Source of the DNA: Lentibacillus sp. Marseille-P4043
GTDB lineage: Bacteria > Bacillota > Bacilli > Bacillales > Amphibacillaceae
Direction: 5' to 3'
NCBI RefSeq assembly: GCF_900258515.1
Contig: NZ_LT984884.1
Coordinates: forward strand, 886,245-950,244
Length of the DNA stretch: 64,000 nucleotides
The notes beneath the pieces are model-generated. The model had not been told where the DNA came from. It was given only the letters and a program-made list of their open reading frames with translations, and did not search any database. A program made the translations under genes and the position numbers. Numbering within the stretch: the stretch's first letter is position 1; the number at the start of each line of letters is the position of its first letter. This document shows positions 1 to 64,000 of the stretch, piece after piece.

Positions 1-110
1 CGCTTTTTCTGCGTGCGATGTAACGCTGCCGAAGCTTTCCTTGTCCTGCGGGATCTTCAGCTGTTGCTTTTCCCGCAGGAGTCTACGTGTATTTCCTTCG
101 CTGGTGTTGT
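1..110 (-). repeat. Partial copy of interspersed repeat family A
   Basis: The stretch around 66-97 carries the reverse complement of the 'gtagactcctgcggg' and 'ggaaatacacg' blocks seen in full at 11622-11733. It is cut by the window edge or degenerate. No coding frame here is believable. Confidence 0.5.
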
Positions 111-188
111 GCATTAACATATTATTACAACTTTTAATGCTTTATTTTAAGGAAATATTAAAGCATATGCATAAATTTCCTCACAAGT

Positions 189-302
189 AGCCCGTATATA
201 CGTAGACTCCTGGGGGATGAGAGGCATAGGTGAGACCCCGCAGTGCGCCAGCACGAGGAGGCTCTCCAGCCGCCCCCGGAAAGCGGAGTGTATACGGGCT
301 GC
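189..302 (+). repeat. Interspersed repeat family A, about 114 bp
   Basis: It is bounded by the inverted ends agcccgtatatac and gtatacgggct and contains a GC-rich core with 'gtagactcctg', 'gagaccccgcagtgcg' and 'ccggaaagcg'. Related copies lie at 3774-3855, 11339-11454 (opposite strand) and 11622-11733. The tail 'gcaacaaacaatg' just after it is also found after the 3774 copy, so the repeat unit may be longer than the palindromic part. Open frames across it are shadows. Function unknown. Confidence 0.75.
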
Positions 303-401
303 GGGGCAGAGAGCAACAAACAATGTGAAACCAATATAGCACTTACTTCGCATTTTATATCTATTGTGTAAAAGACAACATTCGCTTAGAAAATAGTCTT
401 A

Positions 402-445
402 TTAAGCGAACGTTGGGTAAATTATTTAAACTAATGTTCGTGTTT
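402..445 (+). promoter_or_regulatory. PurBox pair, probable PurR operator of purA
   Basis: CGAAC at 407-411 and its inverted partner GTTCG at 436-440 are separated by 24 nt and set in AT-rich arms (aagCGAACgtt and aatGTTCGtgt). This is the arrangement of the two PurBoxes bound by the Bacillus PurR repressor. It lies just upstream of the -35 element of purA, a known PurR target in B. subtilis. Inference from pattern and gene context. Confidence 0.65.
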
Positions 446-448
446 AGA

Positions 449-477
449 TTGACTAAATCTGTGGTTATTGATAAACT
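449..477 (+). promoter_or_regulatory. SigA-type promoter of purA
   Basis: TTGACT (449-454) and TAAACT (472-477) are separated by 17 nt. The -10 hexamer is weak but the spacing is ideal, and purA starts 58 nt further on. The PurBox pair sits just upstream. Confidence 0.6.
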
Positions 478-535
478 TACACTGTTACGAATTAAAAAGA
501 CAAATAATGAACATATTTTCATATGGAGGTGCACT

Positions 536-1822
536 ATGTCCTCAGTAGTAGTGGTTGGAACACAGTGGGGAGATGAAGGTAAAGGCAAAATTACTGACTT
601 TCTTTCCCAAAATGCAGAGGTTGTTGCCCGTTATCAAGGCGGTAACAATGCAGGACATACAATTAAGTTTGATGAAGTCACGTATAAATTACATTTGATT
701 CCATCTGGTATATTCTTTCCAGAAAAAACATGTGTATTAGGAAATGGAATGGTAATTGATCCAAAAGCATTTGTTGAAGAACTTGCCTATCTACATGAGC
801 GCAATGTTGCAACGGATAATTTACGTATCAGTAATCGAGCACATGTTATTTTACCGTATCATCTTAAACTGGACATTCTTCAGGAAGAGGATAAAGGTGC
901 TAATAAAATTGGTACGACGAAAAAAGGAATTGGACCAGCATACATGGATAAAGCAGCTCGCTCTGGGATTCGAATCGCTGACTTGCTAGATAAGGAAGCT
1001 TTCCAAACGAAATTAGAACAAAATTTACGAGAAAAAAATCGTCTGTTTGAGAAAGTATATGAAGTAGAGCCTTTGCAGGTGGAAGATATATTAGAGGAAT
1101 ACTACAATTATGGACAACAGCTTGCTAAATACGTTTGTGATACGTCAGTCGTATTGAATGATGCCCTTGATGGTGGTCGCCGGGTGTTGTTTGAAGGTGC
1201 ACAAGGTGTAATGCTTGATATCGATCAAGGAACATATCCATTTGTAACATCTTCAAACCCGATTGCAGGTGGCGTAACGATTGGATCTGGGGTCGGTCCG
1301 TCAAAAATCAATCATGTTGTTGGGGTGTCAAAAGCATATACAACGCGTGTAGGTGACGGCCCATTCCCGACAGAGCTGCATGATGAAGTTGGTAATCAAA
1401 TTCGCGAGGTTGGCCGTGAATATGGAACAACGACAGGACGTCCACGACGAGTTGGCTGGTTTGACAGTGTGGTTGTCCGACATGCTCGACGTGTAAGTGG
1501 TATTACCGATTTATCGCTTAATTCTTTAGATGTTTTGACAGGTATTGATACATTGAAAATTTGTGTTGCCTATCGCTACAAAGGGGAAATAATGAATGAA
1601 TTTCCAGCGAGTTTGGCCGTTTTAGCTGAATGTGAACCTGTTTATGAAGAAATGCCAGGCTGGACAGAAGACATTACAAATGCTAAAAGTCTTCATGAGT
1701 TACCAGAAAACGCAAGACATTATTTAGAACGAATATCTCAACTTTCTGAGATTCCGCTATCAATTTTCTCAGTTGGACCGGATCGTACTCAAACAAATGT
1801 CGTGCGAAGTGTTTATAGTTAA
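536..1822 (+). CDS. purA: Adenylosuccinate synthetase
   Basis: PurA joins IMP and aspartate using GTP to give adenylosuccinate, the first committed step to AMP, in the cytoplasm. The 428-residue protein has the family's usual length. It opens with [18 protein letters not shown], the GTP-binding loop with the catalytic Asp, followed by the NNAGHT signature, [11 protein letters not shown] and the C-terminal SVGPDRTQT. An in-frame ATG exists at 413, but ATG 536 follows a ggaggtg ribosome site at 525-531 and matches the family N-terminus. It stands alone: its own promoter and PurBox pair lie upstream, and a terminator follows. Adjacent purA and walRK is the usual order in Bacillus near the origin. 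Confidence 0.98.
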
Positions 1823-1828
1823 ACAAAA

Positions 1829-1867
1829 AAACTTTACAATGGGCCGAAGCCGTTGTAGAGTTTTTTA
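1829..1867 (+). terminator. Rho-independent terminator of purA
   Basis: An aactttacaatgg / ccgttgtagagtt stem with a short loop is followed by a run of T. It lies directly after the purA stop codon. Confidence 0.85.
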
Positions 1868-2186
1868 TTATGCAAAAAAAGCAGCGTCATAATATGCACG
1901 CATTACTCAATAAATAGATAGAATGCACTAGCGTTATGTCGTTTATTGTAATATAAATGTAATAAAACGACATCATAGTAGTGACTATATGTAACTTTTT
2001 ACACAAAATGAATAAAAATAATTCAATTTACTGGAAAATATGATACATTTTCGTTACATTCCGACAAAATCTGTTTTCTGCTTACGTTACTTATGATAGA
2101 TTAAGGAAGGACCTTGAGATAGTCTTTAGACCTAGAAAAAGAGAGATACATAAAATGCATTGGTCTTGTAAGGGGGAAATTCCATA
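1868..2186 (+). promoter_or_regulatory. Leader of the M23 hydrolase gene with WalR boxes
   Basis: At 1947-1963 the sequence reads TGTAAT-ATAAA-TGTAAT, an exact fit to the WalR consensus TGTWAH-N5-TGTWAH. On the minus strand at 2042-2058 there is TGTAAC-GAAAA-TGTATC, one base off. A possible -10, TATGAT, is at 2092-2097 with no convincing -35 element. WalR controls autolysin genes in Bacillus and Staphylococcus, so control by the walRK pair encoded 2 kb downstream is likely. Apart from these sites I see nothing else in this 319-bp gap. Confidence 0.65.
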
Positions 2187-3647
2187 GTGGTAACAGATAG
2201 TCGGAAATGTAAGCGGAAACGAACTGGTCTACTAACCAAAATAATAATAATGACATGTGTAAGCTTTGGTCTTTTAAGTCCGACAGTTTTTGCGGAAGAG
2301 AAAGGTGAACTGGAAAGTGTTTTTCACGTATATGTTGATGGAGAACACATAGGCAAAGTAGATGACCAAACCATTGTCAACAAAATCGTGGATGAGAAAA
2401 TCGCCAATGGACAAGAACAATTCGACAACTATGATATTGCAATCGGCGAGGATGTCTCAGTTGTTCCTGAAAAGGTTTTTAATCCTACATATAATAATGA
2501 AAAGGTATCTGACATATTGAAAAATGAGCTGTCTGTTAATGCAAAGGCTATAGAGCTAGACATTGCTGATGAAACGGCCGGTTACTTTAAAGATCAAGAT
2601 ACTGCTGAAGCTGCATTACAAGCGTATCAAGCAAAATATATCGATGAAGAAGATCTTGAAAAATTAACAGAAGAGCAAAAACAGACCATACTAGAACCAT
2701 CAGATCAGACAGAAGATATGAAGCTGTCTGTTGGAGATTCTATTATTACAGACGTTGCATTATCGGAAAAAGTTTCATTTTCTAAACAAAAAGTGCAACC
2801 AAAAGAAGTCTTAACTGTTAAAGACGGTGTCAAGTTATTGGAAAAAGGCACGCTTACAGAAAACACTTACCAGGTTAAAGAAGGCGATGTGTTAGGCAAT
2901 ATCGCTAATAAGTATGACTTAACGACCGAGGAGTTGCTTGAATTAAACCCTTCCCTTAACGAAGATTCATTGTTACAAATTGATCAAAAAGTCAATGTGA
3001 CCGAATACGAACCATTTGTTGATGTAATTGTCAAAGAAGAGAAGAAAGATGAAAAGACAATTAACTATGAGACAGAGATTGTTGAATCGGACGAGCTTTA
3101 TAAAGGCGATGAGAAGGTAAAACAAAAAGGTAAAGATGGTAAAAAAGTGGTACATTATGCAATTGAAATGAAAAATGGCGAGGCTACTTCCAAAGAAATT
3201 ATTGATGAGAACGTAATGGAAGAACCGACGAAAGAAATTATTATAAAAGGTACGAAAGTTATATCCTCACGTGGATCCGGAGAACTAAGCTGGCCAGCGA
3301 TAGGCGGGTATGTTTCCAGCCATGTTGGTATGCGTTGGGGATCAATGCATAAGGGAATGGATATCGCGGGTCCTAGCAATCGTTCCATTCTAGCAGCAGA
3401 TAATGGTGTTGTTGTTTCAGCGGGATGGAATAGTGGTGGATATGGGAATAAAATAGTCATTAACCATAACAATGGTATGCAAACCGTTTATGCCCATCTC
3501 GCCTCCATTAGTGTTCAAGCCGGTCAAACGGTAGAAAAAGGTAGTAAGATTGGTGTGATGGGTTCAACTGGTGACTCGACTGGCATACATTTACATTTTG
3601 AAGTTTATCAAAATGGAACACTCCAACACCCAGCAGAATATTTTTAA
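2187..3647 (+). CDS. Secreted LysM-G5-M23 peptidoglycan endopeptidase
   Basis: It probably cuts peptide cross-links in the cell wall outside the cell. The 486-residue protein starts at GTG 2187 behind aaggggga. A basic N-terminus and hydrophobic stretch (about residues 17-35) end in VFA, a signal-peptide cleavage pattern. A LysM domain (about 231-275, YQVKEGDVLGNIANKY) binds peptidoglycan, and a G5-like region follows (about 277-360). The C-terminal M23 domain has the zinc ligands H388 and D392 (HKGMD) and H468/H470 (HLHFE), so it looks active. A consensus WalR box lies upstream and the walRK operon follows, so it is probably a WalR-controlled autolysin. The exact physiological role is not known from sequence. 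Confidence 0.9.
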   Translation: MVTDSRKCKRKRTGLLTKIIIMTCVSFGLLSPTVFAEEKGELESVFHVYVDGEHIGKVDDQTIVNKIVDEKIANGQEQFDNYDIAIGEDVSVVPEKVFNPTYNNEKVSDILKNELSVNAKAIELDIADETAGYFKDQDTAEAALQAYQAKYIDEEDLEKLTEEQKQTILEPSDQTEDMKLSVGDSIITDVALSEKVSFSKQKVQPKEVLTVKDGVKLLEKGTLTENTYQVKEGDVLGNIANKYDLTTEELLELNPSLNEDSLLQIDQKVNVTEYEPFVDVIVKEEKKDEKTINYETEIVESDELYKGDEKVKQKGKDGKKVVHYAIEMKNGEATSKEIIDENVMEEPTKEIIIKGTKVISSRGSGELSWPAIGGYVSSHVGMRWGSMHKGMDIAGPSNRSILAADNGVVVSAGWNSGGYGNKIVINHNNGMQTVYAHLASISVQAGQTVEKGSKIGVMGSTGDSTGIHLHFEVYQNGTLQHPAEYF

Positions 3648-3659
3648 GAACAATCAACA

Positions 3660-3706
3660 AAAGGACTAACTCCAGTGAATGCATTTCGTAGGAGTTAGTC
3701 CTTTTT
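3660..3706 (+). terminator. Terminator of the M23 gene
   Basis: The arms aaggactaactcc and ggagttagtcctttt form a long stem with a T tract, 13 nt after the stop codon. Confidence 0.9.
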
Positions 3707-3773
3707 AGCTAAGGCTGCTTTCTAGATGATTGTTGTTTTTGATAAAATAACTAAGCAATATTTTCTCATAAGC

Positions 3774-3855
3774 AGCCCGCTTTTAGTCGGCCTTCCTTCT
3801 GACGGAAAAAGAGGCACTCCAGCCGTCCCCCGAAAAGCGAAGTTATACGGGCTGC
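3774..3855 (+). repeat. Degenerate copy of repeat family A
   Basis: It keeps the outer arms (agcccgc and tatacgggct), the 'ctccagccg' block and the following 'ggggcaggaagcaacaaacaatg' tail, but has lost part of the core compared with 189-302. It sits in the long gap between the M23 gene and walR. Confidence 0.6.
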
Positions 3856-3943
3856 GGGGCAGGAAGCAACAAACAATGCGAAAACAGCTATCATGAATGA
3901 GCACAAGGATCTCCATCCAATGAAATTACCCATTATAGAGGTT

Positions 3944-4087
3944 GTTCAAAAAGTCACCAAATAATAAGCAGCGAATCTCTTCGTTGGCTTGCTTTTCCCC
4001 TCCTCATGTACCTATTTATGTACACTCCGGGGCTCAAAGCTACGCCGCCTCGACCTTCTTGCTTCTAATTTGGCAACTTTTTGAACA
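3944..4087. repeat. Interspersed repeat family B bounded by gttcaaaaagt arms
   Basis: GTTCAAAAAGTC at 3944-3955 and ACTTTTTGAAC at its far end form inverted ends around about 120 bp that include 'cctcctcatgtacctattta' and 'gctacgccgcctcgac'. I recall similar elements from other Bacillaceae intergenic regions. Only one copy is seen in this window. No coding frame. Confidence 0.55.
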
Positions 4088-4124
4088 CGCACTTATACAG
4101 AAGGAATTCATTTAAAGACATTTA

Positions 4125-4133
4125 TGCTAAAAT
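4125..4133 (+). promoter_or_regulatory. Extended -10 promoter of the walRK operon
   Basis: TGCTAAAAT (4125-4133) is an extended -10 (TGn plus TAAAAT) about 45 nt before walR. The -35 region is poor, which is usual for extended -10 promoters. Moderate support only. Confidence 0.45.
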
Positions 4134-4178
4134 ACGATAGAATAGACAGAAGCACGTGATAAAAAGGATGTGACTGGA

Positions 4179-4883
4179 ATGAGTCAGAAGATTTTAGTAG
4201 TCGATGATGAACAACCAATTGCAGATATATTGAAATTCAACTTAGAAAAAGAAGGCTATCAAGTGGTTTGTGCTTATGACGGTGATGAAGCAATCGAGCT
4301 AGCAGAAGCAGAAAAACCTGACTTGATTTTACTTGATATAATGCTACCAAATAAAGATGGTAATGAAGTATGCCGTGAAATACGCAAGACGCAATCCATG
4401 CCAATTATTATGCTAACGGCAAAAGATGCAGAAATAGATAAAGTACTCGGCCTTGAGCTTGGTGCAGATGACTATGTAACAAAACCATTCAGCAACCGTG
4501 AATTGATTGCACGGGTGAAGGCTAATCTTAGACGACAACAACAGGTCCCTGATGATGCTGTTAAAACTACAAAAGATATTGTCATGGGAAGTCTTGTGAT
4601 TCACCCGGATGCGTATGCAGTAACACGTGATGGCGAGCAAGTAGAGCTTACCCACCGTGAGTTTGAATTGCTGCATTATTTAGCACGTCATATTGGTCAG
4701 GTAATGACACGTGAGCATTTGCTTGAGACGGTATGGGGTTACGACTATTTCGGTGATGTTCGAACAGTAGACGTAACCGTAAGAAGATTACGAGAGAAAA
4801 TTGAGGAGAGTCCAAGTAATCCAATGTGGATCGTTACACGCCGTGGAGTAGGTTATTATTTACGTAATCCTGGCGAGGAGTAG
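4179..4883 (+). CDS. walR: Essential response regulator WalR (YycF)
   Basis: WalR is the OmpR-type regulator that ties cell-wall hydrolase expression to growth. This 234-residue protein has a receiver domain with the acidic pocket D9/D10 and phospho-acceptor D53 ([11 protein letters not shown]), the switch region [19 protein letters not shown] and K103 (VTKPFS). A winged-helix DNA-binding domain follows (about 130-232). ATG 4179 is preferred over GTG 4170 because AAGGA at 4164-4168 is correctly spaced for it and [11 protein letters not shown] matches the family start. walK follows after 6 nt. The gene heads the walRKHIJ operon. Confidence 0.98.
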
Positions 4884-4889
4884 GTTTAT

Positions 4890-6719
4890 ATGAACAAAGT
4901 CGGTTTTTTCCGTTCGATACAATTAAAATTTATTATTATTTATATATTGCTTCTGCTTGTTGCCGTTCAAGTGATTGGCTCCTATTTTGCGCGGGAACTG
5001 GAGGACCAGTTGACAACCAACTATGAGGACTCTGTTAGACACCGGGTTGAGTATTTATCCTATAACTTAAAAGAAGCATTTGATGAGGATCGGACGGAAG
5101 ACGAAACGGAACCATCTTTACAACAAGAAATACAAGGAATCGTAAATAATGTCGACCCAGAAGAAATTACTAAATTGCAAGTTGTAAATAAAGTTGGACG
5201 AGTTTTGGGTGCAAATAATTATTCGGATCAGGATAAAATCGGCAAAAAGACAACCGGTGAATTTGTAACAAAAGCTATTTCATATGGTGCTCGGGATGAG
5301 AAGACCGAACGGAATCCACAGACAGGTAATCGTGTGTTTGTTAAAGTAGAACCAATTAAAGATGGAGAAGATGTGGTTGGTGCTATTTATTTGGAGGCAT
5401 CTTTGGAAGATGTTTACGATCAATTAGAAACCATTAATAAAATATTTTTTAAAGGATCCATTTTGGCAATCATTGTGTCCGCCTTCCTCGGTATCTTAGT
5501 TGCTAGAACGATTACCAAACCGATTTCAGAAATGCGTAGGCAAGCACTTACAATGGCTAAAGGAGATTTTACGCAAAAGGTTAATGTATATGGTGCAGAT
5601 GAAATTGGCACCCTTGCTGAAACATTTAATGACTTGAACGATCAGCTTAAACACTCCTATGCAACTATTGAAGAAGAACGGCGAAAATTGAGCTCCGTAC
5701 TGTCTAATATGTCAGATGGTGTTATCGCAACAGATGAAACGGGAGCTATTTCACTAATGAATGATGCTGCAGGAAGGCTTATTGGGGAAAACCCCGAGGA
5801 TTTAAGAGGGGAATTCCTGCTTGATGCATTACAGTTAGGAGAAAAAGATGTTGATCTATCCGAGTTACATGACAGTGGTTCAATGATTATTGATTTAAGC
5901 GATGATGATCACATTTTCTTAGTACGGGCTAATTTCTCAACAATCTCTGATGATGAAGATGATATTATTGGCTTTATAACTGTCATTAGCGATGTCACCG
6001 AGCAGCAAAAAGTAGAGCAAGAGCGTCGTGAATTTGTATCCAATGTTTCCCATGAGTTACGTACGCCATTAACAACGATGCGTAGCTATATTGAAGCATT
6101 GACAGACGGAGCTTGGCAGGACAAAGAGATTGCACCAAAATTCTTGCGTGTCACACAAAATGAAACAGAACGAATGATACGAATGGTCAATGACTTATTA
6201 CAACTTTCTAAAATGGATAATAAAGACTACGGGTTGCATAAGGAAGAAACAGATTTTCTAGCGTATTTTCACGAGATTATCGATCGATTTGATATGAGTG
6301 AACACGAAGGAATCAAGCTTCAGCGTGAACTTCCTGAAGGGCAGTTCTATGTATGGATGGATAAGGATAAAATGACCCAAGTATTAGATAATATTATTTC
6401 CAATGCCATCAAATACTCACCTGAGGGTGGGACCATTCGCTTTAAGATGGAAAAACGAAGGCATCAAGTATTAGTCAGTATCCAAGATCAAGGTATCGGC
6501 GTTTCCTATGAAAAGGTGGATCGAATATTTGACCGCTTTTACCGGGCTGATAAGGCTCGAACAAGAAAACTTGGCGGGACAGGCTTAGGTTTAGCAATTG
6601 CACGGGAATTGGTGGAAGCACATCACGGTAAAATTTGGGCGAAAAGTAAAGAAGGTAAAGGGACAACAATTCTCTTTACACTTCCGCTGGTGAATCAGAA
6701 GCGGAGGGGTCGGAAATGA
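4890..6719 (+). CDS. walK: Sensor histidine kinase WalK (YycG)
   Basis: WalK is the membrane kinase partner of WalR and acts at the division septum. The 609-residue protein has a first membrane helix (about 10-32), an extracellular PAS-like sensor domain, a second helix (about 185-205) ending in ARTITKPI, a HAMP linker (about 206-258), an intracellular PAS domain (about 265-370), and a kinase core with the phospho-His H388 in NVSHELRTPL. ATP-binding boxes follow (NIISNAIKYS, DQGIGV, GGTGLGL). It overlaps walH by ATGA at 6716-6719, so translation is coupled. All catalytic motifs are present. Confidence 0.98.
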   Translation: MNKVGFFRSIQLKFIIIYILLLLVAVQVIGSYFARELEDQLTTNYEDSVRHRVEYLSYNLKEAFDEDRTEDETEPSLQQEIQGIVNNVDPEEITKLQVVNKVGRVLGANNYSDQDKIGKKTTGEFVTKAISYGARDEKTERNPQTGNRVFVKVEPIKDGEDVVGAIYLEASLEDVYDQLETINKIFFKGSILAIIVSAFLGILVARTITKPISEMRRQALTMAKGDFTQKVNVYGADEIGTLAETFNDLNDQLKHSYATIEEERRKLSSVLSNMSDGVIATDETGAISLMNDAAGRLIGENPEDLRGEFLLDALQLGEKDVDLSELHDSGSMIIDLSDDDHIFLVRANFSTISDDEDDIIGFITVISDVTEQQKVEQERREFVSNVSHELRTPLTTMRSYIEALTDGAWQDKEIAPKFLRVTQNETERMIRMVNDLLQLSKMDNKDYGLHKEETDFLAYFHEIIDRFDMSEHEGIKLQRELPEGQFYVWMDKDKMTQVLDNIISNAIKYSPEGGTIRFKMEKRRHQVLVSIQDQGIGVSYEKVDRIFDRFYRADKARTRKLGGTGLGLAIARELVEAHHGKIWAKSKEGKGTTILFTLPLVNQKRRGRK

Positions 6720-8011
6720 AATTAGAAACCGTTAAATCATTTATACTGGTGATATTAGTTGGAATTAGTCTGCTTTTAACATTAGGTATATGGAGCTATC
6801 AGCCTAATTATAAATCTTTATCGGATATGGATTACGCAGAAGCAGATATTGGCGGAAAAGATGATGTGTCCAAAAAGGATCTTGTTGAGCCAAAGTCTAT
6901 GATTTTCCATAACTATAGCCAATTATATGGATTTTCGGACCCTAAGGATCGGCAGACCTTGTATCGTGATATGCAGTCATGGGTACTGTATAATTTTGAG
7001 ACAAAAGGGGCTAATGGACCACCAACAGATGATTATCAAGTGGAGTTACTATTTCCGGACGAGTTGCCAATGGAAATAGTGAATTACCTTTTTACGTTAA
7101 ATGACGAAGTAACACTGCCAGAATGGTCCTTTCAACGGCTATTTATTACGTTTGACATAAATAATTCATCATTGGAATTACACTTTTTATCAACAAATGG
7201 TGATAAACAAGCAAGTTTCCTTGTTAATAATTCGGAAAAATTCGATCTGCTATGGTCCTATACGACTAAACAAAAGGGGCTCAGTGAATATGTAAGTCTT
7301 GATAAGACGGGTTTGCCAGTATATATTCCAAAGCATTCTAAGACGGTCGCTCAAAGAAAACTAACCGTTACGAATATAGATGCTGATCAGCTTGTCAATG
7401 CATTGTTTAGCAACCCGGAAATCGTAAGGCGTAATAATTCTAATTTAGGCGGATCCTATTATACAGATGGTATACGTGGTATGCGTGTCCAACGAGATGG
7501 ACGGGTTATTGAATTCGTTAATCCGCTCAACACAAACTATGAACGAATGGCGCCACTAAATCTATTGGATACTAGTATGACAAATATAAATGAACATAAG
7601 GGCTGGACAGGCGATTACAATTTGGAAGAGCTAAAAACATTAACCAATCTTGTTCGCTACCGAATGTATTATGCTGGTTATCCGGTATTTAATAGTAATT
7701 TATCGGTTATTGAGCAAGAATGGCGCAACAATGAACTGTATAAATATCACAGACCATTATTTAAATTAAATACGATGCCAGGTCAGGATTCTGTGGAATT
7801 AAAGTCTGGTAATGACGTCATCTACTTTTTACAGAATTCTAATTACAAGATGGAAAATATAGAGGATATCCAGATCGGTTATCATTTAGAGTACGAAGAT
7901 AACGACCTCCCTTATTATTTAACACTTAAACCTGCTTGGTACGTAAAGGAAAGCGGAAATTGGAAAGAAATTACATTTGATGAATTACCACTTAATAAAG
8001 GAGGGAGTTGA
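6716..8011 (+). CDS. walH: WalH (YycH), membrane regulator of WalK
   Basis: YycH is an extracytoplasmic protein that, with YycI, adjusts WalK activity through membrane-helix contacts. The 431-residue protein has one N-terminal membrane segment (about 7-27, VILVGISLLLTLGIWSY) and a large outside domain, as in the family. It overlaps walK by 4 nt and ends 2 nt before walI. Sequence is poorly conserved in this family, so the call rests on length, topology and operon position. Confidence 0.9.
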   Translation: MKLETVKSFILVILVGISLLLTLGIWSYQPNYKSLSDMDYAEADIGGKDDVSKKDLVEPKSMIFHNYSQLYGFSDPKDRQTLYRDMQSWVLYNFETKGANGPPTDDYQVELLFPDELPMEIVNYLFTLNDEVTLPEWSFQRLFITFDINNSSLELHFLSTNGDKQASFLVNNSEKFDLLWSYTTKQKGLSEYVSLDKTGLPVYIPKHSKTVAQRKLTVTNIDADQLVNALFSNPEIVRRNNSNLGGSYYTDGIRGMRVQRDGRVIEFVNPLNTNYERMAPLNLLDTSMTNINEHKGWTGDYNLEELKTLTNLVRYRMYYAGYPVFNSNLSVIEQEWRNNELYKYHRPLFKLNTMPGQDSVELKSGNDVIYFLQNSNYKMENIEDIQIGYHLEYEDNDLPYYLTLKPAWYVKESGNWKEITFDELPLNKGGS

Positions 8012-8013
8012 GG

Positions 8014-8940
8014 ATGCAATGGAGTCAAATAAAAACACTATTTATCCTCTGCTTCCTTGTTTTAGATGTTTATTTGCTAATTCAATTTCTCGATAAACAG
8101 GAAAAAAATGACCTTGATGTCATGGAGCAGCAGGAGTCAACGATTGAACAACAGTTAAAATTGGAAGATATTAAAATACCGAAGAAATTGCCAGATGGAG
8201 AATTAGAAGAATCGTATATTTCCGTAAAACAGAAGGCCTTTACGGGTAAGGAAATGGGCGAGCTTGCCAAGTTTGATAATCAGAACGCAGCGTTGGTCAC
8301 AGATAATTTGATTGTATCGCATTTTAAGGAACCAGTCCCTATTACTGACAGTGATGAAGCCAAAGAAATCATAAACAGTAACATTTTGTTCCCTGACGAT
8401 TATGAGTATTGGGATTGGAATAAGGAATTGAATGTACTGATTTTCTTTCAAGAGAAAAATGACCAACCAATCTATTTTAACCAAAGTGGGTTGTTGTTGG
8501 TATTCTTAAATGACGAAAATGAAATAACCTTCTACACCCAAACAATGTTAGGTGAAGAAGTGGAAGACTTTGATACAAGTAAAAAGCAATTAATCAAACC
8601 AATTCGAGCAATTGACACACTATACAACCAGAATGAACTCCATACTGGGGAGGAAGTAACAGATGCTAAGATTGGATTCTATACAGCATTACCAATGACA
8701 AGCGGTGAGCAAACGTTTGTCCCAACGTGGAAAATATCTGTAAATGGAGAGCGTAATTATTTCATCAATGCCATTGAAAATTTTGCGTTTTCTAGTGATG
8801 ATCTTACATTTCTTAATGAATCGATTACAGCAATCAAAAGTGAAATTGCCAAAATGAAAGATAAAAAGGAATTTAAAAATGCTTTAATCGATCAACTTAC
8901 TAAAAAGTTAGATGGAATTAATCGGAGTGAGGTAGAATGA
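8014..8940 (+). CDS. walI: WalI (YycI), membrane regulator of WalK
   Basis: YycI partners with YycH to regulate WalK. The 308-residue protein begins [22 protein letters not shown], a single membrane anchor like that of known YycI proteins, followed by an extracellular domain. ATG 8014 is chosen over the in-frame TTG 8008 because ggaggg at 8000-8005 is spaced 8 nt from it. It overlaps yycJ by ATGA. Confidence 0.92.
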
Positions 8941-9734
8941 CATTACGTTTTAGCGTGTTGGCATCCGGCAGCACAGGAAATGCGTTTTATATAGAGTCAG
9001 AAAAGGAAAGACTGCTTGTTGATGCAGGATTAAGTGGAAAGAAAATAGATAATTTATTTAGTCAGGTTCAGGTTGATCCGAAGACATTAACAGGTATTTT
9101 AGTAACACATGAACATAGCGATCATATTAAAGGACTTGGGATTATTGCTCGAAAGCATAACTTACCAATATATGCGAATGAAAAAACATGGAAGGCAATG
9201 GAAAACTCAATCGGCACCATTTCGCTAGATCAAAAGTTTCATTTTAGTATGGAAACAGTCAAGACATTTAGTGATTTAGAAGTGGAGTCATTTGGTGTCT
9301 CACATGATGCTGCTGAACCAATGTTTTATACATTCCGTCATGATGGGAAAAAAGTAGCACTAGTGACCGATTTGGGGTATGTATCTGAGCGAATTAAAAA
9401 GACGATAGAAGACGCAGATGCTTATATATTTGAAGCAAATCACGACGTTGGCATGCTCCGAATGGGTCGATATCCGTGGAATGTAAAACGACGAATTTTA
9501 GGTGATTCTGGTCATGTTTCCAATGAAGATAGCGGGTTAGCATTATCTGACATTATCAGTAATCGTACAAAACGAATTTATTTGGCTCATTTAAGTCAAG
9601 ACAATAATATGAAGGATCTCGCAAGGATGTCTGTCGGAAGTGTATTAAAAGAACGTGGTATAGAAGTTGACAAAACGATTAAACTAGTTGATACAGACCC
9701 AAATAAGCCGACATCCCTGTATGATGTTGGTTAA
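8937..9734 (+). CDS. walJ: YycJ/WalJ metallo-beta-lactamase-fold nuclease
   Basis: YycJ proteins are cytoplasmic metallo-beta-lactamase-fold 5' exonucleases implicated in DNA mismatch handling and linked to cell division. The 265-residue protein has the metal motif THEHSDH (H58, H60, D62, H63), further ligands at SHDAAEP and EANHD, and a C-terminal His in YLAHLSQDN. It is translationally coupled to walI and is the last gene before a hairpin at 9770-9806. Confidence 0.93.
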
Positions 9735-9769
9735 GATCGCTTTAGACGCCCAATATGTTAAGCGAGACA

Positions 9770-9813
9770 GCTAGTATGGAACGGGTAAATTCCGCATCAT
9801 ACTAGCCTTTATT
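9770..9813 (+). terminator. Hairpin after walJ
   Basis: GCTAGTATG (9770-9778) pairs with CATACTAGC (9798-9806). The T tail is short (ctttatt), so termination may be partial and some transcription may run into htrC. Confidence 0.6.
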
Positions 9814-9853
9814 ACATATGATAATGAATGGGTAGAATGAGAGGGATGTACGT

Positions 9854-11074
9854 ATGGACTATTACGATGATAATCAAAACCCACCGCCAACAAATCCAGT
9901 TAAGAAAAAACGCCGCTTTGTTCCGGTTCTTTTTGGTATTATCATAGGTGTTGTTATTGTATTTGTAGCATTGCGATCGAACTTACTTCCAACTTCATGG
10001 ACAGAACAGGCAGAACAAACGGATCATTTTTCTAGTGGGAATGGTACTCTGGAGAATGATTCGGGAAACAATTATGTGAATGTTGATGTATCGACACAAA
10101 TTACTGATGTCGTGGAAAAAGTAAGTCCTGCAGTTGTAGGGGTTTCCAATATTCAACGTCAGGGGAACTTTTGGGAACAACAAGCACAGGAAAGTGAAGC
10201 GGGGACTGGTTCCGGTGTTATTTATAAAAAAGAAGGCGGCAATGCATACGTTATAACGAACCATCATGTTGTTGAAGGTGCAGATGAATTAGAAATAGTA
10301 TTATCAGATGAAACACATTTAAAAGCCGAGTTATTAGGCAGTGATTTGTTTTCTGATCTGGCCGTATTACGGATGAAGGACGATAAGGTGGATGGCGTCA
10401 TTGAAATGGGTTCATCTGGAAATGTCAAAGTAGGTGAACCAGCAATTGCAATTGGGAATCCACTTGGCATGAGGTTTTCAGGTTCGGTAACACAAGGGGT
10501 TATTAGTGGAAAACAACGGACAATACCACAGGATTTCAATCAGGACGGCCGGGCAGATTGGCAGGCTGAGGTTCTGCAGACAGATGCAGCGATTAACCCT
10601 GGTAACAGTGGTGGAGCACTTATTAATATCGAAGGACAGTTGATTGGAATTAACTCGATGAAGATTAATCAAACTGCTGTTGAAGGAATTGGTTTTGCCA
10701 TACCGATTGACACGGCTCGTCCAATAATCAATGAATTGGCGGAAAAGGGAAAGGTAACTAGGCCATACTTAGGTGTTGAAATTTACTCCCTTGATGAGGT
10801 CCCGCAAACCGAGTGGAAAAATACATTGAATTTGCCAAAAGAGGTAAAAGGCGGCGTCTATATTTGGAGTGTTGAACCTGTGTCTCCAGCAGATCAAGCA
10901 GGATTAAAACGCCTGGATGTTATCACGCAACTTGATGGTAAAGAGGTTCTTAACATGATTGATCTTAGAAAGATACTTTATCATGAAAAGAAAATTGGGG
11001 ATAAAGTGGATATTGTTTATTACCGAGATGGCAAAAAACAATCCACAACGATTAAACTTGGTGAACAGCGGTAG
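9854..11074 (+). CDS. htrC: HtrA-family membrane serine protease (YycK/HtrC type)
   Basis: Surface quality-control protease that degrades misfolded exported proteins. The 406-residue protein has a short cytoplasmic tail, one membrane helix (about 22-40), then a trypsin-like domain with H138 (TNHHVV), D168 (FSDLAVL) and S252 (NPGNSGGAL), and a C-terminal PDZ domain (about 305-395, SPADQAGLKRLDVI). The catalytic triad is complete. Being downstream of walJ is the usual Bacillus arrangement. An unlinked promoter is possible in the 119-bp gap. Confidence 0.95.
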   Translation: MDYYDDNQNPPPTNPVKKKRRFVPVLFGIIIGVVIVFVALRSNLLPTSWTEQAEQTDHFSSGNGTLENDSGNNYVNVDVSTQITDVVEKVSPAVVGVSNIQRQGNFWEQQAQESEAGTGSGVIYKKEGGNAYVITNHHVVEGADELEIVLSDETHLKAELLGSDLFSDLAVLRMKDDKVDGVIEMGSSGNVKVGEPAIAIGNPLGMRFSGSVTQGVISGKQRTIPQDFNQDGRADWQAEVLQTDAAINPGNSGGALINIEGQLIGINSMKINQTAVEGIGFAIPIDTARPIINELAEKGKVTRPYLGVEIYSLDEVPQTEWKNTLNLPKEVKGGVYIWSVEPVSPADQAGLKRLDVITQLDGKEVLNMIDLRKILYHEKKIGDKVDIVYYRDGKKQSTTIKLGEQR

Positions 11075-11100
11075 GACTTACAGTTAAAGGGATCATTGAG

Positions 11101-11131
11101 AAATCGCTCCACAATGCGGAGCGATTTTTCA
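11101..11131 (+). terminator. Terminator of htrC
   Basis: aaatcgctcc and ggagcgattt form a 10-bp stem with loop acaatgc and a T run. It is a strong intrinsic terminator. Confidence 0.9.
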
Positions 11132-11159
11132 TTGTCTTTCGGGCGAACATTTGTGCATA

Positions 11160-11216
11160 TGTGGATAAGTTTGTGGATAACTGTATTGTGGCAAGCTGAA
11201 AACCTAATGTGGATAA
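11160..11216 (+). promoter_or_regulatory. DnaA-box cluster 1
   Basis: Three perfect DnaA boxes TGTGGATAA (reverse of TTATCCACA) are at 11160-11168, 11172-11180 and 11208-11216, all in one orientation within 57 bp. A nearby gene start is not close, so this may be a DnaA titration or initiation-control site. An open frame runs across it but has no ribosome site and no family resemblance. Confidence 0.75.
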
Positions 11217-11338
11217 TTATTATAGAAGTATTTTATACAATAGATAGAAGGTGCAATGTAACCAGTAAATTACTCAAACTAAAAGTGCAATCTGTTGAAA
11301 CGAACAACCCCTATAGCGAAATAAGGCTTTCTACCACC

Positions 11339-11454
11339 GCAGCCCGTATATACTTCGCTTTCCGCGGGCGGCTGGAGAGCCTCCTCGTGCTAACGCACTG
11401 TGGGGTCTCACCTAGGCCTTTCCTCCCGCAGGAGTCTGCGTATATACGGGCTGC
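11339..11454 (-). repeat. Repeat family A, full copy on minus strand
   Basis: gcagcccgtatatac to gtatatacgggctgc encloses the reverse complement of the core seen at 189-302. It sits in the 767-bp gap between htrC and the DoxX gene, which otherwise holds the DnaA boxes, another copy at 11622 and nothing I recognise. Confidence 0.75.
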
Positions 11455-11621
11455 TAATAAATGCGTTCATTATTTAAAAAAGGTGAGTGATAATTAGCAT
11501 TGGAAATACACGAGGACTTTCAGGAAAAACAACAGTTGAAAATTTCTCTGAAGTAATCCAATTAATTATCAAAAAGTAAATAGTCAAAGATTTAATCAAG
11601 CAAAAGCACAACACAAGTGAG

Positions 11622-11733
11622 GGAAATACACGTAGACTCCTGCGGGAAAGCGAAGACGATAAGACCCCGCAGTGAGCGGTCTTCTCATGAGGAGGCTTAT
11701 CGCGAGCCCGCGGAAAGCGAAGTGTATTTCCGG
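11622..11733 (+). repeat. Repeat family A, variant with ggaaatacac ends
   Basis: ggaaatacacgtagactcc at the left and gtgtatttcc at the right are inverted arms. The core has 'gaccccgcagtgagcgg' and 'cccgcggaaagcgaag'. The outer arms differ from the agcccgtata type, but the core is the same family. Confidence 0.7.
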
Positions 11734-11840
11734 AACGGCGGGAGAGCAATTCTTAGTTAGGTCGCATTTCCTAACAAATACGAAATTAAAATGCTACAAA
11801 CATGATCTTAAACCGCATTAAAATTTCCGAAAGCAGAAGC

Positions 11841-12227
11841 CTAGGAGTCATTAAATTTTTTCCCTGGTAATTGCTTCCATAGCAACATCAACAAAATAAG
11901 CATGACAATGTCAAGCCGCGCTTCAAACAGGAATGAAAGAAAGCCATTATTTGTTGTTAGAATAGGAATTTTAGTTAGAAATATTGCCGCAAGCATAATA
12001 AAGATAAGTGGTGCAGTAGCCTGTTTTAAATAGAGCCGACTGACAATAAGGGTTCCACAGACAATTTCGGTTATGGCTACAAGAAATAAAAATGAATTCG
12101 GAAATGGTAATGCTAGGTTGCTGAAGACAACTTTAAAATCATCAACGAGCAGCTTCATTATTCCAGAAGTAATAAAGACATAGCCAACAGCGTAGCAAAT
12201 CCAGTTTATCGTAGGGAATTTGCCCAT
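11841..12227 (-). CDS. DoxX-family small membrane protein
   Basis: The 128-residue protein has four predicted membrane helices and a DoxX/DoxD-like layout (YVFITSGIMKLLVD, then ITEIVCGTLIV). DoxX-type proteins are small membrane proteins linked to redox or thiol stress in some bacteria, but the role here is unknown. It is monocistronic, preceded on its strand by a ggaggtgt ribosome site (12231-12238), and divergent from the ABC gene. Confidence 0.75.
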   Translation of the reverse strand: MGKFPTINWICYAVGYVFITSGIMKLLVDDFKVVFSNLALPFPNSFLFLVAITEIVCGTLIVSRLYLKQATAPLIFIMLAAIFLTKIPILTTNNGFLSFLFEARLDIVMLILLMLLWKQLPGKKFNDS

Positions 12228-12417
12228 TTGTACACCTCCAATTTACGGTCAAGCCCCGCCTTTTTTAAAAGTATATGCGACGATCTAGGCAACATTGACA
12301 AGCTTTTTGAAAAATTATCCGAACGACAGGACAGGGCAGTAAAACTCATGTAAGCTGCTTTATACGTCTTGTTCATTTGAAAACTGACGCTATTTTCCCA
12401 CTAACAATGCATTCCTG

Positions 12418-12446
12418 TTGCCAAGCTGCTCATCAACACTTATAAT
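12418..12446 (+). promoter_or_regulatory. SigA promoter of the ABC exporter gene
   Basis: TTGCCA (12418-12423), a 17-nt spacer and a perfect TATAAT (12441-12446) lie 37 nt before the ATG at 12483. Confidence 0.75.
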
Positions 12447-12482
12447 GCCGGTATACATACATAAAAAGAGGAAGTGCAACAC

Positions 12483-14198
12483 ATGATTAGACGTTTTTTG
12501 TCATACTATAAACCACATCGCCGATTATTTATGATTGATTTTTCTTGTGCAGTGATTGTGGCGCTTTTAGAATTAGCTTTTCCTGTTGCGGTACAATCGT
12601 TTATTGATACACTTTTGCCAAGTGAAGATTGGAATTTAATTGTGCTGGTTAGTATTGGACTTTTACTGGTCTATTTACTTAGCACCTTTTTACAATACAT
12701 TGTTACGTATTGGGGACATAAGCTTGGTGTCAACATTGAAACAGATATGCGGCAGCAGCTGTTTAATCACGTGCAAAAGCAGTCGTTTCGATTTTTTGAC
12801 AATACAAAGACAGGCCACATCATGAGTCGAATTACGAACGACTTATTCGATATCGGAGAACTTGCCCACCATGGCCCAGAGGACTTTTTTATTGCGATCA
12901 TGACGTTTGTTGGCGCATTTTTGCTGATGTTTAATATCAACTTTCAATTATCAGTTATCATTTTGATCATTGTACCAATCCTAGTTTGGCTGATTGCCTA
13001 CAGTAATATCAAAATGAGCAAGGCATGGCGCAATATGTACCATGACATAGCAGGGGTTAACGCACGTGTGGAGGATGCTGTTTCGGGTGTTCGCGTGGTA
13101 CAGTCGTTTACAAATGAAGAATTTGAAATGAAGCGTTTTACAAAAGATAACTATAGTTTCCGGACTGCCAAAATTGGTGCGTACAAAGTTATGGCGTTTG
13201 TCAATTCTAACATCTATATGTTGATGCGGTTTATCGTATTAGTTGTCCTTGTGGTTGGTTCTTGGTTGGCCTTTAATGACAAGCTTGAAATGGGTGAGTT
13301 AGTGGCCTTTGTATTGTTTACAAATGTGTTATTTAAACCGATTGAGAAAATCAGTGCTTTGCTTGAACTATATCCAAAAGGAATGGCAGGATTCAAACGG
13401 TTTACCGATATGCTTGATATTGCTCCAGAAGTAGTCGATCGTAAAGGTGCCAAGCAGGTAAGTGCATTAAAAGGGGATATCACCTTCTATAAAGTGACAT
13501 TTGGTTATGAAAAAACACAAGGACCAGTATTGACAGCACTAAACCTATCGATTAATGCTGGCGAAACAGTCGCGTTTGTTGGTCCATCAGGTGCCGGTAA
13601 AACAACCATAAGTTCACTCATACCGCGTTTCTATGATGTTGACAGTGGTAATATTTCTATTGATGGCATGGATATACGTGATATGACAAAAGAGTCGTTG
13701 CGCAATCAAATAGGTATTGTTCAACAGGATGTATTTTTATTCACTGGAACATTACGGGAAAATATTGCATATGGAAAACTAAATGCTACCAATGAGGAAA
13801 TTGAACAAGCTGCAAAACGTGCTCATATGGAAGAGTTTATAAACGAACTTCCGGATGGATATGAAACACAAGTTGGCGAGCGAGGACTGAAGCTTTCCGG
13901 TGGTCAGAAACAACGGATTGCGATTGCCCGAATGTTCCTGAAGAACCCACCAATTCTTATCTTAGATGAGGCAACATCCGCACTAGATACAGAAACAGAA
14001 ACAATTATCCAGAAGGCATTGACTGAATTGGCGAAGGATCGAACAACGCTAATCATCGCGCACCGATTAGCAACGATTAAAAATGCCGATCGAATCATGG
14101 TTGTGACGAAAAATGGTATTGAAGAAGAAGGAAATCATGAAGAATTGTTAAAACGGAATGGATTGTTTGCCCATTTGCATAAGGTGCAGATGCGATAA
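12483..14198 (+). CDS. ABC exporter, fused permease and ATPase (YwjA-like)
   Basis: Half-size ABC exporter, working as a dimer in the membrane. Substrate unknown; lipid or drug-like in related proteins. The 571-residue protein has six membrane helices in the first 300 residues (starting MIRRFLSYYKPHRRLF), then an ATPase domain with Walker A GPSGAGKTT, Q-loop, signature LSGGQKQR, Walker B ILILDEAT and the H-loop in IIAHRLAT. ATG 12483 is preferred to GTG 12474, since GAGGA at 12468-12472 is spaced for it. Its start resembles B. subtilis YwjA. It has its own promoter. Confidence 0.92.
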   Translation: MIRRFLSYYKPHRRLFMIDFSCAVIVALLELAFPVAVQSFIDTLLPSEDWNLIVLVSIGLLLVYLLSTFLQYIVTYWGHKLGVNIETDMRQQLFNHVQKQSFRFFDNTKTGHIMSRITNDLFDIGELAHHGPEDFFIAIMTFVGAFLLMFNINFQLSVIILIIVPILVWLIAYSNIKMSKAWRNMYHDIAGVNARVEDAVSGVRVVQSFTNEEFEMKRFTKDNYSFRTAKIGAYKVMAFVNSNIYMLMRFIVLVVLVVGSWLAFNDKLEMGELVAFVLFTNVLFKPIEKISALLELYPKGMAGFKRFTDMLDIAPEVVDRKGAKQVSALKGDITFYKVTFGYEKTQGPVLTALNLSINAGETVAFVGPSGAGKTTISSLIPRFYDVDSGNISIDGMDIRDMTKESLRNQIGIVQQDVFLFTGTLRENIAYGKLNATNEEIEQAAKRAHMEEFINELPDGYETQVGERGLKLSGGQKQRIAIARMFLKNPPILILDEATSALDTETETIIQKALTELAKDRTTLIIAHRLATIKNADRIMVVTKNGIEEEGNHEELLKRNGLFAHLHKVQMR

Positions 14199-14217
14199 CA
14201 GATCAACATATTAAAAG

Positions 14218-14285
14218 TTATACACAGTGGATAAGTGATTTTCCACATACTTATACACAAAAATCTGTGGATAGATTGTGTATAA
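14218..14285. promoter_or_regulatory. DnaA-box cluster 2
   Basis: Boxes fitting TTWTNCACA or its reverse: 14218-14226 TTATACACA, 14239-14247 TTTTCCACA, 14251-14259 TTATACACA and 14277-14285 (reverse of TTATACACA). Two one-mismatch boxes are at 14226-14234 and 14266-14274. Six sites in 68 bp, in both orientations, lie in the gap between the ABC gene and phhB. Confidence 0.75.
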
Positions 14286-14385
14286 GTCAAAATTGTCAGT
14301 TTTGGTGGCGGCATTTTCCAATTATTTCTGTTAAACTAAAGCTAACAGCATGATGGAACGAATAAATAGGAGGGGGCGTAAGAAT

Positions 14386-14682
14386 ATGGAACGATTAACG
14401 GAAGAGCAAATTACCAAGGAACTGGAACAATTACCGAAATGGAAGCGGCTTGATGAAAAGTGGGTTGCTCGAAAATATCACTTTAAAAACTATCTTGCTG
14501 GGGTGCGTTTTGTAGATCAGATCGCGGAGTATGCAGAAGGTAAGAATCACCATCCGTTTATTTCAATTGACTATAAAGCAGTTACCCTAAAGATTACTTC
14601 CTGGCAGGCAAAAGGATTAACAGACGTAGATTTTGAAATGGTTAAGCATTTTGATGAGCTGTATGAAGCGGCAGAAAAATAA
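14386..14682 (+). CDS. phhB: Pterin-4a-carbinolamine dehydratase
   Basis: This enzyme dehydrates 4a-hydroxy-tetrahydropterin, recycling pterin cofactor, or acts in related pterin chemistry. The 98-residue protein has the family core KNHHPFISIDYKAVTLKI, with the paired histidines, and then W-x-x-KGLTDVDFEM. The ATG at 14386 follows taggaggggg (14367-14376) and gives the normal family length; an upstream ATG at 14350 adds a non-family tail. In Bacillaceae without a clear aromatic hydroxylase nearby, the physiological substrate is uncertain. Confidence 0.9.
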   Translation: MERLTEEQITKELEQLPKWKRLDEKWVARKYHFKNYLAGVRFVDQIAEYAEGKNHHPFISIDYKAVTLKITSWQAKGLTDVDFEMVKHFDELYEAAEK

Positions 14683-14814
14683 GGGATTTTTTGCCGATAT
14701 TTCCCGGGAAATGTCGAAAAGACAAAGCAAAAGCGCCTGGTTAGCGACGTACGGACTGCGCCCATGCAACATGGGTGATTTAATGTTGCGACGCATTTTA
14801 CTTATAAGAAAAAG

Positions 14815-14844
14815 ATAAAGCTCGCTACTTTTAGCGAGCTTTAT
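14815..14844. terminator. Bidirectional terminator between phhB and a GNAT gene
   Basis: ataaagctcgct and agcgagctttat form a near-perfect stem between two convergent genes, with A/T tails on both sides. Confidence 0.8.
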
Positions 14845-15326
14845 ACATGTAGGACCATGCGGATTGTTTTTAAAATATGCCCATCAAAGCTATCATCAAA
14901 CTCGGAAATAACGTCAAACCCTTTTGCCTCATAAAATCTTTTTCCAATCTCGTTGTCCTTTTCCACACTAATGAATATTTCCTTTATATCCTTGAGTTCG
15001 GTAATTCCCTTCTTAAGCAAAGCAGTACCCATCCCGTTTCCTTGGTATTCAGGTAACAAATAAATCGCACCTAGTTCAGCTTTTCCCTCTTCATTAACAG
15101 GTGAGAAGTTTGCAAAGCCCACAATTTCTCCTTCAACATCAACTACATACAGATAAGATCCTGCCAAGCGTTTTTTCATCCTATCATCGTTGTAAGCCAC
15201 CTGCAAAAAATCATCCTGAATCTCCCTTGGTATGATCCCGTCATACGTACTATTCCAGCTTGTTTTTGCGACATGCTGCACGTGTGGTATATCTTCTCTT
15301 TCCATGTTTCGGACCAAATAGTTCAT
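14841..15326 (-). CDS. GNAT-family N-acetyltransferase
   Basis: It transfers an acetyl group from acetyl-CoA to an unknown amine. The 161-residue protein has the GNAT core: LGAIYLLPEYQGNGMGTALL (the acetyl-CoA pyrophosphate loop QGNGMG) and a C-terminal KRFYEAKGFDVISE. A start at 15326 follows a gggagggagaaag ribosome site on the minus strand; a longer frame to 15527 overlaps the next gene and lacks a ribosome site. Substrate unknown. Confidence 0.85.
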   Translation of the reverse strand: MNYLVRNMEREDIPHVQHVAKTSWNSTYDGIIPREIQDDFLQVAYNDDRMKKRLAGSYLYVVDVEGEIVGFANFSPVNEEGKAELGAIYLLPEYQGNGMGTALLKKGITELKDIKEIFISVEKDNEIGKRFYEAKGFDVISEFDDSFDGHILKTIRMVLHV

Positions 15327-15375
15327 ATCTTTCTCCCTCCCCGAAGAAATTAACATAGCTAACGAATTATTCTTT

Positions 15376-15921
15376 TTATTGATCAGCCCACTCACTCGCC
15401 AGCACCCCGTAAACAACATGATCGACATAATGATCATAAAGCCATTCAACTTGTCGCAGTTGTCCTTCCTTTTTGAAACCAAGCCGTTCTGGAATGGATC
15501 TGCTTTTTTGATTCTCATAAGCAGCACGAATAACGACTTTGTTTAGCTTTAATTCTTGAAAGCCATAATCCGTTAACGCACGTGCAACTCTTGTCATAAT
15601 TCCATTACCTTGATAATCCTGCCCCAACCAATAACCAATGCTCCCGACACTGTTAGCCCAATCAAGTCGGTTGAATGAAGCTGTGCCTGCGAGTTCCCCT
15701 TTAAAAAGAATACCAGTAGTTATCATCTTATTTTCTGCATACATTTGTATTGTATGTTCGATAAAAGCTTTAGAGTCATTTGCCGAAACTGTATGATCTA
15801 CCCATGAAAGCCATTCACGCAAGTAGTGACGTGAATCATCTGTTAAGTTAAACAATGCCGCTGTATCATTTAAGTCTAGTAGTTTTAGTGAAATTTCTTC
15901 ATCGATTTCATGCAAGAACAT
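15376..15921 (-). CDS. RimJ/RimL-type N-acetyltransferase
   Basis: Probable acetyltransferase of protein N-terminal amines or small molecules (RimL/YdaF type). The 181-residue protein has LLDLNDTAALF near the N-terminus, the acetyl-CoA loop DYQGNGIMTR and the ENQKSRSIPERLGFKKEGQLR end typical of this branch. The start at 15921 sits behind aggagat; the longer frame to 15969 lacks support. The next gene on the strand is also a GNAT, 49 bp downstream, so the two may be co-transcribed. Confidence 0.88.
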   Translation of the reverse strand: MFLHEIDEEISLKLLDLNDTAALFNLTDDSRHYLREWLSWVDHTVSANDSKAFIEHTIQMYAENKMITTGILFKGELAGTASFNRLDWANSVGSIGYWLGQDYQGNGIMTRVARALTDYGFQELKLNKVVIRAAYENQKSRSIPERLGFKKEGQLRQVEWLYDHYVDHVVYGVLASEWADQ

Positions 15922-16161
15922 GAAAACACATCTCCTATCTGATAAATTAGTTATGTGGTATTGTATCACAAAATTCAGTCAAGTAGAGATGACTTTTATG
16001 AAAAACATATTTATTTAGAAACTTGATTTTTGCAGGAATTTTAGGTCGTTATGTTGTATTTGTTGGAGGGGGATTTATTAGGATATTGGATAGGAAAGAT
16101 AGCATTTAAGGTAAAATATTGGATATGAGAATTGATTAAAGGCTTTTAAGGTGTGAATAAA

Positions 16162-19100
16162 ATGGATAATATGCAAAACAAATCGAGACAACGAATCGTT
16201 AAGGAAGAGCTGAAACAACTGGAAGATGCGCAGTACATACCATCAGAAGTATATACCCAGGTTGTGGAGGCACACGATCAATATTATACAGATCTGGAAC
16301 AAAGAGAAGCAGAAGCGTCTGCGCAAATGCAAAATACGGTGACAACTGAGAAAGCCAGTCCAATAGAGACGGAACCGAAGAAGGAACCTGTTGTCGCAAA
16401 GAAAACATTATCACCTCAAGAGATACGCGAGCGAAATATTACCTGGTCCCTGAATTTAGGGGTTGTTCTGCTGCTAATCGGTGGGCTGGTGCTTGCGACG
16501 AGTACATGGGAAACGTTGGATAACTGGATGAAGTCTGGATTAATAGCGCTCGTTTCGGTACTATTTTTTGGGCTTGCGCTTTTTACCAAACATATTTTAA
16601 AAATCGAAAAAACGGCATTTGCCTTTTATGTGCTTGGTAGTTTGTTCCTACCGATTGCAATCCTGTCAGTAGGCTTTTTTGAATTACTTGGCCCATATTT
16701 TTCCTTTTCTGGAGATGGGCGCTATCTATTTGGAGCTGTTGGTAGCTTCGTTATTTTACCCATCTATCTGTTGCTTGCTGAAAAATTGTCGTCACGCCTG
16801 TTCGTTTGGTTCTCCTATGTGACGGTTACTAGTTTTGCGGGCTTTTTGCTAGCGGCTCTTTATTTGCCTGTTGACGGATTTTATCTTGGAATCATGTTAT
16901 TTAATGGGTTGCTTATGTTGGTGTACAGATGGCTTAAAGATAAGCAACAAATCCAGCTGTTTATGAAGGAATTTGTACTTTATCTGCAATTCAATTTGGT
17001 TTTTTCGACACTATTGATGCTTGTTTTTTATGATCAAGAATTAATGTATAGTTTTAATTTAATTTTAACGGCGATCCTTTATTTTGCCATGATCTCGATA
17101 ACGAAACATAAGGAATATCATTTTGTCTTCAGTGTGATGCTTGTTTATGGTGCATACCAGTTAATTGAGTTTTCGGCTTTGCAAGAGGTTGGAGCAATTG
17201 TCTATGCCTTATTAGGATTTGTGTTCTTGGCAATACCTAGATTCATAGCGGATGACCGTTCTTTAAAAATAGCCTTTCGTTACACAAGTGCAGTCGTGTC
17301 TGCATGTGCATTTCTATACATTAGTTTTGAAGGAATTATGATGCGGATGAATGATCCTTCGTTTGTCATGTTGCTGGCGTATGTGATGATTGCATTGAAT
17401 TTTACGGTCCTTTCCAACATGACAAAGCAGCGATTGTTTGCTTACTTGAGTCCTGTTTTCATGTTGAGTGCACTGTATGAGGTTGTTTTATTTGGTCAGG
17501 AATGGTTTGGTTATGAGGCATTAAGTTTGCCACTGTTTGTGATGGGGCTAATCCTGTACATTGTTTTTGGTTGCTTGTTGAACGTATCATTCTTCCAAAC
17601 GATTAAAGAAAGCTCGCGGGATGTTGGCGGGATTGTCATGCTGCTATGTGTTTTGACTGACTTCCTATTTTTAAATTGGTGGCAGGTTGGAACCATGCTT
17701 CTATTAATAAGTGTTACGGCCTTATTGATGGAACGAATTGAAAAAAGGAACGTATTCACAGAGGGTGCTGCTGCCTCTTGGATTCATGCAGTATCATTGG
17801 GTCTAGCGGTGATGATGTTCTATGCTGCTATTGAAAATAATACGGTAATCGACTATTATGCTGGACCGATGCAAGCGGAAAGTTTTGTTTTGGCAGGTCT
17901 TGTTGTTCTTCTTGCTAGTTTTGGATGGCGACAATTTAAGCAAAAATCGTATGAGGAACAGGCATTTTACACGGCATATGGATTTTATGCGCTGGGAATG
18001 TTGCTAACGTTTAACTTTGACTTTGATTCCGTGCTTCGCGCAGTGATTATGCTTGGTGGAATTGGCATGGCTTATTTGCTTTACCGAAAGACAAAGCTGC
18101 TTGTTGTATCACATGTCGTCAGTGGCATCTCGCTTTTGTATTACATAACAGTATTAGTTGCCGTTCATTCGCAATTCCATATACAGTCGGAAATCTTTCG
18201 CTCGCTGCAATTTGTGACTGGTGCGGTACTGCTTTTGATTGTAGGTATCTTGATTCGTAAGCATGACACCACGTTAACGAAGAGTTTTTGGTGGGTTGGC
18301 CATCTTTATTTACCGTTTGCTTTATTGGTTAGTTTACTGGCTTCTGGGGAAAATGCTGTCTGGGCGTTCCTGTTAGCTGTGGTTATCTATGGATCTAGTT
18401 TGAAAAAGGCCAACGTGGAATCGATGATAGTGAGCTTTTTATATGCTGGATTTTTCACGTTTTGGATCGGACTTAGTCTAGGCTTTATTTTATTGGATGT
18501 AGGCGAGTATGTTCATTATGCCATGCTTGTTACGAGTATTGTTATTGCTGTTGGATGGTACGTAAGCAAGGGGGCGTGGACGAAAAGGATTGCCTTTTAT
18601 GTTATTCCATTTTCCGTGTTAGGTGTTTTGGTTTTCACACTCGAGCGTGACTTTGACTTTACATTATTTATCGTTACGTCGCTTTATGCGATACTGACGT
18701 TATTCATGATGCGTAAGGAAAAATGGGATATCTTTAATGTTTTCCCGCTTGCACTGGTCTTCTACGGGCTATGGCTATATCAAGGTGGGTTGCTCACAAC
18801 GGATTACGCCATGCTATTTAGACTTATTGTGTTTGCAGGGATCCTTACTATTGTTGGTTTACTGATTTATCCTAATATGTATGAGGAACAAAAGGGGAAA
18901 ATCCCATACAAGGTTGATTGGTATTCGATCATTGGCTTTATTGCGCTATGTGATTTGTATGTTGTAACAGCAGAACCACTATGGGCAAAACTATTGCCTG
19001 GGATATTAATTTCACTATTTTTATTGTTGCAGCGGAAGCGTATTCCATATGTACCAGCAAAATGGATCCTATTTGGTGCATGTGTTTACTTGCTGCAGCC

Positions 19101-19599
19101 TTATTACGTGTTACTCGGAAATGTAGGAATTTATGATTTAATTGAGCGGGAACTATATGTATTGCCATGGGTGATTGCTGTTATTTTCTTGAGAAAGGTT
19201 GCAGGCGGAGAATATAAAACGACCATTAATTATATACAGTGGGCCGTTCTAATCATTGTTTCTCTGTTGCTCATTCAGGATGCGCTGGCAAGCTCGACTA
19301 TTTATGATGCATTAATCATGGGTGTGCTATCCCTTGCCTCAATGCTTGGCGGGATGGCATATCAGCGAAAGGCATTTTTCTTTGTCGGTGCAGGTGTATT
19401 GCTCTTAAATGTCTTCTTGCAAACAAGGCCATACTGGGGGAACCTGCCATGGTGGGCATACCTCTTAATAGCAGGATCCATTCTAATTGCAGTGGCGAGT
19501 TATAATGAATGGCACAAGCAGAAAACAGCGGATGGAAAAGAAACATTAGCAACCATTTTTTATAAGAAAGTGATACAACGAATAAAGCGGTGGGACTGA
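16162..19599 (+). CDS. Very large polytopic membrane protein
   Basis: The 1145-residue protein has a charged cytoplasmic N-terminus of about 90 residues with coiled-coil character (EELKQLEDAQYIPSEVY) and then roughly 30 hydrophobic segments to the end. The segment starting NITWSLNLGVVLLLIGGLVLATSTW resembles the opening of DUF2157/SCO7613-type membrane proteins found in Firmicutes and actinomycetes. No catalytic motif is visible and function is unknown. ATG 16162 is preferred to GTG 16153 on ribosome-site spacing (aaggtg at 16148), but this is not certain. It appears monocistronic. Confidence 0.8.
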   Translation: MDNMQNKSRQRIVKEELKQLEDAQYIPSEVYTQVVEAHDQYYTDLEQREAEASAQMQNTVTTEKASPIETEPKKEPVVAKKTLSPQEIRERNITWSLNLGVVLLLIGGLVLATSTWETLDNWMKSGLIALVSVLFFGLALFTKHILKIEKTAFAFYVLGSLFLPIAILSVGFFELLGPYFSFSGDGRYLFGAVGSFVILPIYLLLAEKLSSRLFVWFSYVTVTSFAGFLLAALYLPVDGFYLGIMLFNGLLMLVYRWLKDKQQIQLFMKEFVLYLQFNLVFSTLLMLVFYDQELMYSFNLILTAILYFAMISITKHKEYHFVFSVMLVYGAYQLIEFSALQEVGAIVYALLGFVFLAIPRFIADDRSLKIAFRYTSAVVSACAFLYISFEGIMMRMNDPSFVMLLAYVMIALNFTVLSNMTKQRLFAYLSPVFMLSALYEVVLFGQEWFGYEALSLPLFVMGLILYIVFGCLLNVSFFQTIKESSRDVGGIVMLLCVLTDFLFLNWWQVGTMLLLISVTALLMERIEKRNVFTEGAAASWIHAVSLGLAVMMFYAAIENNTVIDYYAGPMQAESFVLAGLVVLLASFGWRQFKQKSYEEQAFYTAYGFYALGMLLTFNFDFDSVLRAVIMLGGIGMAYLLYRKTKLLVVSHVVSGISLLYYITVLVAVHSQFHIQSEIFRSLQFVTGAVLLLIVGILIRKHDTTLTKSFWWVGHLYLPFALLVSLLASGENAVWAFLLAVVIYGSSLKKANVESMIVSFLYAGFFTFWIGLSLGFILLDVGEYVHYAMLVTSIVIAVGWYVSKGAWTKRIAFYVIPFSVLGVLVFTLERDFDFTLFIVTSLYAILTLFMMRKEKWDIFNVFPLALVFYGLWLYQGGLLTTDYAMLFRLIVFAGILTIVGLLIYPNMYEEQKGKIPYKVDWYSIIGFIALCDLYVVTAEPLWAKLLPGILISLFLLLQRKRIPYVPAKWILFGACVYLLQPYYVLLGNVGIYDLIERELYVLPWVIAVIFLRKVAGGEYKTTINYIQWAVLIIVSLLLIQDALASSTIYDALIMGVLSLASMLGGMAYQRKAFFFVGAGVLLLNVFLQTRPYWGNLPWWAYLLIAGSILIAVASYNEWHKQKTADGKETLATIFYKKVIQRIKRWD

Positions 19600-19602
19600 T
19601 GG

Positions 19603-19690
19603 ACATAGAGAGAATACATCGATCGGAGAACGGGGACATCGACCCAAGAGAGAAAACATCGATGTCAGAGCGGAAACATCATCCCTAGCC
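19603..19690 (+). repeat. Degenerate about 20-bp tandem repeat with acatcga
   Basis: Four imperfect units share 'agaNNNNacatcga' (acatcgatcgg, acatcgaccca, acatcgatgtc, acatcatccct) at about 20-22-bp spacing right after the large membrane protein. No coding capacity is claimed. Confidence 0.5.
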
Positions 19691-19755
19691 CGCGTAAAGC
19701 GATGCCCGCAATGAAATTACGATGCTGTTCTGTCACATGCAACTTTCTAGTCGAG

Positions 19756-20040
19756 GTGCGCGACTCTCAGGCATGGGTGCGCGAGTTTCGTCCAGGGGTG
19801 CGCGACTCTCAGGCATGGGTGCGCCAGTTTCGTCCAGGGGTGTGCGAGTTTCAGGCATGGATGCGCGACTCTCAGGCATGGATGCGCGAGTTTCGTCCAG
19901 GGATGCGCGAGTTTCAGGCATGGGTGCGCGACTTTCGTCCAGGGGTGCGCGAGTTTCAGGCATGGGTGCGCGAGTTTCGTCCAGGAGTGCGCGACTCTCA
20001 GGCATGGGTGCGCGAGTTTCGGCCAAGAGTGCGCGACTGT
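19756..20040 (+). repeat. 21-bp tandem array, 13 full units plus a partial one
   Basis: Units start gtgcgcgas and end in one of two ways: 'ctcaggcatgg' or 'ttcgtccaggg', arranged in a nearly alternating order. There are 13 complete units (19756-20028) and a truncated one to 20040. The period is a multiple of three and units contain no stop codons, so long frames (106-135 residues) appear on both strands; I treat these as artefacts. The right end abuts the remnant of a LysR gene. Confidence 0.9.
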
Positions 20041-20207
20041 AATCCGCGTCGTCGGTCACGAATCAACAGGACAACTCCAAGTTCAGATTCCAGTCCCTTC
20101 ACTGCATGACTCACTGCCGATTGGGTCATGTTTAATTTTTCTCCAGTCTTTGTAAAACTACCTGTTTCCACAACAGTGACAAAAACCTCAAACTGTGTAA
20201 TTGTCAT
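19998..20207 (-). pseudogene. LysR-family regulator remnant, cut by the 21-bp array
   Basis: Only the N-terminal winged helix of a LysR regulator remains: MTITQFEVFVTVVETGSFTKT, then MTQSAVSHAVKGLESELGVVLL, to about residue 54. The family then normally continues with RrgLxLTxAG, but here the frame enters the 21-bp array and stops at 19998. ATG 20207 follows ggggtg on the minus strand. It is divergent from the NCS2 permease gene, so the original gene may have regulated it. At 69 residues it lacks the co-inducer domain and should not work as a normal LysR protein. Confidence 0.8.
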
Positions 20208-20326
20208 GAGTAACACCCCATAATAGCATGTAAAATATTAATTTGATTCATTACATAATGTTGCCGTATGATTGTATATAGTTTCTTTAATTTTGGTGTG
20301 AAACATGTAAAAGGAGTGTTAGAAAG

Positions 20327-21619
20327 TTGAGCGTTATTTTTTCATCCCTGCAATGGGCTTTATTTATATTGATGAGTAGTGTGGTTATACCGGTTGCTAT
20401 TGCATCTAGTTATGGACTTGATGCAATTTCGACGGTTGAATTTGTTCAGCGAACGTTATTTGTCCTTGGAATAGCAGGGATCTTGCAAGCATTGTTTGGA
20501 CACCGTCTGCCAGTACAGGAAGGCCCGGCTGGTCTTTGGTGGGGTGTCTTTTCATTATATGCCGGATTAGGCTCCGTCTTATTTGGGTCCCAACTGGAAA
20601 CACTGCGGGTATTGCAATATGCATTTTTATTGAGTGGTGTTATTTTTATTGTGTTAAGCGTACTTGGGTTGGTAAAGAAATTAGCACGTTTGTTTACCCC
20701 GACGGTTGTGGGCATTTACCTGATTCTCATGGTTGCACAATTAAGCGGTTCATTTCTGCAGGGAATGTTTGGGTTAAGCGGGGATTCAAAAGTTGTTGAT
20801 GGCAAGGTTCTTTTATTATCGTTTATAATAGTCATCTTATCTTATGGCTTTATGAAACTTCCACGTGTTGGGCATTATTCTGTATTGTTTAGTATTATCT
20901 TCGGATGGATTTTGTTTGCTGTTTTTGGTCTCTCAAAGCCTGTTACAATGGTAAATTCATTCATTAAGCTTCCTGAAGTTTTTGCATTTGGTTCACCACG
21001 GATAGAAGCAAATATGATTATAATGGTTATTTTTATCACATTACTTCTCCTAGCTAATATGTTGGCAACGGTAAGCGTTGTTCAACAAGTATTAGAGTGT
21101 CATCACGTACCGGTAGAGAAGGATCGTTTAAAGCAAACCGGAATTATTTCTGGAATTAACCAGTTGCTTGCCGGGTTTTTCTCGGCAATAGGTGCGGTGC
21201 CTGTTTCCGGTTCAGCTGGGTTTATTGAAACGTCAAAAATAACAAGCAAAAAACCGTTTATCATTGGCTCGCTTTTGATAGTCGCAATTAGTTTGTTTCC
21301 ACCAGTTACATCGTTTGTTGCGGCAATTCCTGAAGCTGTTGGGTATGCTGCGATATTCCCGGTGTTTGCTAGTATTATTAGTTTGGCGTTACAGGAGTTT
21401 GAAGGGGTTGAAAATAAAGGGCATGTTTTTCAAGTTGTGGGGATATCTTTATTTGCAGGAATAGGAGTAATGTTTATCCCTTCTCAAGCATTTTCCGCAA
21501 TGCCGCCAACGCTTGTTTCAGTGCTTAGTAATGGTCTTGTATTCGGAGCCATTATTGCAGTTATAACGGAAGCAGTGTTAACGAAAATGGAAAAGAAGCA
21601 GGGGGAAACTGCTAAGTAG
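20327..21619 (+). CDS. NCS2-family purine/pyrimidine permease
   Basis: Proton-coupled uptake of a nucleobase (uracil, xanthine or a related base). The 430-residue protein has about 12-14 hydrophobic segments and the NCS2 features near the N-terminus: FGHRLPVQEGPAGLWW, with the conserved P-x-Q-E-G, and the later GAVPVSGSAGFIETSKITSK. The TTG start at 20327 follows aaaggagtg at good spacing; no better ATG is near. Substrate cannot be told from sequence. It is divergent from the LysR remnant. Confidence 0.88.
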   Translation: MSVIFSSLQWALFILMSSVVIPVAIASSYGLDAISTVEFVQRTLFVLGIAGILQALFGHRLPVQEGPAGLWWGVFSLYAGLGSVLFGSQLETLRVLQYAFLLSGVIFIVLSVLGLVKKLARLFTPTVVGIYLILMVAQLSGSFLQGMFGLSGDSKVVDGKVLLLSFIIVILSYGFMKLPRVGHYSVLFSIIFGWILFAVFGLSKPVTMVNSFIKLPEVFAFGSPRIEANMIIMVIFITLLLLANMLATVSVVQQVLECHHVPVEKDRLKQTGIISGINQLLAGFFSAIGAVPVSGSAGFIETSKITSKKPFIIGSLLIVAISLFPPVTSFVAAIPEAVGYAAIFPVFASIISLALQEFEGVENKGHVFQVVGISLFAGIGVMFIPSQAFSAMPPTLVSVLSNGLVFGAIIAVITEAVLTKMEKKQGETAK

Positions 21620-21621
21620 TT

Positions 21622-21680
21622 GGGAAGCCCCCACTTCAATCAGCTTGTAAGCGTGATAAGTGGTGGGTCGTTCACTTAGA
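21622..21680 (+). mobile_element. Possible IS200/IS605-type right-end remnant
   Basis: ggaagcccccacttc...gtggtgggtcgttcac just after the permease stop is an inverted pair ending in ttcac. It resembles the hairpins at right ends of IS200/IS605 elements carrying tnpB, where an omega-RNA ends. No transposase or tnpB frame remains nearby. It could simply be the terminator of the permease gene. Confidence 0.35.
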
Positions 21681-21731
21681 GCAGTCACCCTTTTACGATT
21701 GGGTAGAGTTTAGTGGAAAGGAGATAGTTCT

Positions 21732-21791
21732 ATGGCACGATGTACAAATTGTAATTATAAGTGGAGAGGGAAAGAAATTTTGTCACTTTAG
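21732..21791 (+). pseudogene. Truncated small zinc-ribbon membrane-protein start
   Basis: A 19-codon frame, MARCTNCNYKWRGKEILSL, follows a perfect aaggagat ribosome site (21717-21724). Its CxxC plus W matches the N-terminus of short Bacillaceae zinc-ribbon membrane proteins, but it stops before the membrane part. Most likely the truncated head of such a gene rather than a functional peptide. Confidence 0.4.
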
Positions 21792-21827
21792 ATAAAAAGT
21801 AGAGAAATAGGTAACAATAGAATTAGA

Positions 21828-21861
21828 TAGTTTAACATAAAATAGTTTAGTGTTAAACTAT
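21828..21861. promoter_or_regulatory. Palindromic operator of the SDR-MarR-SDR operon
   Basis: ATAGTTTAGTGTTAAACTAT (21842-21861) is an almost perfect palindrome, and TAGTTTAACA (21828-21837) repeats the arm in inverted relation to TGTTAAACTA. MarR proteins bind such sites. The MarR gene in the operon just downstream is the likely binder. Inference. Confidence 0.6.
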
Positions 21862-21882
21862 ATATAAAGGAGCTGATTACGA

Positions 21883-22638
21883 ATGGGTAAACTACAAGAT
21901 AAAATTGCAATTATTACTGGTGGTGCAGGTGGAATCGGTAAAGGGATGGCAACTGCATTTGTGAAGGAAGGCGCAACAGTCGCTATCGTTGACCTAAATG
22001 AGGAAACTGGCAAAGAATCAATTAAAGAACTGCAGGAATATCAACCAAATTCAATATTTATTCAAGCGAATCTTGCTGAGCACAACAAACTAGAGGGGAT
22101 CATTAAGCAGGTGGTGGACAAATACGGTAAATTGGACATCCTGGTTAATAATGCACATGCATCTACACGTAAGCCGTTTGACGAATTAACACAGGCTGAT
22201 CTAGATTTGTCCTTTAATACAGGCTTCTATCCAACTTTTTATCTCATGCAAGCCGCTTTGCCATATTTAAAGGAATCACAAGGAAGCATTATAAACTTTG
22301 CATCTGGTGCGGGAATTGAAGGACACTCTACACAAGCAGCCTATGCAGCTGCTAAAGAGGCTATTCGGGCAGTATCTCGTGTGGCCGCAAATGAATTTGG
22401 CCAGTTTGGAATTAATGTTAACTTGATTTCGCCAATTGCCAATTCGCCAGGGGTACAGGCGTGGGCTAAGGAAGAACCAGAATATTATCAATCCGTATTA
22501 GCCAATATCCCAATGCGCCGATTTGGCGAGCTGGAAAGTGATATCGGACGGGCTGCTGTTTTCTTGGCTAGTGAAGATTCTGATTACATCACCGGCCAGA
22601 CCATAATGGTAGATGGTGGTTCCATCAAACTACGTTAA
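21883..22638 (+). CDS. Short-chain dehydrogenase/reductase
   Basis: NAD(P)-dependent oxidoreductase of unknown substrate. The 251-residue protein has the glycine-rich TGGAGGIGKG near residue 12, NNAH after position 90, and the active-site pattern YAAAK (about Y149/K153), and ends with the typical ITGQTIMVDGG. It has a strong aaaggagctg ribosome site. It is the first gene of a likely operon with a MarR regulator (16-bp gap) and another SDR, behind a palindromic operator, suggesting detoxification of, or response to, a small molecule. Confidence 0.9.
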   Translation: MGKLQDKIAIITGGAGGIGKGMATAFVKEGATVAIVDLNEETGKESIKELQEYQPNSIFIQANLAEHNKLEGIIKQVVDKYGKLDILVNNAHASTRKPFDELTQADLDLSFNTGFYPTFYLMQAALPYLKESQGSIINFASGAGIEGHSTQAAYAAAKEAIRAVSRVAANEFGQFGINVNLISPIANSPGVQAWAKEEPEYYQSVLANIPMRRFGELESDIGRAAVFLASEDSDYITGQTIMVDGGSIKLR

Positions 22639-22653
22639 CTGGAGTGGTACCGT

Positions 22654-23079
22654 TTGGAAAAGAATAATGTGTTTAAATTGATTCGGGCGGTTGAGTTGTT
22701 TACCAATGAATCAATTATTAGATGGACAAAATCATTCAAGCATAACATAGGGATTTCCCCGATTCTTGTCTTGTCAGAACTAAAGCAAAAAGGTGCACAA
22801 AAGCAATCCGAACTTGCCAATGAGCTAGGATACACTCCGGGTGCAATGACCAATATCGCAAACCGACTGATCAAAGATGGTTATGCAGATCGAAAATATG
22901 ATGAAGCTGACCGAAGAATTATCCGATTGGCCATTACAGATATAGGGATGGAACTGCTTGAAGAAGCACAGCAAAAGGGAATTGAATTAAGAAAAGAACT
23001 TTTTTCAGTCCTAACAGAAGAAGAAATAGAACAGTTTTTAGCAATTCATGAAAAGCTACTAGGGAATTTTGAAAAATAA
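22654..23079 (+). CDS. MarR-family transcriptional regulator
   Basis: The 141-residue protein starts with TTG at 22654 behind ggagtgg. It has the MarR winged helix (KQSELANELGYTPGAMTNIANRLIKDGYADRK, wing YDEADRRIIRLAIT) and a helical dimer region at both ends. It probably represses its own operon through the palindrome at 21842-21861, with relief by a ligand. It lies between two SDR genes. Confidence 0.92.
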   Translation: MEKNNVFKLIRAVELFTNESIIRWTKSFKHNIGISPILVLSELKQKGAQKQSELANELGYTPGAMTNIANRLIKDGYADRKYDEADRRIIRLAITDIGMELLEEAQQKGIELRKELFSVLTEEEIEQFLAIHEKLLGNFEK

Positions 23080-23097
23080 TTGATGGAGATGAATAGG

Positions 23098-23904
23098 ATG
23101 GGACGTGTACAAGGAAAAGTCGCGTTAGTTACAGGTGGAGCATCAGGAATTGGCCATTCTGCTGCGACGTTAATGGCAAAAGAAGGTGCAAAGGTTGTAA
23201 TTGGAGACTTTAATGTTGACGGTGCTAAAGAAGCGGCCGAGCTCATTAGGAATCAAGGTTATGAGGCAACAGGAATTTTTCTCGACGCTGGACAGGAAGA
23301 ATCCATCAAGGAAGCAGTGGAATTCACCGTTAATCAGTATGGAACAATTAACGTTTTGTATAACAATGTTGGGCTAACAAATTTACAGAAGGACCTTGAC
23401 GTGGTCAACATTGATTTGGCTGAATGGGATCGCCTGATGAATGTGAATACAAAAAGTGTGCTATTGGGCAGCAGGTTCGCGATTCCACATATGATCAAGG
23501 CTGGCGGTGGATCAATTATTAATACTGCATCAATGGCCGCATTTGCCGGAGATTCAACCAGATCAGCGTATGGTGCATCAAAGGCAGCAGTCGTGAACTT
23601 AACACGTTATATTGCCACACAATATGGCAAGGATAACATTCGCTGTAATGGTGTCGCACCAGGATTAGTCCTGACACCGGCTGCCAAAAACAACATGCCT
23701 GAAGAAGTTCTGGACATTTTTGCGAAATTCAATGCACTTCCATACCATGGGGAAGCAGATGATATTGGAAATACTGTCTTGTTTTTAGCGTCCGATGAGT
23801 CAAAATTCATCACAGGCCAAACAATTGAAGTTGAAGGTGGGCACTATATGGGGAATCCAAGTATTGCTGACTTTCAGGAATTTATGAAGAAGACGCAACA
23901 ATAA
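23098..23904 (+). CDS. Short-chain dehydrogenase/reductase
   Basis: The 268-residue SDR has GGASGIG, NNVG and the catalytic pattern YGASK, and ends with FITGQTIEVEGGHYMG plus a short tail. Several ATGs precede it (23083, 23089), but 23098 is best placed for ggag at 23086 and gives MGRVQGKVALVTGG. It is the last gene of the SDR-MarR-SDR operon and differs clearly from the first SDR, so the two may act on different steps. Confidence 0.9.
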   Translation: MGRVQGKVALVTGGASGIGHSAATLMAKEGAKVVIGDFNVDGAKEAAELIRNQGYEATGIFLDAGQEESIKEAVEFTVNQYGTINVLYNNVGLTNLQKDLDVVNIDLAEWDRLMNVNTKSVLLGSRFAIPHMIKAGGGSIINTASMAAFAGDSTRSAYGASKAAVVNLTRYIATQYGKDNIRCNGVAPGLVLTPAAKNNMPEEVLDIFAKFNALPYHGEADDIGNTVLFLASDESKFITGQTIEVEGGHYMGNPSIADFQEFMKKTQQ

Positions 23905-23916
23905 GTGTTTCACTAT

Positions 23917-23957
23917 GGCGCATATCCATTAAAAACAAGATGGATATGTGCTTTATC
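23917..23957 (+). terminator. Terminator of the SDR operon
   Basis: gcgcatatccat (from 23918) pairs with atggatatgtgc, followed by a short T-rich tail. Confidence 0.7.
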
Positions 23958-24063
23958 ATACTTTTTTCTCTATTGAACAAGCAGTTTGGATTTTAGAATC
24001 ATCCGCGGAAATAATTACGAATTCTGGCCTAGTTCAACGGATAAAACTGGTTGGATTTTTAAC

Positions 24064-24092
24064 TTGAAAAGCAATGAATGAAGGAGTATAAT
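24064..24092 (+). promoter_or_regulatory. SigA promoter of pbuE
   Basis: TTGAAA (24064-24069) and a perfect TATAAT (24087-24092) are separated by 17 nt and lie directly upstream of the riboswitch. Transcription should start near 24099. Confidence 0.8.
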
Positions 24093-24125
24093 TTAAAATT
24101 AGATTCTATAAACAGACAATATATG

Positions 24126-24220
24126 TTGATGTATAACCCCAAGAATATGGCTTGGGGGTCTCTACCAGGAACCGGAAAATCCTGATTACAAAGTAAGTTA
24201 TTTTGTAGTCGGGATTTTTT
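24126..24220 (+). promoter_or_regulatory. Adenine riboswitch of pbuE
   Basis: The purine aptamer core is clear: TATAA, then arms ccccaag/cttgggg around the loop AATATGG, the invariant GTCTCTACC, then arms cagga/tcctg around ACCGGAAA, and GATTAC. The specificity base (position 74 of the xpt/pbuE numbering) is T, the adenine type. Downstream, aatcctgattacaaa can pair with tttgtagtcgggatt followed by seven T, a terminator that uses the 3' strand of P1. By analogy with B. subtilis pbuE, adenine should prevent termination and turn on expression of the efflux pump. Confidence 0.93.
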
Positions 24221-24234
24221 TATTTGTTTGTTAA

Positions 24235-24324
24235 TGGGACATGGGGACAGGTTTGTTGTCCCAGTCCTGCTTGGCGGCGTGACTGAGTTTGTAGGCGGGA
24301 CAACAAACCTGTCCCCATGTCCCA
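24235..24324. repeat. Long hairpin repeat (family C) between riboswitch and pbuE
   Basis: Two perfect 28-nt inverted arms at 24235-24262 and 24297-24324 (tgggacatggggacaggttt... and its complement) flank a 34-nt loop. Single-arm copies of the same sequence lie at 27730-27758 and 28575-28602. In the pbuE mRNA it would form a very stable stem between the riboswitch terminator and the ribosome site at about 24335-24347. It looks like an inserted interspersed repeat. Confidence 0.85.
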
Positions 24325-24353
24325 CAAGACTAAGAAAGGAATTGAGGTTTTGT

Positions 24354-25526
24354 ATGAATTTTAAAGTATTTATACTCGCTATATCAGCTGTTGCAGTTGG
24401 ACTTGTTGAATTAATCGTTGGCGGGATACTTCCTGCAATCGCAAATGATTTAAACATCTCGCTTGCTACTGCAGGTCAACTGATAACAGTATTTGCACTC
24501 ATATATGCGATTGCCGGTCCAGTTTTACTCATACTAACAAGTAAAATGGAACGGAAAAAGATCTATCTTATCACATTGCTTGTCTTTTTTGCTGGTAATA
24601 TCATGACATTTTTCAGTCCGAATTTTACCTTGATAATGATTGCCAGAATAGTAACGGCGATGAGTACGGCATTAATTGTAGCCCTGTCTTTGACCATTGC
24701 TACAAAAATTGTTAAGCCCGGACAGCAAGCTAGGGCAGTAGGATTTGTGTATATGGGAATCAGCTCTTCGCTAGTACTGGGCGTTCCTTTGGGCATTTTA
24801 ATATCAGATGCATTTGGATGGCGCGTTATTTTCCTTTGTATCGCTGCTTTATCAGTCGGATCTTTTATTCTTGTTGCACTGTTTATGGACAAAATCCCAA
24901 GTGAAAAGACGGTTCCGCTTAAAACACAACTAAAGGCAATTGCTAGTCCGAAATTAGGAAGTGCCCATTTGGCAACCATGTTTATGCTTGCTGGACACTA
25001 TACCCTTTATGCGTATTTTACACCTTTTCTGGAAACCACACTCCATCTGAATTCCACGTGGATCAGCATTGTTTATTTCGCATTTGGCATAGCAGCTGTA
25101 AGTGGAGGAGCGGTTGGCGGATCGCTTTCAGATAAAATAGGCGCCGAAAAAAGTATTCTAGTTGTGATTGGTTTATTTGCCATCGTACTGTTTGTGCTGC
25201 CATTTTCAACGGTTTCACTCGTCATATTTACGCCAATCATGATGATATGGGCTGCATTAAGTTGGGCACTTGCCCCGCCACAGCAAAGCTATTTGATTCA
25301 AACAGACCCAAATACAGCAGATATTCAACAAAGCTTTAATAATTCGGCATTGCAGATCGGAATTTCCCTCGGTTCCTTAATAGGTGGTATTGCATTGGGA
25401 CAAACCGGATCTGTAGCCAACATATCTTGGGTTGGATGTGTAATTGTTATCATTTCCTTGCTTTGTGCGGTATTCTCATTGAAAAGGCCAGTTGTTTCTC
25501 AGAAGTCTGAATTGGGAAATGCATAA
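24354..25526 (+). CDS. pbuE: Purine base/nucleoside efflux pump PbuE
   Basis: A 12-helix MFS exporter that removes adenine, hypoxanthine and related purines. The 390-residue protein starts [20 protein letters not shown], close to B. subtilis PbuE (388 residues), and has the MFS half-loop motifs ([16 protein letters not shown]). A longer frame from 24228 runs through the inserted hairpin and is rejected; ATG 24354 has gagg just upstream. The adenine riboswitch upstream supports the identification strongly. The inserted hairpin in the leader may change translation. Confidence 0.93.
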
Positions 25527-25551
25527 TAGTTAAAGCTGCACTATTGCAAAT

Positions 25552-25591
25552 GAAAGGCGTATCCGGAATCATCCTGGATACGCCTTGTTTT
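25552..25591. terminator. Terminator after pbuE
   Basis: aaggcgtatccgg and cctggatacgcctt form a 12-13-bp stem followed by seven T. It also lies at the end of the convergent Lin0512 gene and may serve both. Confidence 0.9.
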
Positions 25592-25592
25592 T

Positions 25593-25952
25593 TTAATAAC
25601 CAACTTCCACAGCTGCATTAACAATGTACATCAAATCATTTTTATCGTGTTTATCCTCCAAAAAGATGCCGCTTGTTGTTGCCATTCCACCATCAACAAC
25701 TTCAACGGTCACCGTACCGTATGGAATCATTGCTTTGATTTTTCCCTCGTCTAATTTGTCATGGTCAGCGGGAATTGCTAATTTCACGTTTACTTTCATC
25801 TTTTCTAAATCACCATCAGGAAGCATTTTCGTGATCCCTGGCATGGAATTGTAGTGAATCGCATCCTCAATTGCTCGCTGGGATGCCACAGTTACATCCT
25901 GACCATGTACATCAAGGCCTGTCCCGGTTTGAATAAATAAAAGTTGTTGCAT
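25593..25952 (-). CDS. Lin0512-family protein
   Basis: The 119-residue protein matches the Lin0512 (TIGR02058) family: MQQLLFIQTGTGLDVHGQDVT, then SRAIEDAIHYNSMPGI-type pattern and the C-terminal DDLMYIVNAAVEVGY-like end. It is cytoplasmic and has no enzymatic motif that I can see; function unknown. The start has an aaggag ribosome site. It is monocistronic. Confidence 0.8.
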   Translation of the reverse strand: MQQLLFIQTGTGLDVHGQDVTVASQRAIEDAIHYNSMPGITKMLPDGDLEKMKVNVKLAIPADHDKLDEGKIKAMIPYGTVTVEVVDGGMATTSGIFLEDKHDKNDLMYIVNAAVEVGY

Positions 25953-26059
25953 GAGTATCGCTCCTTATTGTGTAGTTTTTAACGATGTTCCCTTGTGATA
26001 CATATGACAAACGTGTTGATTGGTAAATAGCAACTAATCAAATAGGCATGTAATTCGTG

Positions 26060-27637
26060 TTACTGGTCATTATCCAATTCCACAAGTTTGTTTGTTATGG
26101 AAGCTTGTTCCTTCTCGGCAATATCATTTGTAATTATACCTTCTTTTAACAAGCGGTCAATGGCATCGTGCTGTGCATATAAGGAATGTTTATGGAGGAC
26201 AGTTTGTTGTTTTTCTTTAAGGTTAGGGTATTTCTCCAACAGCTGCTCTACACCACGCTGCGCATTGGTTATTCCCAGTTCATATTTGTCTATGATTTCC
26301 TTTGCTACTGTTTCTGTTATCAGCAGGTTCTTTTTTACTTTCATTATTTCTTCAATGGCTGTCTCATAACGATATGAACGGGATATAAGTTCTCGATAAT
26401 CCTTATATCCTCGCTCTTGCTTCTTGACACCTAGTAAGGATATAAGCGGCTTAATGGAAAGACCTTGGAAGACCAATGAGAATAACACCACACTAAAGGC
26501 CATAATCAAAATTTCCTCCCGACCTGCAAAATCATCAGGCAGACTGAGAACAAGTGCAATGGATAATGAACCTTTTAAACCGCCCCAATTTAAAATATGC
26601 TTCCATGGGTTGGGGAAATTTTTAATGAATAACAAACTACTGTAAACTGCAACACTTCTCGCAACAAGTACGATCAGAATAGCAATAAAAATGAGTCCCC
26701 ATTTATCAGCTACATTGATTCGCGTTATTTCCAAGCCGACCATTAAAAATACGAGTGAATTTGCCAACAATGCTGCTACATCCCAAAAATTACTGATATT
26801 TAACCTTGTCGTTGGACTCATTCCAATTTTAGCACCATAATTACCCAAAACAAGGGCAGAAACAACAACTGCGATAACGCCTGATGCACCAACACTTTCT
26901 GCAAGTAAATATGCCCCATAAAAGAGGATGATGCTAAAAATAATTTCTAATGGATAATCATCGAAATGTCGCGTTAAACGGGATACCCCAAATCCAAGAG
27001 CACCACCGATGATCAGTCCGAGTGTGATAACTTTAACAAATTCCCATATTCCCAAGCCAATACCTTCAAAGCCAAGGTCCACATATTGCAGTAAGGAAAA
27101 AGCTGATATATTGAATAGAACAACTGCTAAACCGTCATTAAATAAACTTTCCCCTTCAATAACAGTTGCAAGGCGCTTATTTACGCCAACGCTTTTAAAA
27201 ATAGACAATACGCTTACTGGATCGGTCGCGCTCATCAATGCTGCAAATACGAACGCTACTGGGATAGAAAGCTGCAGAAGCCACATGGATGAAAAGCCAA
27301 CAACGATAAATGATAATAAGGTCCCGCCAAAGGCAAGAGCAAGAACAGGGGTTTTATTTTCGTAAATATGAGCGAATGGTAACTTTAATCCAGCTTCCCC
27401 CAACAATGCAGGTAAAAATAATGTAATAATGACAAAGTTAAACACTTCTCCTTCTGTAATAAACGACTTTAGCGGCTCCAACGCAGGAATGTTTACAAGC
27501 CCAATGATTGCCCCAACAACGACAAGCGCAATCGGATACGGTTGTTTAAATTTTTTCGCAATCGCAGTAATCCCTGCTGCAATCATAACCATTATAAGTC
27601 CCAGTTCGAATATATGGTGTGGATCTAAATCATGCAT
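26060..27637 (-). CDS. CPA1-family Na+/H+ antiporter
   Basis: Exchanges cytoplasmic Na+ (or K+) for protons, important for salt and pH tolerance. The 525-residue protein has about 12 membrane helices, with SATDPVSVLSIFKSVGVNKRL and the ion-binding ESLFNDG motif of NhaP/YjcE-type antiporters. The cytoplasmic C-terminal tail of about 120 residues is helical and charged. Start 27637 (MHDLDPHHIFELG) follows agaaggggg; a longer frame to 27673 is not supported. Monocistronic. The transported ion is inferred from family only. Confidence 0.88.
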   Translation of the reverse strand: MHDLDPHHIFELGLIMVMIAAGITAIAKKFKQPYPIALVVVGAIIGLVNIPALEPLKSFITEGEVFNFVIITLFLPALLGEAGLKLPFAHIYENKTPVLALAFGGTLLSFIVVGFSSMWLLQLSIPVAFVFAALMSATDPVSVLSIFKSVGVNKRLATVIEGESLFNDGLAVVLFNISAFSLLQYVDLGFEGIGLGIWEFVKVITLGLIIGGALGFGVSRLTRHFDDYPLEIIFSIILFYGAYLLAESVGASGVIAVVVSALVLGNYGAKIGMSPTTRLNISNFWDVAALLANSLVFLMVGLEITRINVADKWGLIFIAILIVLVARSVAVYSSLLFIKNFPNPWKHILNWGGLKGSLSIALVLSLPDDFAGREEILIMAFSVVLFSLVFQGLSIKPLISLLGVKKQERGYKDYRELISRSYRYETAIEEIMKVKKNLLITETVAKEIIDKYELGITNAQRGVEQLLEKYPNLKEKQQTVLHKHSLYAQHDAIDRLLKEGIITNDIAEKEQASITNKLVELDNDQ

Positions 27638-27729
27638 GGATGCTCGCCCCCTTCTAATTTCTGCGGATATCATTTATTTTCCCCAAACACATGAAAAAGA
27701 TTAGATTATCCAAACATGATTAGGTAAAC

Positions 27730-27758
27730 TGGGACATGGGGACAGGTTTCTTGTCCCA
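27730..27758 (+). repeat. Family C repeat, single copy
   Basis: tgggacatggggacaggtt is followed by tcttgtccca. It is the same arm as at 24235-24262, with the ends self-complementary (tgggaca/tgtccca). It lies just before the AAA ATPase gene. Confidence 0.8.
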
Positions 27759-27796
27759 GCAATATCGCAATATATTGTGTTAGGTGGGATGAATTT

Positions 27797-28555
27797 ATGG
27801 TTAAGTTAAATAGTGATACCCAATATATAAGAAGTCTTCGAATAAAAAAGGATGAGATACCATCATATAACATGTTTCCGTATAATCTTCCTGTCGTCCG
27901 TACATTTAGGGATCTCGCTTTTCATCCTAATGTTACGTACCTAATTGGGGAAAATGGTATGGGAAAGTCAACATTGCTTGAAGGCATTGCTGTTGCGTTA
28001 GGGTTTAATCCTGAAGGTGGAACACGTAATTTTAACTTTTCTAGTTATGACTCTCACTCTAAACTTGATCAATATTTAACTGTAATAAAAGGTGCGTATA
28101 GACCAAAAGATAGCTTCTTTTTCCGTGCAGAAACGTTTTATAATGTGGCAACAAATATTGAGGAGATGGATGCACAACCAACTCCCGCCCCGAGGATTAT
28201 CGATTCCTTTGGTGGCAAATCGCTCCATGAGCAATCGCACGGTGAATCTTTTTTTGCAGCTTTTATCCATCGGTTTCAGTGTAAAGGGCTATATATTTTG
28301 GACGAACCAGAAGCGGCGCTGTCACCACTAAGGCAGATGTCCTTGCTTGCCCGGATTCATGAGCTGGTCAACCAAGGATCACAGTTCATCATATCAACCC
28401 ACTCGCCAATCATAATGGCGTATAATCTTGCAAAAATCATTGAGCTTACAGAAGAAGGCATGGCAGAAAAATCCTTAGAAGACACGAACCATTATTCGAT
28501 CATGAAGCAGTTTTTCGAAGATCGGGAACGTTTACTGCATCATTTGTTCCAGTAG
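27797..28555 (+). CDS. AAA/ABC-type ATPase (predicted AAA_15/21-like)
   Basis: The 252-residue soluble ATPase has Walker [10 protein letters not shown], a signature-like HGESFFAA, Walker [14 protein letters not shown] and the STHSP switch. This is the layout of free-standing ABC-type ATPases found alone or with OLD nucleases; no nuclease partner is next to it. Role unknown. Its neighbours are an antiporter on the opposite strand and rlmH 64 bp downstream, separated by a repeat. Confidence 0.85.
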
Positions 28556-28574
28556 TTTTAGGAAGAGAGATTGC

Positions 28575-28602
28575 GGGACATGGGGACAGGAACCTTGGCC
28601 CA
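28575..28602 (+). repeat. Family C repeat, variant copy
   Basis: gggacatggggacagg followed by aaccttggccca. It sits between the ATPase gene and rlmH and ends just before the rlmH ribosome site, so it could form part of the rlmH leader. Confidence 0.7.
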
Positions 28603-28619
28603 GAAAAGGAATGATAGAA

Positions 28620-29099
28620 ATGAAAATAACAATCGTTGCGGTTGGGAAACTGAAGGAAAAGTACTTAAAGCAAGGAATCCAGGAATATTTAAAAAGGCTC
28701 ACTGCCTATGCAAAAGTAGATATTATCGAGGTTGCCGATGAAAAAGCTCCGGAAAACATGAGCGAAGCAGAAATGGTAGAAGTGAAGCGGAAGGAAGGCG
28801 ACCGAATTCTTGGTGCGATTTCACCGGATACATATGTGATCACACTAGAAATCAACGGCAAAATGCTGACGTCAGAACAAATGGCGGCCAAGATGGATGA
28901 ACTTGCTACATATGGGAAAAGCAAAATTGCGTTTGTGATTGGCGGGTCACTTGGGATTAGTGAGGCTGTACAAAAGCGTAGTGATTTGGCGTTATCGTTT
29001 TCTAAGATGACATTCCCGCATCAGGTAATGCGGCTGGTGTTGTTGGAACAGGTTTATCGGGCCTTTCGGATTATTAGGGGGGAACCTTACCATAAATAA
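28620..29099 (+). CDS. rlmH: 23S rRNA pseudouridine-1915 N3-methyltransferase RlmH
   Basis: RlmH methylates pseudouridine 1915 in 23S rRNA using SAM and is a small SPOUT enzyme. The 159-residue protein has the normal length; it contains the SAM-binding knot [10 protein letters not shown] and the C-terminal RGEPYHK. The start at 28620 ([15 protein letters not shown]) is preferred to ATG 28611 on family alignment and aaagga spacing. In staphylococci the 3' end of this gene (orfX) is the SCC integration site. The same 3' end here is followed at once by a decayed serine recombinase. Confidence 0.97.
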
Positions 29100-29100
29100 G
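29081..29100 (+). other. Putative SCC-like attachment site at rlmH 3' end
   Basis: ggaaccttaccataaataag covers the last codons of rlmH (G-E-P-Y-H-K-stop). It aligns with tgaaccgtaccataagtaa at 32712-32730 (16 of 19) and agaaccgtatcataaatag at 33736-33754 (15 of 19). The staphylococcal SCC core TATCATAAAT is matched exactly by the third copy and in 8 of 10 positions here (TACCATAAAT gives 9). Inference from position and similarity. Confidence 0.6.
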
Positions 29101-29107
29101 GGTAAAA

Positions 29108-29140
29108 AATTAAGGGAAGATAAGGCTTCCCTGAAGTTTT
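29108..29140 (+). terminator. Possible weak terminator after rlmH
   Basis: gggaag and cttccc form a small stem with a modest T stretch (gaagtttt). It is inside the antisense recombinase frame. Low support. Confidence 0.35.
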
Positions 29141-30013
29141 CATCCCTTGAAAATGGTTCTTCCATGAAGGTTCTATCGAGTGGTGCAATGCAGTTTATTT
29201 CAGATATTTTGTTAATTAAAATACTAGAGCTACCTTGTAAGGCTTCAATAGTGAAGTCAAACATCAGGTTGATGCATTTGATTTGGCGTCCTTCGTTATG
29301 GGATGCCTTTTCCTTGGTAATTTGGATATCCTTTATAAAAAGTGCAAGAAGCTCCTTCTTTTCCGTGGCGTCTGCTTGATCCAGTAGAACATCAATGTTT
29401 TTAAGCAGTTGTATGAGTGCTTCTGCATCAATTGGGTCTTTACTAATGGAATTGATCTCTTTTTCTACATTTTCCATTTGATTTTCTATTGTTGCAAGAT
29501 GATTTTTCTGTTCTAGCATTTTCTTGCTATAAATATCTCTTAATTCAGGATCATCCATTAGCAATGTAACTAGATTGTCTATCTGCTTTTCGATTTTCCT
29601 TTTGTTCTTTAACAGCCGTTTCTTTTCATCCAATAATGGTGATTCAGCATTTAATCGATCAGCGTTCATTTTATCAACTAATTTATCAATAAAATAGGGA
29701 TGTGTTACAACACGTTTTAATTCATCAATAACAAATTTTTCAGCCTTATCGGCATTAATCGTATGTGCTTGGCAAGCGGTTCTACCTTTGTTTTTATACT
29801 GACCACATTGATAAAGTCTATATTGTTTGCCGTTTTTACCTCTAGACTTTGCAGCAGTCATTACATATCCCATTCAGGACAACGAAGTAAGCGACCTAAG
29901 AAGTATGGTTTTGCTGATAGTGCTGGACGAAAAGAACGTGTTTTCAATTTTTGCTGCACTTGATCCCAAAGCTCCACTTCAATTATGGGAGTATGTATAC
30001 CTTCTTAAGATTC

Positions 30014-30104
30014 GGTGCCTGTCACCACCCGCAATTTGTCGAATCATTCGACATTATTCGGGGCGTGACAGGCACTTTTTATTATTCGGTGCCCGTCACC
30101 ACCC
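30014..30104. repeat. Family D repeat: ggtgcctgtcaccaccc hairpins
   Basis: ggtgcctgtcaccaccc (30014-30030) pairs with gggcgtgacaggcac (30060-30074), and a second copy ggtgcccgtcaccaccc lies at 30088-30104. It replaces the missing 5' part of the recombinase. Similar gtgccaggtac arms occur at 49184-49244. The remaining gap to 30232 holds nothing else I recognise. Confidence 0.75.
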
Positions 30105-30232
30105 GCAATCACTCCTTTAACTTTTATAACAGTATTGGTATTAAAGGAGGGGAAAAATACCTTTATATTTGCCACGTTTTAAATCTAATTCCGGTATTAT
30201 CATTTTTTTTATTAGACCGTTCATAATTTCTC

Positions 30233-31009
30233 CTACACATTTAAAAGTACCTTTTCAGTGATCTTTTCCAACTGTTTAGCCTTTTGTGGATTAAATGTTT
30301 TCATGGATAAATCGACAGGTATTGAAAGTCTATAAGCTGAGAAAATCTGCGATCTTGATTCCTTTAAGACGTCAACAATACTATTTACGATTTCATCAAC
30401 CTCATGTCCTACTAGACGGTGAACTACTTTCAAGAATATTCTCATTAATGGATTCGCAAAGACTGATCTAGCCCCAGAAGTTCTTACAGCCATTGGATTA
30501 TATAAAATATAACGAATGCCCTTTCTTTTGAATCCTGCACCCAGCAAGTCATTTAGCCGGTTAGCATTGGCGTTAGCTTTCACGCTGTTAAACTTGCGAC
30601 GATATTCTAAATCGTCAAAGTTGACGGGGCTGTTGATGCCTGGGGTAGCAACATTTAAAATAAAGGAGTCATCATTGAATGCTAACCGATTTGAAAGGAT
30701 ATACCGACTTAAATACTGCAATGCAAAGGTGAATTCCAAACCTTCTTTTGTGATTAAAGTGTTTTTGCGAGCTGTTTGTAGGACAGCGCAAAGAATCAAT
30801 CCATCGATTGAGCCATAGGTCCTTTGGATGTTCTCGATGATACGGTAGTTTTCCGAAGCAAGACTCAAATCTGCTTGAAGATAAATAGCATTATGTAGAT
30901 CACCTTTATTTCTGCTTACGATAATGACCCTATTCCCGGCTGCTAAATAATACTTCGCCAGTCCTTTGCCAATGCCACTAGTTCCTCCTGTAATTAACAA
31001 TGTTTTCAT
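30233..31009 (-). CDS. SDR-family protein with altered catalytic residues
   Basis: The 258-residue protein has the SDR NAD(P) loop TGGTSGIGKG (residues 8-17) and the overall length of the family. At the active-site position, where most SDRs have YxxxK, it has FNSVK (F140, K144), and the usual catalytic Ser is replaced in NVATPG. The protein is therefore doubtful as a classical dehydrogenase and may have a different role. It is divergent from the HxlR-type regulator, with operator-like sequences between them, so they probably form a regulated pair. It sits in the accessory segment after rlmH. Confidence 0.8.
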   Translation of the reverse strand: MKTLLITGGTSGIGKGLAKYYLAAGNRVIIVSRNKGDLHNAIYLQADLSLASENYRIIENIQRTYGSIDGLILCAVLQTARKNTLITKEGLEFTFALQYLSRYILSNRLAFNDDSFILNVATPGINSPVNFDDLEYRRKFNSVKANANANRLNDLLGAGFKRKGIRYILYNPMAVRTSGARSVFANPLMRIFLKVVHRLVGHEVDEIVNSIVDVLKESRSQIFSAYRLSIPVDLSMKTFNPQKAKQLEKITEKVLLNV

Positions 31010-31047
31010 GGTTGAATCCCCCCTGTTTTCGGTTTATTATTTGTACT

Positions 31048-31064
31048 AGTACGATTATCGTACT
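31048..31064. promoter_or_regulatory. Palindromic operator between SDR and HxlR genes
   Basis: AGTACGATTATCGTACT is a perfect 17-bp palindrome. Further half-sites AAGTACGATA (about 31080) and AAGTACGG (about 31103) lie between it and the regulator. A probable binding site for the HxlR protein, controlling both divergent genes. Inference. Confidence 0.65.
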
Positions 31065-31138
31065 GAGTGATATTCATTTCAAGTACGATAAAATAACTTA
31101 CCAAGTACGGTGGACAATACCGAGGAGTGGAAAAAACA

Positions 31139-31501
31139 ATGGACATACCGAATTTACAAGAATTAATGGAACAAAATTTAAATAATCAAGAAAACTGCAA
31201 TCCTAATTTTAACCCACTTGATCCCGTTTTCAATGTCCTGCAGGGCAAGTGGAAGAATCAAGTACTATTTGAAATCATCGCTTTAAAAAATGCTCGTTTT
31301 GGTCAGCTTACACGAGCTATCCCAAAAATCACCAATACTATGCTATCCACGACGTTACGAGAACTTGAAAAGGACGGTTTAATTACTAGGAAACAATATA
31401 ATGAAATCCCTCCACGTGTTGAATATACAATTACAGAAAAAGGGAAAGATTTATTCCCCGTTTACTATGAAATGTATAAGTGGGGTATCAAGTATCAATA
31501 G
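31139..31501 (+). CDS. HxlR-family transcriptional regulator
   Basis: The 120-residue protein has the DUF24/HxlR winged helix: VLQGKWKNQVLFEI, RFGQLTRAIPKITNTMLSTTLRELEKDGLI and the wing PPRVEYTITEKGKDL. It has an N-terminal Cys (NCNPNF) that could act in redox or electrophile sensing, as in YodB/CatR, but that is inference. ATG 31139 is preferred to GTG 31127, which lies inside the gaggag ribosome site. It is divergent from the SDR gene with a palindrome between them. Confidence 0.88.
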   Translation: MDIPNLQELMEQNLNNQENCNPNFNPLDPVFNVLQGKWKNQVLFEIIALKNARFGQLTRAIPKITNTMLSTTLRELEKDGLITRKQYNEIPPRVEYTITEKGKDLFPVYYEMYKWGIKYQ

Positions 31502-31774
31502 GAATAAGAATTGAACCTGTTTTTGCAGAAAATTTTAAGGGAAAAATATATTTTTTTATTTAAGTTTTTTTATTTACTTTATAGGTAATTGTGTGGGTTC
31601 CTGACACCCGAACTTAAGTATATATGTTATAAATAACAATTAGTAAAGGATATGTTGACAAATAGTTTCGCATGCTTTTTTATAGAAGGAATTTACCTGA
31701 AATATGTTGAATTACTCTTTAGATAAAACAAATGGGGTTATTATTCAATAAAAAGGAGAAAGATGGTATAGGAA
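31502..31774. other. Gene-free AT-rich gap
   Basis: Between the HxlR gene and the MntA region there are T-rich runs and a 'gggttcctgacaccc' stretch that recalls the family D repeat. I see no gene. A promoter for mntA should lie near its right end but no clear hexamers stand out. Confidence 0.5.
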
Positions 31775-31851
31775 TTGAGTATAGAACAAGAATTATACGG
31801 AGCAATAAAAATATAATTGAGGAAAGATATCCAAATTTTAAAATAGTGTAA
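31775..31851 (+). pseudogene. Short frameshifted frame upstream of mntA
   Basis: With one inserted base the stretch reads LSIEQELYGAIKNIIEERYPNFKIV, a plausible coding string after ggaattg, ending TAA 31849-31851. As given, the frame stops after 13 codons. Only the amphipathic composition suggests past coding; low confidence. Confidence 0.25.
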
Positions 31852-31870
31852 AGGGGAAAGTGGTGAACTC

Positions 31871-32281
31871 ATGCTATCTGAACAAATCAGACAGAAACTT
31901 GTGGAAACCTTAACTGAAAAAGTAAATCCAGCGTTTATTTTATTATTCGGCTCTTATGCAAAAGAAAGAGCTAGAGGAGACAGTGATGTCGATTTGGCTT
32001 ATTATAAGGAGCAGCCGCTATCTTCATACGAACTTTTTATACTTACAGGGGAGCTAGCACAAATTTGCGGGAAAGATGTTGATTTAGTAAATATACGAGA
32101 AATTGATACGGTATTTGCAATGCAAATATTTTCAACGGGAAAACTAATCGAATGTCGTGACGAGAATGAATTCGTGAAACAACGAATAAAGGCTTATCAT
32201 ATGTACGCGGAGTTAAATGAGCAGCGGGCGGAAGTATTACGAAGTATTCAAGAAAGAGGAAGTGTTTTTGGGGATGAATGA
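31871..32281 (+). CDS. mntA: MntA-type nucleotidyltransferase antitoxin
   Basis: Minimal nucleotidyltransferase of the type VII toxin-antitoxin pair: it neutralises HepT by adding AMP units to a tyrosine. The 136-residue protein has the signature GSX10DXD at residues 27-41 (GSYAKERARGDSDVD), and a later acidic residue (DVDLVN) in the family position. It overlaps hepT by 8 nt, so the pair is co-translated. It lies in the accessory segment after rlmH, as is common for mobile cargo. Confidence 0.9.
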   Translation: MLSEQIRQKLVETLTEKVNPAFILLFGSYAKERARGDSDVDLAYYKEQPLSSYELFILTGELAQICGKDVDLVNIREIDTVFAMQIFSTGKLIECRDENEFVKQRIKAYHMYAELNEQRAEVLRSIQERGSVFGDE

Positions 32282-32684
32282 AGTAGTTTTGAATAAAGTG
32301 ACGACCATTGAACGTTGTATTCATCGAATTCATGAAGTATATGAAAATAACCCTAAGAATTTAAAGGATTTCACAAAGCAGGATAGTATCATTCTAAATA
32401 TCCAGCGTGCCTGTGAAGCAAGTATTGATTTAGCCATGCATATTGTCAGTGAAAAAAAGTTAGGTGTTCCTAAAGCAAGTCGTGAAGCCTTTAAGCTTTT
32501 ACGAGAAGCAAATATAATAGATGAATCATTAGCCAAAACTTTAATGAATATGGTTGGTTTTCGTAATATCGCTGTACATGATTATCAATCCATTGAATTG
32601 GATATCTTAGAAGCCATCTTAGAAAAGCACATTGATGATTTTAAAGCTTATGCAAAGTCGGTTATTTTAAATCTATCGGAATAA
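32274..32684 (+). CDS. hepT: HepT-type HEPN toxin
   Basis: HEPN RNase toxin partner of MntA. The 136-residue protein has the RX4HXY motif: R97, H102 and Y104 (RNIAVHDY), where the tyrosine is the AMPylation target in studied HepT proteins. The start ATG 32274 gives MNEVVLNK; a longer frame from 32217 overlaps more of mntA and is not needed. A hairpin at 32689-32736 closes the operon. The intact motif suggests an active toxin. Confidence 0.9.
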   Translation: MNEVVLNKVTTIERCIHRIHEVYENNPKNLKDFTKQDSIILNIQRACEASIDLAMHIVSEKKLGVPKASREAFKLLREANIIDESLAKTLMNMVGFRNIAVHDYQSIELDILEAILEKHIDDFKAYAKSVILNLSE

Positions 32685-32688
32685 TAAA

Positions 32689-32738
32689 AACCTCATTTAG
32701 ATTAGGTACGGTGAACCGTACCATAAGTAAATGAGGTT
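32689..32738 (+). other. rlmH-end-like site 2, also a hairpin terminator
   Basis: aacctcatttag (32689-32700) and gaaccgtaccataag...taaatgaggtt form a long stem with loop tgaa and a T run, so it can terminate hepT transcription. Its right arm matches the rlmH 3' end at 29081 in 16 of 19 bases. A copy with the same left motif and the same 24-nt spacing lies at 33713-33756. It may be the outer end of an SCC-like element. Confidence 0.6.
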
Positions 32739-32813
32739 TTTAATGACACATACCTAATTACATTTACATTTTACTTTCTAACTTTGGTATAACCTGACTT
32801 TTGCAGCTAAAAT

Positions 32814-32871
32814 GAGGAAAAAGCAGCCTTAAACCCTTATACTTACTAGGTTTTTTGCTGCTTTTATTTGT
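32814..32871. terminator. Hairpin beside the IS remnant
   Basis: aaaagcagc and gctgctttt flank an aaaccc...ggtttt inner stem. It is a probable transcription terminator for the minus-strand transposase remnant, or a shared element. Moderate support. Confidence 0.5.
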
Positions 32872-32890
32872 CAAAAAGTTGTAGTGTAAA

Positions 32891-33129
32891 TCAACCTATT
32901 TTCGTTGCTCCTAAAACTTTTTTAATTTCTTTTAATGACAAGCATTTTTGTCCTAAATCTACATCCAATTCCTTATTGATATCAAAAAGAACGTCATCAA
33001 ATAAATCGAATAAATAATAATTTCCTTGTATGTGGCTACACGAAGCTTTCCCTAGGCTGTCAAGTATTTTCGTAATTGAATACTTCCCTTTCAACCGTCG
33101 CTCTAATATTCTTGCGATGACAATATATT
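32891..33129 (-). pseudogene. C-terminal fragment of an IS1634/IS4-type transposase
   Basis: Reading on the minus strand: YIVIARILERRLKGKYSITK, then SCSHIQGNYYLFDLFDDVL and LSLKEIKKVLGATK, a pattern I know from the C-terminal end of IS1634-type transposases. A stop interrupts it at about 33129 and only about 80 residues remain, so the IS has decayed. The start of the fragment has no ribosome site. Confidence 0.6.
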
Positions 33130-33150
33130 AAGACTAATAAAACTGCTACA

Positions 33151-33516
33151 TTGGGTAAAGCTGCGGAAGTGGCACAAATTACACCTCAGTCCGCATCAAA
33201 TGTGTTGAACAAGCTTTGTAAAAAGAAAAATATTCTTCAGAGAGAAATCAGAAATAAATATATGTTCACTCATCGAGTGTATGAAAGTTTGAATGATAAT
33301 ATTGCGTATACTAAAGATAAAGATTTTGACGAAATACAAGCTAAAACAATGATTATTGAATACCTGAATAAGAATAGTTCGATTACTCGTTCTGATGTAG
33401 AAAGATTATGTGGTTTTTCATCTACAAGTAGTAAGCGTATTTTACAACGTTTAAGGGATAAAGAAATTATTACTTTAGAAGGTAAAGCACGAGCAAGTCA
33501 TTATAGATTAAAGTAA
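33151..33516 (+). pseudogene. Winged-helix protein fragment, N-terminus missing
   Basis: The frame is open from about 33118 (QYIKTNKTATLGKAAEVAQ) with no ribosome site and no Met start; a TTG at 33151 is the only start. It contains two helix-turn-helix-like stretches (LGKAAEVAQITPQSASNVLNKL and ITRSDVERLCGFSSTSSKRI) like the C-terminal end of larger regulators such as those following AlbA/Schlafen-type ATPases. Probably the tail of a gene broken where the IS fragment begins at 33129. Not sure. Confidence 0.4.
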
Positions 33517-33549
33517 TGCATGATATATTGAAATGAAATACGGCAGTCT

Positions 33550-33636
33550 GGCCAATAATTGGACCGATACTACAAGAGGTTGGACTGATTCCGGACCGAT
33601 AATTGGACCGATACTACAGGGGATAGGACTGACTCT
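33550..33636 (+). repeat. Two-unit 43-44-bp tandem repeat
   Basis: Units 33550-33592 and 33593-33636 share ggaccgata...ttggaccgatactacaggggataggactgactctgg-like content, and a third partial unit follows. It lies in a gap that also holds the third rlmH-end-like site and no gene. Composition unlike flanking DNA. Confidence 0.65.
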
Positions 33637-33712
33637 GGACTAAAGTTAGACAGACTGTAGCATAGCCAACCAATTGTATAAAGTATAATGTTGATATTAT
33701 ATCGAGGAGAAT

Positions 33713-33756
33713 AACCTCATTTAGGCACACTGCGCAGAACCGTATCATAAATAGGT
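33713..33756 (+). other. rlmH-end-like site 3 with SCC core TATCATAAAT
   Basis: aacctcatttag (33713-33724) is followed 24 nt later by gaaccgtatcataaatagg, with gcggtt a few bases further on. The core TATCATAAAT is identical to the core of the staphylococcal SCC attachment site, and the layout matches site 2. It is the farthest candidate end of the accessory segment. Beyond it to 34079 I see no gene. Confidence 0.55.
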
Positions 33757-34079
33757 AGCGGTTAGCGGTTTACTTAAAAAACAAGCCAATTTTATTTATT
33801 AAAGTTTTGGATGCCTCTTCCAACAACATATTTAAAAGAACAGAAAATCAGTTAATGCACTTATTTGTATTTCCAAGGCATTGGTATAATGTTGTACAAT
33901 CCAAAACATTATGTCAGTACCTAGGCTAATATTTTTACATTCAATCTTAGTATTATATAAAAACGGTTCTCTGTAAAACATAGTGGTGATTCATCTCATG
34001 CACCTCACCTCCATATTTAACAAAGAACCTTTCTTTGATAGGAATAAGAAGATATATCAACTTATTTCCATGACACAAA

Positions 34080-35558
34080 TTATTTCAAATCAAGTGATTC
34101 CATTGTCCAAGATTGAATCTTATCAACGAGTTCAGGTTTATCAGTTAACTTTTCGCCGTAAGAAGGGATCATTTCTTTTAGCTTTGGTTTCCATACATCA
34201 AGCTGCTCAGGGAAACAATTTTCAATTAAACGAATCATATCTGAAACGGATGTTGAGGCACCTGGAGAACCACCAAGTAATGCGGCTAAGGAACCATCTT
34301 TACAACGTACAACTTCTGTATCGCTAAATTGAATTGTTCCCTTGCCCTTATCTGTATCTTTAATTACTTGTACACGTTGTCCTCCCACTTTTAGTTCCCA
34401 ATCTTCATCTTTCGCATCAGGGAAAAACTCACGCAGTTCTTTCATTCGTTCTTTTTTTGTTAATCTTAATTGTTGGATTAAGTATTGTAATAATGATAAG
34501 TTTTTTGCACCTGCAGCCATCATCGTAATTAGATTATGCGATTTGACTGAGCCAAATAAATCCATATTTGATCCTGTTTTTAGGAATTTAGGTGAAAAAC
34601 CAGCAAACGGTCCGAAAATCAACGTTTGTTTGCCGTTAATTGTTCTTGAGTCCAAGTGTGGAACAACAAGTAGTGGTGCTCCGTCTGGATTTTTACCATA
34701 TACCTTCGCATGATGCTGTTTTATTACCTCAGGATTATTACATTCCAAGTATTGCCCACTAATTGGGAATCCTCCGATATGTTTGCTTTCAGGAATTTGC
34801 GTTTTCTGTAGTAAAGGTAAACTTTTACCACCAGCACCAATAAATACGAACTTCGCTGTGTGTGTTTCAATTACCTCTTCACCTTTTTGAACGGTAACTT
34901 CCCATAAACCGTCTTTCCTGCGCTTGATATCTTTAACATTGTGGTTGTAATTGATATTCACATTTTCTTTTTCTAGGTAATCACACATTGCGCGGGTTAG
35001 TGCCCCGTAGTTGACATCAGTACCATCATCAATTTTTGCCCCTGCAACGGCTTCATTTGTTGATCGATCCTTCATCATAAGTGGGAACCATTCTTTTAGC
35101 ATACTTGGATCATCAGAGTACTCCATTCCGTTAAACAATGGGTGCTTAGACATTGTTTCAAAACGTTTCTTTAAAAAAGCTACATTTTTTTTGCCCTTTA
35201 CAAAACTAATATGCGGTAAACCTGTAATAAAGTTACGTGGCTCACCAATTAACTTTTGATCCACTAGATGAGCCCAGAACTGTCTTGAAAGTTGGAAACG
35301 TTCATTTATCCTAATTGCAGCTTCCATATCAATTGTGCCATCAGGTTGCTCAATTGTATAATTCATCTCACATAAAGCAGCATGTCCTGTTCCTGAATTA
35401 TTCCGTTCGTTAGAGCTTTCTTTACCAGCTTCATCAAGTTGTTCAAATACTGTAATTTTCCATTCTGGTGCTAATTCTTTTAGTAACACTCCTAAGGTAG
35501 CACTCATAATTCCTGTACCAATTAAAATAACATCTGATGTAGATGGCTTGTTATTCAT
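34080..35558 (-). CDS. mqo: Malate:quinone oxidoreductase
   Basis: Membrane-associated FAD enzyme that oxidises malate to oxaloacetate and passes electrons to quinone, an alternative to malate dehydrogenase. The 492-residue protein has the FAD motif [11 protein letters not shown] near the N-terminus, the family stretches [18 protein letters not shown] and [13 protein letters not shown], and a C-terminal GGSPGASTS region. Start 35558 follows gaggatg. Upstream lies a 13-bp palindrome also found ahead of lctP, so expression is probably linked to lactate metabolism. Confidence 0.96.
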
Positions 35559-35705
35559 ATAAATCATCCTCGTATAATAATAATTTGGTAATTCGTTCAA
35601 AGTTTATATTTCTCGTATTGTTAGTGAAGTACCCAACTTAAAATTTGGATTATGGTCGGATAAAGGAACATTTAAGTTCGTTTGTCTTAACATCGTTTAA
35701 AGCAG

Positions 35706-35718
35706 GTCATCAGATGAC
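35706..35718. promoter_or_regulatory. GTCATC-palindrome operator ahead of mqo
   Basis: GTCATCAGATGAC is a perfect 13-bp palindrome with one central base. Its near copy GTCATCTGATGAG lies ahead of lctP at 38280-38292. FadR-type GntR regulators bind such sites, and one is encoded between the two. Inference. Confidence 0.6.
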
Positions 35719-35767
35719 TAGCTTGTTTAGAAAGGCCCTACAGTTTGTAAAGCCAGAACAATCATTT

Positions 35768-36475
35768 TTAATCAATATATTCCGCAATTAAACGGTCAAC
35801 TTCAATCAGATGATCACGCATTGCTTTTTGGGCATTTTCTGGGTTTCTGGATTTAATGGCCTCAAAAATACGCTGATGTTCGTTGAAAAGAGCACCTTTT
35901 CTCTCATCTGAATATAAAATTAGCCGACGTGTTTCACGCATGGACTCAACCATAATATCGGAAACACTCCCCATTAGGTTTATTAGCATTCTATTATGTG
36001 TTGCATTTACTACGCTTAGATGGAATTCAAGGTCTGCTTTTTCACCAAGTTCCCCTTTCCCCTTCGCATCGTACATTTTCTGTAATGCTTTTTCCATCGG
36101 GATTAAATCTTCTTCTCGGTGACTAAGCGCAGCAGCACTTGCTGAACCAACCTCGAGAATTTTCCTTACCTCGGATAACTCTTTGATATCCTCACGCTTT
36201 AACAACAACGCAGTGGTAACAGGGAGTGAAAATTGAGAGGGATCAAACTTGGTAATATATGTTCCTTCCCCTTGTCGCATTTCCACTAAACCAATGGCAC
36301 GTAATCCGCTTAATGCTTCCCGGACCGCCGAACGGCTAACATTGTAGTTTTTTGCTAACTGTTCAACCGAAGACAGCTTATCACCTGGTGAAAGTTCGCC
36401 AGACTTTAACATATCAATCAATGAATCTGAAACTTCTTCATATATTTTTCTTGTCTTTATCGGCTTAACATTCAA
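35768..36475 (-). CDS. FadR-type GntR regulator (LutR/LldR-like)
   Basis: The 235-residue protein has the GntR winged helix (SGELSPGDKLSSVEQLAKNYNVSRSAVREALSGL) and the FCD ligand-binding domain (about 90-225, ending RDHLIEVDRLI). The TTG start at 36475 follows aggaggg. It lies between mqo and lctP on the same strand. In Bacillus the LutR protein of this class represses lactate genes. The pair of GTCATC palindromes makes it the likely repressor of both neighbours, with lactate as probable inducer by analogy. Confidence 0.88.
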   Translation of the reverse strand: MNVKPIKTRKIYEEVSDSLIDMLKSGELSPGDKLSSVEQLAKNYNVSRSAVREALSGLRAIGLVEMRQGEGTYITKFDPSQFSLPVTTALLLKREDIKELSEVRKILEVGSASAAALSHREEDLIPMEKALQKMYDAKGKGELGEKADLEFHLSVVNATHNRMLINLMGSVSDIMVESMRETRRLILYSDERKGALFNEHQRIFEAIKSRNPENAQKAMRDHLIEVDRLIAEYID

Positions 36476-36612
36476 GATATCCCTCCTATCCTACATTCTA
36501 GTTTACCGCACAGGTGCCAAATAAGGAAGAAGGAGCCTAGTCCAGTTTGTATTACAGTACTTTATTGGACTATTTGTTAAGGCTTTCTATTTACTTGGAG
36601 GTCATCTGCATT

Positions 36613-38199
36613 TTAAATAAATTGCATGATTACAAACCCGCCAATACCAGCTAAAATCCCATATAATATTGCTGGTGTTAACGTCTTTCGGATGACATCT
36701 CCCTCTTTACCTGTCAAGCCAACAACTGTTGACGCTGCAACAACATTATGAACACAAATCATATTTCCAGCAGCAGCACCAATAACCTGCAGTGCCAATA
36801 TAATTTGTGGATTCATACCAACTTCATTTGCTACATTAAACTGAATTGGTGAAAATGTCAGTGTTGAGACGGTTGCACTACCGGTAATAAATGCGCCAAG
36901 TTCTCCAAGGAATGGAGCAACAAATAACCAACCGGAACCAAATGTTTCTGCCAATGTCTCGGCAATGTATTGTGGCATACTAACTAAGTCATTCATATTC
37001 AAACCAGAGTTAGAGAACACCTGTACCAGTGCAAGAGTTGAAAACAAGGCAAGGCCAGCGCTCTTAACTTGTCCAAGTGATTCTTTTGAAGCCTTTGTGA
37101 AATTTGAAAATGACTTGCGCTGAATTAATATTGCAAATAGAGCTGCAATGAGTAAAATCGTTCCAGGGGAATATAATACTTCCCACCCAGATGTTATTCC
37201 TTCAATTCCAAGAATATTACTCCATGTCCAATCAACGTGATTAAGGGTAAACGCTTTAATTGGGTCTATGATTCTAGTGATAAGCAGTAACCCTACCACT
37301 ACTAAATACGGTGACCAAGCCTTTATTAACCCCATATTAGATTTATTCTCTGATACTTTAAAATCAGATTGGAGCGCCTCATTCCACGTTGTCTTTGGCA
37401 GAAGGAACCCTTTTCTTGCAGTTAATGTAGCAATAGCAAGTCCTGTTAATGAAGCTAAAATTGAAACAAACTCTTGTCCAAACAATGTTGCATATAAAAG
37501 GGATGACCCTGTATAAGTTATACCAACAAGAAGTGCCCATGGTACCATTGTTAATGTACTGGACAGCCCTTTTTTCTTACCAAAGAATAGAGTCAAAATA
37601 GCAATTAAAATAAGTGGTACAAATGTTCCAGCAAACAAGTCAATCAGTGTAACATTGACACCAATTTCATTGAAAAACGCTAGATTTGCATTAGGAATAT
37701 TACTTAAACCTACTTGAATCGGTGTACCGACTGCACCAAATGATACAGGGGAACTATCAGCGATTAAAGCCAATGTAGCAGCAGCCATTGGGTTAAAACC
37801 GAGTGCTACCATTAAAGGCCCTGTCACAACAGCTGGTGTCCCAAATCCCGCAGCCCCCTCAATCAATGCACCGAATAAGAAAGCAACAATAATAACTTGA
37901 ACACGCATATCGCTTGAAATATTACGAAAACCTTGATTTATCCGATCAACCGCACCGGTATGTCGGAGTGTATTTAGTAAAACAATCGCACCAAATAGAA
38001 TCAATAGAATGGTCAATGCTTTATGTAGCCCTTGAAGAATGGAGGCAATGACAATTGTCCCACCCATTCCCCACACAAAAAATGCAAGGCCAATTACAAT
38101 GAGTGCACTAAAGAGCATTCCTTTAACTGCTGGCATCCTAAAGATAACTAGGAAAATAAATGGTGCAATTATCGCACTTAATGCTGCAAATAATAACAT
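36613..38199 (-). CDS. lctP: L-lactate permease
   Basis: Proton-coupled uptake of lactate (and often glycolate). The 528-residue protein has about 12-14 membrane helices and the family stretches [17 protein letters not shown] and [18 protein letters not shown] start ATG at 38199 follows aaggggg. A cre-like site (38232-38246) and the GTCATC palindrome (38280-38292) are upstream, suggesting CcpA repression and lactate-responsive control. Confidence 0.95.
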
Positions 38200-38231
38200 G
38201 TTAACTAACCCCCTTTATTATGAGTTCACCA

Positions 38232-38246
38232 AAAAAACGCTTTCAT
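38232..38246 (-). promoter_or_regulatory. cre-like site ahead of lctP
   Basis: On the minus strand ATGAAAGCGTTTTTT fits the CcpA cre consensus WTGNAANCGNWNNCW at all but one defined position. It lies between the operator and the lctP start, where CcpA would act as a roadblock. Inference. Confidence 0.5.
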
Positions 38247-38279
38247 TTTTTCTTGTTAAACTGGTTATAAGATCATCAA

Positions 38280-38292
38280 GTCATCTGATGAG
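38280..38292. promoter_or_regulatory. GTCATC-palindrome operator ahead of lctP
   Basis: GTCATCTGATGAG differs from the perfect palindrome at 35706-35718 by one base. It is a likely second site of the FadR-type regulator. Confidence 0.55.
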
Positions 38293-39011
38293 TTATTTTT
38301 ATTTTAAAGCGAATTTAAAATTACGTCAATAATTTTTAGACTTGTTGTAAAATTTGTATGCATATGCAAAGGTGGTTAACGTGGGGATAGTGTCAGTCCC
38401 GCGCTTTTCTATAAATACGTTCTCCTTCTATTTACTTCCGTTAATGAAACAGCATTATCGGAGGATATAGTAAGAGAAGCAACATCTTCCTTGTTTAAAG
38501 TGACAATGTTGTTTTGAACTTTCAACTGGTATTACCCTTCCTTCATTTAATTTTCTTACTGCTGGGCGTAGAACGTTACTCGATTTCCCAGTTCGCCATT
38601 GCAATTGTAGTAAGCATACTTTGCAATCACATTTTCCAATTCTTCTAGGCTTGTAATGGTAACTTTCATACCAAGACACCACAGACCATCAATGTGTGCT
38701 GGATGTACCTTGTTTGCTACAAGAAACCCTGTTCACCATCCACCCCCTCCGATGACTGGTTTCACTGTGTGTTTGTGGTGACTAACAATGTTCTCACCTC
38801 CTTTCCCTTTAATAAAAAAAGCCTCTATAAAGAGACGGTGGGCACCAAACAATACAATAGTTAATCATCTATACATAACTTGAGGTTGGATTTTTTGCAT
38901 TTTTTCTGCTATATAGGGTTTTTCTGTCAATTTATCCCCGATTCTATCTATTTCAAACTGCTTTTGATATATTTGTAATATAGGTAAGAAGAAATATCTG
39001 GGGGTTAATAT
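38293..39011. other. Gap with decayed small frames between lctP and hsdM
   Basis: No gene of normal size is seen. On the minus strand there is a 37-codon frame (38556-38669, MKVTITSLEELENVIAKYAYY start), a second short frame with a ggaggggg ribosome site near 38750, and a stretch near 38430-38500 (KVQNNIVTLNKEDVASLTIS) that reads like coding DNA. I do not recognise a family, and the pieces are in different frames with stops between, so a decayed small-gene cluster is the best reading. It marks the left edge of the defence island. Confidence 0.35.
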
Positions 39012-40499
39012 ATGGCAAAGCTAACATTACAACAATTAGAATCACACTTATGGGAATCAGCAAATATTTTAAGGGGGAGCATTGATTCCTCTGATTATAA
39101 AAATTATATATTTGGTTTACTGTTTTTAAAACGTTTGAGTGACGTGTTTATTGAGCATGCGACATACGTGGAAGAAGAAGAAAATGATGATTATGCATGG
39201 TATGACCGTGATGAGCATCAGTTCTTTGTTCCAGAACGGGCTCGGTGGACACATATTCAAATCCAAACACAGGATATCGGTAATACGATTAACAAAGCCT
39301 TTGAAGCACTTGAAGAAGAGAACCCATCTTTAGTTGGTGTTTTGGCTAATATTGATTTTAATGATAAAGATAAATTACCTGATAAATTGTTATTACAATT
39401 GATTCAACATTTTTCTTCGATTGATTTAAGTAATGAGAATCTATCGGAACCCGACATGCTTGGGCGTGCTTACGAATACTTAATTAAGCAGTTCGCGGAT
39501 GATGCTGGAAAAAAGGGTGGCGAATTCTATACACCGACAAAAGTTGTTGAACTGATTGTGAATCTGATTAAACCAGAAGAAGGGATGAGGGTGTGTGATC
39601 CGACTGTCGGTTCAGGTGGTATGCTTGTTCAATCCGTCGATTACATTAAATCACAAGGTGGAGACGCACGTAATTTATCCTTACATGGACAAGAACGAAA
39701 CCTGAACACATGGGCGATTTGTAAGATGAATCTGTTGTTACATGGGTTAAGTGACCACAGAATTGAACGTGGAGATACGATACGTGAGCCGAAGCTATTA
39801 GGTGATGATAAGGAATTGCTTTTATATGACAGGGTAATAGCCAATCCACCTTTTTCACTTAAGAATTGGGGACGTGAAGAAGCTGAAGCGGATGAGTATG
39901 GTCGTTTTCGCTTTGGCATACCACCAAAAAACGCTGGGGACTATGCCTTTGTTCAACATATGGTGTCTACGTTAAACCATGAAGGTAAAGCTGGCGTCGT
40001 CATGCCACATGGTGTGTTATTCCGTGGTGGTGCAGAAGGGAAAATTCGCGAAGGTCTGTTAAAAGATGATTTAGTGGAGGCGATTATTGGGTTGCCATCC
40101 AACCTTTTCTATGGAACAGGTATCCCTGCTTGTATTTTAATCCTGAATCGAAATAAAGTAGAGAACCAAAAAGGGAAAGTGTTTATTTTAGATGGTTCTA
40201 AAGATTATCAAGAAGGCAAGAATCAGAACGTTCTTCGTAGTGAGGATATCGACAAAATTGTTCAGGCTTATGATGCTTGGGAAGACCAGGAGAAATATTG
40301 CCGAGTCGTTGACTTAGAAGAATTAGAAGAGAATGGCTACAACTTAAACATTGCCCGATACATTGATACTACCGAAGAGGAAGAAGAAATTGACGTTCAA
40401 GCGGCATTGAATGATTTGAAGAAGCTAGAGCAAGAACGTGAAGAAATAGAGGATAAGATGTATGGGTATTTGAAGGAGTTGGGATTTAATGAGTTATAA
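39012..40499 (+). CDS. hsdM: Type I restriction system methyltransferase subunit
   Basis: HsdM makes the N6-adenine methyltransferase of a type I R-M complex (M2S for modification, with R2 for cutting). The 495-residue protein has the N-terminal helical domain, the SAM motif DPTVGSGG at D196 and catalytic NPPF at N278. The stop overlaps the hsdS start by 11 nt. The usual hsdM-hsdS-hsdR order with overlaps indicates a single operon. All motifs are intact. Confidence 0.97.
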   Translation: MAKLTLQQLESHLWESANILRGSIDSSDYKNYIFGLLFLKRLSDVFIEHATYVEEEENDDYAWYDRDEHQFFVPERARWTHIQIQTQDIGNTINKAFEALEEENPSLVGVLANIDFNDKDKLPDKLLLQLIQHFSSIDLSNENLSEPDMLGRAYEYLIKQFADDAGKKGGEFYTPTKVVELIVNLIKPEEGMRVCDPTVGSGGMLVQSVDYIKSQGGDARNLSLHGQERNLNTWAICKMNLLLHGLSDHRIERGDTIREPKLLGDDKELLLYDRVIANPPFSLKNWGREEAEADEYGRFRFGIPPKNAGDYAFVQHMVSTLNHEGKAGVVMPHGVLFRGGAEGKIREGLLKDDLVEAIIGLPSNLFYGTGIPACILILNRNKVENQKGKVFILDGSKDYQEGKNQNVLRSEDIDKIVQAYDAWEDQEKYCRVVDLEELEENGYNLNIARYIDTTEEEEEIDVQAALNDLKKLEQEREEIEDKMYGYLKELGFNEL

Positions 40500-41739
40500 G
40501 GATTATCAATTAGATGAAATATTTAATATGAGCAGGAAAAATGTTAAACCCAATGATATCCCAGAGGAACAATTTCTTCATTATAGTATCCCTGCATATG
40601 ATAATGGTGAGAAACCGTTACTTGAAAGAGGAGCTTCGATAAAAAGCAATAAATATTTATTAAAAGAACCATCGATATTAGTATCAAAGTTAAATCCGAG
40701 AATAAATAGAGTATGGAAATTTGATAATGAAGACAAAAATAAGATAAATTCTATCTGTTCTACAGAATTTATGGTATATGAAAGAAAGAGTAGTGATATT
40801 GATTTAGAATATTATTATCAATTTTTTAAATCGAAAATCTTCCAAAGGTATTTACTAAATCTACAATCGGGTTCGACTGGGAGCAGGATGAGGGTATCTC
40901 CTAAGGATACATTATCAATACCTATACCAAAGCCAACTAAAAAGCAACAACAAAAAATCGCAGCAATCCTCTCATCCGTCGATGAAACAATTGAAAAAAC
41001 AGAACAAATCATCGAACAAACTGAGACGGTGAAAAAAGGATTAATGCAACAGTTGTTGACGAAAGGGATTGGACATACAGATTTTAAGTCTTCGCCACTT
41101 GGTGAAATACCAAGAAATTGGGAAGTTTTAAAAGTTAATGAGTTTGCTATTGTAGATTATGGTATATCGGAAGCTGTATCTAATAATACAGACCCTAATA
41201 TAGGTATCCCGATTATTACTGGAGCAAATATAACACTAGAAGGTAATTTGGATTTGACTAAACAAGTATATGTAAAAAAACGTGAACAGGAACGATTTCA
41301 ATTGAATAAAGGTGATTTGCTTTTTAATTGGCGTTCTGGAAGTCAAAAGCACGTTGGAAAAACAGCTATATTTAATTTAGATGATGAGTACACATATGCT
41401 TCTTTTATTTTAAAAATAAGAGTAAACGACGACTGTAATAATAAATTTTATTATCATTTATTGAATTATCTAAAATCAATTCAATATTTTTCAAAAGATA
41501 CTTCAGTCCAAGTAAATTTCAAATTGAATGCGTCGTCATTTCGAGAGCTTTTATTAATGAAGCCCCCACTAGAAGAACAGAAAGAAATTTCTTCAAGAAT
41601 TGATTCAATTAATGATAAAATTAAATTTGAGGAACAAAAAATTAGAATGTTAAATAATATCAAACAAGGCCTTATGCAACAACTTCTAACAGGCAAAGTC
41701 CGTGTACCAATTGATGATAACGAGGGGGTTCCGTCATGA
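40489..41739 (+). CDS. hsdS: Type I restriction specificity subunit
   Basis: HsdS chooses the two halves of the DNA target. The 416-residue protein has two target-recognition domains of about 150 residues, each followed by a conserved helix: the first ends with the repeat TKKQQQKIAAILSSVDETIEKTEQI..VKKGLMQQLLT, the second with KSPPLEEQKEISSRI-like KQGLMQQLLTGKVRV. The repeat in the two helical arms is the normal HsdS layout. It overlaps hsdM and hsdR at its ends. Confidence 0.96.
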   Translation: MSYKDYQLDEIFNMSRKNVKPNDIPEEQFLHYSIPAYDNGEKPLLERGASIKSNKYLLKEPSILVSKLNPRINRVWKFDNEDKNKINSICSTEFMVYERKSSDIDLEYYYQFFKSKIFQRYLLNLQSGSTGSRMRVSPKDTLSIPIPKPTKKQQQKIAAILSSVDETIEKTEQIIEQTETVKKGLMQQLLTKGIGHTDFKSSPLGEIPRNWEVLKVNEFAIVDYGISEAVSNNTDPNIGIPIITGANITLEGNLDLTKQVYVKKREQERFQLNKGDLLFNWRSGSQKHVGKTAIFNLDDEYTYASFILKIRVNDDCNNKFYYHLLNYLKSIQYFSKDTSVQVNFKLNASSFRELLLMKPPLEEQKEISSRIDSINDKIKFEEQKIRMLNNIKQGLMQQLLTGKVRVPIDDNEGVPS

Positions 41740-44681
41740 GCGAAGCACAAGCTTGGAATGAAGAAACGTTAGTGGAAAATCGAATGATGGACCAACTTCA
41801 GAAGCTTGGCTACACGTATGTTCATGGAACGGAACTGGATAAAGAGCGCACATCGCAAACGGAAGTTGTCTTAAAAGGGCGATTGGAAGCATCGATTAAA
41901 CAATTGAATCCATGGATAAATGAAAATAACTTAAATAAAGTGGTACGCAGTGTTACACATATGGAAGCCGCAAGCCTCATGGAAGCAAATCAACATTTTC
42001 ATGGACTGCTCATTAATCAGCTGTCGGTTCAACAAGATGTTGGGAGTGGACGGAAGAACCAGACGGTAAAACTGATTGATTTTGACAATATCAACAATAA
42101 CGACTTCATCATTACCAATCAATTCAGCTATACACATGCTAATGACATCATTCGTCCTGATATTATGCTGTATGTCAATGGTTTGCCATTAGTCGTGATT
42201 GAATGTAAAAGTCCAGCCCTGCCTCCAGATGAACAAATTGGACAAGGAGTGAAACAGTTACGTCGCTATCAACAAGAAAATGAAGCACTTTTTCATTATA
42301 ACCAATTCATGATTTCCACGAGTAATGACCGTGCAAAAGTTGGTACAATGGGGGCCAAAGCACAACATTATAGTACATGGAAAGAACCCTATCCGTTGGC
42401 TGTTCAGGATGTGGGGGAGGCCCCGACAGCCCAGGATATTTTAACGGTAGGAATATTGGAGAAAGAGCGACTGTTTGATATTATCTTAAACTTTATTGTC
42501 TATGAACCAGAAGATGGTCGAGTGATTAAGAAAATGGCTCGTTATCAGCAGTATCGAGCTGTGAATAAAGCTGTAAAACGAATCCTAACAGGTAAACATC
42601 CACAGGCTCGTGGTGGGGTTGTATGGGCGACACAAGGGTCAGGAAAATCATTATCGATGGTATTTTTATCGATGAAACTGCGACGTCTAAAACAGCTAGA
42701 GAATCCTGTCATTGTCGTTGTAACAGACCGCCAAGATTTAGATGCCCAAATAACCGCTACCTTTACACGATGTGGGTTTCCAAATCCAAAACAAGCTGAA
42801 TCTGTAGATGAACTCAAGTCATTATTACAACAAGGTCCAGGCTCTACCGTAATGACCTTAGTACAGAAATTCCAAGCCGAAGAAGATGAGGATTACCCCC
42901 TACTGACTGATTCAGAAAATGTCATTGTGTTGGTTGATGAGTCGCACCGTTCTCAGTACAGTTCGTTAGCGATGAATATGCGTATAGGTTTACCAAATGC
43001 AACGTATATTGGTTTTACAGGAACACCAATCGACAAAGAAGACAAAAGTACCGTACGAACCTTTGGAACCTATATTGATAAATATCCAATTGAAAAAGCA
43101 GTGGAAGATGGGGCAACGGTACCAATCTTTTATGAAGCAAGATTAATTGATTTACACGTTCAAGGCGAGACCATTGATACCTTATTTGACCGTTTCTTCC
43201 GCGATTATTCCGATGAAGATAAAGAACGGATTAAGCAGAAATACGTGACAGAAGAGGCGTTGACTGCATCTCCCAAGCGTTTAAAAACAGTTGTGCTTGA
43301 TATGATTGACCATTATGAACAGCATATCCAGCCAAACGGCTTTAAAGCACAAATTGTTTCGGTATCACGTCAAGCAGCCGTAGAATATAAAAAATTAATG
43401 GATGAATTAAGTGATTATGAATCAGCTGTCATTATTTCTAACAGTCATAATGATTCAGAAGAAATGAAACAGTATGGCCTGTCACGAGCAGAAGAAAAGG
43501 AATTTATCCAACGTTTTAAGAAACCATTAGAGGAGGACCCGCTTGCCTTTTTAATCGTCTGCGATAAGCTCTTAACAGGCTTTGATGCACCGATTGAACA
43601 GGTGATGTATTTGGACAAGCCCTTGAAGGAACATAATCTTCTTCAGGCCATCGCCAGAACGAATCGAACCTATGATAAAAAGTCACACGGATTAATTGTG
43701 GATTATTATGGTGTCTCCCGCTTCCTAGAAGAAGCACTCGGTATCTTTCATGAAGAGGATATCAAAGGGGCCATGCACCATGTGGATGAGGAAGTTCCAC
43801 GATTACAATCACGTCATCGCAGGGTGATGCAATTCTTTGATTATATACGAAAAGATGATTTAGAAGCTTGTTTGAAAGTGCTGGAACCAGAAGATGTGCG
43901 CAATACGTTCGATACAGCCTTCAAGAAGTTTTCTGAAAGCATGGATATGGTGATGCCAAGTCCAAAAGCGAAAGCCTATGTTGATGATTTGAAATGGTTA
44001 GGTAAGATTCGAAAGTTAGCGAAGTCCCGTTACCATGTCGATGATGGCACGTTGGATATATCCGATTGTGGTGGTAAGGTACGGGAATTGATTGAAGAAT
44101 ATGTTTATGCATCGACACCTGAAATTTTATTTGAACCTGTAAATATTTTAACCAATAAATTTGATGAAAAGTTAGATGAATTGAAGACTCCTGAAGCAAA
44201 AGCAGCGGAAATGGAACATGCCATTAAACATGAAATCCGAATCAAACTGGAAGAGAACCCAGTGAAATACACATCCATAAAGGAACGATTGGAGCAGTTA
44301 ATCGAACAACGGAAAGCACGACAATTAACGATTGAAGAACTACTGGAAGAATACCAAGCCATGAGAGAAGAAATGATGGATATGGAACAGGAGAGTCAAT
44401 CGTTCGGTCTAAAAGATGCCAAGCAGTTGCCGTTTTATCAGTTGTTGGAACAGCAAATTCCAGTTGAAATGGAGCAAGAAAGCTTAAAAGATTTGACCGA
44501 AATTATTACGTATATTATTCAAGATAATGCTGTGATTGATTGGACAGAAAAAGAAGACGTGAAGCGTGAAATGAGAAAAAGACTAAAGAAACAACTTCGA
44601 GCTAGCTCTGTTCCTAATAAACAAGTCGAAAGTGTAGCAAGACAATTGATGGAACTGGGTGAGGTTCATTATAAGCCTTAA
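41736..44681 (+). CDS. hsdR: Type I restriction endonuclease subunit
   Basis: HsdR translocates and cuts unmodified DNA. The 981-residue protein has the N-terminal nuclease with the core RPDIML...VIECKS, a helicase/translocase with Walker A ATQGSGKS and DEAD-like VDESHRSQ, and a long C-terminal helical region. It begins with an ATGA overlap with hsdS. A terminator follows. No missing motif is seen, so the system should be able to restrict. Confidence 0.96.
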   Translation: MSEAQAWNEETLVENRMMDQLQKLGYTYVHGTELDKERTSQTEVVLKGRLEASIKQLNPWINENNLNKVVRSVTHMEAASLMEANQHFHGLLINQLSVQQDVGSGRKNQTVKLIDFDNINNNDFIITNQFSYTHANDIIRPDIMLYVNGLPLVVIECKSPALPPDEQIGQGVKQLRRYQQENEALFHYNQFMISTSNDRAKVGTMGAKAQHYSTWKEPYPLAVQDVGEAPTAQDILTVGILEKERLFDIILNFIVYEPEDGRVIKKMARYQQYRAVNKAVKRILTGKHPQARGGVVWATQGSGKSLSMVFLSMKLRRLKQLENPVIVVVTDRQDLDAQITATFTRCGFPNPKQAESVDELKSLLQQGPGSTVMTLVQKFQAEEDEDYPLLTDSENVIVLVDESHRSQYSSLAMNMRIGLPNATYIGFTGTPIDKEDKSTVRTFGTYIDKYPIEKAVEDGATVPIFYEARLIDLHVQGETIDTLFDRFFRDYSDEDKERIKQKYVTEEALTASPKRLKTVVLDMIDHYEQHIQPNGFKAQIVSVSRQAAVEYKKLMDELSDYESAVIISNSHNDSEEMKQYGLSRAEEKEFIQRFKKPLEEDPLAFLIVCDKLLTGFDAPIEQVMYLDKPLKEHNLLQAIARTNRTYDKKSHGLIVDYYGVSRFLEEALGIFHEEDIKGAMHHVDEEVPRLQSRHRRVMQFFDYIRKDDLEACLKVLEPEDVRNTFDTAFKKFSESMDMVMPSPKAKAYVDDLKWLGKIRKLAKSRYHVDDGTLDISDCGGKVRELIEEYVYASTPEILFEPVNILTNKFDEKLDELKTPEAKAAEMEHAIKHEIRIKLEENPVKYTSIKERLEQLIEQRKARQLTIEELLEEYQAMREEMMDMEQESQSFGLKDAKQLPFYQLLEQQIPVEMEQESLKDLTEIITYIIQDNAVIDWTEKEDVKREMRKRLKKQLRASSVPNKQVESVARQLMELGEVHYKP

Positions 44682-44697
44682 TTAACAGCATCTAGGA

Positions 44698-44733
44698 GGC
44701 ATAACATCATGGAAAGGTGTTATGCCTTTATTT
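44698..44733 (+). terminator. Terminator of the hsd operon
   Basis: ggcataaca (44698-44706) pairs with tgttatgcc (44718-44726), followed by tttattt. It lies 16 nt after the hsdR stop. Confidence 0.8.
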
Positions 44734-44752
44734 ACAGAAGGGAATCAGGTTG

Positions 44753-45023
44753 ATGGGTAAAAAGAAAAGGACAAGCTGTCGTGAAGAAATGTTACAGGTG
44801 GTACAGCAACTTGTGAAAGCAAAAGGAAAAAATGAATTTTCAATCCAAGAGGTGCTAGATGAGATGGGAAGGGCTGGAACCACTTATAAGGATTCCACTA
44901 TCCGCACCCATCTGACAAGTAAATGTTGTGTCGAGACCAAACAACACCATCAAACCCTATGATGATTACAAACGTATCGGGCATGGTCTGTATGCTTTGG
45001 TGCATTCACCCGATGCTATGTAA
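44753..45023 (+). pseudogene. Frameshifted small R-M-associated gene
   Basis: The frame starts MGKKKRTSCREEMLQVVQQLV and continues with FSIQEVLDEMGRAGTTYKDST and IRTHLTSKCCV, then shifts near 44930 by one base into NNTIKPYDDYKRIGHGLYAL, ending TAA 45021-45023. The pieces read as one small winged-helix-like protein (about 90 residues) of a kind I recall beside restriction genes. The single-base shift probably inactivates it. Its 3' end overlaps the end of the convergent metallopeptidase gene by 18 nt. Confidence 0.6.
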
Positions 45024-45734
45024 TTCGATACCATGTACACGTAACCATTCTTTTGCTTCTTTATAATGAGGAAGAGTCGTTCTAACTATCCGCCAAAATT
45101 TATCATTATGCTCAGGAACAATTAGGTGAGCTAACTCATGCACGATAATATAATCAATCACTCGAACAGGTGCCATCACGATTCGCCAATTTAGATAAAT
45201 ATCACCATTTGGAGTGCATGTTCCCCAACGTTTATGTTGTGTTTTTAATTGTAGAGACCGTGGTTCAACACCTAGCATGGATTGATAATCACTTGCTCGT
45301 TCAATGATTTTTTTATGTCCGTGTTCACGATACCAATGAATGAGTTTTTGTTCGAGATGATCCTGTATTTTGTCCTGAGGCCACGAACGAGGAACGGTAG
45401 CGATGAAACGACCTTGTTTGAACTGAAACGAAGCTTTAGGAATGGCTTCTTTGTGTACTTTCAGTCGATAATGACGACCTAAGTAGGGAAGTTTTTCCCC
45501 GCTTACGAATTCTTTTTGCTGGACAGTAGTCGTAACTTCATCAAGTTGTCGGAGCTTCTTTGTAATCCATGGAGCTTTTTGCTTAATAATTTGAGAGATT
45601 TTAGCATCATCAAGGTTATCTGGTATAAATACTTCAACACCATTGACAATGTTGACAGAGATTTTAACATCTTTTCGGGCTTGTTTGTAATGGCAGTAAT
45701 ATATGGTGGTATTTCCGTACTGAATTTGTGGCAT
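45006..45734 (-). CDS. YgjP-family zinc metallopeptidase
   Basis: The 242-residue protein is of the YgjP/DUF45 family (M48-like zinc proteins), with HELAHLIVPEHNDKFW: the HExxH motif with a further His. The N-terminal part, PQIQYGNTTIYYCHYKQARKDVKISV, is family-typical. These genes often sit beside type I R-M genes, where their role is not settled. Start 45734 follows gaaagaggg on the minus strand; the 6 extra codons of the longer frame are not needed. Confidence 0.88.
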   Translation of the reverse strand: MPQIQYGNTTIYYCHYKQARKDVKISVNIVNGVEVFIPDNLDDAKISQIIKQKAPWITKKLRQLDEVTTTVQQKEFVSGEKLPYLGRHYRLKVHKEAIPKASFQFKQGRFIATVPRSWPQDKIQDHLEQKLIHWYREHGHKKIIERASDYQSMLGVEPRSLQLKTQHKRWGTCTPNGDIYLNWRIVMAPVRVIDYIIVHELAHLIVPEHNDKFWRIVRTTLPHYKEAKEWLRVHGIELHSIG

Positions 45735-45898
45735 TTTGATACCCTCTTTCAATTACATATTTTACATTTTGGTATGAATAAAGGCAACTAAATAGAAGAT
45801 TGATGCAGTGAGTGTTACTTGCCTATATCCAGTGACTTATTATTTGTGTGACTTCATGCTACAATAATAATATAGTGGAAGTGGGAAGGGGTATAGCA

Positions 45899-46879
45899 TT
45901 GACAAAGGTTAAAACAATTGATTCCTTAATGAGGTATATGCGTGATGAGCATAATATTCATATAAAAGGTAGTAACCATAAACGTAAATTAAGAAATTTT
46001 GGTTATTATCACGGCTTTAAAGGCTATCGTTTTATAAAAAGTCCGCAGAATCGAATCAATTTTAATGATTTTAATGAAGTACTAGCAATAAATAATCTAG
46101 ATATGGAACTTAAGGGATTATTTTATCCTCAAATAATGTTTTTGGAAACGGCACTCAAAAACTATGTTCTAGAAGAGGTTCTAAGTCACTCTAGAACTGA
46201 TAGTTTTGATGACATATACGAAAGGCTATTGGATGATTATAAACGGCATGTTCATCATTCGGATAATTATAAATTTGCTTTAAGGAAAAGACTAGAGTTA
46301 AGAAATAAAATATATGGGACATTATCCCGTGACTATAATACAGGCCGTCAAGTTGTGCAGCACTTCTATCATTCTGACCGATATGTACCGGTATGGGCTA
46401 TATTTGAAGTAATCAATATGGGTGAGTTCGGTCACTTCTTCAATTGTTTAAATAAAACCGTCAGAAGAGAAGTATCCAAATCCCTTTTACTAAATCAGGC
46501 ATTTGATGGAGATGCCCTGATGACTTCTAGTATTATATTTATGATTAAAGACTTGAGGAATGCAGTTGCTCATAATGATGTTATATTTGACGTAAGATTT
46601 AAGCGAGCTAAAATAAGGAAATCATTAAAAAAAGCGTTACAGAATGATATGAATATTGGTGGAATTAACTTTAATTCCATAACTGATTATTTACTATTAC
46701 TTGTTTATTTACAAAAAAAACTTGGAATACCAAAGACAGAATTATATAGAGCAGTACGGCGATTTGAATCACTTATTGATAATTTCAGACAAAAGGTTCC
46801 AGCAACCGTTTCCCATCAAGTTTTTCATACGAATACACAACAAAAATTAATAGCATTAAGGAGCTATATCCAAATATAA
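45899..46879 (+). CDS. Abi-family (AbiD/AbiF-type) HEPN protein
   Basis: Abi_2-type phage-abortive protein. The 326-residue protein has the N-terminal MRYMRDEHNI and GYYHGFKGYRF motifs of AbiF/AbiD proteins and a C-terminal HEPN RNase motif RNAVAH (R220, H225). The TTG start at 45899 follows gggaagggg; the track-like longer frame lacks a ribosome site. A terminator closes it. By family it kills or halts the infected cell by RNA cleavage on phage attack; no antitoxin gene is adjacent, which fits stand-alone Abi proteins. Confidence 0.85.
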   Translation: MTKVKTIDSLMRYMRDEHNIHIKGSNHKRKLRNFGYYHGFKGYRFIKSPQNRINFNDFNEVLAINNLDMELKGLFYPQIMFLETALKNYVLEEVLSHSRTDSFDDIYERLLDDYKRHVHHSDNYKFALRKRLELRNKIYGTLSRDYNTGRQVVQHFYHSDRYVPVWAIFEVINMGEFGHFFNCLNKTVRREVSKSLLLNQAFDGDALMTSSIIFMIKDLRNAVAHNDVIFDVRFKRAKIRKSLKKALQNDMNIGGINFNSITDYLLLLVYLQKKLGIPKTELYRAVRRFESLIDNFRQKVPATVSHQVFHTNTQQKLIALRSYIQI

Positions 46880-46952
46880 ATTTCTTGCATAATCTGTACA
46901 GTAGTTGTATATTATAGTTAGAGAATAGCGGTGGATGTCTTCGGACCACACC

Positions 46953-46985
46953 TAAGGGAGTTGGATGCGTCCAGCTCCCTTTCAA
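46953..46985 (+). terminator. Terminator of the Abi gene
   Basis: aagggagttgga and tccagctccctt form a 12-bp stem with a 4-nt loop, followed by a weak T tail. Confidence 0.75.
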
Positions 46986-47024
46986 TTTTCTACAGGTACT
47001 AATATTCTTAAACATCCTTCAAAT

Positions 47025-47942
47025 TCAGCTATTATCATAACTCCAATTAATATATTGCTTGGCCTTCTCAATCTCATCATCAGTAGTTATTGTAATCTCT
47101 AAATCACCAGTTCCGTAATGACCAATATTTGTGACATTACGACTGAAACCAGGCTCCAAGTTTATTTTGTCTGGACCCACTTTTAAATACATGAGAATCT
47201 TCTTGGTACTTGGATGAACCTCGATACAAGCAAAGTTCTTGATTCGTTTAAAAGCAATATAATTTTTTAGGACCTTTATCTGGACATCGTCTCCAAGAGC
47301 AGTTATGTATGATTTAAGTGCTTCGTATCTGTCTGTAAGTTCAGTACTAGCCTGCTCAATATATTCTGTCACTGTTTTTGATTTGGATTTTGCCTTGTTG
47401 TCAGTGCTTATATTATCATTAATATGAACTGTTTGAGCTGTTGTGGCATTAACTAAATCAAGTAGTAAAAAACCTTCATCATATTGTTTATACTGATACA
47501 ATTCGATGTTACGATTAATTTGTTGTACAGCATGCTCGTCGTATTTAGTGAATCCACCTGCTATACAAAGTAAGCGAGGGCTGCTCCAGTCTATATTTAT
47601 TGATATTTCCTCTCCATACCTTCTCATAACCATCAATTCAAATTCTGCTTTATGGTCTAAGAGCCAATCTAGATAAAATAATCCTTGATTTATGACATTT
47701 TCATTGATGGAACGTTTGTATTCAATGATAACAGGGGAGTTGTTTTCATCAATACCTAGAGTGTCAATTCTACCCGCATGTTTTTTCCCAGTGCTATATT
47801 CAGATGAAAGAAAACGAACCGCTAAGAATGTTTCAAGGTGCCTTTCTATTGTGTCTTGGAGAGATTTTTCAACTGCGACTGCTTTACCTTCTAATTCTTT
47901 AATATGATTGTTATCTACACGAAATAATTTTATATCGCCCAC
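47025..47942 (-). CDS. Nuclease-like protein with C-terminal DUF5655-type domain
   Basis: The 305-residue protein has an N-terminal domain like the PD-(D/E)XK fold of NucS-type nucleases: AGRIDTLGIDENNSPVIIEYK carries the D and ExK residues. After a linker, the C-terminal part (YIAFKRIKNFACIEVHPSTK, YLKVGPD) matches the DUF5655 type. The GTG start at 47942 follows ggaggtg. Proteins of this layout often sit in defence islands; the target is unknown. It is convergent with the Abi gene. Confidence 0.75.
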   Translation of the reverse strand: MGDIKLFRVDNNHIKELEGKAVAVEKSLQDTIERHLETFLAVRFLSSEYSTGKKHAGRIDTLGIDENNSPVIIEYKRSINENVINQGLFYLDWLLDHKAEFELMVMRRYGEEISINIDWSSPRLLCIAGGFTKYDEHAVQQINRNIELYQYKQYDEGFLLLDLVNATTAQTVHINDNISTDNKAKSKSKTVTEYIEQASTELTDRYEALKSYITALGDDVQIKVLKNYIAFKRIKNFACIEVHPSTKKILMYLKVGPDKINLEPGFSRNVTNIGHYGTGDLEITITTDDEIEKAKQYINWSYDNS

Positions 47943-48120
47943 ACTATCACCTCCATATATTGATTATATCAGACTTATTAATGTTAATTTAACTTGGTGT
48001 TTAAGTAGAAACAATCGCTTGAATTATCTAGTGAGGGCTTACTAATGGGAAAAATTGTTTGCCCGCTCAGATTTCCACATTTAAATAATACATGCCTGGT
48101 ATGGGATCGAAATAAGGTGA

Positions 48121-48231
48121 AAGGATGGCAGTAAAACTGGTTGCGGTGCTAATACCAACAAAGAATCAAGTCATTGGGTAAACACTGGTTCTAAAACACT
48201 TGTGATAAAGACGGTTGCAAAAGCTAAGTAA
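48121..48231 (+). pseudogene. Orphan C-terminal fragment with GCGANTNKESSHWV
   Basis: A 36-codon open stretch KDGSKTGCGANTNKESSHWV followed by NTGSKTLVIKTVAKAK has no start codon or ribosome site and is preceded by a stop. The composition looks coding. The rest of the 358-bp gap (47943-48301) has only a terminator. I do not recognise the family. Confidence 0.3.
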
Positions 48232-48239
48232 AGAAAATC

Positions 48240-48282
48240 AAGAAACCGTTCTTATATTGACAGATGAACGGTTTCTTTTTTA
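48240..48282 (+). terminator. Terminator-like hairpin
   Basis: agaaaccgttc and gaacggtttct form an 11-bp stem followed by a T run. It lies next to the orphan fragment and before the end of the ImmA-type gene. Confidence 0.7.
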
Positions 48283-48301
48283 TCCATTAATAGTAATTAG
48301 T

Positions 48302-49348
48302 TTATATCTTCCTCTTATAATTACCAGATGATAAATCAGTAACATTAACTAGTTCAAAATCCTGTTCGTTAGCCATATAACGTTTAAAAAAACTTACATC
48401 AATACCTGTTATTTGATGGAAGAAAGTAATATCTACCATCCAATCGTTTTCGATCATTTGGCGAATATCGATTAGTCCTTTTTTGGTAACTAAGTCAATA
48501 ATTGATTTCACTTTTTGCGGCTTTTGAATAGGTATCGTTTCATCTAGAGGCTCCATTTTTAAATAACCTTTCCGGTGAAGTGCCGCATAAAAATTACGAT
48601 GATTTTTTGCATTCAGTATACCTAGTTTGGCTGCTCGATACCCTAAAACCTGCAAAGACGTTTTCCATTTCTTTTTCAGGTCAACATATGCATCTGGATT
48701 TGTTACATGAGAAATAGTTTGCATATCAGCTGAAATCGACTCCTCAGGTAGGAGAAATGCACCTGCAAACTGATTGGCCTCATTTTCGACTGCTTTATGT
48801 TCTTGACGATTTAAACTTGTAAATTCAACCCGATAGTGAAGTAATAAATGACCGAGTTCGTGTGCAATATCAAAATTTCTCCGTACAGCGGATCGTTTTA
48901 AATTTCCTAAAATGATAAAAGGTCGCGCTTGTTTCGACCATAAACTGTAAGCATCAATCTCTCCACCAATTGCTTTTTCAAAAATAAAAACACCACTTTT
49001 TTCTACTAGAAACATAAGCTCATCATTCGTATCATTACGTAGTCCCAGTTTCTGACGTGATAGCCTTGCAACCTCTTTTATTTGTGTTTCTCTATCTTCA
49101 TTAGACGTATTTAAGTAGTCAATTACTTCGTCTCTTAATTGTATGATCTTTTGTGTTGGATAGGACACTTTTGCCGTTACGTTAAGAAACAGTGCCAGGT
49201 ACATAAATAATTCAGAATTGAATGTGTACCTGGCATTGTTTCTTAGAAATGCTGGAACTTGCCCCAAGTAATCTTTTTTTAAATTGATAAACCGTGTATA
49301 ATAATAATTAGTATTAAAAGAATGGGGTAGATTAAATGGTCCAATCAA
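48302..49348 (-). CDS. ImmA/IrrE-type metallopeptidase, N-terminus rebuilt by a repeat
   Basis: ImmA peptidases cleave repressors of mobile elements or XRE regulators. The domain is intact from about residue 65: DIAHELGHLLLHY has the zinc motif H163-E164-x2-H167 and E188/E190 provide further ligands. But the usual XRE helix-turn-helix in front is missing. The frame opens with TTG 49348 without a ribosome site, and residues about 35-55 (LFMYLALFLN and neighbours) are encoded by a hairpin repeat at 49184-49244. The true start is unclear (M112 is another option). Most likely a truncated, possibly inactive gene. Confidence 0.65.
   Translation of the reverse strand: MIGPFNLPHSFNTNYYYTRFINLKKDYLGQVPAFLRNNARYTFNSELFMYLALFLNVTAKVSYPTQKIIQLRDEVIDYLNTSNEDRETQIKEVARLSRQKLGLRNDTNDELMFLVEKSGVFIFEKAIGGEIDAYSLWSKQARPFIILGNLKRSAVRRNFDIAHELGHLLLHYRVEFTSLNRQEHKAVENEANQFAGAFLLPEESISADMQTISHVTNPDAYVDLKKKWKTSLQVLGYRAAKLGILNAKNHRNFYAALHRKGYLKMEPLDETIPIQKPQKVKSIIDLVTKKGLIDIRQMIENDWMVDITFFHQITGIDVSFFKRYMANEQDFELVNVTDLSSGNYKRKI
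49184..49244. repeat. Hairpin repeat inside the ImmA-type frame
   Basis: aagaaacagtgccaggtaca (49184-49203) pairs with tgtacctggcattgtttctt (49225-49244), 19 of 20 bases, around a 21-nt loop. The 'gtgccaggtac' core resembles the family D repeat (30014). The repeat keeps the frame open in the peptidase gene. Confidence 0.85.
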
Positions 49349-49707
49349 TCAATACAAAAGTCGATTTAGTTATTAATGCAACCTCACATATAAGAATTTC
49401 GGATTATGGTAAGATTATGATTGGAGACAAAGGATTTGAATTTTACAATAATCGTGATGCTCGTAAGTTCATTCAAATTCCTTGGGAAGAAGTTGATTAC
49501 GTGATTGCTTCAGTCTTGTTCAAAGGCAAATGGATCCCGCGTTATGCTATCCAAACGAAGCGGAATGGGACATATACACTTTCTTCTAAAGATCCAAAAA
49601 AGGTTCTTCGAGCAATACGTGAATACGTTGATCCGAATCATATGGTACAATCATTAGGTTTCGTTGATATAATCAAACGCAGTTTCAGGCGTAAAGCTAA
49701 AAAGTAA
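49336..49707 (+). CDS. DUF956-family protein (ManO-like)
   Basis: The 123-residue protein matches DUF956 proteins, which are encoded with mannose-family PTS genes: NTKVDLVINATSHIRISDYGKIMIGDKGFEFYN and IPWEEVDYVIASVLFKG. These proteins are thought to regulate or support the PTS but their mechanism is unknown. It overlaps the start of the divergent ImmA-type frame by 13 nt, which supports that the ImmA N-terminus is not real. It is separated from manX by a 440-bp gap with a terminator. Confidence 0.85.
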   Translation: MVQSINTKVDLVINATSHIRISDYGKIMIGDKGFEFYNNRDARKFIQIPWEEVDYVIASVLFKGKWIPRYAIQTKRNGTYTLSSKDPKKVLRAIREYVDPNHMVQSLGFVDIIKRSFRRKAKK

Positions 49708-49721
49708 TCGTTTTACATTCA

Positions 49722-49752
49722 AGACAGATTGGAACCTGTCTTTTTTTGTGGG
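49722..49752 (+). terminator. Terminator of the DUF956 gene
   Basis: aagacag and ctgtctt form a stem with loop attggaac and seven T. Confidence 0.75.
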
Positions 49753-50146
49753 GTCATCTCTAACGGATAAACTGTTACAAAGGTAGGAACAAATAACTAT
49801 TTTCTTGAAAAATGAAAGCTAGAGTGCTATTCTATTATAGCAGTGTATTAAAGTAGTTCGAGTGAAGCTTTGTTTTACGCTATCATTAAAGCCCTTTCAT
49901 AAGATAAATAACCATCAGAGTTATTTTTAACGTGTTACTGATTCGATTAGGCATGAGTAAAAAGTAGTGCTTAAAATGAAGAATGGGTTCTTTTATCCCT
50001 CTGCTTTCATTTAACTCACTAATCTACTTTTGCTCATGTCTTTTTTATTATCGGAAATGTAACCGCTTCGGAAGTCTGGAAAAATACTACTTTATAGGCT
50101 TGCCATGTTTAATTAAGCCATAACAATAATAAGAGGAGGTAAATAG
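49753..50146 (+). promoter_or_regulatory. Leader of the man operon with a large inverted repeat
   Basis: gcatgagtaaaaagtagtgcttaaaatgaa (49951-49980) pairs imperfectly with tttcatttaactcactaatctacttttgctcatgtc (50005-50040), and a T run follows at 50041-50046. It could act as a terminator or an attenuator ahead of manX. A weak cre-like sequence, atgtaaccgcttcgg, is at about 50056-50070. I find no clear promoter hexamers and no -24/-12 SigL site. Confidence 0.45.
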
Positions 50147-51115
50147 ATGGTAGGAATTATCATTGCTAGTCATGGTGAATTTGCTAATGGTATCTTGCAA
50201 TCTGGAGCGATGATCTTTGGAGAGCAAGAAAATGTAAAAGCTGTCACATTGATGCCAAGCGAAGGACCTGATGATGTAAAGGCAAAAATGAAAGAAGCAA
50301 TCGCCTCTTTCGACAACCAGGATGAAGTATTATTCTTAGTCGATCTTTGGGGTGGAACTCCTTTCAACCAAGCCAACAGTTTGATAGAAGAACACGAAGA
50401 TAAATGGGCAATCGTTGCTGGGTTGAACTTGGCAATGCTGATTGAAGCTTATGCATCGCGCTTATCCATGGAAACAGCGCATGAAATAGCTGCGAATATT
50501 GTTGGTACAGCAAAAGAAGCAGTTAAAGTAAAACCTGAAGCATTAGAACCCGAAACCCCTGCTGCAGCGGATACAGAGGTAGTAGATACAGGTGCTCCTG
50601 GTACATTTGAATACGTGTTAGCGCGTATCGACTCTCGTTTGCTTCATGGACAAGTGGCGACTTCCTGGACAAAAAATACACGTCCTACACGTATCATCGT
50701 TGTATCTGATGTTGTAGCAAAGGATGAACTTCGTAAAAAGTTAATTCAACAGGCTGCTCCTTCAGGGATAAAGGCACACACTGTTCCTGTCAATAAAATG
50801 ATCGAACTTGCGAAAGATGATCAGCACTTTGGCGGTCAGCGTGCATTACTTCTTTTCGAAAATCCGCATGATGCACTTAGAGCGGTTGAGGGCGGCGTTC
50901 CTTTGGAAACAATCAACGTTGGCTCTATGGCACATTCGACTGGTAAGGTTCAGCCGAATAAGGTGTTGGCCTTTGACCAGGATGATATTGATGCCTTCGC
51001 TAAGTTAAAAGAGGCTGGTGTGGACTTCGATGTCCGTAAAGTTCCGAGCGATTCAATGGGCAACATGGACGATATTTTACGAAGAGCACAACAGGAATTA
51101 AACAGACAGAAATAA
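50147..51115 (+). CDS. manX: Mannose-family PTS EIIAB component
   Basis: Phosphate carrier for a mannose/fructose-type sugar uptake system. The 322-residue protein fuses EIIA (phospho-His H9 in [10 protein letters not shown]) and EIIB (H167 in [11 protein letters not shown]), joined by an Ala/Glu/Pro linker ([14 protein letters not shown]). The ribosome site gaggagg precedes it. It is the first gene of manXYZ, with gaps of 36 and 18 nt. Substrate (mannose, glucose, fructose or glucosamine) cannot be decided from sequence. Confidence 0.95.
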
Positions 51116-51151
51116 TCCTAATCACTAGACAAAAAAGGAGGTATAATAATC

Positions 51152-51955
51152 ATGGATTTAACTATTATTCAAATAATCCTAATTATTATCGTGGCATTTT
51201 TAGCTGGTATGGAAGGGATCTTAGATGAATTCCACTTTCACCAACCAATCATTGCCTGTACGTTAATCGGGATAGTTACAGGAGAATTAACAGCATGTCT
51301 GATTCTAGGAGGTACCCTGCAGCTGATTGCTTTAGGCTGGGCAAACATTGGTGCAGCAGTAGCGCCGGATGCTGCCTTGGCATCTGTGGCATCCGCAATT
51401 ATTCTCGTTTTAGGTGGACAAGGTGAAGCTGGCGTATCTTCTGCCATTGCGATTGCAATTCCACTTGCAGTTGCGGGATTATTATTAACTATCATTGTCC
51501 GTACCATTGCAACAGGTATCGTACATTTAATGGATGCTGCAGCGAAGGAAGGAAACTTTAGAAAAATTGAAGTATGGCATATTATTGCTATCTGTATGCA
51601 GGGATTACGTATTGCGATTCCGGCTGCATTGATTGTGGCTATTGGTGCAGGTCCAGTAAAAGATTTGCTTCAGGCAATGCCTACTTGGTTGACAGATGGT
51701 TTAGCAGTCGGCGGGGGAATGGTAGTAGCTGTTGGTTATGCAATGGTTATTAACATGATGGCTACAAAAGAAGTATGGCCATTCTTTGCAATTGGTTTCG
51801 TATTAGCGACCATTCCATCCATCACACTTATGGGTCTTGGTGGTATTGGTGTAGCTCTTGCACTTATTTATATAACACTTTCTAAACAAGGTGGTTCTGG
51901 TGGCGGAAACGGAAACACTGGTGACCCGCTAGGCGATATTATTGATGACTATTAA
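51152..51955 (+). CDS. manY: Mannose-family PTS EIIC component
   Basis: Membrane channel part of the transporter, forming a complex with EIID. The 267-residue protein has several hydrophobic segments and the family stretches MEGILDEFHFHQPIIACTL and GGTLQLIALGWANIGAAVAPD. The C-terminal tail is Gly-rich. It lies between manX and manZ. Confidence 0.95.
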   Translation: MDLTIIQIILIIIVAFLAGMEGILDEFHFHQPIIACTLIGIVTGELTACLILGGTLQLIALGWANIGAAVAPDAALASVASAIILVLGGQGEAGVSSAIAIAIPLAVAGLLLTIIVRTIATGIVHLMDAAAKEGNFRKIEVWHIIAICMQGLRIAIPAALIVAIGAGPVKDLLQAMPTWLTDGLAVGGGMVVAVGYAMVINMMATKEVWPFFAIGFVLATIPSITLMGLGGIGVALALIYITLSKQGGSGGGNGNTGDPLGDIIDDY

Positions 51956-51973
51956 AAGAAGGAGGATATGAAG

Positions 51974-52885
51974 ATGACGCAAGAAATGAAATTATCAAAA
52001 AGAGATCGTGTTTCTATTTGGTGGCGTTCCACTTTCATTCAAGGCTCTTGGAACTATGAACGTATGCAAAACGGCGGTTGGGCATTTTCCATGATTCCCG
52101 CGATCAAACGATTATATAAATCAAAAGAAGACCGTTCTGCTGCACTGCAACGTCACTTAGAATTTTTTAATACGCATCCATATGTAGCTTCCCCTATTCT
52201 TGGTGTGACTTTAGCACTAGAAGAAGAACGTGCAAATGGTGCTCCAGTTGATGATAAGGCAATTCAAGGGGTTAAAGTTGGAATGATGGGGCCTTTAGCA
52301 GGTATCGGGGATCCAATGTTCTGGTTTACGGTGAAACCGATTCTTGGTGCATTAGCGGCTTCTCTTGCTTTGTCTGGCAATATACTAGGACCAATTCTTT
52401 ACTTTGTTTTATGGAATATTATTCGTATGGGATTCATGTGGTATTCACAAGAACTTGGTTACAAAGCTGGTTCCAAAATTACGGAAGACTTATCTGGCGG
52501 GTTACTTCAAGATATTACAAAAGGTGCATCCATACTGGGTATGTTCATCCTTGGATCATTAGTTAACCGTTGGGTGAATGTAGCATTTACGCCAACGGTA
52601 TCTAAAGTCGAACTTGACGAAGGTGCCTATATTGATTGGGATAGCTTGCCTTCTGGATCCGAGGGAATTAAAACCGCATTAGAACAACAAGCAGCGGGTC
52701 GTTCATTAAGCGAATATGATGTGACAACCCTGCAAGACAACTTGGATAGCTTAATTCCCGGTTTAGCCGGATTGTTGATAACACTTCTTTCCATGTGGCT
52801 GCTTAGAAAGAAAGTTTCTCCGATTGTGATGATTCTTGGATTGTTCGTAGTCGGTGTTGTACTCCATGTGATACACGTAATGTAA
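51974..52885 (+). CDS. manZ: Mannose-family PTS EIID component
   Basis: Second membrane subunit of the transporter. The 303-residue protein has FIQGSWNYERMQNGGWAFSM and VGMMGPLAGIGDPMFW, both strong EIID hallmarks, and C-terminal membrane segments. ATG 51974 is preferred over ATG 51968, as ggagga at 51961-51966 is too close to the latter. Terminates the operon. Confidence 0.95.
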   Translation: MTQEMKLSKRDRVSIWWRSTFIQGSWNYERMQNGGWAFSMIPAIKRLYKSKEDRSAALQRHLEFFNTHPYVASPILGVTLALEEERANGAPVDDKAIQGVKVGMMGPLAGIGDPMFWFTVKPILGALAASLALSGNILGPILYFVLWNIIRMGFMWYSQELGYKAGSKITEDLSGGLLQDITKGASILGMFILGSLVNRWVNVAFTPTVSKVELDEGAYIDWDSLPSGSEGIKTALEQQAAGRSLSEYDVTTLQDNLDSLIPGLAGLLITLLSMWLLRKKVSPIVMILGLFVVGVVLHVIHVM

Positions 52886-52909
52886 TAATTAATGATTAAA
52901 TATACAAAT

Positions 52910-52966
52910 AAAGAAGTGCCTCTTGTTAGGATATACCTTTCATCTACAGAGGCGCTTTTTTATACG
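52910..52966 (+). terminator. Terminator of manXYZ
   Basis: agtgcctct and agaggcgctt are paired across about 30 nt and followed by a T run. The upper loop contains aggatata/taccttt. Confidence 0.75.
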
Positions 52967-52994
52967 ATTAAAGTCATTCATTAAGGAGGCTGCT

Positions 52995-54011
52995 ATGCTT
53001 ACTATTGGTTATATTGGAAATGGGAAAAGCACGAACAGATATCATTTACCGTTCGTGCTGCAAAGAGAGAATATAAAGGTAAAAACAATTTATCGAAGGA
53101 ATCCTGAACATGACAGTTGGGGTAAGATTGCAGGAGTAAATTATACTTCTGATTTAAATGAGTTATTAAATGACAAGGACATTCAACTCATTGTGGTTTG
53201 CACAAAACATGACAGCCACTATGATTACGCAAAACTAGTATTAGAACATAACAAAAACTGTTTGGTCGAAAAGCCTTTTATGGAAACATCAGAACAGGCA
53301 AAAGAAATATTTGCATTGGCAAAAGAGAAAGGATTAATTGTTCAGGCATATCAAAACAGGCGCTTTGACAGTGATTTTTTAACCGTTCAAAAGGTTTTGG
53401 AAGAAGGGAAAATAGGGGACTTGTTGGAAGTGGAAATGCATTATGACTATTATCGTCCTGAAGTACCCGAGTCTGCTCACTCTTTTGATCCTGCTTCATC
53501 ATTTTTGTATGGACATGGTTGTCATACACTGGATCAGGTCATCAGCTACTTTGGCAAGCCCGATCAGATACATTATGATGTAAGGCAATTATTAGGACAA
53601 GGAAGAATGAATGACTATTTCGATTTAGATTTATATTATGGCAGGTTAAAGGTATCTGTAAAATCTAGTTATTTTAGACTGAAAGAAAGACCCAGTTTCG
53701 CCGTTTATGGTAAAAACGGATGCTTTGTAAAACAGACCAAAGATCGTCAGGAAGAACATTTAAAGTTATTTTACATGCCTGATAATAAGGATTTTGGTAT
53801 AGATACAATAAAACATTATGGTGTACTGACATATATGGATGAAGAAGGTACAATCCACGAAGAAAAAGTGAAATCCGTAAATGGTGATTATGGAAGCGTA
53901 TATGATGACTTATATGAAACTGTCATAAATGGTAAAGATAAAACCATTACTGATGAACAGACACTGCTGCAAATGGAAATATTAGAAACGGGCGTTAAAA
54001 ACTTAAAGTAA
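52995..54011 (+). CDS. Gfo/Idh/MocA-family oxidoreductase
   Basis: NAD(P)-dependent sugar or sugar-phosphate oxidoreductase. The 338-residue protein has the Rossmann start MLTIGYIGNGKSTNRYHLPF and the family EKP motif (LVEKPFMETSEQAKEI), then a C-terminal catalytic domain. Start 52995 follows aaggagg at 52983; the longer frame to 52923 overlaps the terminator. It follows manXYZ behind a terminator and may work on the sugar the PTS imports. Substrate unknown; the start resembles the YhhX/YceM branch. Confidence 0.85.
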   Translation: MLTIGYIGNGKSTNRYHLPFVLQRENIKVKTIYRRNPEHDSWGKIAGVNYTSDLNELLNDKDIQLIVVCTKHDSHYDYAKLVLEHNKNCLVEKPFMETSEQAKEIFALAKEKGLIVQAYQNRRFDSDFLTVQKVLEEGKIGDLLEVEMHYDYYRPEVPESAHSFDPASSFLYGHGCHTLDQVISYFGKPDQIHYDVRQLLGQGRMNDYFDLDLYYGRLKVSVKSSYFRLKERPSFAVYGKNGCFVKQTKDRQEEHLKLFYMPDNKDFGIDTIKHYGVLTYMDEEGTIHEEKVKSVNGDYGSVYDDLYETVINGKDKTITDEQTLLQMEILETGVKNLK

Positions 54012-54155
54012 AATGCAGGGCAAGGCTAATTCTTAATACATGCCTAACATGGAGAGTGTTAAACGAAGGAGAAGGCTCTTAAACGAATGAAGCCAATCTT
54101 TCTTTGACATTCATTTTGCAATCCTAAAAAGGTGTTTATGGACTAAAGGAAAATC

Positions 54156-54208
54156 AAAAACTCTCATTTCAAGGTGTTATAGAGAACCGTGAGATGAGAG
54201 TTTTTATA
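54156..54208 (+). terminator. Hairpin with T run after the oxidoreductase gene
   Basis: aaactctcatttc and gagatgagagttt form a long stem with a T tail. The gap to 54398 holds only this and the inverted repeat at 54314. Confidence 0.75.
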
Positions 54209-54313
54209 TTGTTGACGTTGTGTTAAAAAACTGCGGTATATTAATGTTTATGCTAATCAGAGGTGTAACGTTTTTAACGGAAATTTACTATTTTTCACTG
54301 ATACCTTTAAGCA

Positions 54314-54376
54314 TAAGGTGAGGGACCCCGCTTCTGCCATTAATCTTGTATGCATGAGGCAGATGAAGGACCCTCC
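54314..54376. repeat. Imperfect inverted repeat downstream of the sugar-binding gene
   Basis: gtgagggacccc...cttctgcc and ggcagatgaag...gaccctccc are imperfect inverted arms around tgcatgag. It is positioned after the stop of the minus-strand sugar-binding gene and may aid RNA 3'-end formation. No other copy found. Confidence 0.4.
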
Positions 54377-54398
54377 CTATTTGCATTCGGACTAACCA

Positions 54399-55466
54399 TT
54401 ATTGACCATAAATTTCTTCTGATGTTAGGTAGCCATCTTTTATGATTGTTTCCTTGATATTATCTTTTGTTACAGAAATTGGTTCGAGTAATGTAGCTGG
54501 CACATCAATTTTTCCATTATCAATCGTTTTATTCGTTGAAATAGATTCATCATTGGCAAATTTAACGGCTATTTCTGCTGCATTCTCTGCCAACAAATTA
54601 ATTGACTTATAAACGGTCATCGTTTGTTTGCCATCAATAATTCGTTTGATGGCACTTAACTCTGCGTCCTGTCCTGAGACTGGAACGTTTCCAGCTAAAT
54701 TCTTAGTTTCTAATGCCTGAATAACTCCTCCAGCAGTACCATCATTTGCAGCAATAACGGCATCTATTTCATCGCCATTAGCTTGTAAAGTATCTTGCAT
54801 ATTTTTCTTAGCGACTGCGGGATCCCAATCATCTGTAAAATTATCGTATACAAGATTAATTTTTCCTTCATCTATAAGTGGCTTTAGAACACTCATTGCT
54901 CCTTGGCGAAGAAGTGTGGCGTTATTATCTGTCTTAGCTCCACCAATATAGGCAAAATCACCTTCTGATATATCATTGAGGACGCCATTAGCCTGCATTT
55001 CTCCGATTTTTTCATTATCAAAGGAAATATAATGATCGACATCTGCATTTCTGATTAGGCGATCATATGAAATAACTTTAACATCTTTGTTATGGGCCAT
55101 TTCCACAATTTTTGACGCAGTGTCTGCATTTGCTGGAACAACAACTAATACATCCACTCCTTCTTCTATTAACAACTCTGCCTGAGAGATTTGAATTTCA
55201 TCACTACTATTAGCGGCTAAAGTTTTTACATTACCACCTAAATCCTTTACCTTTTCTTCAAATAATTCCTTATCATTATACCAACGTTCATCTTGTAAGG
55301 TATCTAACACAAAACCTATATAGGGTTTCTCTTCATCGGTTGTGAGTTTTATTGTGTTACTTGCTTGACTACTAGTTTGTGATGATTGACTCGAACAACC
55401 TACCATGATTAATGACATAAGAATAGCTGCAATGACTAGCAGGTCTCGTTTTATAAAAGATTTCAT
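54399..55466 (-). CDS. Sugar-binding lipoprotein of the XylF/RbsB type
   Basis: Extracellular sugar-binding protein anchored by lipid. The 355-residue protein has a signal sequence ending in the lipobox MVGCSS, then the type I periplasmic-binding fold (YIGFVLDTLQDERWYNDK, VPANADTASKI, AANDGTAGGVIQAL) typical of xylose/galactose binders. Start 55466 follows gaggag. It is 20 nt after an MCP gene and no ABC permease or ATPase is near, so it probably serves as ligand carrier for chemotaxis. Ligand unknown, pentose-like by family. Confidence 0.88.
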   Translation of the reverse strand: MKSFIKRDLLVIAAILMSLIMVGCSSQSSQTSSQASNTIKLTTDEEKPYIGFVLDTLQDERWYNDKELFEEKVKDLGGNVKTLAANSSDEIQISQAELLIEEGVDVLVVVPANADTASKIVEMAHNKDVKVISYDRLIRNADVDHYISFDNEKIGEMQANGVLNDISEGDFAYIGGAKTDNNATLLRQGAMSVLKPLIDEGKINLVYDNFTDDWDPAVAKKNMQDTLQANGDEIDAVIAANDGTAGGVIQALETKNLAGNVPVSGQDAELSAIKRIIDGKQTMTVYKSINLLAENAAEIAVKFANDESISTNKTIDNGKIDVPATLLEPISVTKDNIKETIIKDGYLTSEEIYGQ

Positions 55467-55486
55467 TGTTGACTCCTCTCTAACTA

Positions 55487-57196
55487 TCACAATTGGAACT
55501 TTTTCAATAATTGATTCATACTCTCAACCATACGTGATAATGTCTGAACACTTGTCGTGATATTATCCATCGAACTACTCTGTTCCTGAACAGCGGCGGA
55601 AATTTCCTCTGTGCCAGCTGCTGATTCTTCTGAAATCGATGCGATATGCTCAACAGAGGTATTAACTTCTTGACTTGATTGTTCCAAGTACGTAAAAGTA
55701 GAAGCAATTTTATCTATGCGTTCACTCATATCATCCACTTTTTCTTTGATGTTGATAAAGTATTCATTCGTTAATTGGATGTCTTCTGTTCCTTTTCTCG
55801 CTTCATCATATCCTTCTTTTAATTGATTGGACATGGTAGTTGTATCTTCCTTTATACTAAAGACAATTTCTGAAATAGTTTCAACAGAACTTGCGACTTC
55901 TTCTGATAGTTTTCTTACTTCTTCTGCGACGACGGCAAAGCCTTTTCCAGCTTCTCCAGCTCTAGCCGCTTCTATCGAGGCATTTAAAGCTAGTAAATTT
56001 GTCTGTTCTGAAATTGACTTAATCACGGAAACGATGTCTGTAATTGAATTTGTTTTATCTTCCAGAGTCTTCACATTGGTTACTGATGATTCCACAACAC
56101 CATGAATTCGTTTCATCTGGTTTAACGATTGTTTCATTTGTTGATCACCTTTAATAGAAGAATCTTGTACCCCGGTTGAAAATTCTACTAACTCTTTACT
56201 ATGTTGGGTTGCTTCCTGCAATTTCAGGCTAAATTCATTTGTACTTTCAGAAATACTCGATGCTTCATTTGCTTGGTTACTTGTACCCGTAGCTAATTCC
56301 TCTATGGTTGACGCGATTTGATGACTGCCTGATTTAACTTCCTCTGTTGATACAGACACAATGCTCCCCTGCTCGTCAACTTCTTCGGATAATCCAGTTA
56401 TTTCTTTGATCATCTCCCGTAAACTATTACCCATGTGATCAATGGAATTAGAAAGTTGACCGATTTCATCCTTACCCTTATAGGCAAAATCGGTAATATT
56501 TAAATCACCAGATGCAATTTGATTACTCTTATCAACAATTTGATTTAAGTTTTTGCTGATTCTTCTACTAATTAGTACTAGTAGAATGAAGGAGATAATA
56601 ATGGATAGTATCCCTGTTATTAATAATAGTTTGGTAGTTTTGCTAATACTTGATTTAGCATCCGTTACCGCGATTTGATTGGATTCGGTTGCAGCTTCTT
56701 TTAATTGTTCTCCCAATTGTCTGGTATTCTCTTTTAGTTCATTGGTAGCTACTTGTAATTCCTCATATTGCTTTGTATTAATTTGTTGTACTTGTGGAAC
56801 GACCATACCAAAAAAATATTCGTCCAGCTCATTATTATTGGCAATGATTTGCTCAAACAAATCAAGTTGCTCCTGATTCTCTAATTTCTTTTTTAGAGAT
56901 TTTGCAGTTTCCACAAACTGTTTACTAGAGGTTAAATATTGCTGCAATTTTGCCTCATCCTCTGCAACAAGATAATCTGGAATTTGTGTGTATTTTTCAT
57001 GAAAATAAGAAACCAACTCAGATGAATCAATCGCTACTTCACTTGTTGAGGTAGTATCATCCATAGTGGTATTGATTTGATTTAATAAATAAAGGGTTAG
57101 CAATATAGAGCTAATAAATATAATTGCCATGATGGAAAATACAAATCCATACTTTGCACCAATTCTAATATTGCCCCACTTCCATTTGTGTAACAC
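55487..57196 (-). CDS. Methyl-accepting chemotaxis protein
   Basis: Membrane receptor that passes ligand signals to the CheA/CheW complex. The 569-residue protein has a first membrane helix (about 14-37), a helical extracellular domain (about 40-185), a second helix (about 187-210), a HAMP domain, and a long cytoplasmic coiled coil with the hairpin-tip region [20 protein letters not shown]. The GTG start at 57196 follows gggagga. A SigD-type promoter lies upstream, as expected for motility genes. It likely reads the sugar-binding protein encoded next. Confidence 0.94.
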
Positions 57197-57233
57197 GTGA
57201 TGTCCTCCCTAAAATTTTATCTAACTATGGACT

Positions 57234-57259
57234 ATATCGGTATAATCGACTAATTTTTA
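57234..57259 (-). promoter_or_regulatory. SigD-type promoter of the MCP-binding-protein operon
   Basis: On the minus strand TAAA (57259-57256) and ACCGATAT (57241-57234) are separated by 14 nt. The SigD consensus is TAAA-N15-GCCGATAT. Seven of eight -10 positions match and the -35 matches fully, with one base less spacing. Confidence 0.65.
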
Positions 57260-57635
57260 AAGGAAATCCTCATAACAATTGGAAGATATTAGTGAAAGTT
57301 ACATAATAAGACTCATAATCACCGTTTTGGCAAGAGTGGTCATTTGTGTTTTTCTAGGGATTAGAAGAATATAGGTTTTCATGGCGTTTTAACTTTGCAA
57401 CCTTATAGGAACGGAGTGATTTTCACCGATAAACATGAAGCGGTTTTACCTTGTTTACCTTGTATTTACATGAAGTAATTTATTTTACCCTACAAGCCGG
57501 GACGAGGAACCTAATCCACGTCCCTTCTAACCAGGGCCAGAGGGATGATTATTGTCATTTACTTGACAGCATGTACACGATTAATCCTCCAAAACGTCGT
57601 AATCAAACATTAATTGCACCATGAAAATATGTTCA
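57260..57635. other. Gene-free gap
   Basis: Between the SigD promoter of the MCP operon and the end of the pyruvate oxidase gene I see no frame of interest. A gggacgagg / cctaatccacgtccc pair near 57500-57525 might be the end of the oxidase transcript, but lacks a T tract. Confidence 0.4.
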
Positions 57636-59360
57636 TTAAAACAGACGGCGCACTGTTTTTTCAATATCTGGGAACTCAATCTTTTTATTTAGGAAGAAAT
57701 CCCTTATTAAAAACTTCCCATAACTTACTGCCTGATCATAGGTGATTTTTCCAGGCAATGGTGCCATATCTTCTATAACCACATCAATAATAGCTGGTTT
57801 TGTTGACTGTAATGCTTGTTTCATCGTTGATTCCAAATCGGCATGCTTCTCGATGCGGTATCCTTCCCCTCCGCAAGTTCTGGCAAAACCGGCAAAATCC
57901 ATTGCTCCCAAATCCGTCTCATGATTGACATGACCAGATGCTTCCTGTTCATACTTAATCATCCCAATCATGCTATTGTTCAATATGACAACCTTGAGTG
58001 GCAATTCATACTTAACAGCTGTTACAAAATCCTGCATGTTCTGTGCGAAACCTCCATCTCCGCAGATGGCAACAACTTGTTTATCCGGATAAGCAAGCTG
58101 AGAAGCGATTGCACCTGGCAGTCCAATTCCTATCGTGGCAAGTCCCCCGGAAAGAAGAAAATGCTGTCTGGTAAAGTTGAAAAAACGGGCAGTCCACACC
58201 GTTACATTTCCTACATCACAGGATACGATGGCATCATTATGCACGTTTTTTTCCAATGCGCCGATTACTTGCGGCCCATAAAGGATCTCATCCGTTTTAT
58301 TTTTTTCTTCATTCATATGGGTATGCCATCGCTTCATTTTTTCCTGATACGTTTCAAGGAATTCCGTATTTTTCTTTTCCGAAATTCGCTCTGTTAACAT
58401 TGGTAAAATTTCTTTTGTATCCCCGCACAGTCCCTCGGTAATGGGATAAATTGCTCCAACCCTATCCTGCATAATCTCAATTTGAATTGCATTTACATCA
58501 TCCGGCAAATAATCCCGATACGGAAAACTTGTCCCAATTAGTAGTAATAAGTCTGTATCCATGACCGCTTCAAATGCCGGCTTCGTACCAATTTGCCCGT
58601 GTTGCCCCAGATTTAATGGATGCTCATCGGGAATGGTCCCCTTTCCAAGCAAACTTAACACAATAGGTGCTTTTATCTTCTCGGCAAACGAAAGTAATTC
58701 TTCCCTTGCATCATAAGCGCCTTTCCCAGCAAGAATAACCGGTTTCTCAGCCTTATCCACTAGTTTGACAGCATTGTTCAATCTGCCCTCATGCGGGATT
58801 GTCGTTGGGGCTGCCAGTGTTCTATTGGTAAGTTTCTTATTGTCATGCTTTTGTTTTACAGCGAACAAATCGTCTGGCACGATTAAAACGGAAACACCTC
58901 TATGTGTGTACGCCTCCCGAATGGCTGTATTCAGCATATCCGGCAGGTGTGTAGCCTTCTCCGCGCGCTTGTTATAAACAGCCACCCCATCAAACATTCG
59001 TTCCAAATTAATTTCTTGATGGGTATCCGTTCCGACGACATCAGATGGTACCTGGCCAACAATCGCAAGTACGGGAACCCTATCCTTTTTGGCATCGTAT
59101 AACCCATTAAGCAAATGAACGCCACCAGGCCCTGCGATCGATAAACAAACACCCAATTTCCCTGTTAATTTGGCATAAGATGATGCTGCAAGGGCACCAA
59201 CCTCTTCATGGCGAATTTGAATAAAATCAATTTCCTTCTCTTTCTTGCGCATATCATCCATGAATTCATTAATGGAGTTACCAGGCATTCCATAGATATG
59301 TTTAACATCCCAGTCAATCAACAATTCAGTAAGCACTTCACCAGTCCGTTTTTCGAACAT
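57636..59360 (-). CDS. poxB: Pyruvate oxidase, thiamine-diphosphate enzyme
   Basis: Oxidatively decarboxylates pyruvate to acetate or acetyl-phosphate with ThDP and FAD. The 574-residue protein has the three domains of the family: the N-terminal PYR domain with the catalytic Glu in QIRHEEVGALAAS, the FAD domain, and the PP domain with CGDGGFAQNMQDFVTAVKY (GDG...N ThDP motif). It is close to YdaP-type enzymes of Bacillus, which are SigB-dependent; I did not find a convincing SigB site here. Whether the acceptor is quinone or oxygen is not decided by sequence. Start 59360 follows gaaaggacg. Confidence 0.92.
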   Translation of the reverse strand: MFEKRTGEVLTELLIDWDVKHIYGMPGNSINEFMDDMRKKEKEIDFIQIRHEEVGALAASSYAKLTGKLGVCLSIAGPGGVHLLNGLYDAKKDRVPVLAIVGQVPSDVVGTDTHQEINLERMFDGVAVYNKRAEKATHLPDMLNTAIREAYTHRGVSVLIVPDDLFAVKQKHDNKKLTNRTLAAPTTIPHEGRLNNAVKLVDKAEKPVILAGKGAYDAREELLSFAEKIKAPIVLSLLGKGTIPDEHPLNLGQHGQIGTKPAFEAVMDTDLLLLIGTSFPYRDYLPDDVNAIQIEIMQDRVGAIYPITEGLCGDTKEILPMLTERISEKKNTEFLETYQEKMKRWHTHMNEEKNKTDEILYGPQVIGALEKNVHNDAIVSCDVGNVTVWTARFFNFTRQHFLLSGGLATIGIGLPGAIASQLAYPDKQVVAICGDGGFAQNMQDFVTAVKYELPLKVVILNNSMIGMIKYEQEASGHVNHETDLGAMDFAGFARTCGGEGYRIEKHADLESTMKQALQSTKPAIIDVVIEDMAPLPGKITYDQAVSYGKFLIRDFFLNKKIEFPDIEKTVRRLF

Positions 59361-59589
59361 GTTCCATCGTCCTTTCTGTTAACACGTTACTACCTTTCTC
59401 CCTTTACTATTTCCCTTTATTGCAAACCTTATGATGAAAGGGTGCTAAAAGTATAAACCTATAGCGGAAACAAAGAGATGGAACTAAAGCAAAATTTCAA
59501 TTTTTCATTGCATAATAGCCAGAAAAATAACGAGATGCAGCTTTGTCAGATTGATAATTTGATCCGAGTAAATGAAGTTTTTGCAAAAG

Positions 59590-59633
59590 AATAACAGCAC
59601 CTCAACTTAATGAAGAGGTGCTGTTTTGTTATA
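59590..59633. terminator. Bidirectional terminator
   Basis: ataacagcacctc and gaggtgctgttttgttat form a stem of about 13 bp with a T tail on each side. It lies past the end of the GyrI-like gene. The rest of 59361-59589 shows nothing I recognise. Confidence 0.85.
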
Positions 59634-59685
59634 TGAATGCTGTTGCGCGAATGGTATTTCTTGCCCATCTCCTGCCTTTATCTCC

Positions 59686-60165
59686 TTATTTCCTAACAAC
59701 AGGAATCCACATTTCACCATATATGAAGCCATTTCGCTGTCCCATCTCAACTGTTGCATTTGGCCCGCCAACATAGGCAACATTCTTTGCTTCTGGCAAG
59801 GCTTGACCAAAGGCAATACCGGTTAACTTATTCATTAATTCTTCAGCCGTTTCCTCTTCCCCTTTAACAACCAGGTACTCTCCCTTAGGAAATTGGATTA
59901 CTCTTGCCTCTTCTGGTGCTGGTGCCTCTGACATGACACCAGCATAGTGCATCATCTTGTTATTTACCGCTTCGTTTACAGCAAAAATGTAGTCATTTTC
60001 GGCAATGGACTTTAAGGTTTCAAGCCGTCCATCTTCACTGACAGCCTGCCAAAATTCTGCCTTTTCCTTATTAATGCCCGCAAAGTCTGTGTAATGGCTC
60101 TTAAGATCAGTCCCTAAACCTATTACAGTAAAACCGTCTTTTTCTTCTAAAGTATAATCTGCCAT
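59686..60165 (-). CDS. GyrI-like/AraC effector-binding-domain protein
   Basis: Small-molecule-binding fold. The 159-residue protein has a GyrI-like arrangement (MADYTLEEKDGFTVIGLGTDL, then FPKGEYLVVKGEEETAEELMNKLT). Such stand-alone proteins bind drugs or metabolites. It is divergent from a WYL-domain regulator, 110 bp apart, so the regulator probably controls it. Start has a gaggaagtg ribosome site. Confidence 0.8.
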   Translation of the reverse strand: MADYTLEEKDGFTVIGLGTDLKSHYTDFAGINKEKAEFWQAVSEDGRLETLKSIAENDYIFAVNEAVNNKMMHYAGVMSEAPAPEEARVIQFPKGEYLVVKGEEETAEELMNKLTGIAFGQALPEAKNVAYVGGPNATVEMGQRNGFIYGEMWIPVVRK

Positions 60166-60275
60166 ATTCGAACACTTCCTCTTCTTTAAATTTTTTAATG
60201 CTTGTTTTCTTAACTTGATAAGTATAGGATAGCCTTAAACCATGTCAAAAAGTGATACTGTTTAGGGGGGATCCA

Positions 60276-61238
60276 ATGAAAAAAGTAGAACGGATTAACA
60301 TTATCATGCGGTATATTAACAACCGTGCCCATTTTACAATTTCTGAAATCATGCAGGAATTTAACATCTCTCGCTCAACAGCTATTAGAGATATTAGGGA
60401 AATTGAAGCCATGGGGATGCCGCTTGTCGCTGAAGTTGGCAGAGATGGGGGTTATTCCGTCATGAACAACTCGGTTCTGCCCGCTGTTCGCTTTACTGAT
60501 AATGAAATAAAAGCGCTTTTTATTGCCTTTATGGCTACAAGAAATCAGCAACTTCCTTATCTAAAGAGTCGTCAGTCTTTAGCTGAAAAGTTACTTGGCC
60601 TCATCTCAGAAAACCGGCAAGATGATCTTATTCTTTTAAATCAAATCTTGCTTTTTGAAGGCACTAATCCGAATAATCCTAACTTGCTTGATTTGTCAGA
60701 CCTCCCGCATCCCATGTTAGAAAAACTTATCCAAATCCTTCTTTTGGACAGCTATTTATTCATTACCATCAAAGATGAGAAGGAAATAAAGTCTTATCCG
60801 ATTTATCTTGTGCACCTTTATCATGAAAAAGGCATTTGGCTGATCGAATGCTTTGACCTAAAGGATGAAGAAAGAAGGATTATTCCAGTCGATAATCTTA
60901 CCGGTGTCAAACCATTCCCTAAGAAAAAAAGATTAAGCTGGAAAAAGATTTTAGAAAAACTAAGGAAGCAGGAAGAAGTAAATAACCTTGTCCTTGAGCT
61001 TGGTCCCAAGGCAATTGTCCAGTTTAAAAAATACCATCCTTTAAAAGCTTCAATTTCCTATACGAATCCATATCAAACTACAGCTATTCTAAAGGCTTTT
61101 ATCGATGTTAATAATCCCGAAGAATTGACGGAAATAACAAATTGGCTGCTTTTTCTTGGCGGGGACATCAAGGTCAAGGAAGTGCCGGAAAATGTATTAC
61201 AATGTATAAAAGAGAGATCAAGGATATATTTCCCGTAA
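60276..61238 (+). CDS. WYL-domain transcriptional regulator (YafY/YobV-type)
   Basis: The 320-residue protein has an N-terminal DeoR-type winged helix (RINIIMRYINNRAHFTISEIMQEFNISRSTAIRDIREI) and a C-terminal WYL-type ligand-sensing part (KSYPIYLVHLYHEKGIWLIE). Start 60276 follows ttagggggg. It is divergent from the GyrI-like gene and probably regulates it. In B. subtilis, YobV-like proteins are of this type. Confidence 0.88.
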   Translation: MKKVERINIIMRYINNRAHFTISEIMQEFNISRSTAIRDIREIEAMGMPLVAEVGRDGGYSVMNNSVLPAVRFTDNEIKALFIAFMATRNQQLPYLKSRQSLAEKLLGLISENRQDDLILLNQILLFEGTNPNNPNLLDLSDLPHPMLEKLIQILLLDSYLFITIKDEKEIKSYPIYLVHLYHEKGIWLIECFDLKDEERRIIPVDNLTGVKPFPKKKRLSWKKILEKLRKQEEVNNLVLELGPKAIVQFKKYHPLKASISYTNPYQTTAILKAFIDVNNPEELTEITNWLLFLGGDIKVKEVPENVLQCIKERSRIYFP

Positions 61239-61395
61239 GCATAGCCAGTTATAACCCAAATAATGTTGTTATAGTCCGGGGGATCTTATGAAAATGGATT
61301 AAAACATGTTCTTAGGGAAGAATTGAATGAAGAAAGCCGAAAATATAGGTATAATGGTTTTGGGAATAATAGTAATATATGGAGATGGTTATGGA

Positions 61396-62193
61396 ATGAA
61401 GTTATTGCAAAAAACGCAAAGGATCGTTCGTTATCGGAATCAAAAGGATAAAGTATGCTACGGGATTGTTGATGATGAAGAAATCTTACAATTATCCGGT
61501 GATTTTAATGAAATAGTAAACAATGAGTTAAACTATGATGGCGTTAAAGTTAAGGTTGAAGATGTGGAGATATTAGAGCCTGTAAGCCCTTCAAAACTGA
61601 TTAATTTTGGTTGGACATATGCCGAGCATGCTAATGAGACCGGAGGGGAAGCCAATCTCGAAGAACCCTTCTTGTTTTTAAAACCTGCATCCTCCTTGAT
61701 CCCAAACGAGGGAGACATTGTCCTTCCCCCTGCTCGTTTAACAAACCAGGTGGAAATGGAGGGCGAGGTGGCACTTATTATCGGAAAACACGGGAAAAAC
61801 ATAACGGAAGAAGATGCCTTGGATTATGTTTTTGGCTGCACGATTTTTAATGATGTAACTGCAAGAGATTTGACAAAAACAGATCCCCAATTCACACGTG
61901 GGAAGGGTTTTGATACATTTGGTCCATTGGGTCCATGGATTGTGACAGGTTTAGATCCAACAAATTTAAAAATCGTTACAACTTTAAATGATAAAGTTGT
62001 ACAAAATGGCAATACAAACGAGATGTCCCTTTCCATCCCTTACCTTATCAGTTGGATTTCACAGGTGATGACACTTGAGCCTGGAGATGTTTTGGCTACT
62101 GGATCACCTTCTGGAAGTAGTCCAATGAAGTCAGGGGATGTAGTGTCTGTAGAGGTCGAACATATCGGTAAACTGCGTAATTATGTAAAATAA
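61396..62193 (+). CDS. Fumarylacetoacetate hydrolase-family protein
   Basis: The 265-residue protein has the FAH fold: LINFGWTYAEHANETGG, then EVALIIGKHG and TARDLTKTDPQFTRGKGFDTFGPLGPW with the metal-binding acidic residues. FAH-family enzymes split or decarboxylate 2-keto acids with Mg2+. Start 61396 (MKLLQKTQRIVRY) follows ggagatgg; an in-frame ATG at 61327 adds 23 residues without family resemblance. Substrate unknown. A hairpin at 62225-62262 follows. Confidence 0.88.
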   Translation: MKLLQKTQRIVRYRNQKDKVCYGIVDDEEILQLSGDFNEIVNNELNYDGVKVKVEDVEILEPVSPSKLINFGWTYAEHANETGGEANLEEPFLFLKPASSLIPNEGDIVLPPARLTNQVEMEGEVALIIGKHGKNITEEDALDYVFGCTIFNDVTARDLTKTDPQFTRGKGFDTFGPLGPWIVTGLDPTNLKIVTTLNDKVVQNGNTNEMSLSIPYLISWISQVMTLEPGDVLATGSPSGSSPMKSGDVVSVEVEHIGKLRNYVK

Positions 62194-62224
62194 CAGATGA
62201 ATAAAATGTTGTATTAAGTCTTAG

Positions 62225-62262
62225 GCAATCAATGTATTTTTACAGTGGTTGCTTATTTATTT
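62225..62262 (+). terminator. Weak terminator after the FAH gene
   Basis: gcaatca and tggttgc pair across 14 nt and are followed by a T-rich tail. Modest stem. Confidence 0.5.
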
Positions 62263-62376
62263 TTCATCATTTCATGTGCCTTTGTTATGTGGAAACGCTG
62301 GGCTGAATATGTATTAATTATGCAACCTTTTTATGTAATAGTACGTAAAATAGATATAAAATGGCAATGATCATCA

Positions 62377-62496
62377 GCGCTAGCGGGGAATTATCTGCCC
62401 TGTAGGAGAACTATCTGCGCTCGTGGGAAACCATCTGCCGTGACAGAGAACTATCAGCGCTAGCGGGAAACCATCTGCCCTCACGAGAAATTATCT
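62377..62496 (+). repeat. Six head-to-tail 20-bp repeats
   Basis: Six exact-length 20-bp units run from 62377 to 62496 with a consensus like gcgctagcgggaaaccatct; the third base and the middle vary (gccct.., gcgct.., gccgt..). No spacers and no coding frame. It lies in the gap before the DedA gene; the other part of the gap holds nothing clear. Confidence 0.85.
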
Positions 62497-62556
62497 GTAG
62501 TAAAGGAAGGCTCGCTGACGGTGTTGTTTTTATTCTTATAAATGTAGGGAGGAAAT

Positions 62557-63156
62557 ATGGAAGATTGGTTAATCGAAATTATAAATGAATATGGCTATAT
62601 GAGTATTGTATTTTTAATTGCAATCGAAAATATCTTTCCCCCAATACCTTCTGAAGTAATTCTTACGTTCGGAGGATTTATGACAACTACATCTAACCTA
62701 AGTATTATTGGTGTCGTTATTTCTGCAACAGCAGGTTCAGTTATTGGAGCGATCGTTCTATACATAATTGGATTGCAACTGGGTGGAGAAAGACTGGAGA
62801 AGATCGTTAACAGATGGGGGCATATTATTCGTTTGAAAGTCGATGATATTCACAAGGCATTTACATGGTTTGACAGATATGGCCTGTGGACGGTTTTCTT
62901 TTGCCGTTTTGTTCCTCTCATTCGTAGTTTAATATCCATTCCTGCTGGTATCACGAAAATGAAAACAGGTTTATTTCTTCTGTTTACAATATTAGGAACT
63001 TTAATTTGGAATATTGCCCTTGTTTGGTTAGGTGCATCAGTTGGAACCTCCTGGGAAGCGATTGTCGGTTATATGGATATTTATTCAGATGCAATTTACG
63101 CGATGTTGTTTTTAATCGTAATTGGTTTGTATATTTTTGTTAAAAGAAGAAGATAA
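62557..63156 (+). CDS. DedA-family membrane protein
   Basis: The 199-residue protein has the DedA/SNARE-associated domain with NIFPPIPSEVILTFGGFM and FCRFVPLIRSLISIPAGITKM (F/CRF/VP-x-R-x5-6-G) motifs, and several membrane helices. DedA proteins are membrane transporters or scramblases of phospholipids, needed for membrane potential and for resistance to cationic peptides. A short intergenic region with a ribosome site (ggagg) precedes it. Function here is by family only. Confidence 0.92.
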   Translation: MEDWLIEIINEYGYMSIVFLIAIENIFPPIPSEVILTFGGFMTTTSNLSIIGVVISATAGSVIGAIVLYIIGLQLGGERLEKIVNRWGHIIRLKVDDIHKAFTWFDRYGLWTVFFCRFVPLIRSLISIPAGITKMKTGLFLLFTILGTLIWNIALVWLGASVGTSWEAIVGYMDIYSDAIYAMLFLIVIGLYIFVKRRR

Positions 63157-63376
63157 GTTAGAGTTCAATTGGAGGAGTGTCCACTTGGCCTGAATAAAAA
63201 ATGCACATAGTCTGAGAGTCTTGTCAGGTATAAATGGGGTTTCACGGCATACAATTTTTATTACGATATATGCATATTTGGGCTAAATCTTCCTGCAATA
63301 ATGGGCAGTATACTCCCCGCTAGATGGCCATTTGTTACAACAAAAATATTAAAGAACATAAAGTAGAGGAATGTAT

Positions 63377-64000
63377 ATGATTAAGGAAAATGCAATAAAT
63401 GCTGATGCATGCTATTCCCATGCAGAGCGGAGGGCGATGAATTATTTTAATACACTTTATGATCAAGTCAAACAAAAGACTTATGCCTCTACCCTAACAC
63501 TGGATATAAATTTGTGGAAAAAGAGTCACATTCACCATTATCCATTCATATCCCTTTTTTCACGTAGAAAGGATAGTTCAAAAGGGTATCATGACTATAT
63601 CAAGTGGTTGAATTATGCAGGAAAACTAGATGATTACCTGGATCGTAGTATTTCCTATATTTTGATGAGAGATATGGGGAAAGACTTAAGCACACCTGAA
63701 ACACAGACGAAAGTTAGGGATGTAGTCAAAAACTTAAAAACACAACTGATTGATTCCAGTGAAAAAGGTGAAGCAGACGCTGGGATGTTTGGCATGGATT
63801 GGTTATATAAATCGGCTCAGAAAGATGGTATTGAAACCACCATGATTTGTTTAATTGATAAACTTAAGATTGTTTCTTCCCACATTCCAGAAGAAATTGA
63901 TGCTGATCGGGCCAAGGTAAAATTAATTAAAATCATTGCTGGTGTTGTAATGAATGAACTTGACGAAATTGGGGATGACATACCACCAGAAGAACGCACG
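63377..64000 (+). CDS. Unrecognised protein, 3' end beyond the window
   Basis: The frame is open from ATG 63377 to the last base (208 codons). It has agagga at 63365-63370, spaced 6 nt from ATG 63377 (ATG 63371 would be too close). It begins MIKENAINADACYSHAERRA and is rich in charged and helical residues (WLNYAGKLDDYLDRSISYIL, IAGVVMNELDEIGDDIPPEE). No signal peptide, membrane segment or catalytic motif is seen. I do not recognise the family. Confidence 0.75.
   Translation, partial: MIKENAINADACYSHAERRAMNYFNTLYDQVKQKTYASTLTLDINLWKKSHIHHYPFISLFSRRKDSSKGYHDYIKWLNYAGKLDDYLDRSISYILMRDMGKDLSTPETQTKVRDVVKNLKTQLIDSSEKGEADAGMFGMDWLYKSAQKDGIETTMICLIDKLKIVSSHIPEEIDADRAKVKLIKIIAGVVMNELDEIGDDIPPEERT

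Follow-up and report, generated by a model that had tools for sequence, protein, structure and literature searches.

A probable composite array of partly decayed SCC-like cassettes behind rlmH in Lentibacillus, with recombinase genes that run across the attachment site

What lies behind rlmH in Lentibacillus sp. Marseille-P4043? In the 64,000-nucleotide stretch of contig NZ_LT984884.1 analysed here (the window), rlmH occupies 28611..29099 on the forward strand (Pfam SPOUT_MTase, E 4.6e-60); it is the target gene, gives a single match in the genome, and its last codons form the attachment site. This first att copy, GGGGAACCTTACCATAAATAA (29079..29099, forward strand), is dual-coding: its plus strand encodes the EPYHK-stop end of rlmH, and its minus strand encodes the residues LFMVRF of a recombinase remnant. 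Two further copies, at 32710-32730 and 33734-33754, are identical to copy 1 at 18 and 16 of 21 bases, respectively. Read in the rlmH frame, each of the three encodes EPYHK-stop, and three synonymous changes are the only differences between copies 1 and 2. An earlier note on this DNA had pointed out three rlmH-end copies, and they are real: a generalised pattern of rlmH ends, GARCCNTAYCAYAARTR, matches the 3.93-Mb genome exactly at these three places and nowhere else, and all three share one orientation within 4.7 kb. One extra match appears at one mismatch, while a backward control pattern finds three sites at up to one mismatch. The genome-wide search rules out a chance origin of the three motifs.

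Directly abutting rlmH, where the earlier note had placed a serine recombinase remnant, is a 293-codon open reading frame (28992..29873, minus strand), 259 codons of which precede att. Its frame crosses att copy 1 and stops 108 bp inside rlmH. The catalytic half is absent and a CcrB-type C-terminal part remains, matching positions 323-498 of the 542-position NCBIfam CcrB profile with E 4.6e-19. CcrB is the best of the three Ccr models (68.5 bits, versus 49.2 for CcrC and 23.7 for CcrA), and the remnant falls under the equivalog cut-off of each (700 for CcrA, 900 for CcrB and 900 for CcrC). Across 159 genomes of the family, none exceeds the CcrB cut-off of 900; the top score is 431 bits, and intact CcrB relatives encoded close to rlmH reach about 296-431 bits. 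The relatives' recombinases are CcrB homologues that lie outside the staphylococcal equivalog. The remnant is 80-86% identical to intact ccrB genes at the same place in four relatives (G028, G138, G107 and G013). The window retains no intact recombinase; REP-like repeats (GTGCCTGTCAC..., 30001..30109) lie directly past the broken end of the remnant.

The island begins with a class-2 rlmH-proximal cassette end (TAAGGGTAAAAAATTAAGGGAAG, 29097..29125, forward strand), which closely resembles the ends 3' of rlmH in the same four relatives. Past the repeats lie a short-chain dehydrogenase gene (30233..31009, minus strand; Pfam adh_short, E 5.8e-12), an HxlR-type regulator gene (31127..31501, forward strand; Pfam HxlR, E 1.7e-29) and a toxin-antitoxin pair, already noted as such, which NCBIfam models identify as type VII MntA-HepT: the MntA antitoxin (31871..32281, forward strand; 111.8 bits, cut-off 60) and the HepT toxin (32217..32684, forward strand; 170.4 bits, cut-off 60). 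Att copy 2 sits within an inverted repeat with 28-nt arms (32685..32742), where a class-1 distal end is joined to a class-1 proximal end; the same ends are found at rlmH in G109, G177, G117 and G075. Between copies 2 and 3, a 1.0-kb mini-cassette (32731..33735) runs from a class-1 proximal to a class-1 distal end and holds no recombinase. The 'IS debris' of the earlier note was checked in part, and this segment holds gene fragments that partially match other places in other genomes. At copy 3 (33710..33770, forward strand), a class-1 distal end is joined to a class-4 proximal end (TAGGTAGCGG). Farther along, mqo, a GntR regulator gene and a lactate permease gene (34083..38199, minus strand) lie inside the inserted segment. 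Their status as cargo is uncertain: several other genomes likewise have mqo 3' of rlmH, and some of the 33.8-38.2 kb stretch may therefore be native DNA that was rearranged. They are followed by the type I restriction-modification genes hsdM-hsdS-hsdR (39012..44681, forward strand), whose hsdM and hsdR are 90 and 93% identical to those in a complete cassette of G005, and by a YgjP-like metallopeptidase gene (45006..45752, minus strand), a relative of which accompanies the cassette hsd genes in G005, G020, G022, G072 and G133. Next come the defence-like genes AbiD/Abi_2 (45848-46879, forward strand), a PDC-S18 candidate (47025-47942, minus strand) and an RmrA-like gene (48302-49348, minus strand; the best model is matched only from its position 100). 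Among the window proteins scanned, no Ccr-adjacent helicase or primase core genes were named.

Where does the island end? The earlier note had taken 29081-33756 as the unit. We reject 33756 as the limit of the insertion: at copy 3 one cassette meets the next, which starts with the class-4 end, and native sequence returns only near 49,241. The native chromosome (49241..54042, forward strand) is the sequence that stands 3' of rlmH in same-genus G001: from 49,241, blastn aligns the window at 84% over 4.9 kb with positions +95..4961 after the rlmH of G001, the about 95 bp directly 3' of that rlmH not aligning, and at 87% with G002, starting after the distal att of G002. Judged from these alignments, the insertion extends to about 49,241, past 33756. 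The window shows no preserved distal att at 49.24 kb, and a search of 33.8-49.4 kb for a degenerate one returns one site only, with three mismatches. Likewise rejected is the idea that TAGGTAGCGG after copy 3 is native empty flank, TAGGTAGCGG being the proximal end of cassettes. The earlier note had expected rlmH joined directly to the sequence after 33756 to mark an empty site. This junction exists in G130, G133 and G178 among 58 relatives, each with its own distal att downstream, so it is not an empty site; the distal arm of these cassettes contains GCTACC in G130 and G133.

The rlmH regions of the 58 relatives, which were partly chosen for carrying CcrB near rlmH, provide the comparison. 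Within the genus, G001 is without a cassette and G002 carries one of 9.26 kb, and both join the window's 49.24-kb flank. Similarly, in another genus G121 is empty and G130 carries a 14.0-kb cassette, the two being 94.4% identical in 2,262 alignment columns counted from the site. Behaviour as a unit, with both empty and occupied sites, is found in these two pairs of relatives; for the window it is seen by comparison with G001 only. A 1.34-kb mini-cassette is 99.2% identical in two genera, and the identity starts and stops at att. Over the 1.43 Mb 3' of rlmH in the 58 relatives and the window, att-like sites (at most one mismatch to a slightly relaxed pattern) number 58 in the orientation of rlmH and 2 in reverse. 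In the relatives, the distal arm usually repeats, in inverted form, the proximal end that belongs to its class. The location of ccr differs between classes: it is interior in class 1, where a P4-family primase gene adjoins ccrB in G177, and in G002 (class 5), whereas intact relatives of classes 2-4 carry ccrB at the rlmH edge.

We propose that the region of about 29.1-49.24 kb, behind rlmH, is very probably a composite array made up of SCC-like cassettes and partly decayed. Large serine recombination of the Ccr type, acting at the dual-coding att core, would once have brought each cassette in, or could release it. Counted from rlmH, the order would be a class-2 end with a broken ccrB, a class-1 distal end with MntA-HepT, the 1.0-kb class-1 mini-cassette and a class-4 proximal end with metabolic and defence genes, whose distal att has been lost. 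An SCC-type site-specific system whose att sites correspond to the local end of rlmH, as the earlier note had suggested, is borne out by the Ccr-type remnant, the inverted repeats and the empty sites in relatives; the sites, the cassette classes, the empty and occupied loci and the remnant recombinase can all be read from the DNA, and we infer from them that Ccr proteins would perform the exchange. Could the 4.7-kb block instead be a single SCC-like element that ends at copies 1 and 3? Both copies are good att sites in the same orientation, but a class-4 cassette end follows copy 3, the native flank lies at 49.24 kb, and G001 and G002 contradict such a reading, which we regard as very unlikely. 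It is scarcely credible that rlmH was the target of a prophage or conjugative element whose integrase is unrelated, the CcrB remnant being a coincidence: the remnant shares both its place and its reading frame with the intact ccrB of relatives, and none of the window proteins scanned was named as a phage or conjugation protein, even though the window has no intact Ccr and the island's defence genes are common to many kinds of island.

Like SCC and the composite and pseudo-SCC elements, these cassettes insert at the 3' end of rlmH, are associated with a CcrB-type large serine recombinase, form tandem composites and combine direct repeats with terminal inverted repeats. They differ in that the window holds no intact recombinase and that the relatives' recombinases score far under the CcrB equivalog cut-off. 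Moreover, the ccr genes of SCC are interior, whereas the ccrB of class 2-4 relatives is at the very edge and crosses att. That the SCC strategy exists outside staphylococci was correctly surmised in the earlier note and is already published (PMC6222049, PMC10061031). The Enterococcus cassette chromosome (ECC) is an SCC-like rlmH element with the core TATCATAA, and a remnant with both att sites is present in a recipient strain (PMC6222049). Compared by description, ECC belongs to another genus and has other recombinases (ccrAB-Ent), and no ccr-att overlap was found in the accessible parts of that account. Similarly, islands with large serine recombinases and Pol-SSB pairs are inserted at rlmH in Bacillus, Paenibacillus, Paraliobacillus and others (PMC10061031); most share the rlmH target, and rlmH-end repeats, tandem composites, empty sites and restriction-modification genes are described. 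The focus of that paper is on primases; a recombinase-att overlap was not found in its accessible text, and the word 'overlap' is absent from the main text. The available text on the gin element of Bacillus cereus (PMC5595907) likewise contains nothing on such an overlap.

How general is the passage of ccrB through att? Where ccrB adjoins rlmH, its frame passes att and continues as antisense rlmH in 31 of the 32 genomes counted, which are those with a convergent CcrB match beside rlmH independent of ORF length, and in the window remnant; in the sole exception, G067, a stop lies 23 codons before att. A count of 32/32 'edge' regions is circular, since an open frame of 250 codons or more was what qualified a region as 'edge'. 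In the remaining 27 regions, a long open frame at this place occurs in none. At the level of loci, the ORF ends past the rlmH boundary at 56 of 64 adjacent loci and does not cross at the other 8; the frame is common to 53, and L211, L215 and L220 cross in another frame. The frame is maintained through att across many genera. Upstream, ccrB codons -60 to -13 have a dN/dS of 0.21, and synonymous change drops in the last 12 codons. (A separate locus set drops the short L154 and adds P0004; it was also taken without L156, L160, L168, L169, L173, L211, L219 and L226, which are broken, incomplete or oddly long.)

With ccrB at the rlmH edge and its frame across att, excision and integration of class 2-4 cassettes would exchange the C-terminal codons of the recombinase. 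In the integrated form, the tail is 7-83 residues of antisense rlmH, with no visible constraint on its variation; in the modelled excised form, a short conserved tail replaces it. For classes 3 and 4 the excised frame stops after 9 codons (16/16), and for class 2 after 13 codons (5/5), although these 21 rows are not independent within a class and G067, G133 and G178 are without an intact edge ccrB. Omitted from these rows are the circle tails of G022 (11), G084 (18) and G176 (11), in which a second rlmH copy provides the first downstream site, and that of the window (21), where classes are mixed. In class 1, where ccr is interior, a stop within 13 codons occurs in 0 of 8; in G002, with its interior class-5 ccr, the stop is also at 9 codons. 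While this anatomy is well supported, an effect of the tail swap on recombination is a proposal.

Does the swap matter? The overlap is probably mere compactness, a disordered tail tolerating any last residues and the exchange having no effect. Consistent with this, residues 519-578 of the P0001 predicted structure have pLDDT under 50, integrated tails vary widely in length, and natural recombinases that are 99.8% identical up to att bear completely unrelated tails. The fixed stops of the excised form in classes 2-4, set against their absence in class 1, and the preservation of the frame in many genera argue against compactness. Alternatively, the swap could be a regulatory switch, with integrated and circle CcrB differing in stability or in the direction of recombination; we consider this possible but rather unlikely. 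The short tail of fixed length in the excised form only is in its favour, as is the precedent of mycobacteriophage integration-dependent immunity, in which, according to the accessible text, att lies inside a coding gene and integration alters the product, a repressor (PMC9262239). Archaeal suicidal integrases similarly carry the att site inside the tyrosine integrase gene, as described in the available portion of that report (PMC8371274). In contrast to both, the serine recombinase retains its conserved part and would swap its last residues only. Compactness is the stronger rival because the CcrB C-terminal tail is predicted to be disordered. In the literature searched, with most subscription papers outside the search and others accessible in part, no report of ccr crossing att was found, and a search for attP overlapping a serine integrase gene gave no such case, its hits including the tyrosine-integrase and repressor precedents.

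We tentatively propose that, in widespread rlmH cassettes, a recombinase encoded across att may have its tail rewritten so as to signal the chromosome or the circle state. If true, it would be a self-reporting recombinase switch within a dual-coding att that also encodes the RlmH end. A ccrB gene that spans its own att gives a concrete, testable idea of how such elements could detect the state they are in, a question that is open for serine recombinases. More broadly, the principle of the cassette chromosome, familiar chiefly from the cassettes of methicillin resistance, now reaches Bacillaceae and Paenibacillaceae, where the population is large and apparently old and includes tandem arrays as well as very small cassettes, at least one being nearly identical in two genera. 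Finally, antisense-rlmH tails explain the unusual C-terminal ends of 'recombinase family proteins' in databases: in 95 of the best 120 homologues the tail resembles antisense rlmH.

What lies behind rlmH (28611..29099, + strand) in the window? Sequences like the rlmH end occur at 29079-29099, 32710-32730 and 33734-33754 (copies 1, 2 and 3), each encoding EPYHK and a stop in the rlmH frame. The earlier note had reported three such copies, and they are real: a pattern drawn from rlmH ends in general matches the 3.93-Mb genome without mismatch at these places only, always on the + strand, with one additional match at one mismatch; a backward control pattern gives three matches genome-wide at up to one mismatch. 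Copies 1 and 2 differ at synonymous positions only, which, with the common EPYHK-stop, is expected if the copies are rlmH ends imported from other hosts.

Of the 154 genomes of the family that have an rlmH match, 58 were selected, either for kinship or because CcrB is matched near rlmH; in these and in the window we surveyed rlmH with 2.3 to 39 kb of downstream DNA. With a slightly relaxed pattern (up to one mismatch), att-like sites number 58 in the rlmH orientation versus 2 in reverse over 1,432,176 bases. The sequence directly after rlmH defines cassette classes, and an inverted repeat of matching class usually accompanies the distal site: the proximal and distal ends are TAAATGAGGTTTT and AAAACCTCATTTA in class 1, TAAGGGTAAAA and TTTTACCCTA in class 2, TAGAGGCAAAA and TTTTTGCCTCTTA in class 3, and TAGGTAGCGG and GCTACC in class 4. 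Judged by these ends, the window array is a mosaic of cassette classes. Copy 1 runs on into class 2 sequence, copy 2 joins a class-1 distal to a class-1 proximal end (an inverted repeat with 28-nt arms), and copy 3 joins a class-1 distal to a class-4 proximal end. The sequence after copy 3 was also considered as an empty native site; comparison with relatives' cassette ends identified it as a cassette end instead.

The island had been thought to end at 33756, a size of about 4.7 kb. In G001 (same genus), window 49241-54042 is matched at 84% over 4.9 kb by the DNA from +95 after rlmH, and the 95 bp before that show no alignment with the window; a family profile search finds no CcrB match in this genome, and there is no further att site in the 19 kb after rlmH. 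In G002 (same genus), a distal att at +9260 is followed by the same flank, 87% identical to window 49245 onward. Thus about 20.1 kb, not 4.7 kb, separates rlmH from native DNA in the window. Empty rlmH ends occur among relatives: besides cassette-free G001 versus occupied G002, in another genus G121 joins rlmH directly to the DNA that follows a 14.0-kb class-4 cassette in G130, the flanks agreeing at 94.4% over 2,262 columns from the boundary on. At 49.24 kb the window shows no recognisable distal att, and the match of the RmrA-like ORF at that place begins only at position 100 of its best model and at 54 of another; this end therefore looks eroded. The product of this ORF (48302-49348), which lies at the worn outer margin of the island, is an RmrA-like defence peptidase whose N-terminal part is apparently missing. 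REP-like palindromes (30001-30109 and 49180-49240) lie near two break points, the broken ccrB and the island end, and were possibly involved in deletions.

The additional segment carries mqo, a GntR regulator, lactate permease, hsdMSR, a YgjP-like peptidase, AbiD, a PDC-S18 candidate and the RmrA-like gene. Its hsdM and hsdR share 90 and 93% identity with genes inside a class-2 cassette of G005 that is complete and 17.7 kb long; hsd genes are accompanied by a YgjP-like gene in cassettes of G005, G020, G022, G072 and G133. The status of mqo as cargo is uncertain, since it also lies behind rlmH in G001, G008, G020, G025, G174 and G178.

As the earlier note observed, a large serine recombinase remnant abuts rlmH. 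The ORF at 28992-29873 (- strand) is the C-terminal part of a CcrB-type enzyme (NCBIfam CcrB, E 4.6e-19, profile 323-498 of 542) without the catalytic half; CcrC and CcrA models match it less well. It is 80-86% identical to intact ccrB at the same position, convergent with rlmH, in G028, G138, G107 and G013 (assigned to Virgibacillus ndiopensis, Paucisalibacillus globulus, Oceanobacillus bengalensis and Aquibacillus kalidii). At 1e-30, 78 of 159 genomes of the family show a CcrB-like match, and none exceeds the staphylococcal CcrB cut-off (900 bits). Where a ccrB was found, it is interior and on the rlmH strand in class 1, and convergent at the rlmH edge in classes 2-4.

A convergent CcrB match adjoins rlmH in 32 of the 159 genomes, and in 31 of these the ccrB frame stays open through att and terminates inside rlmH, on the other strand; the exception, G067, carries a stop 23 codons ahead of att, beyond which the frame continues as in the others. 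The window remnant behaves as the 31 do. In the other 27 surveyed regions no more than 60 codons ahead of att are open in the ccrB frame, and the other two frames have at most 64 in every region. Codon by codon, the two genes are exact reverse complements of each other at att, where the core reads EPYHK in RlmH and LFMVRF in CcrB. When integrated, CcrB ends in 7-83 residues of antisense rlmH; in the modelled excised joint, a stop follows 9 codons past the boundary in classes 3 (11/11) and 4 (5/5), and 13 codons past it in class 2 (5/5, excluding G022, G084, G176 and the window). Class 1 shows a stop within 13 codons in 0 of 8, and class 5 is mixed (9 in G002). Codons -60 to -13 have a dN/dS of 0.21 in class 2 and class 3 alike (7 and 17 sequences). 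Within the final 12 codons synonymous differences drop from about 0.62 to 0.23-0.25, the pattern expected where one stretch of DNA serves both protein and att; dN/dS there is 0.71 and 0.34, respectively. AlphaFold2 places residues 519-578 of an intact class-2 CcrB at confidence below 50, a prediction as compatible with a tail that is passive as with one that would act as a signal for degradation or contact.

How widespread is this arrangement? Among the best 80 of 169 CcrB relatives found in named genomes by alignment search, from Oceanobacillus, Virgibacillus, Gracilibacillus, Lysinibacillus, Priestia, Paenibacillus and other hosts, 64 loci have a convergent rlmH within 600 bp; rlmH is 3.7-4.0 kb away in 2 and absent from the stretch examined in 14. 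The ORF ends past the rlmH boundary in 56 of the 64, 53 in the common frame. We built an antisense-rlmH profile from the 27 regions that do not belong to the edge set (G067 among them); it recognises the tail in 95 of the best 120 of 1,907 protein homologues and in none of 120 reversed sequences. Two homologues, P0045 and P0046, are 99.8% identical to P0030 over 562 residues and carry unrelated tails right after the att-encoded SLMIRF; this looks like an exchange of tails in nature. In a tree built from 72 recombinases, 5 changes suffice for the edge label, versus 16.2 in shuffles, so the arrangement is clustered and apparently old.

To the sites, classes, empty ends, ccrB-att overlap and differing tails on near-identical recombinases, all established at the sequence level, we add a proposed course of events. 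Ccr-type recombinases would integrate a circle at the rlmH end and excise it again, and RlmH would stay intact, since its last residues are encoded unchanged by the core. Repeated integration would stack cassettes, moving older ones outward, and later deletions would erode them, the window being an example. An SCC-type strategy outside staphylococci, as put forward earlier, is correct and already published: two reports describe the Enterococcus cassette chromosome (ECC), which sits at rlmH (PMC6222049), and islands in several Bacillaceae and Paenibacillaceae that occupy rlmH and encode large serine recombinases, including composites and empty sites (PMC10061031), so the window holds a decayed cassette array of known kind. 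Sites within genes are likewise described for mycobacteriophage repressors (PMC9262239) and archaeal suicidal integrases (PMC8371274). In the literature searched, with most subscription papers outside reach, we met no report of a serine recombinase that has its C-terminus rewritten when it integrates its own element.

Small units also occur between tandem sites. G117 and G139, of different genera, share a 1.34-kb unit between two att sites that is 99.2% identical, the identity starting and stopping at att; it lies about 20.4-21.7 kb after rlmH in G117 (L076/L144) and 28.9-30.2 kb in G139 (L095/L135). From their translations, we take its genes to be DJ-1/PfpI-like and HxlR-like. In the window, the 1.0-kb unit enclosed by copies 2 and 3 is built in the same way but contains gene fragments. 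Other mini-cassettes of 1.3-2.0 kb lie after rlmH at 19.0-20.4 kb in G117, 34.6-35.9 kb in G138 and 26.8-28.9 kb in G139, and presumably carry a RhuM-like gene, a name given from translation alone.

In edge elements of a CcrB subgroup with the tail LPLKDVRF (L098 in G022, L116 in G084, L112 in G176), the host rlmH end is altered, with ATC TTT after EPY or the corresponding codons, and a further copy of rlmH, 4.2-5.0 kb after the first, has the normal PYHK end; here the target rlmH was apparently replaced by an element-borne copy. Elsewhere in the window, a small AAA/SMC-like ATPase (27797-28555), weakly similar to several defence ATPases, lies directly upstream of rlmH, and a low-complexity repeat (19702-20109; SGMGARVSSRGAR-like), open in several frames, lies upstream of a permease-like gene.
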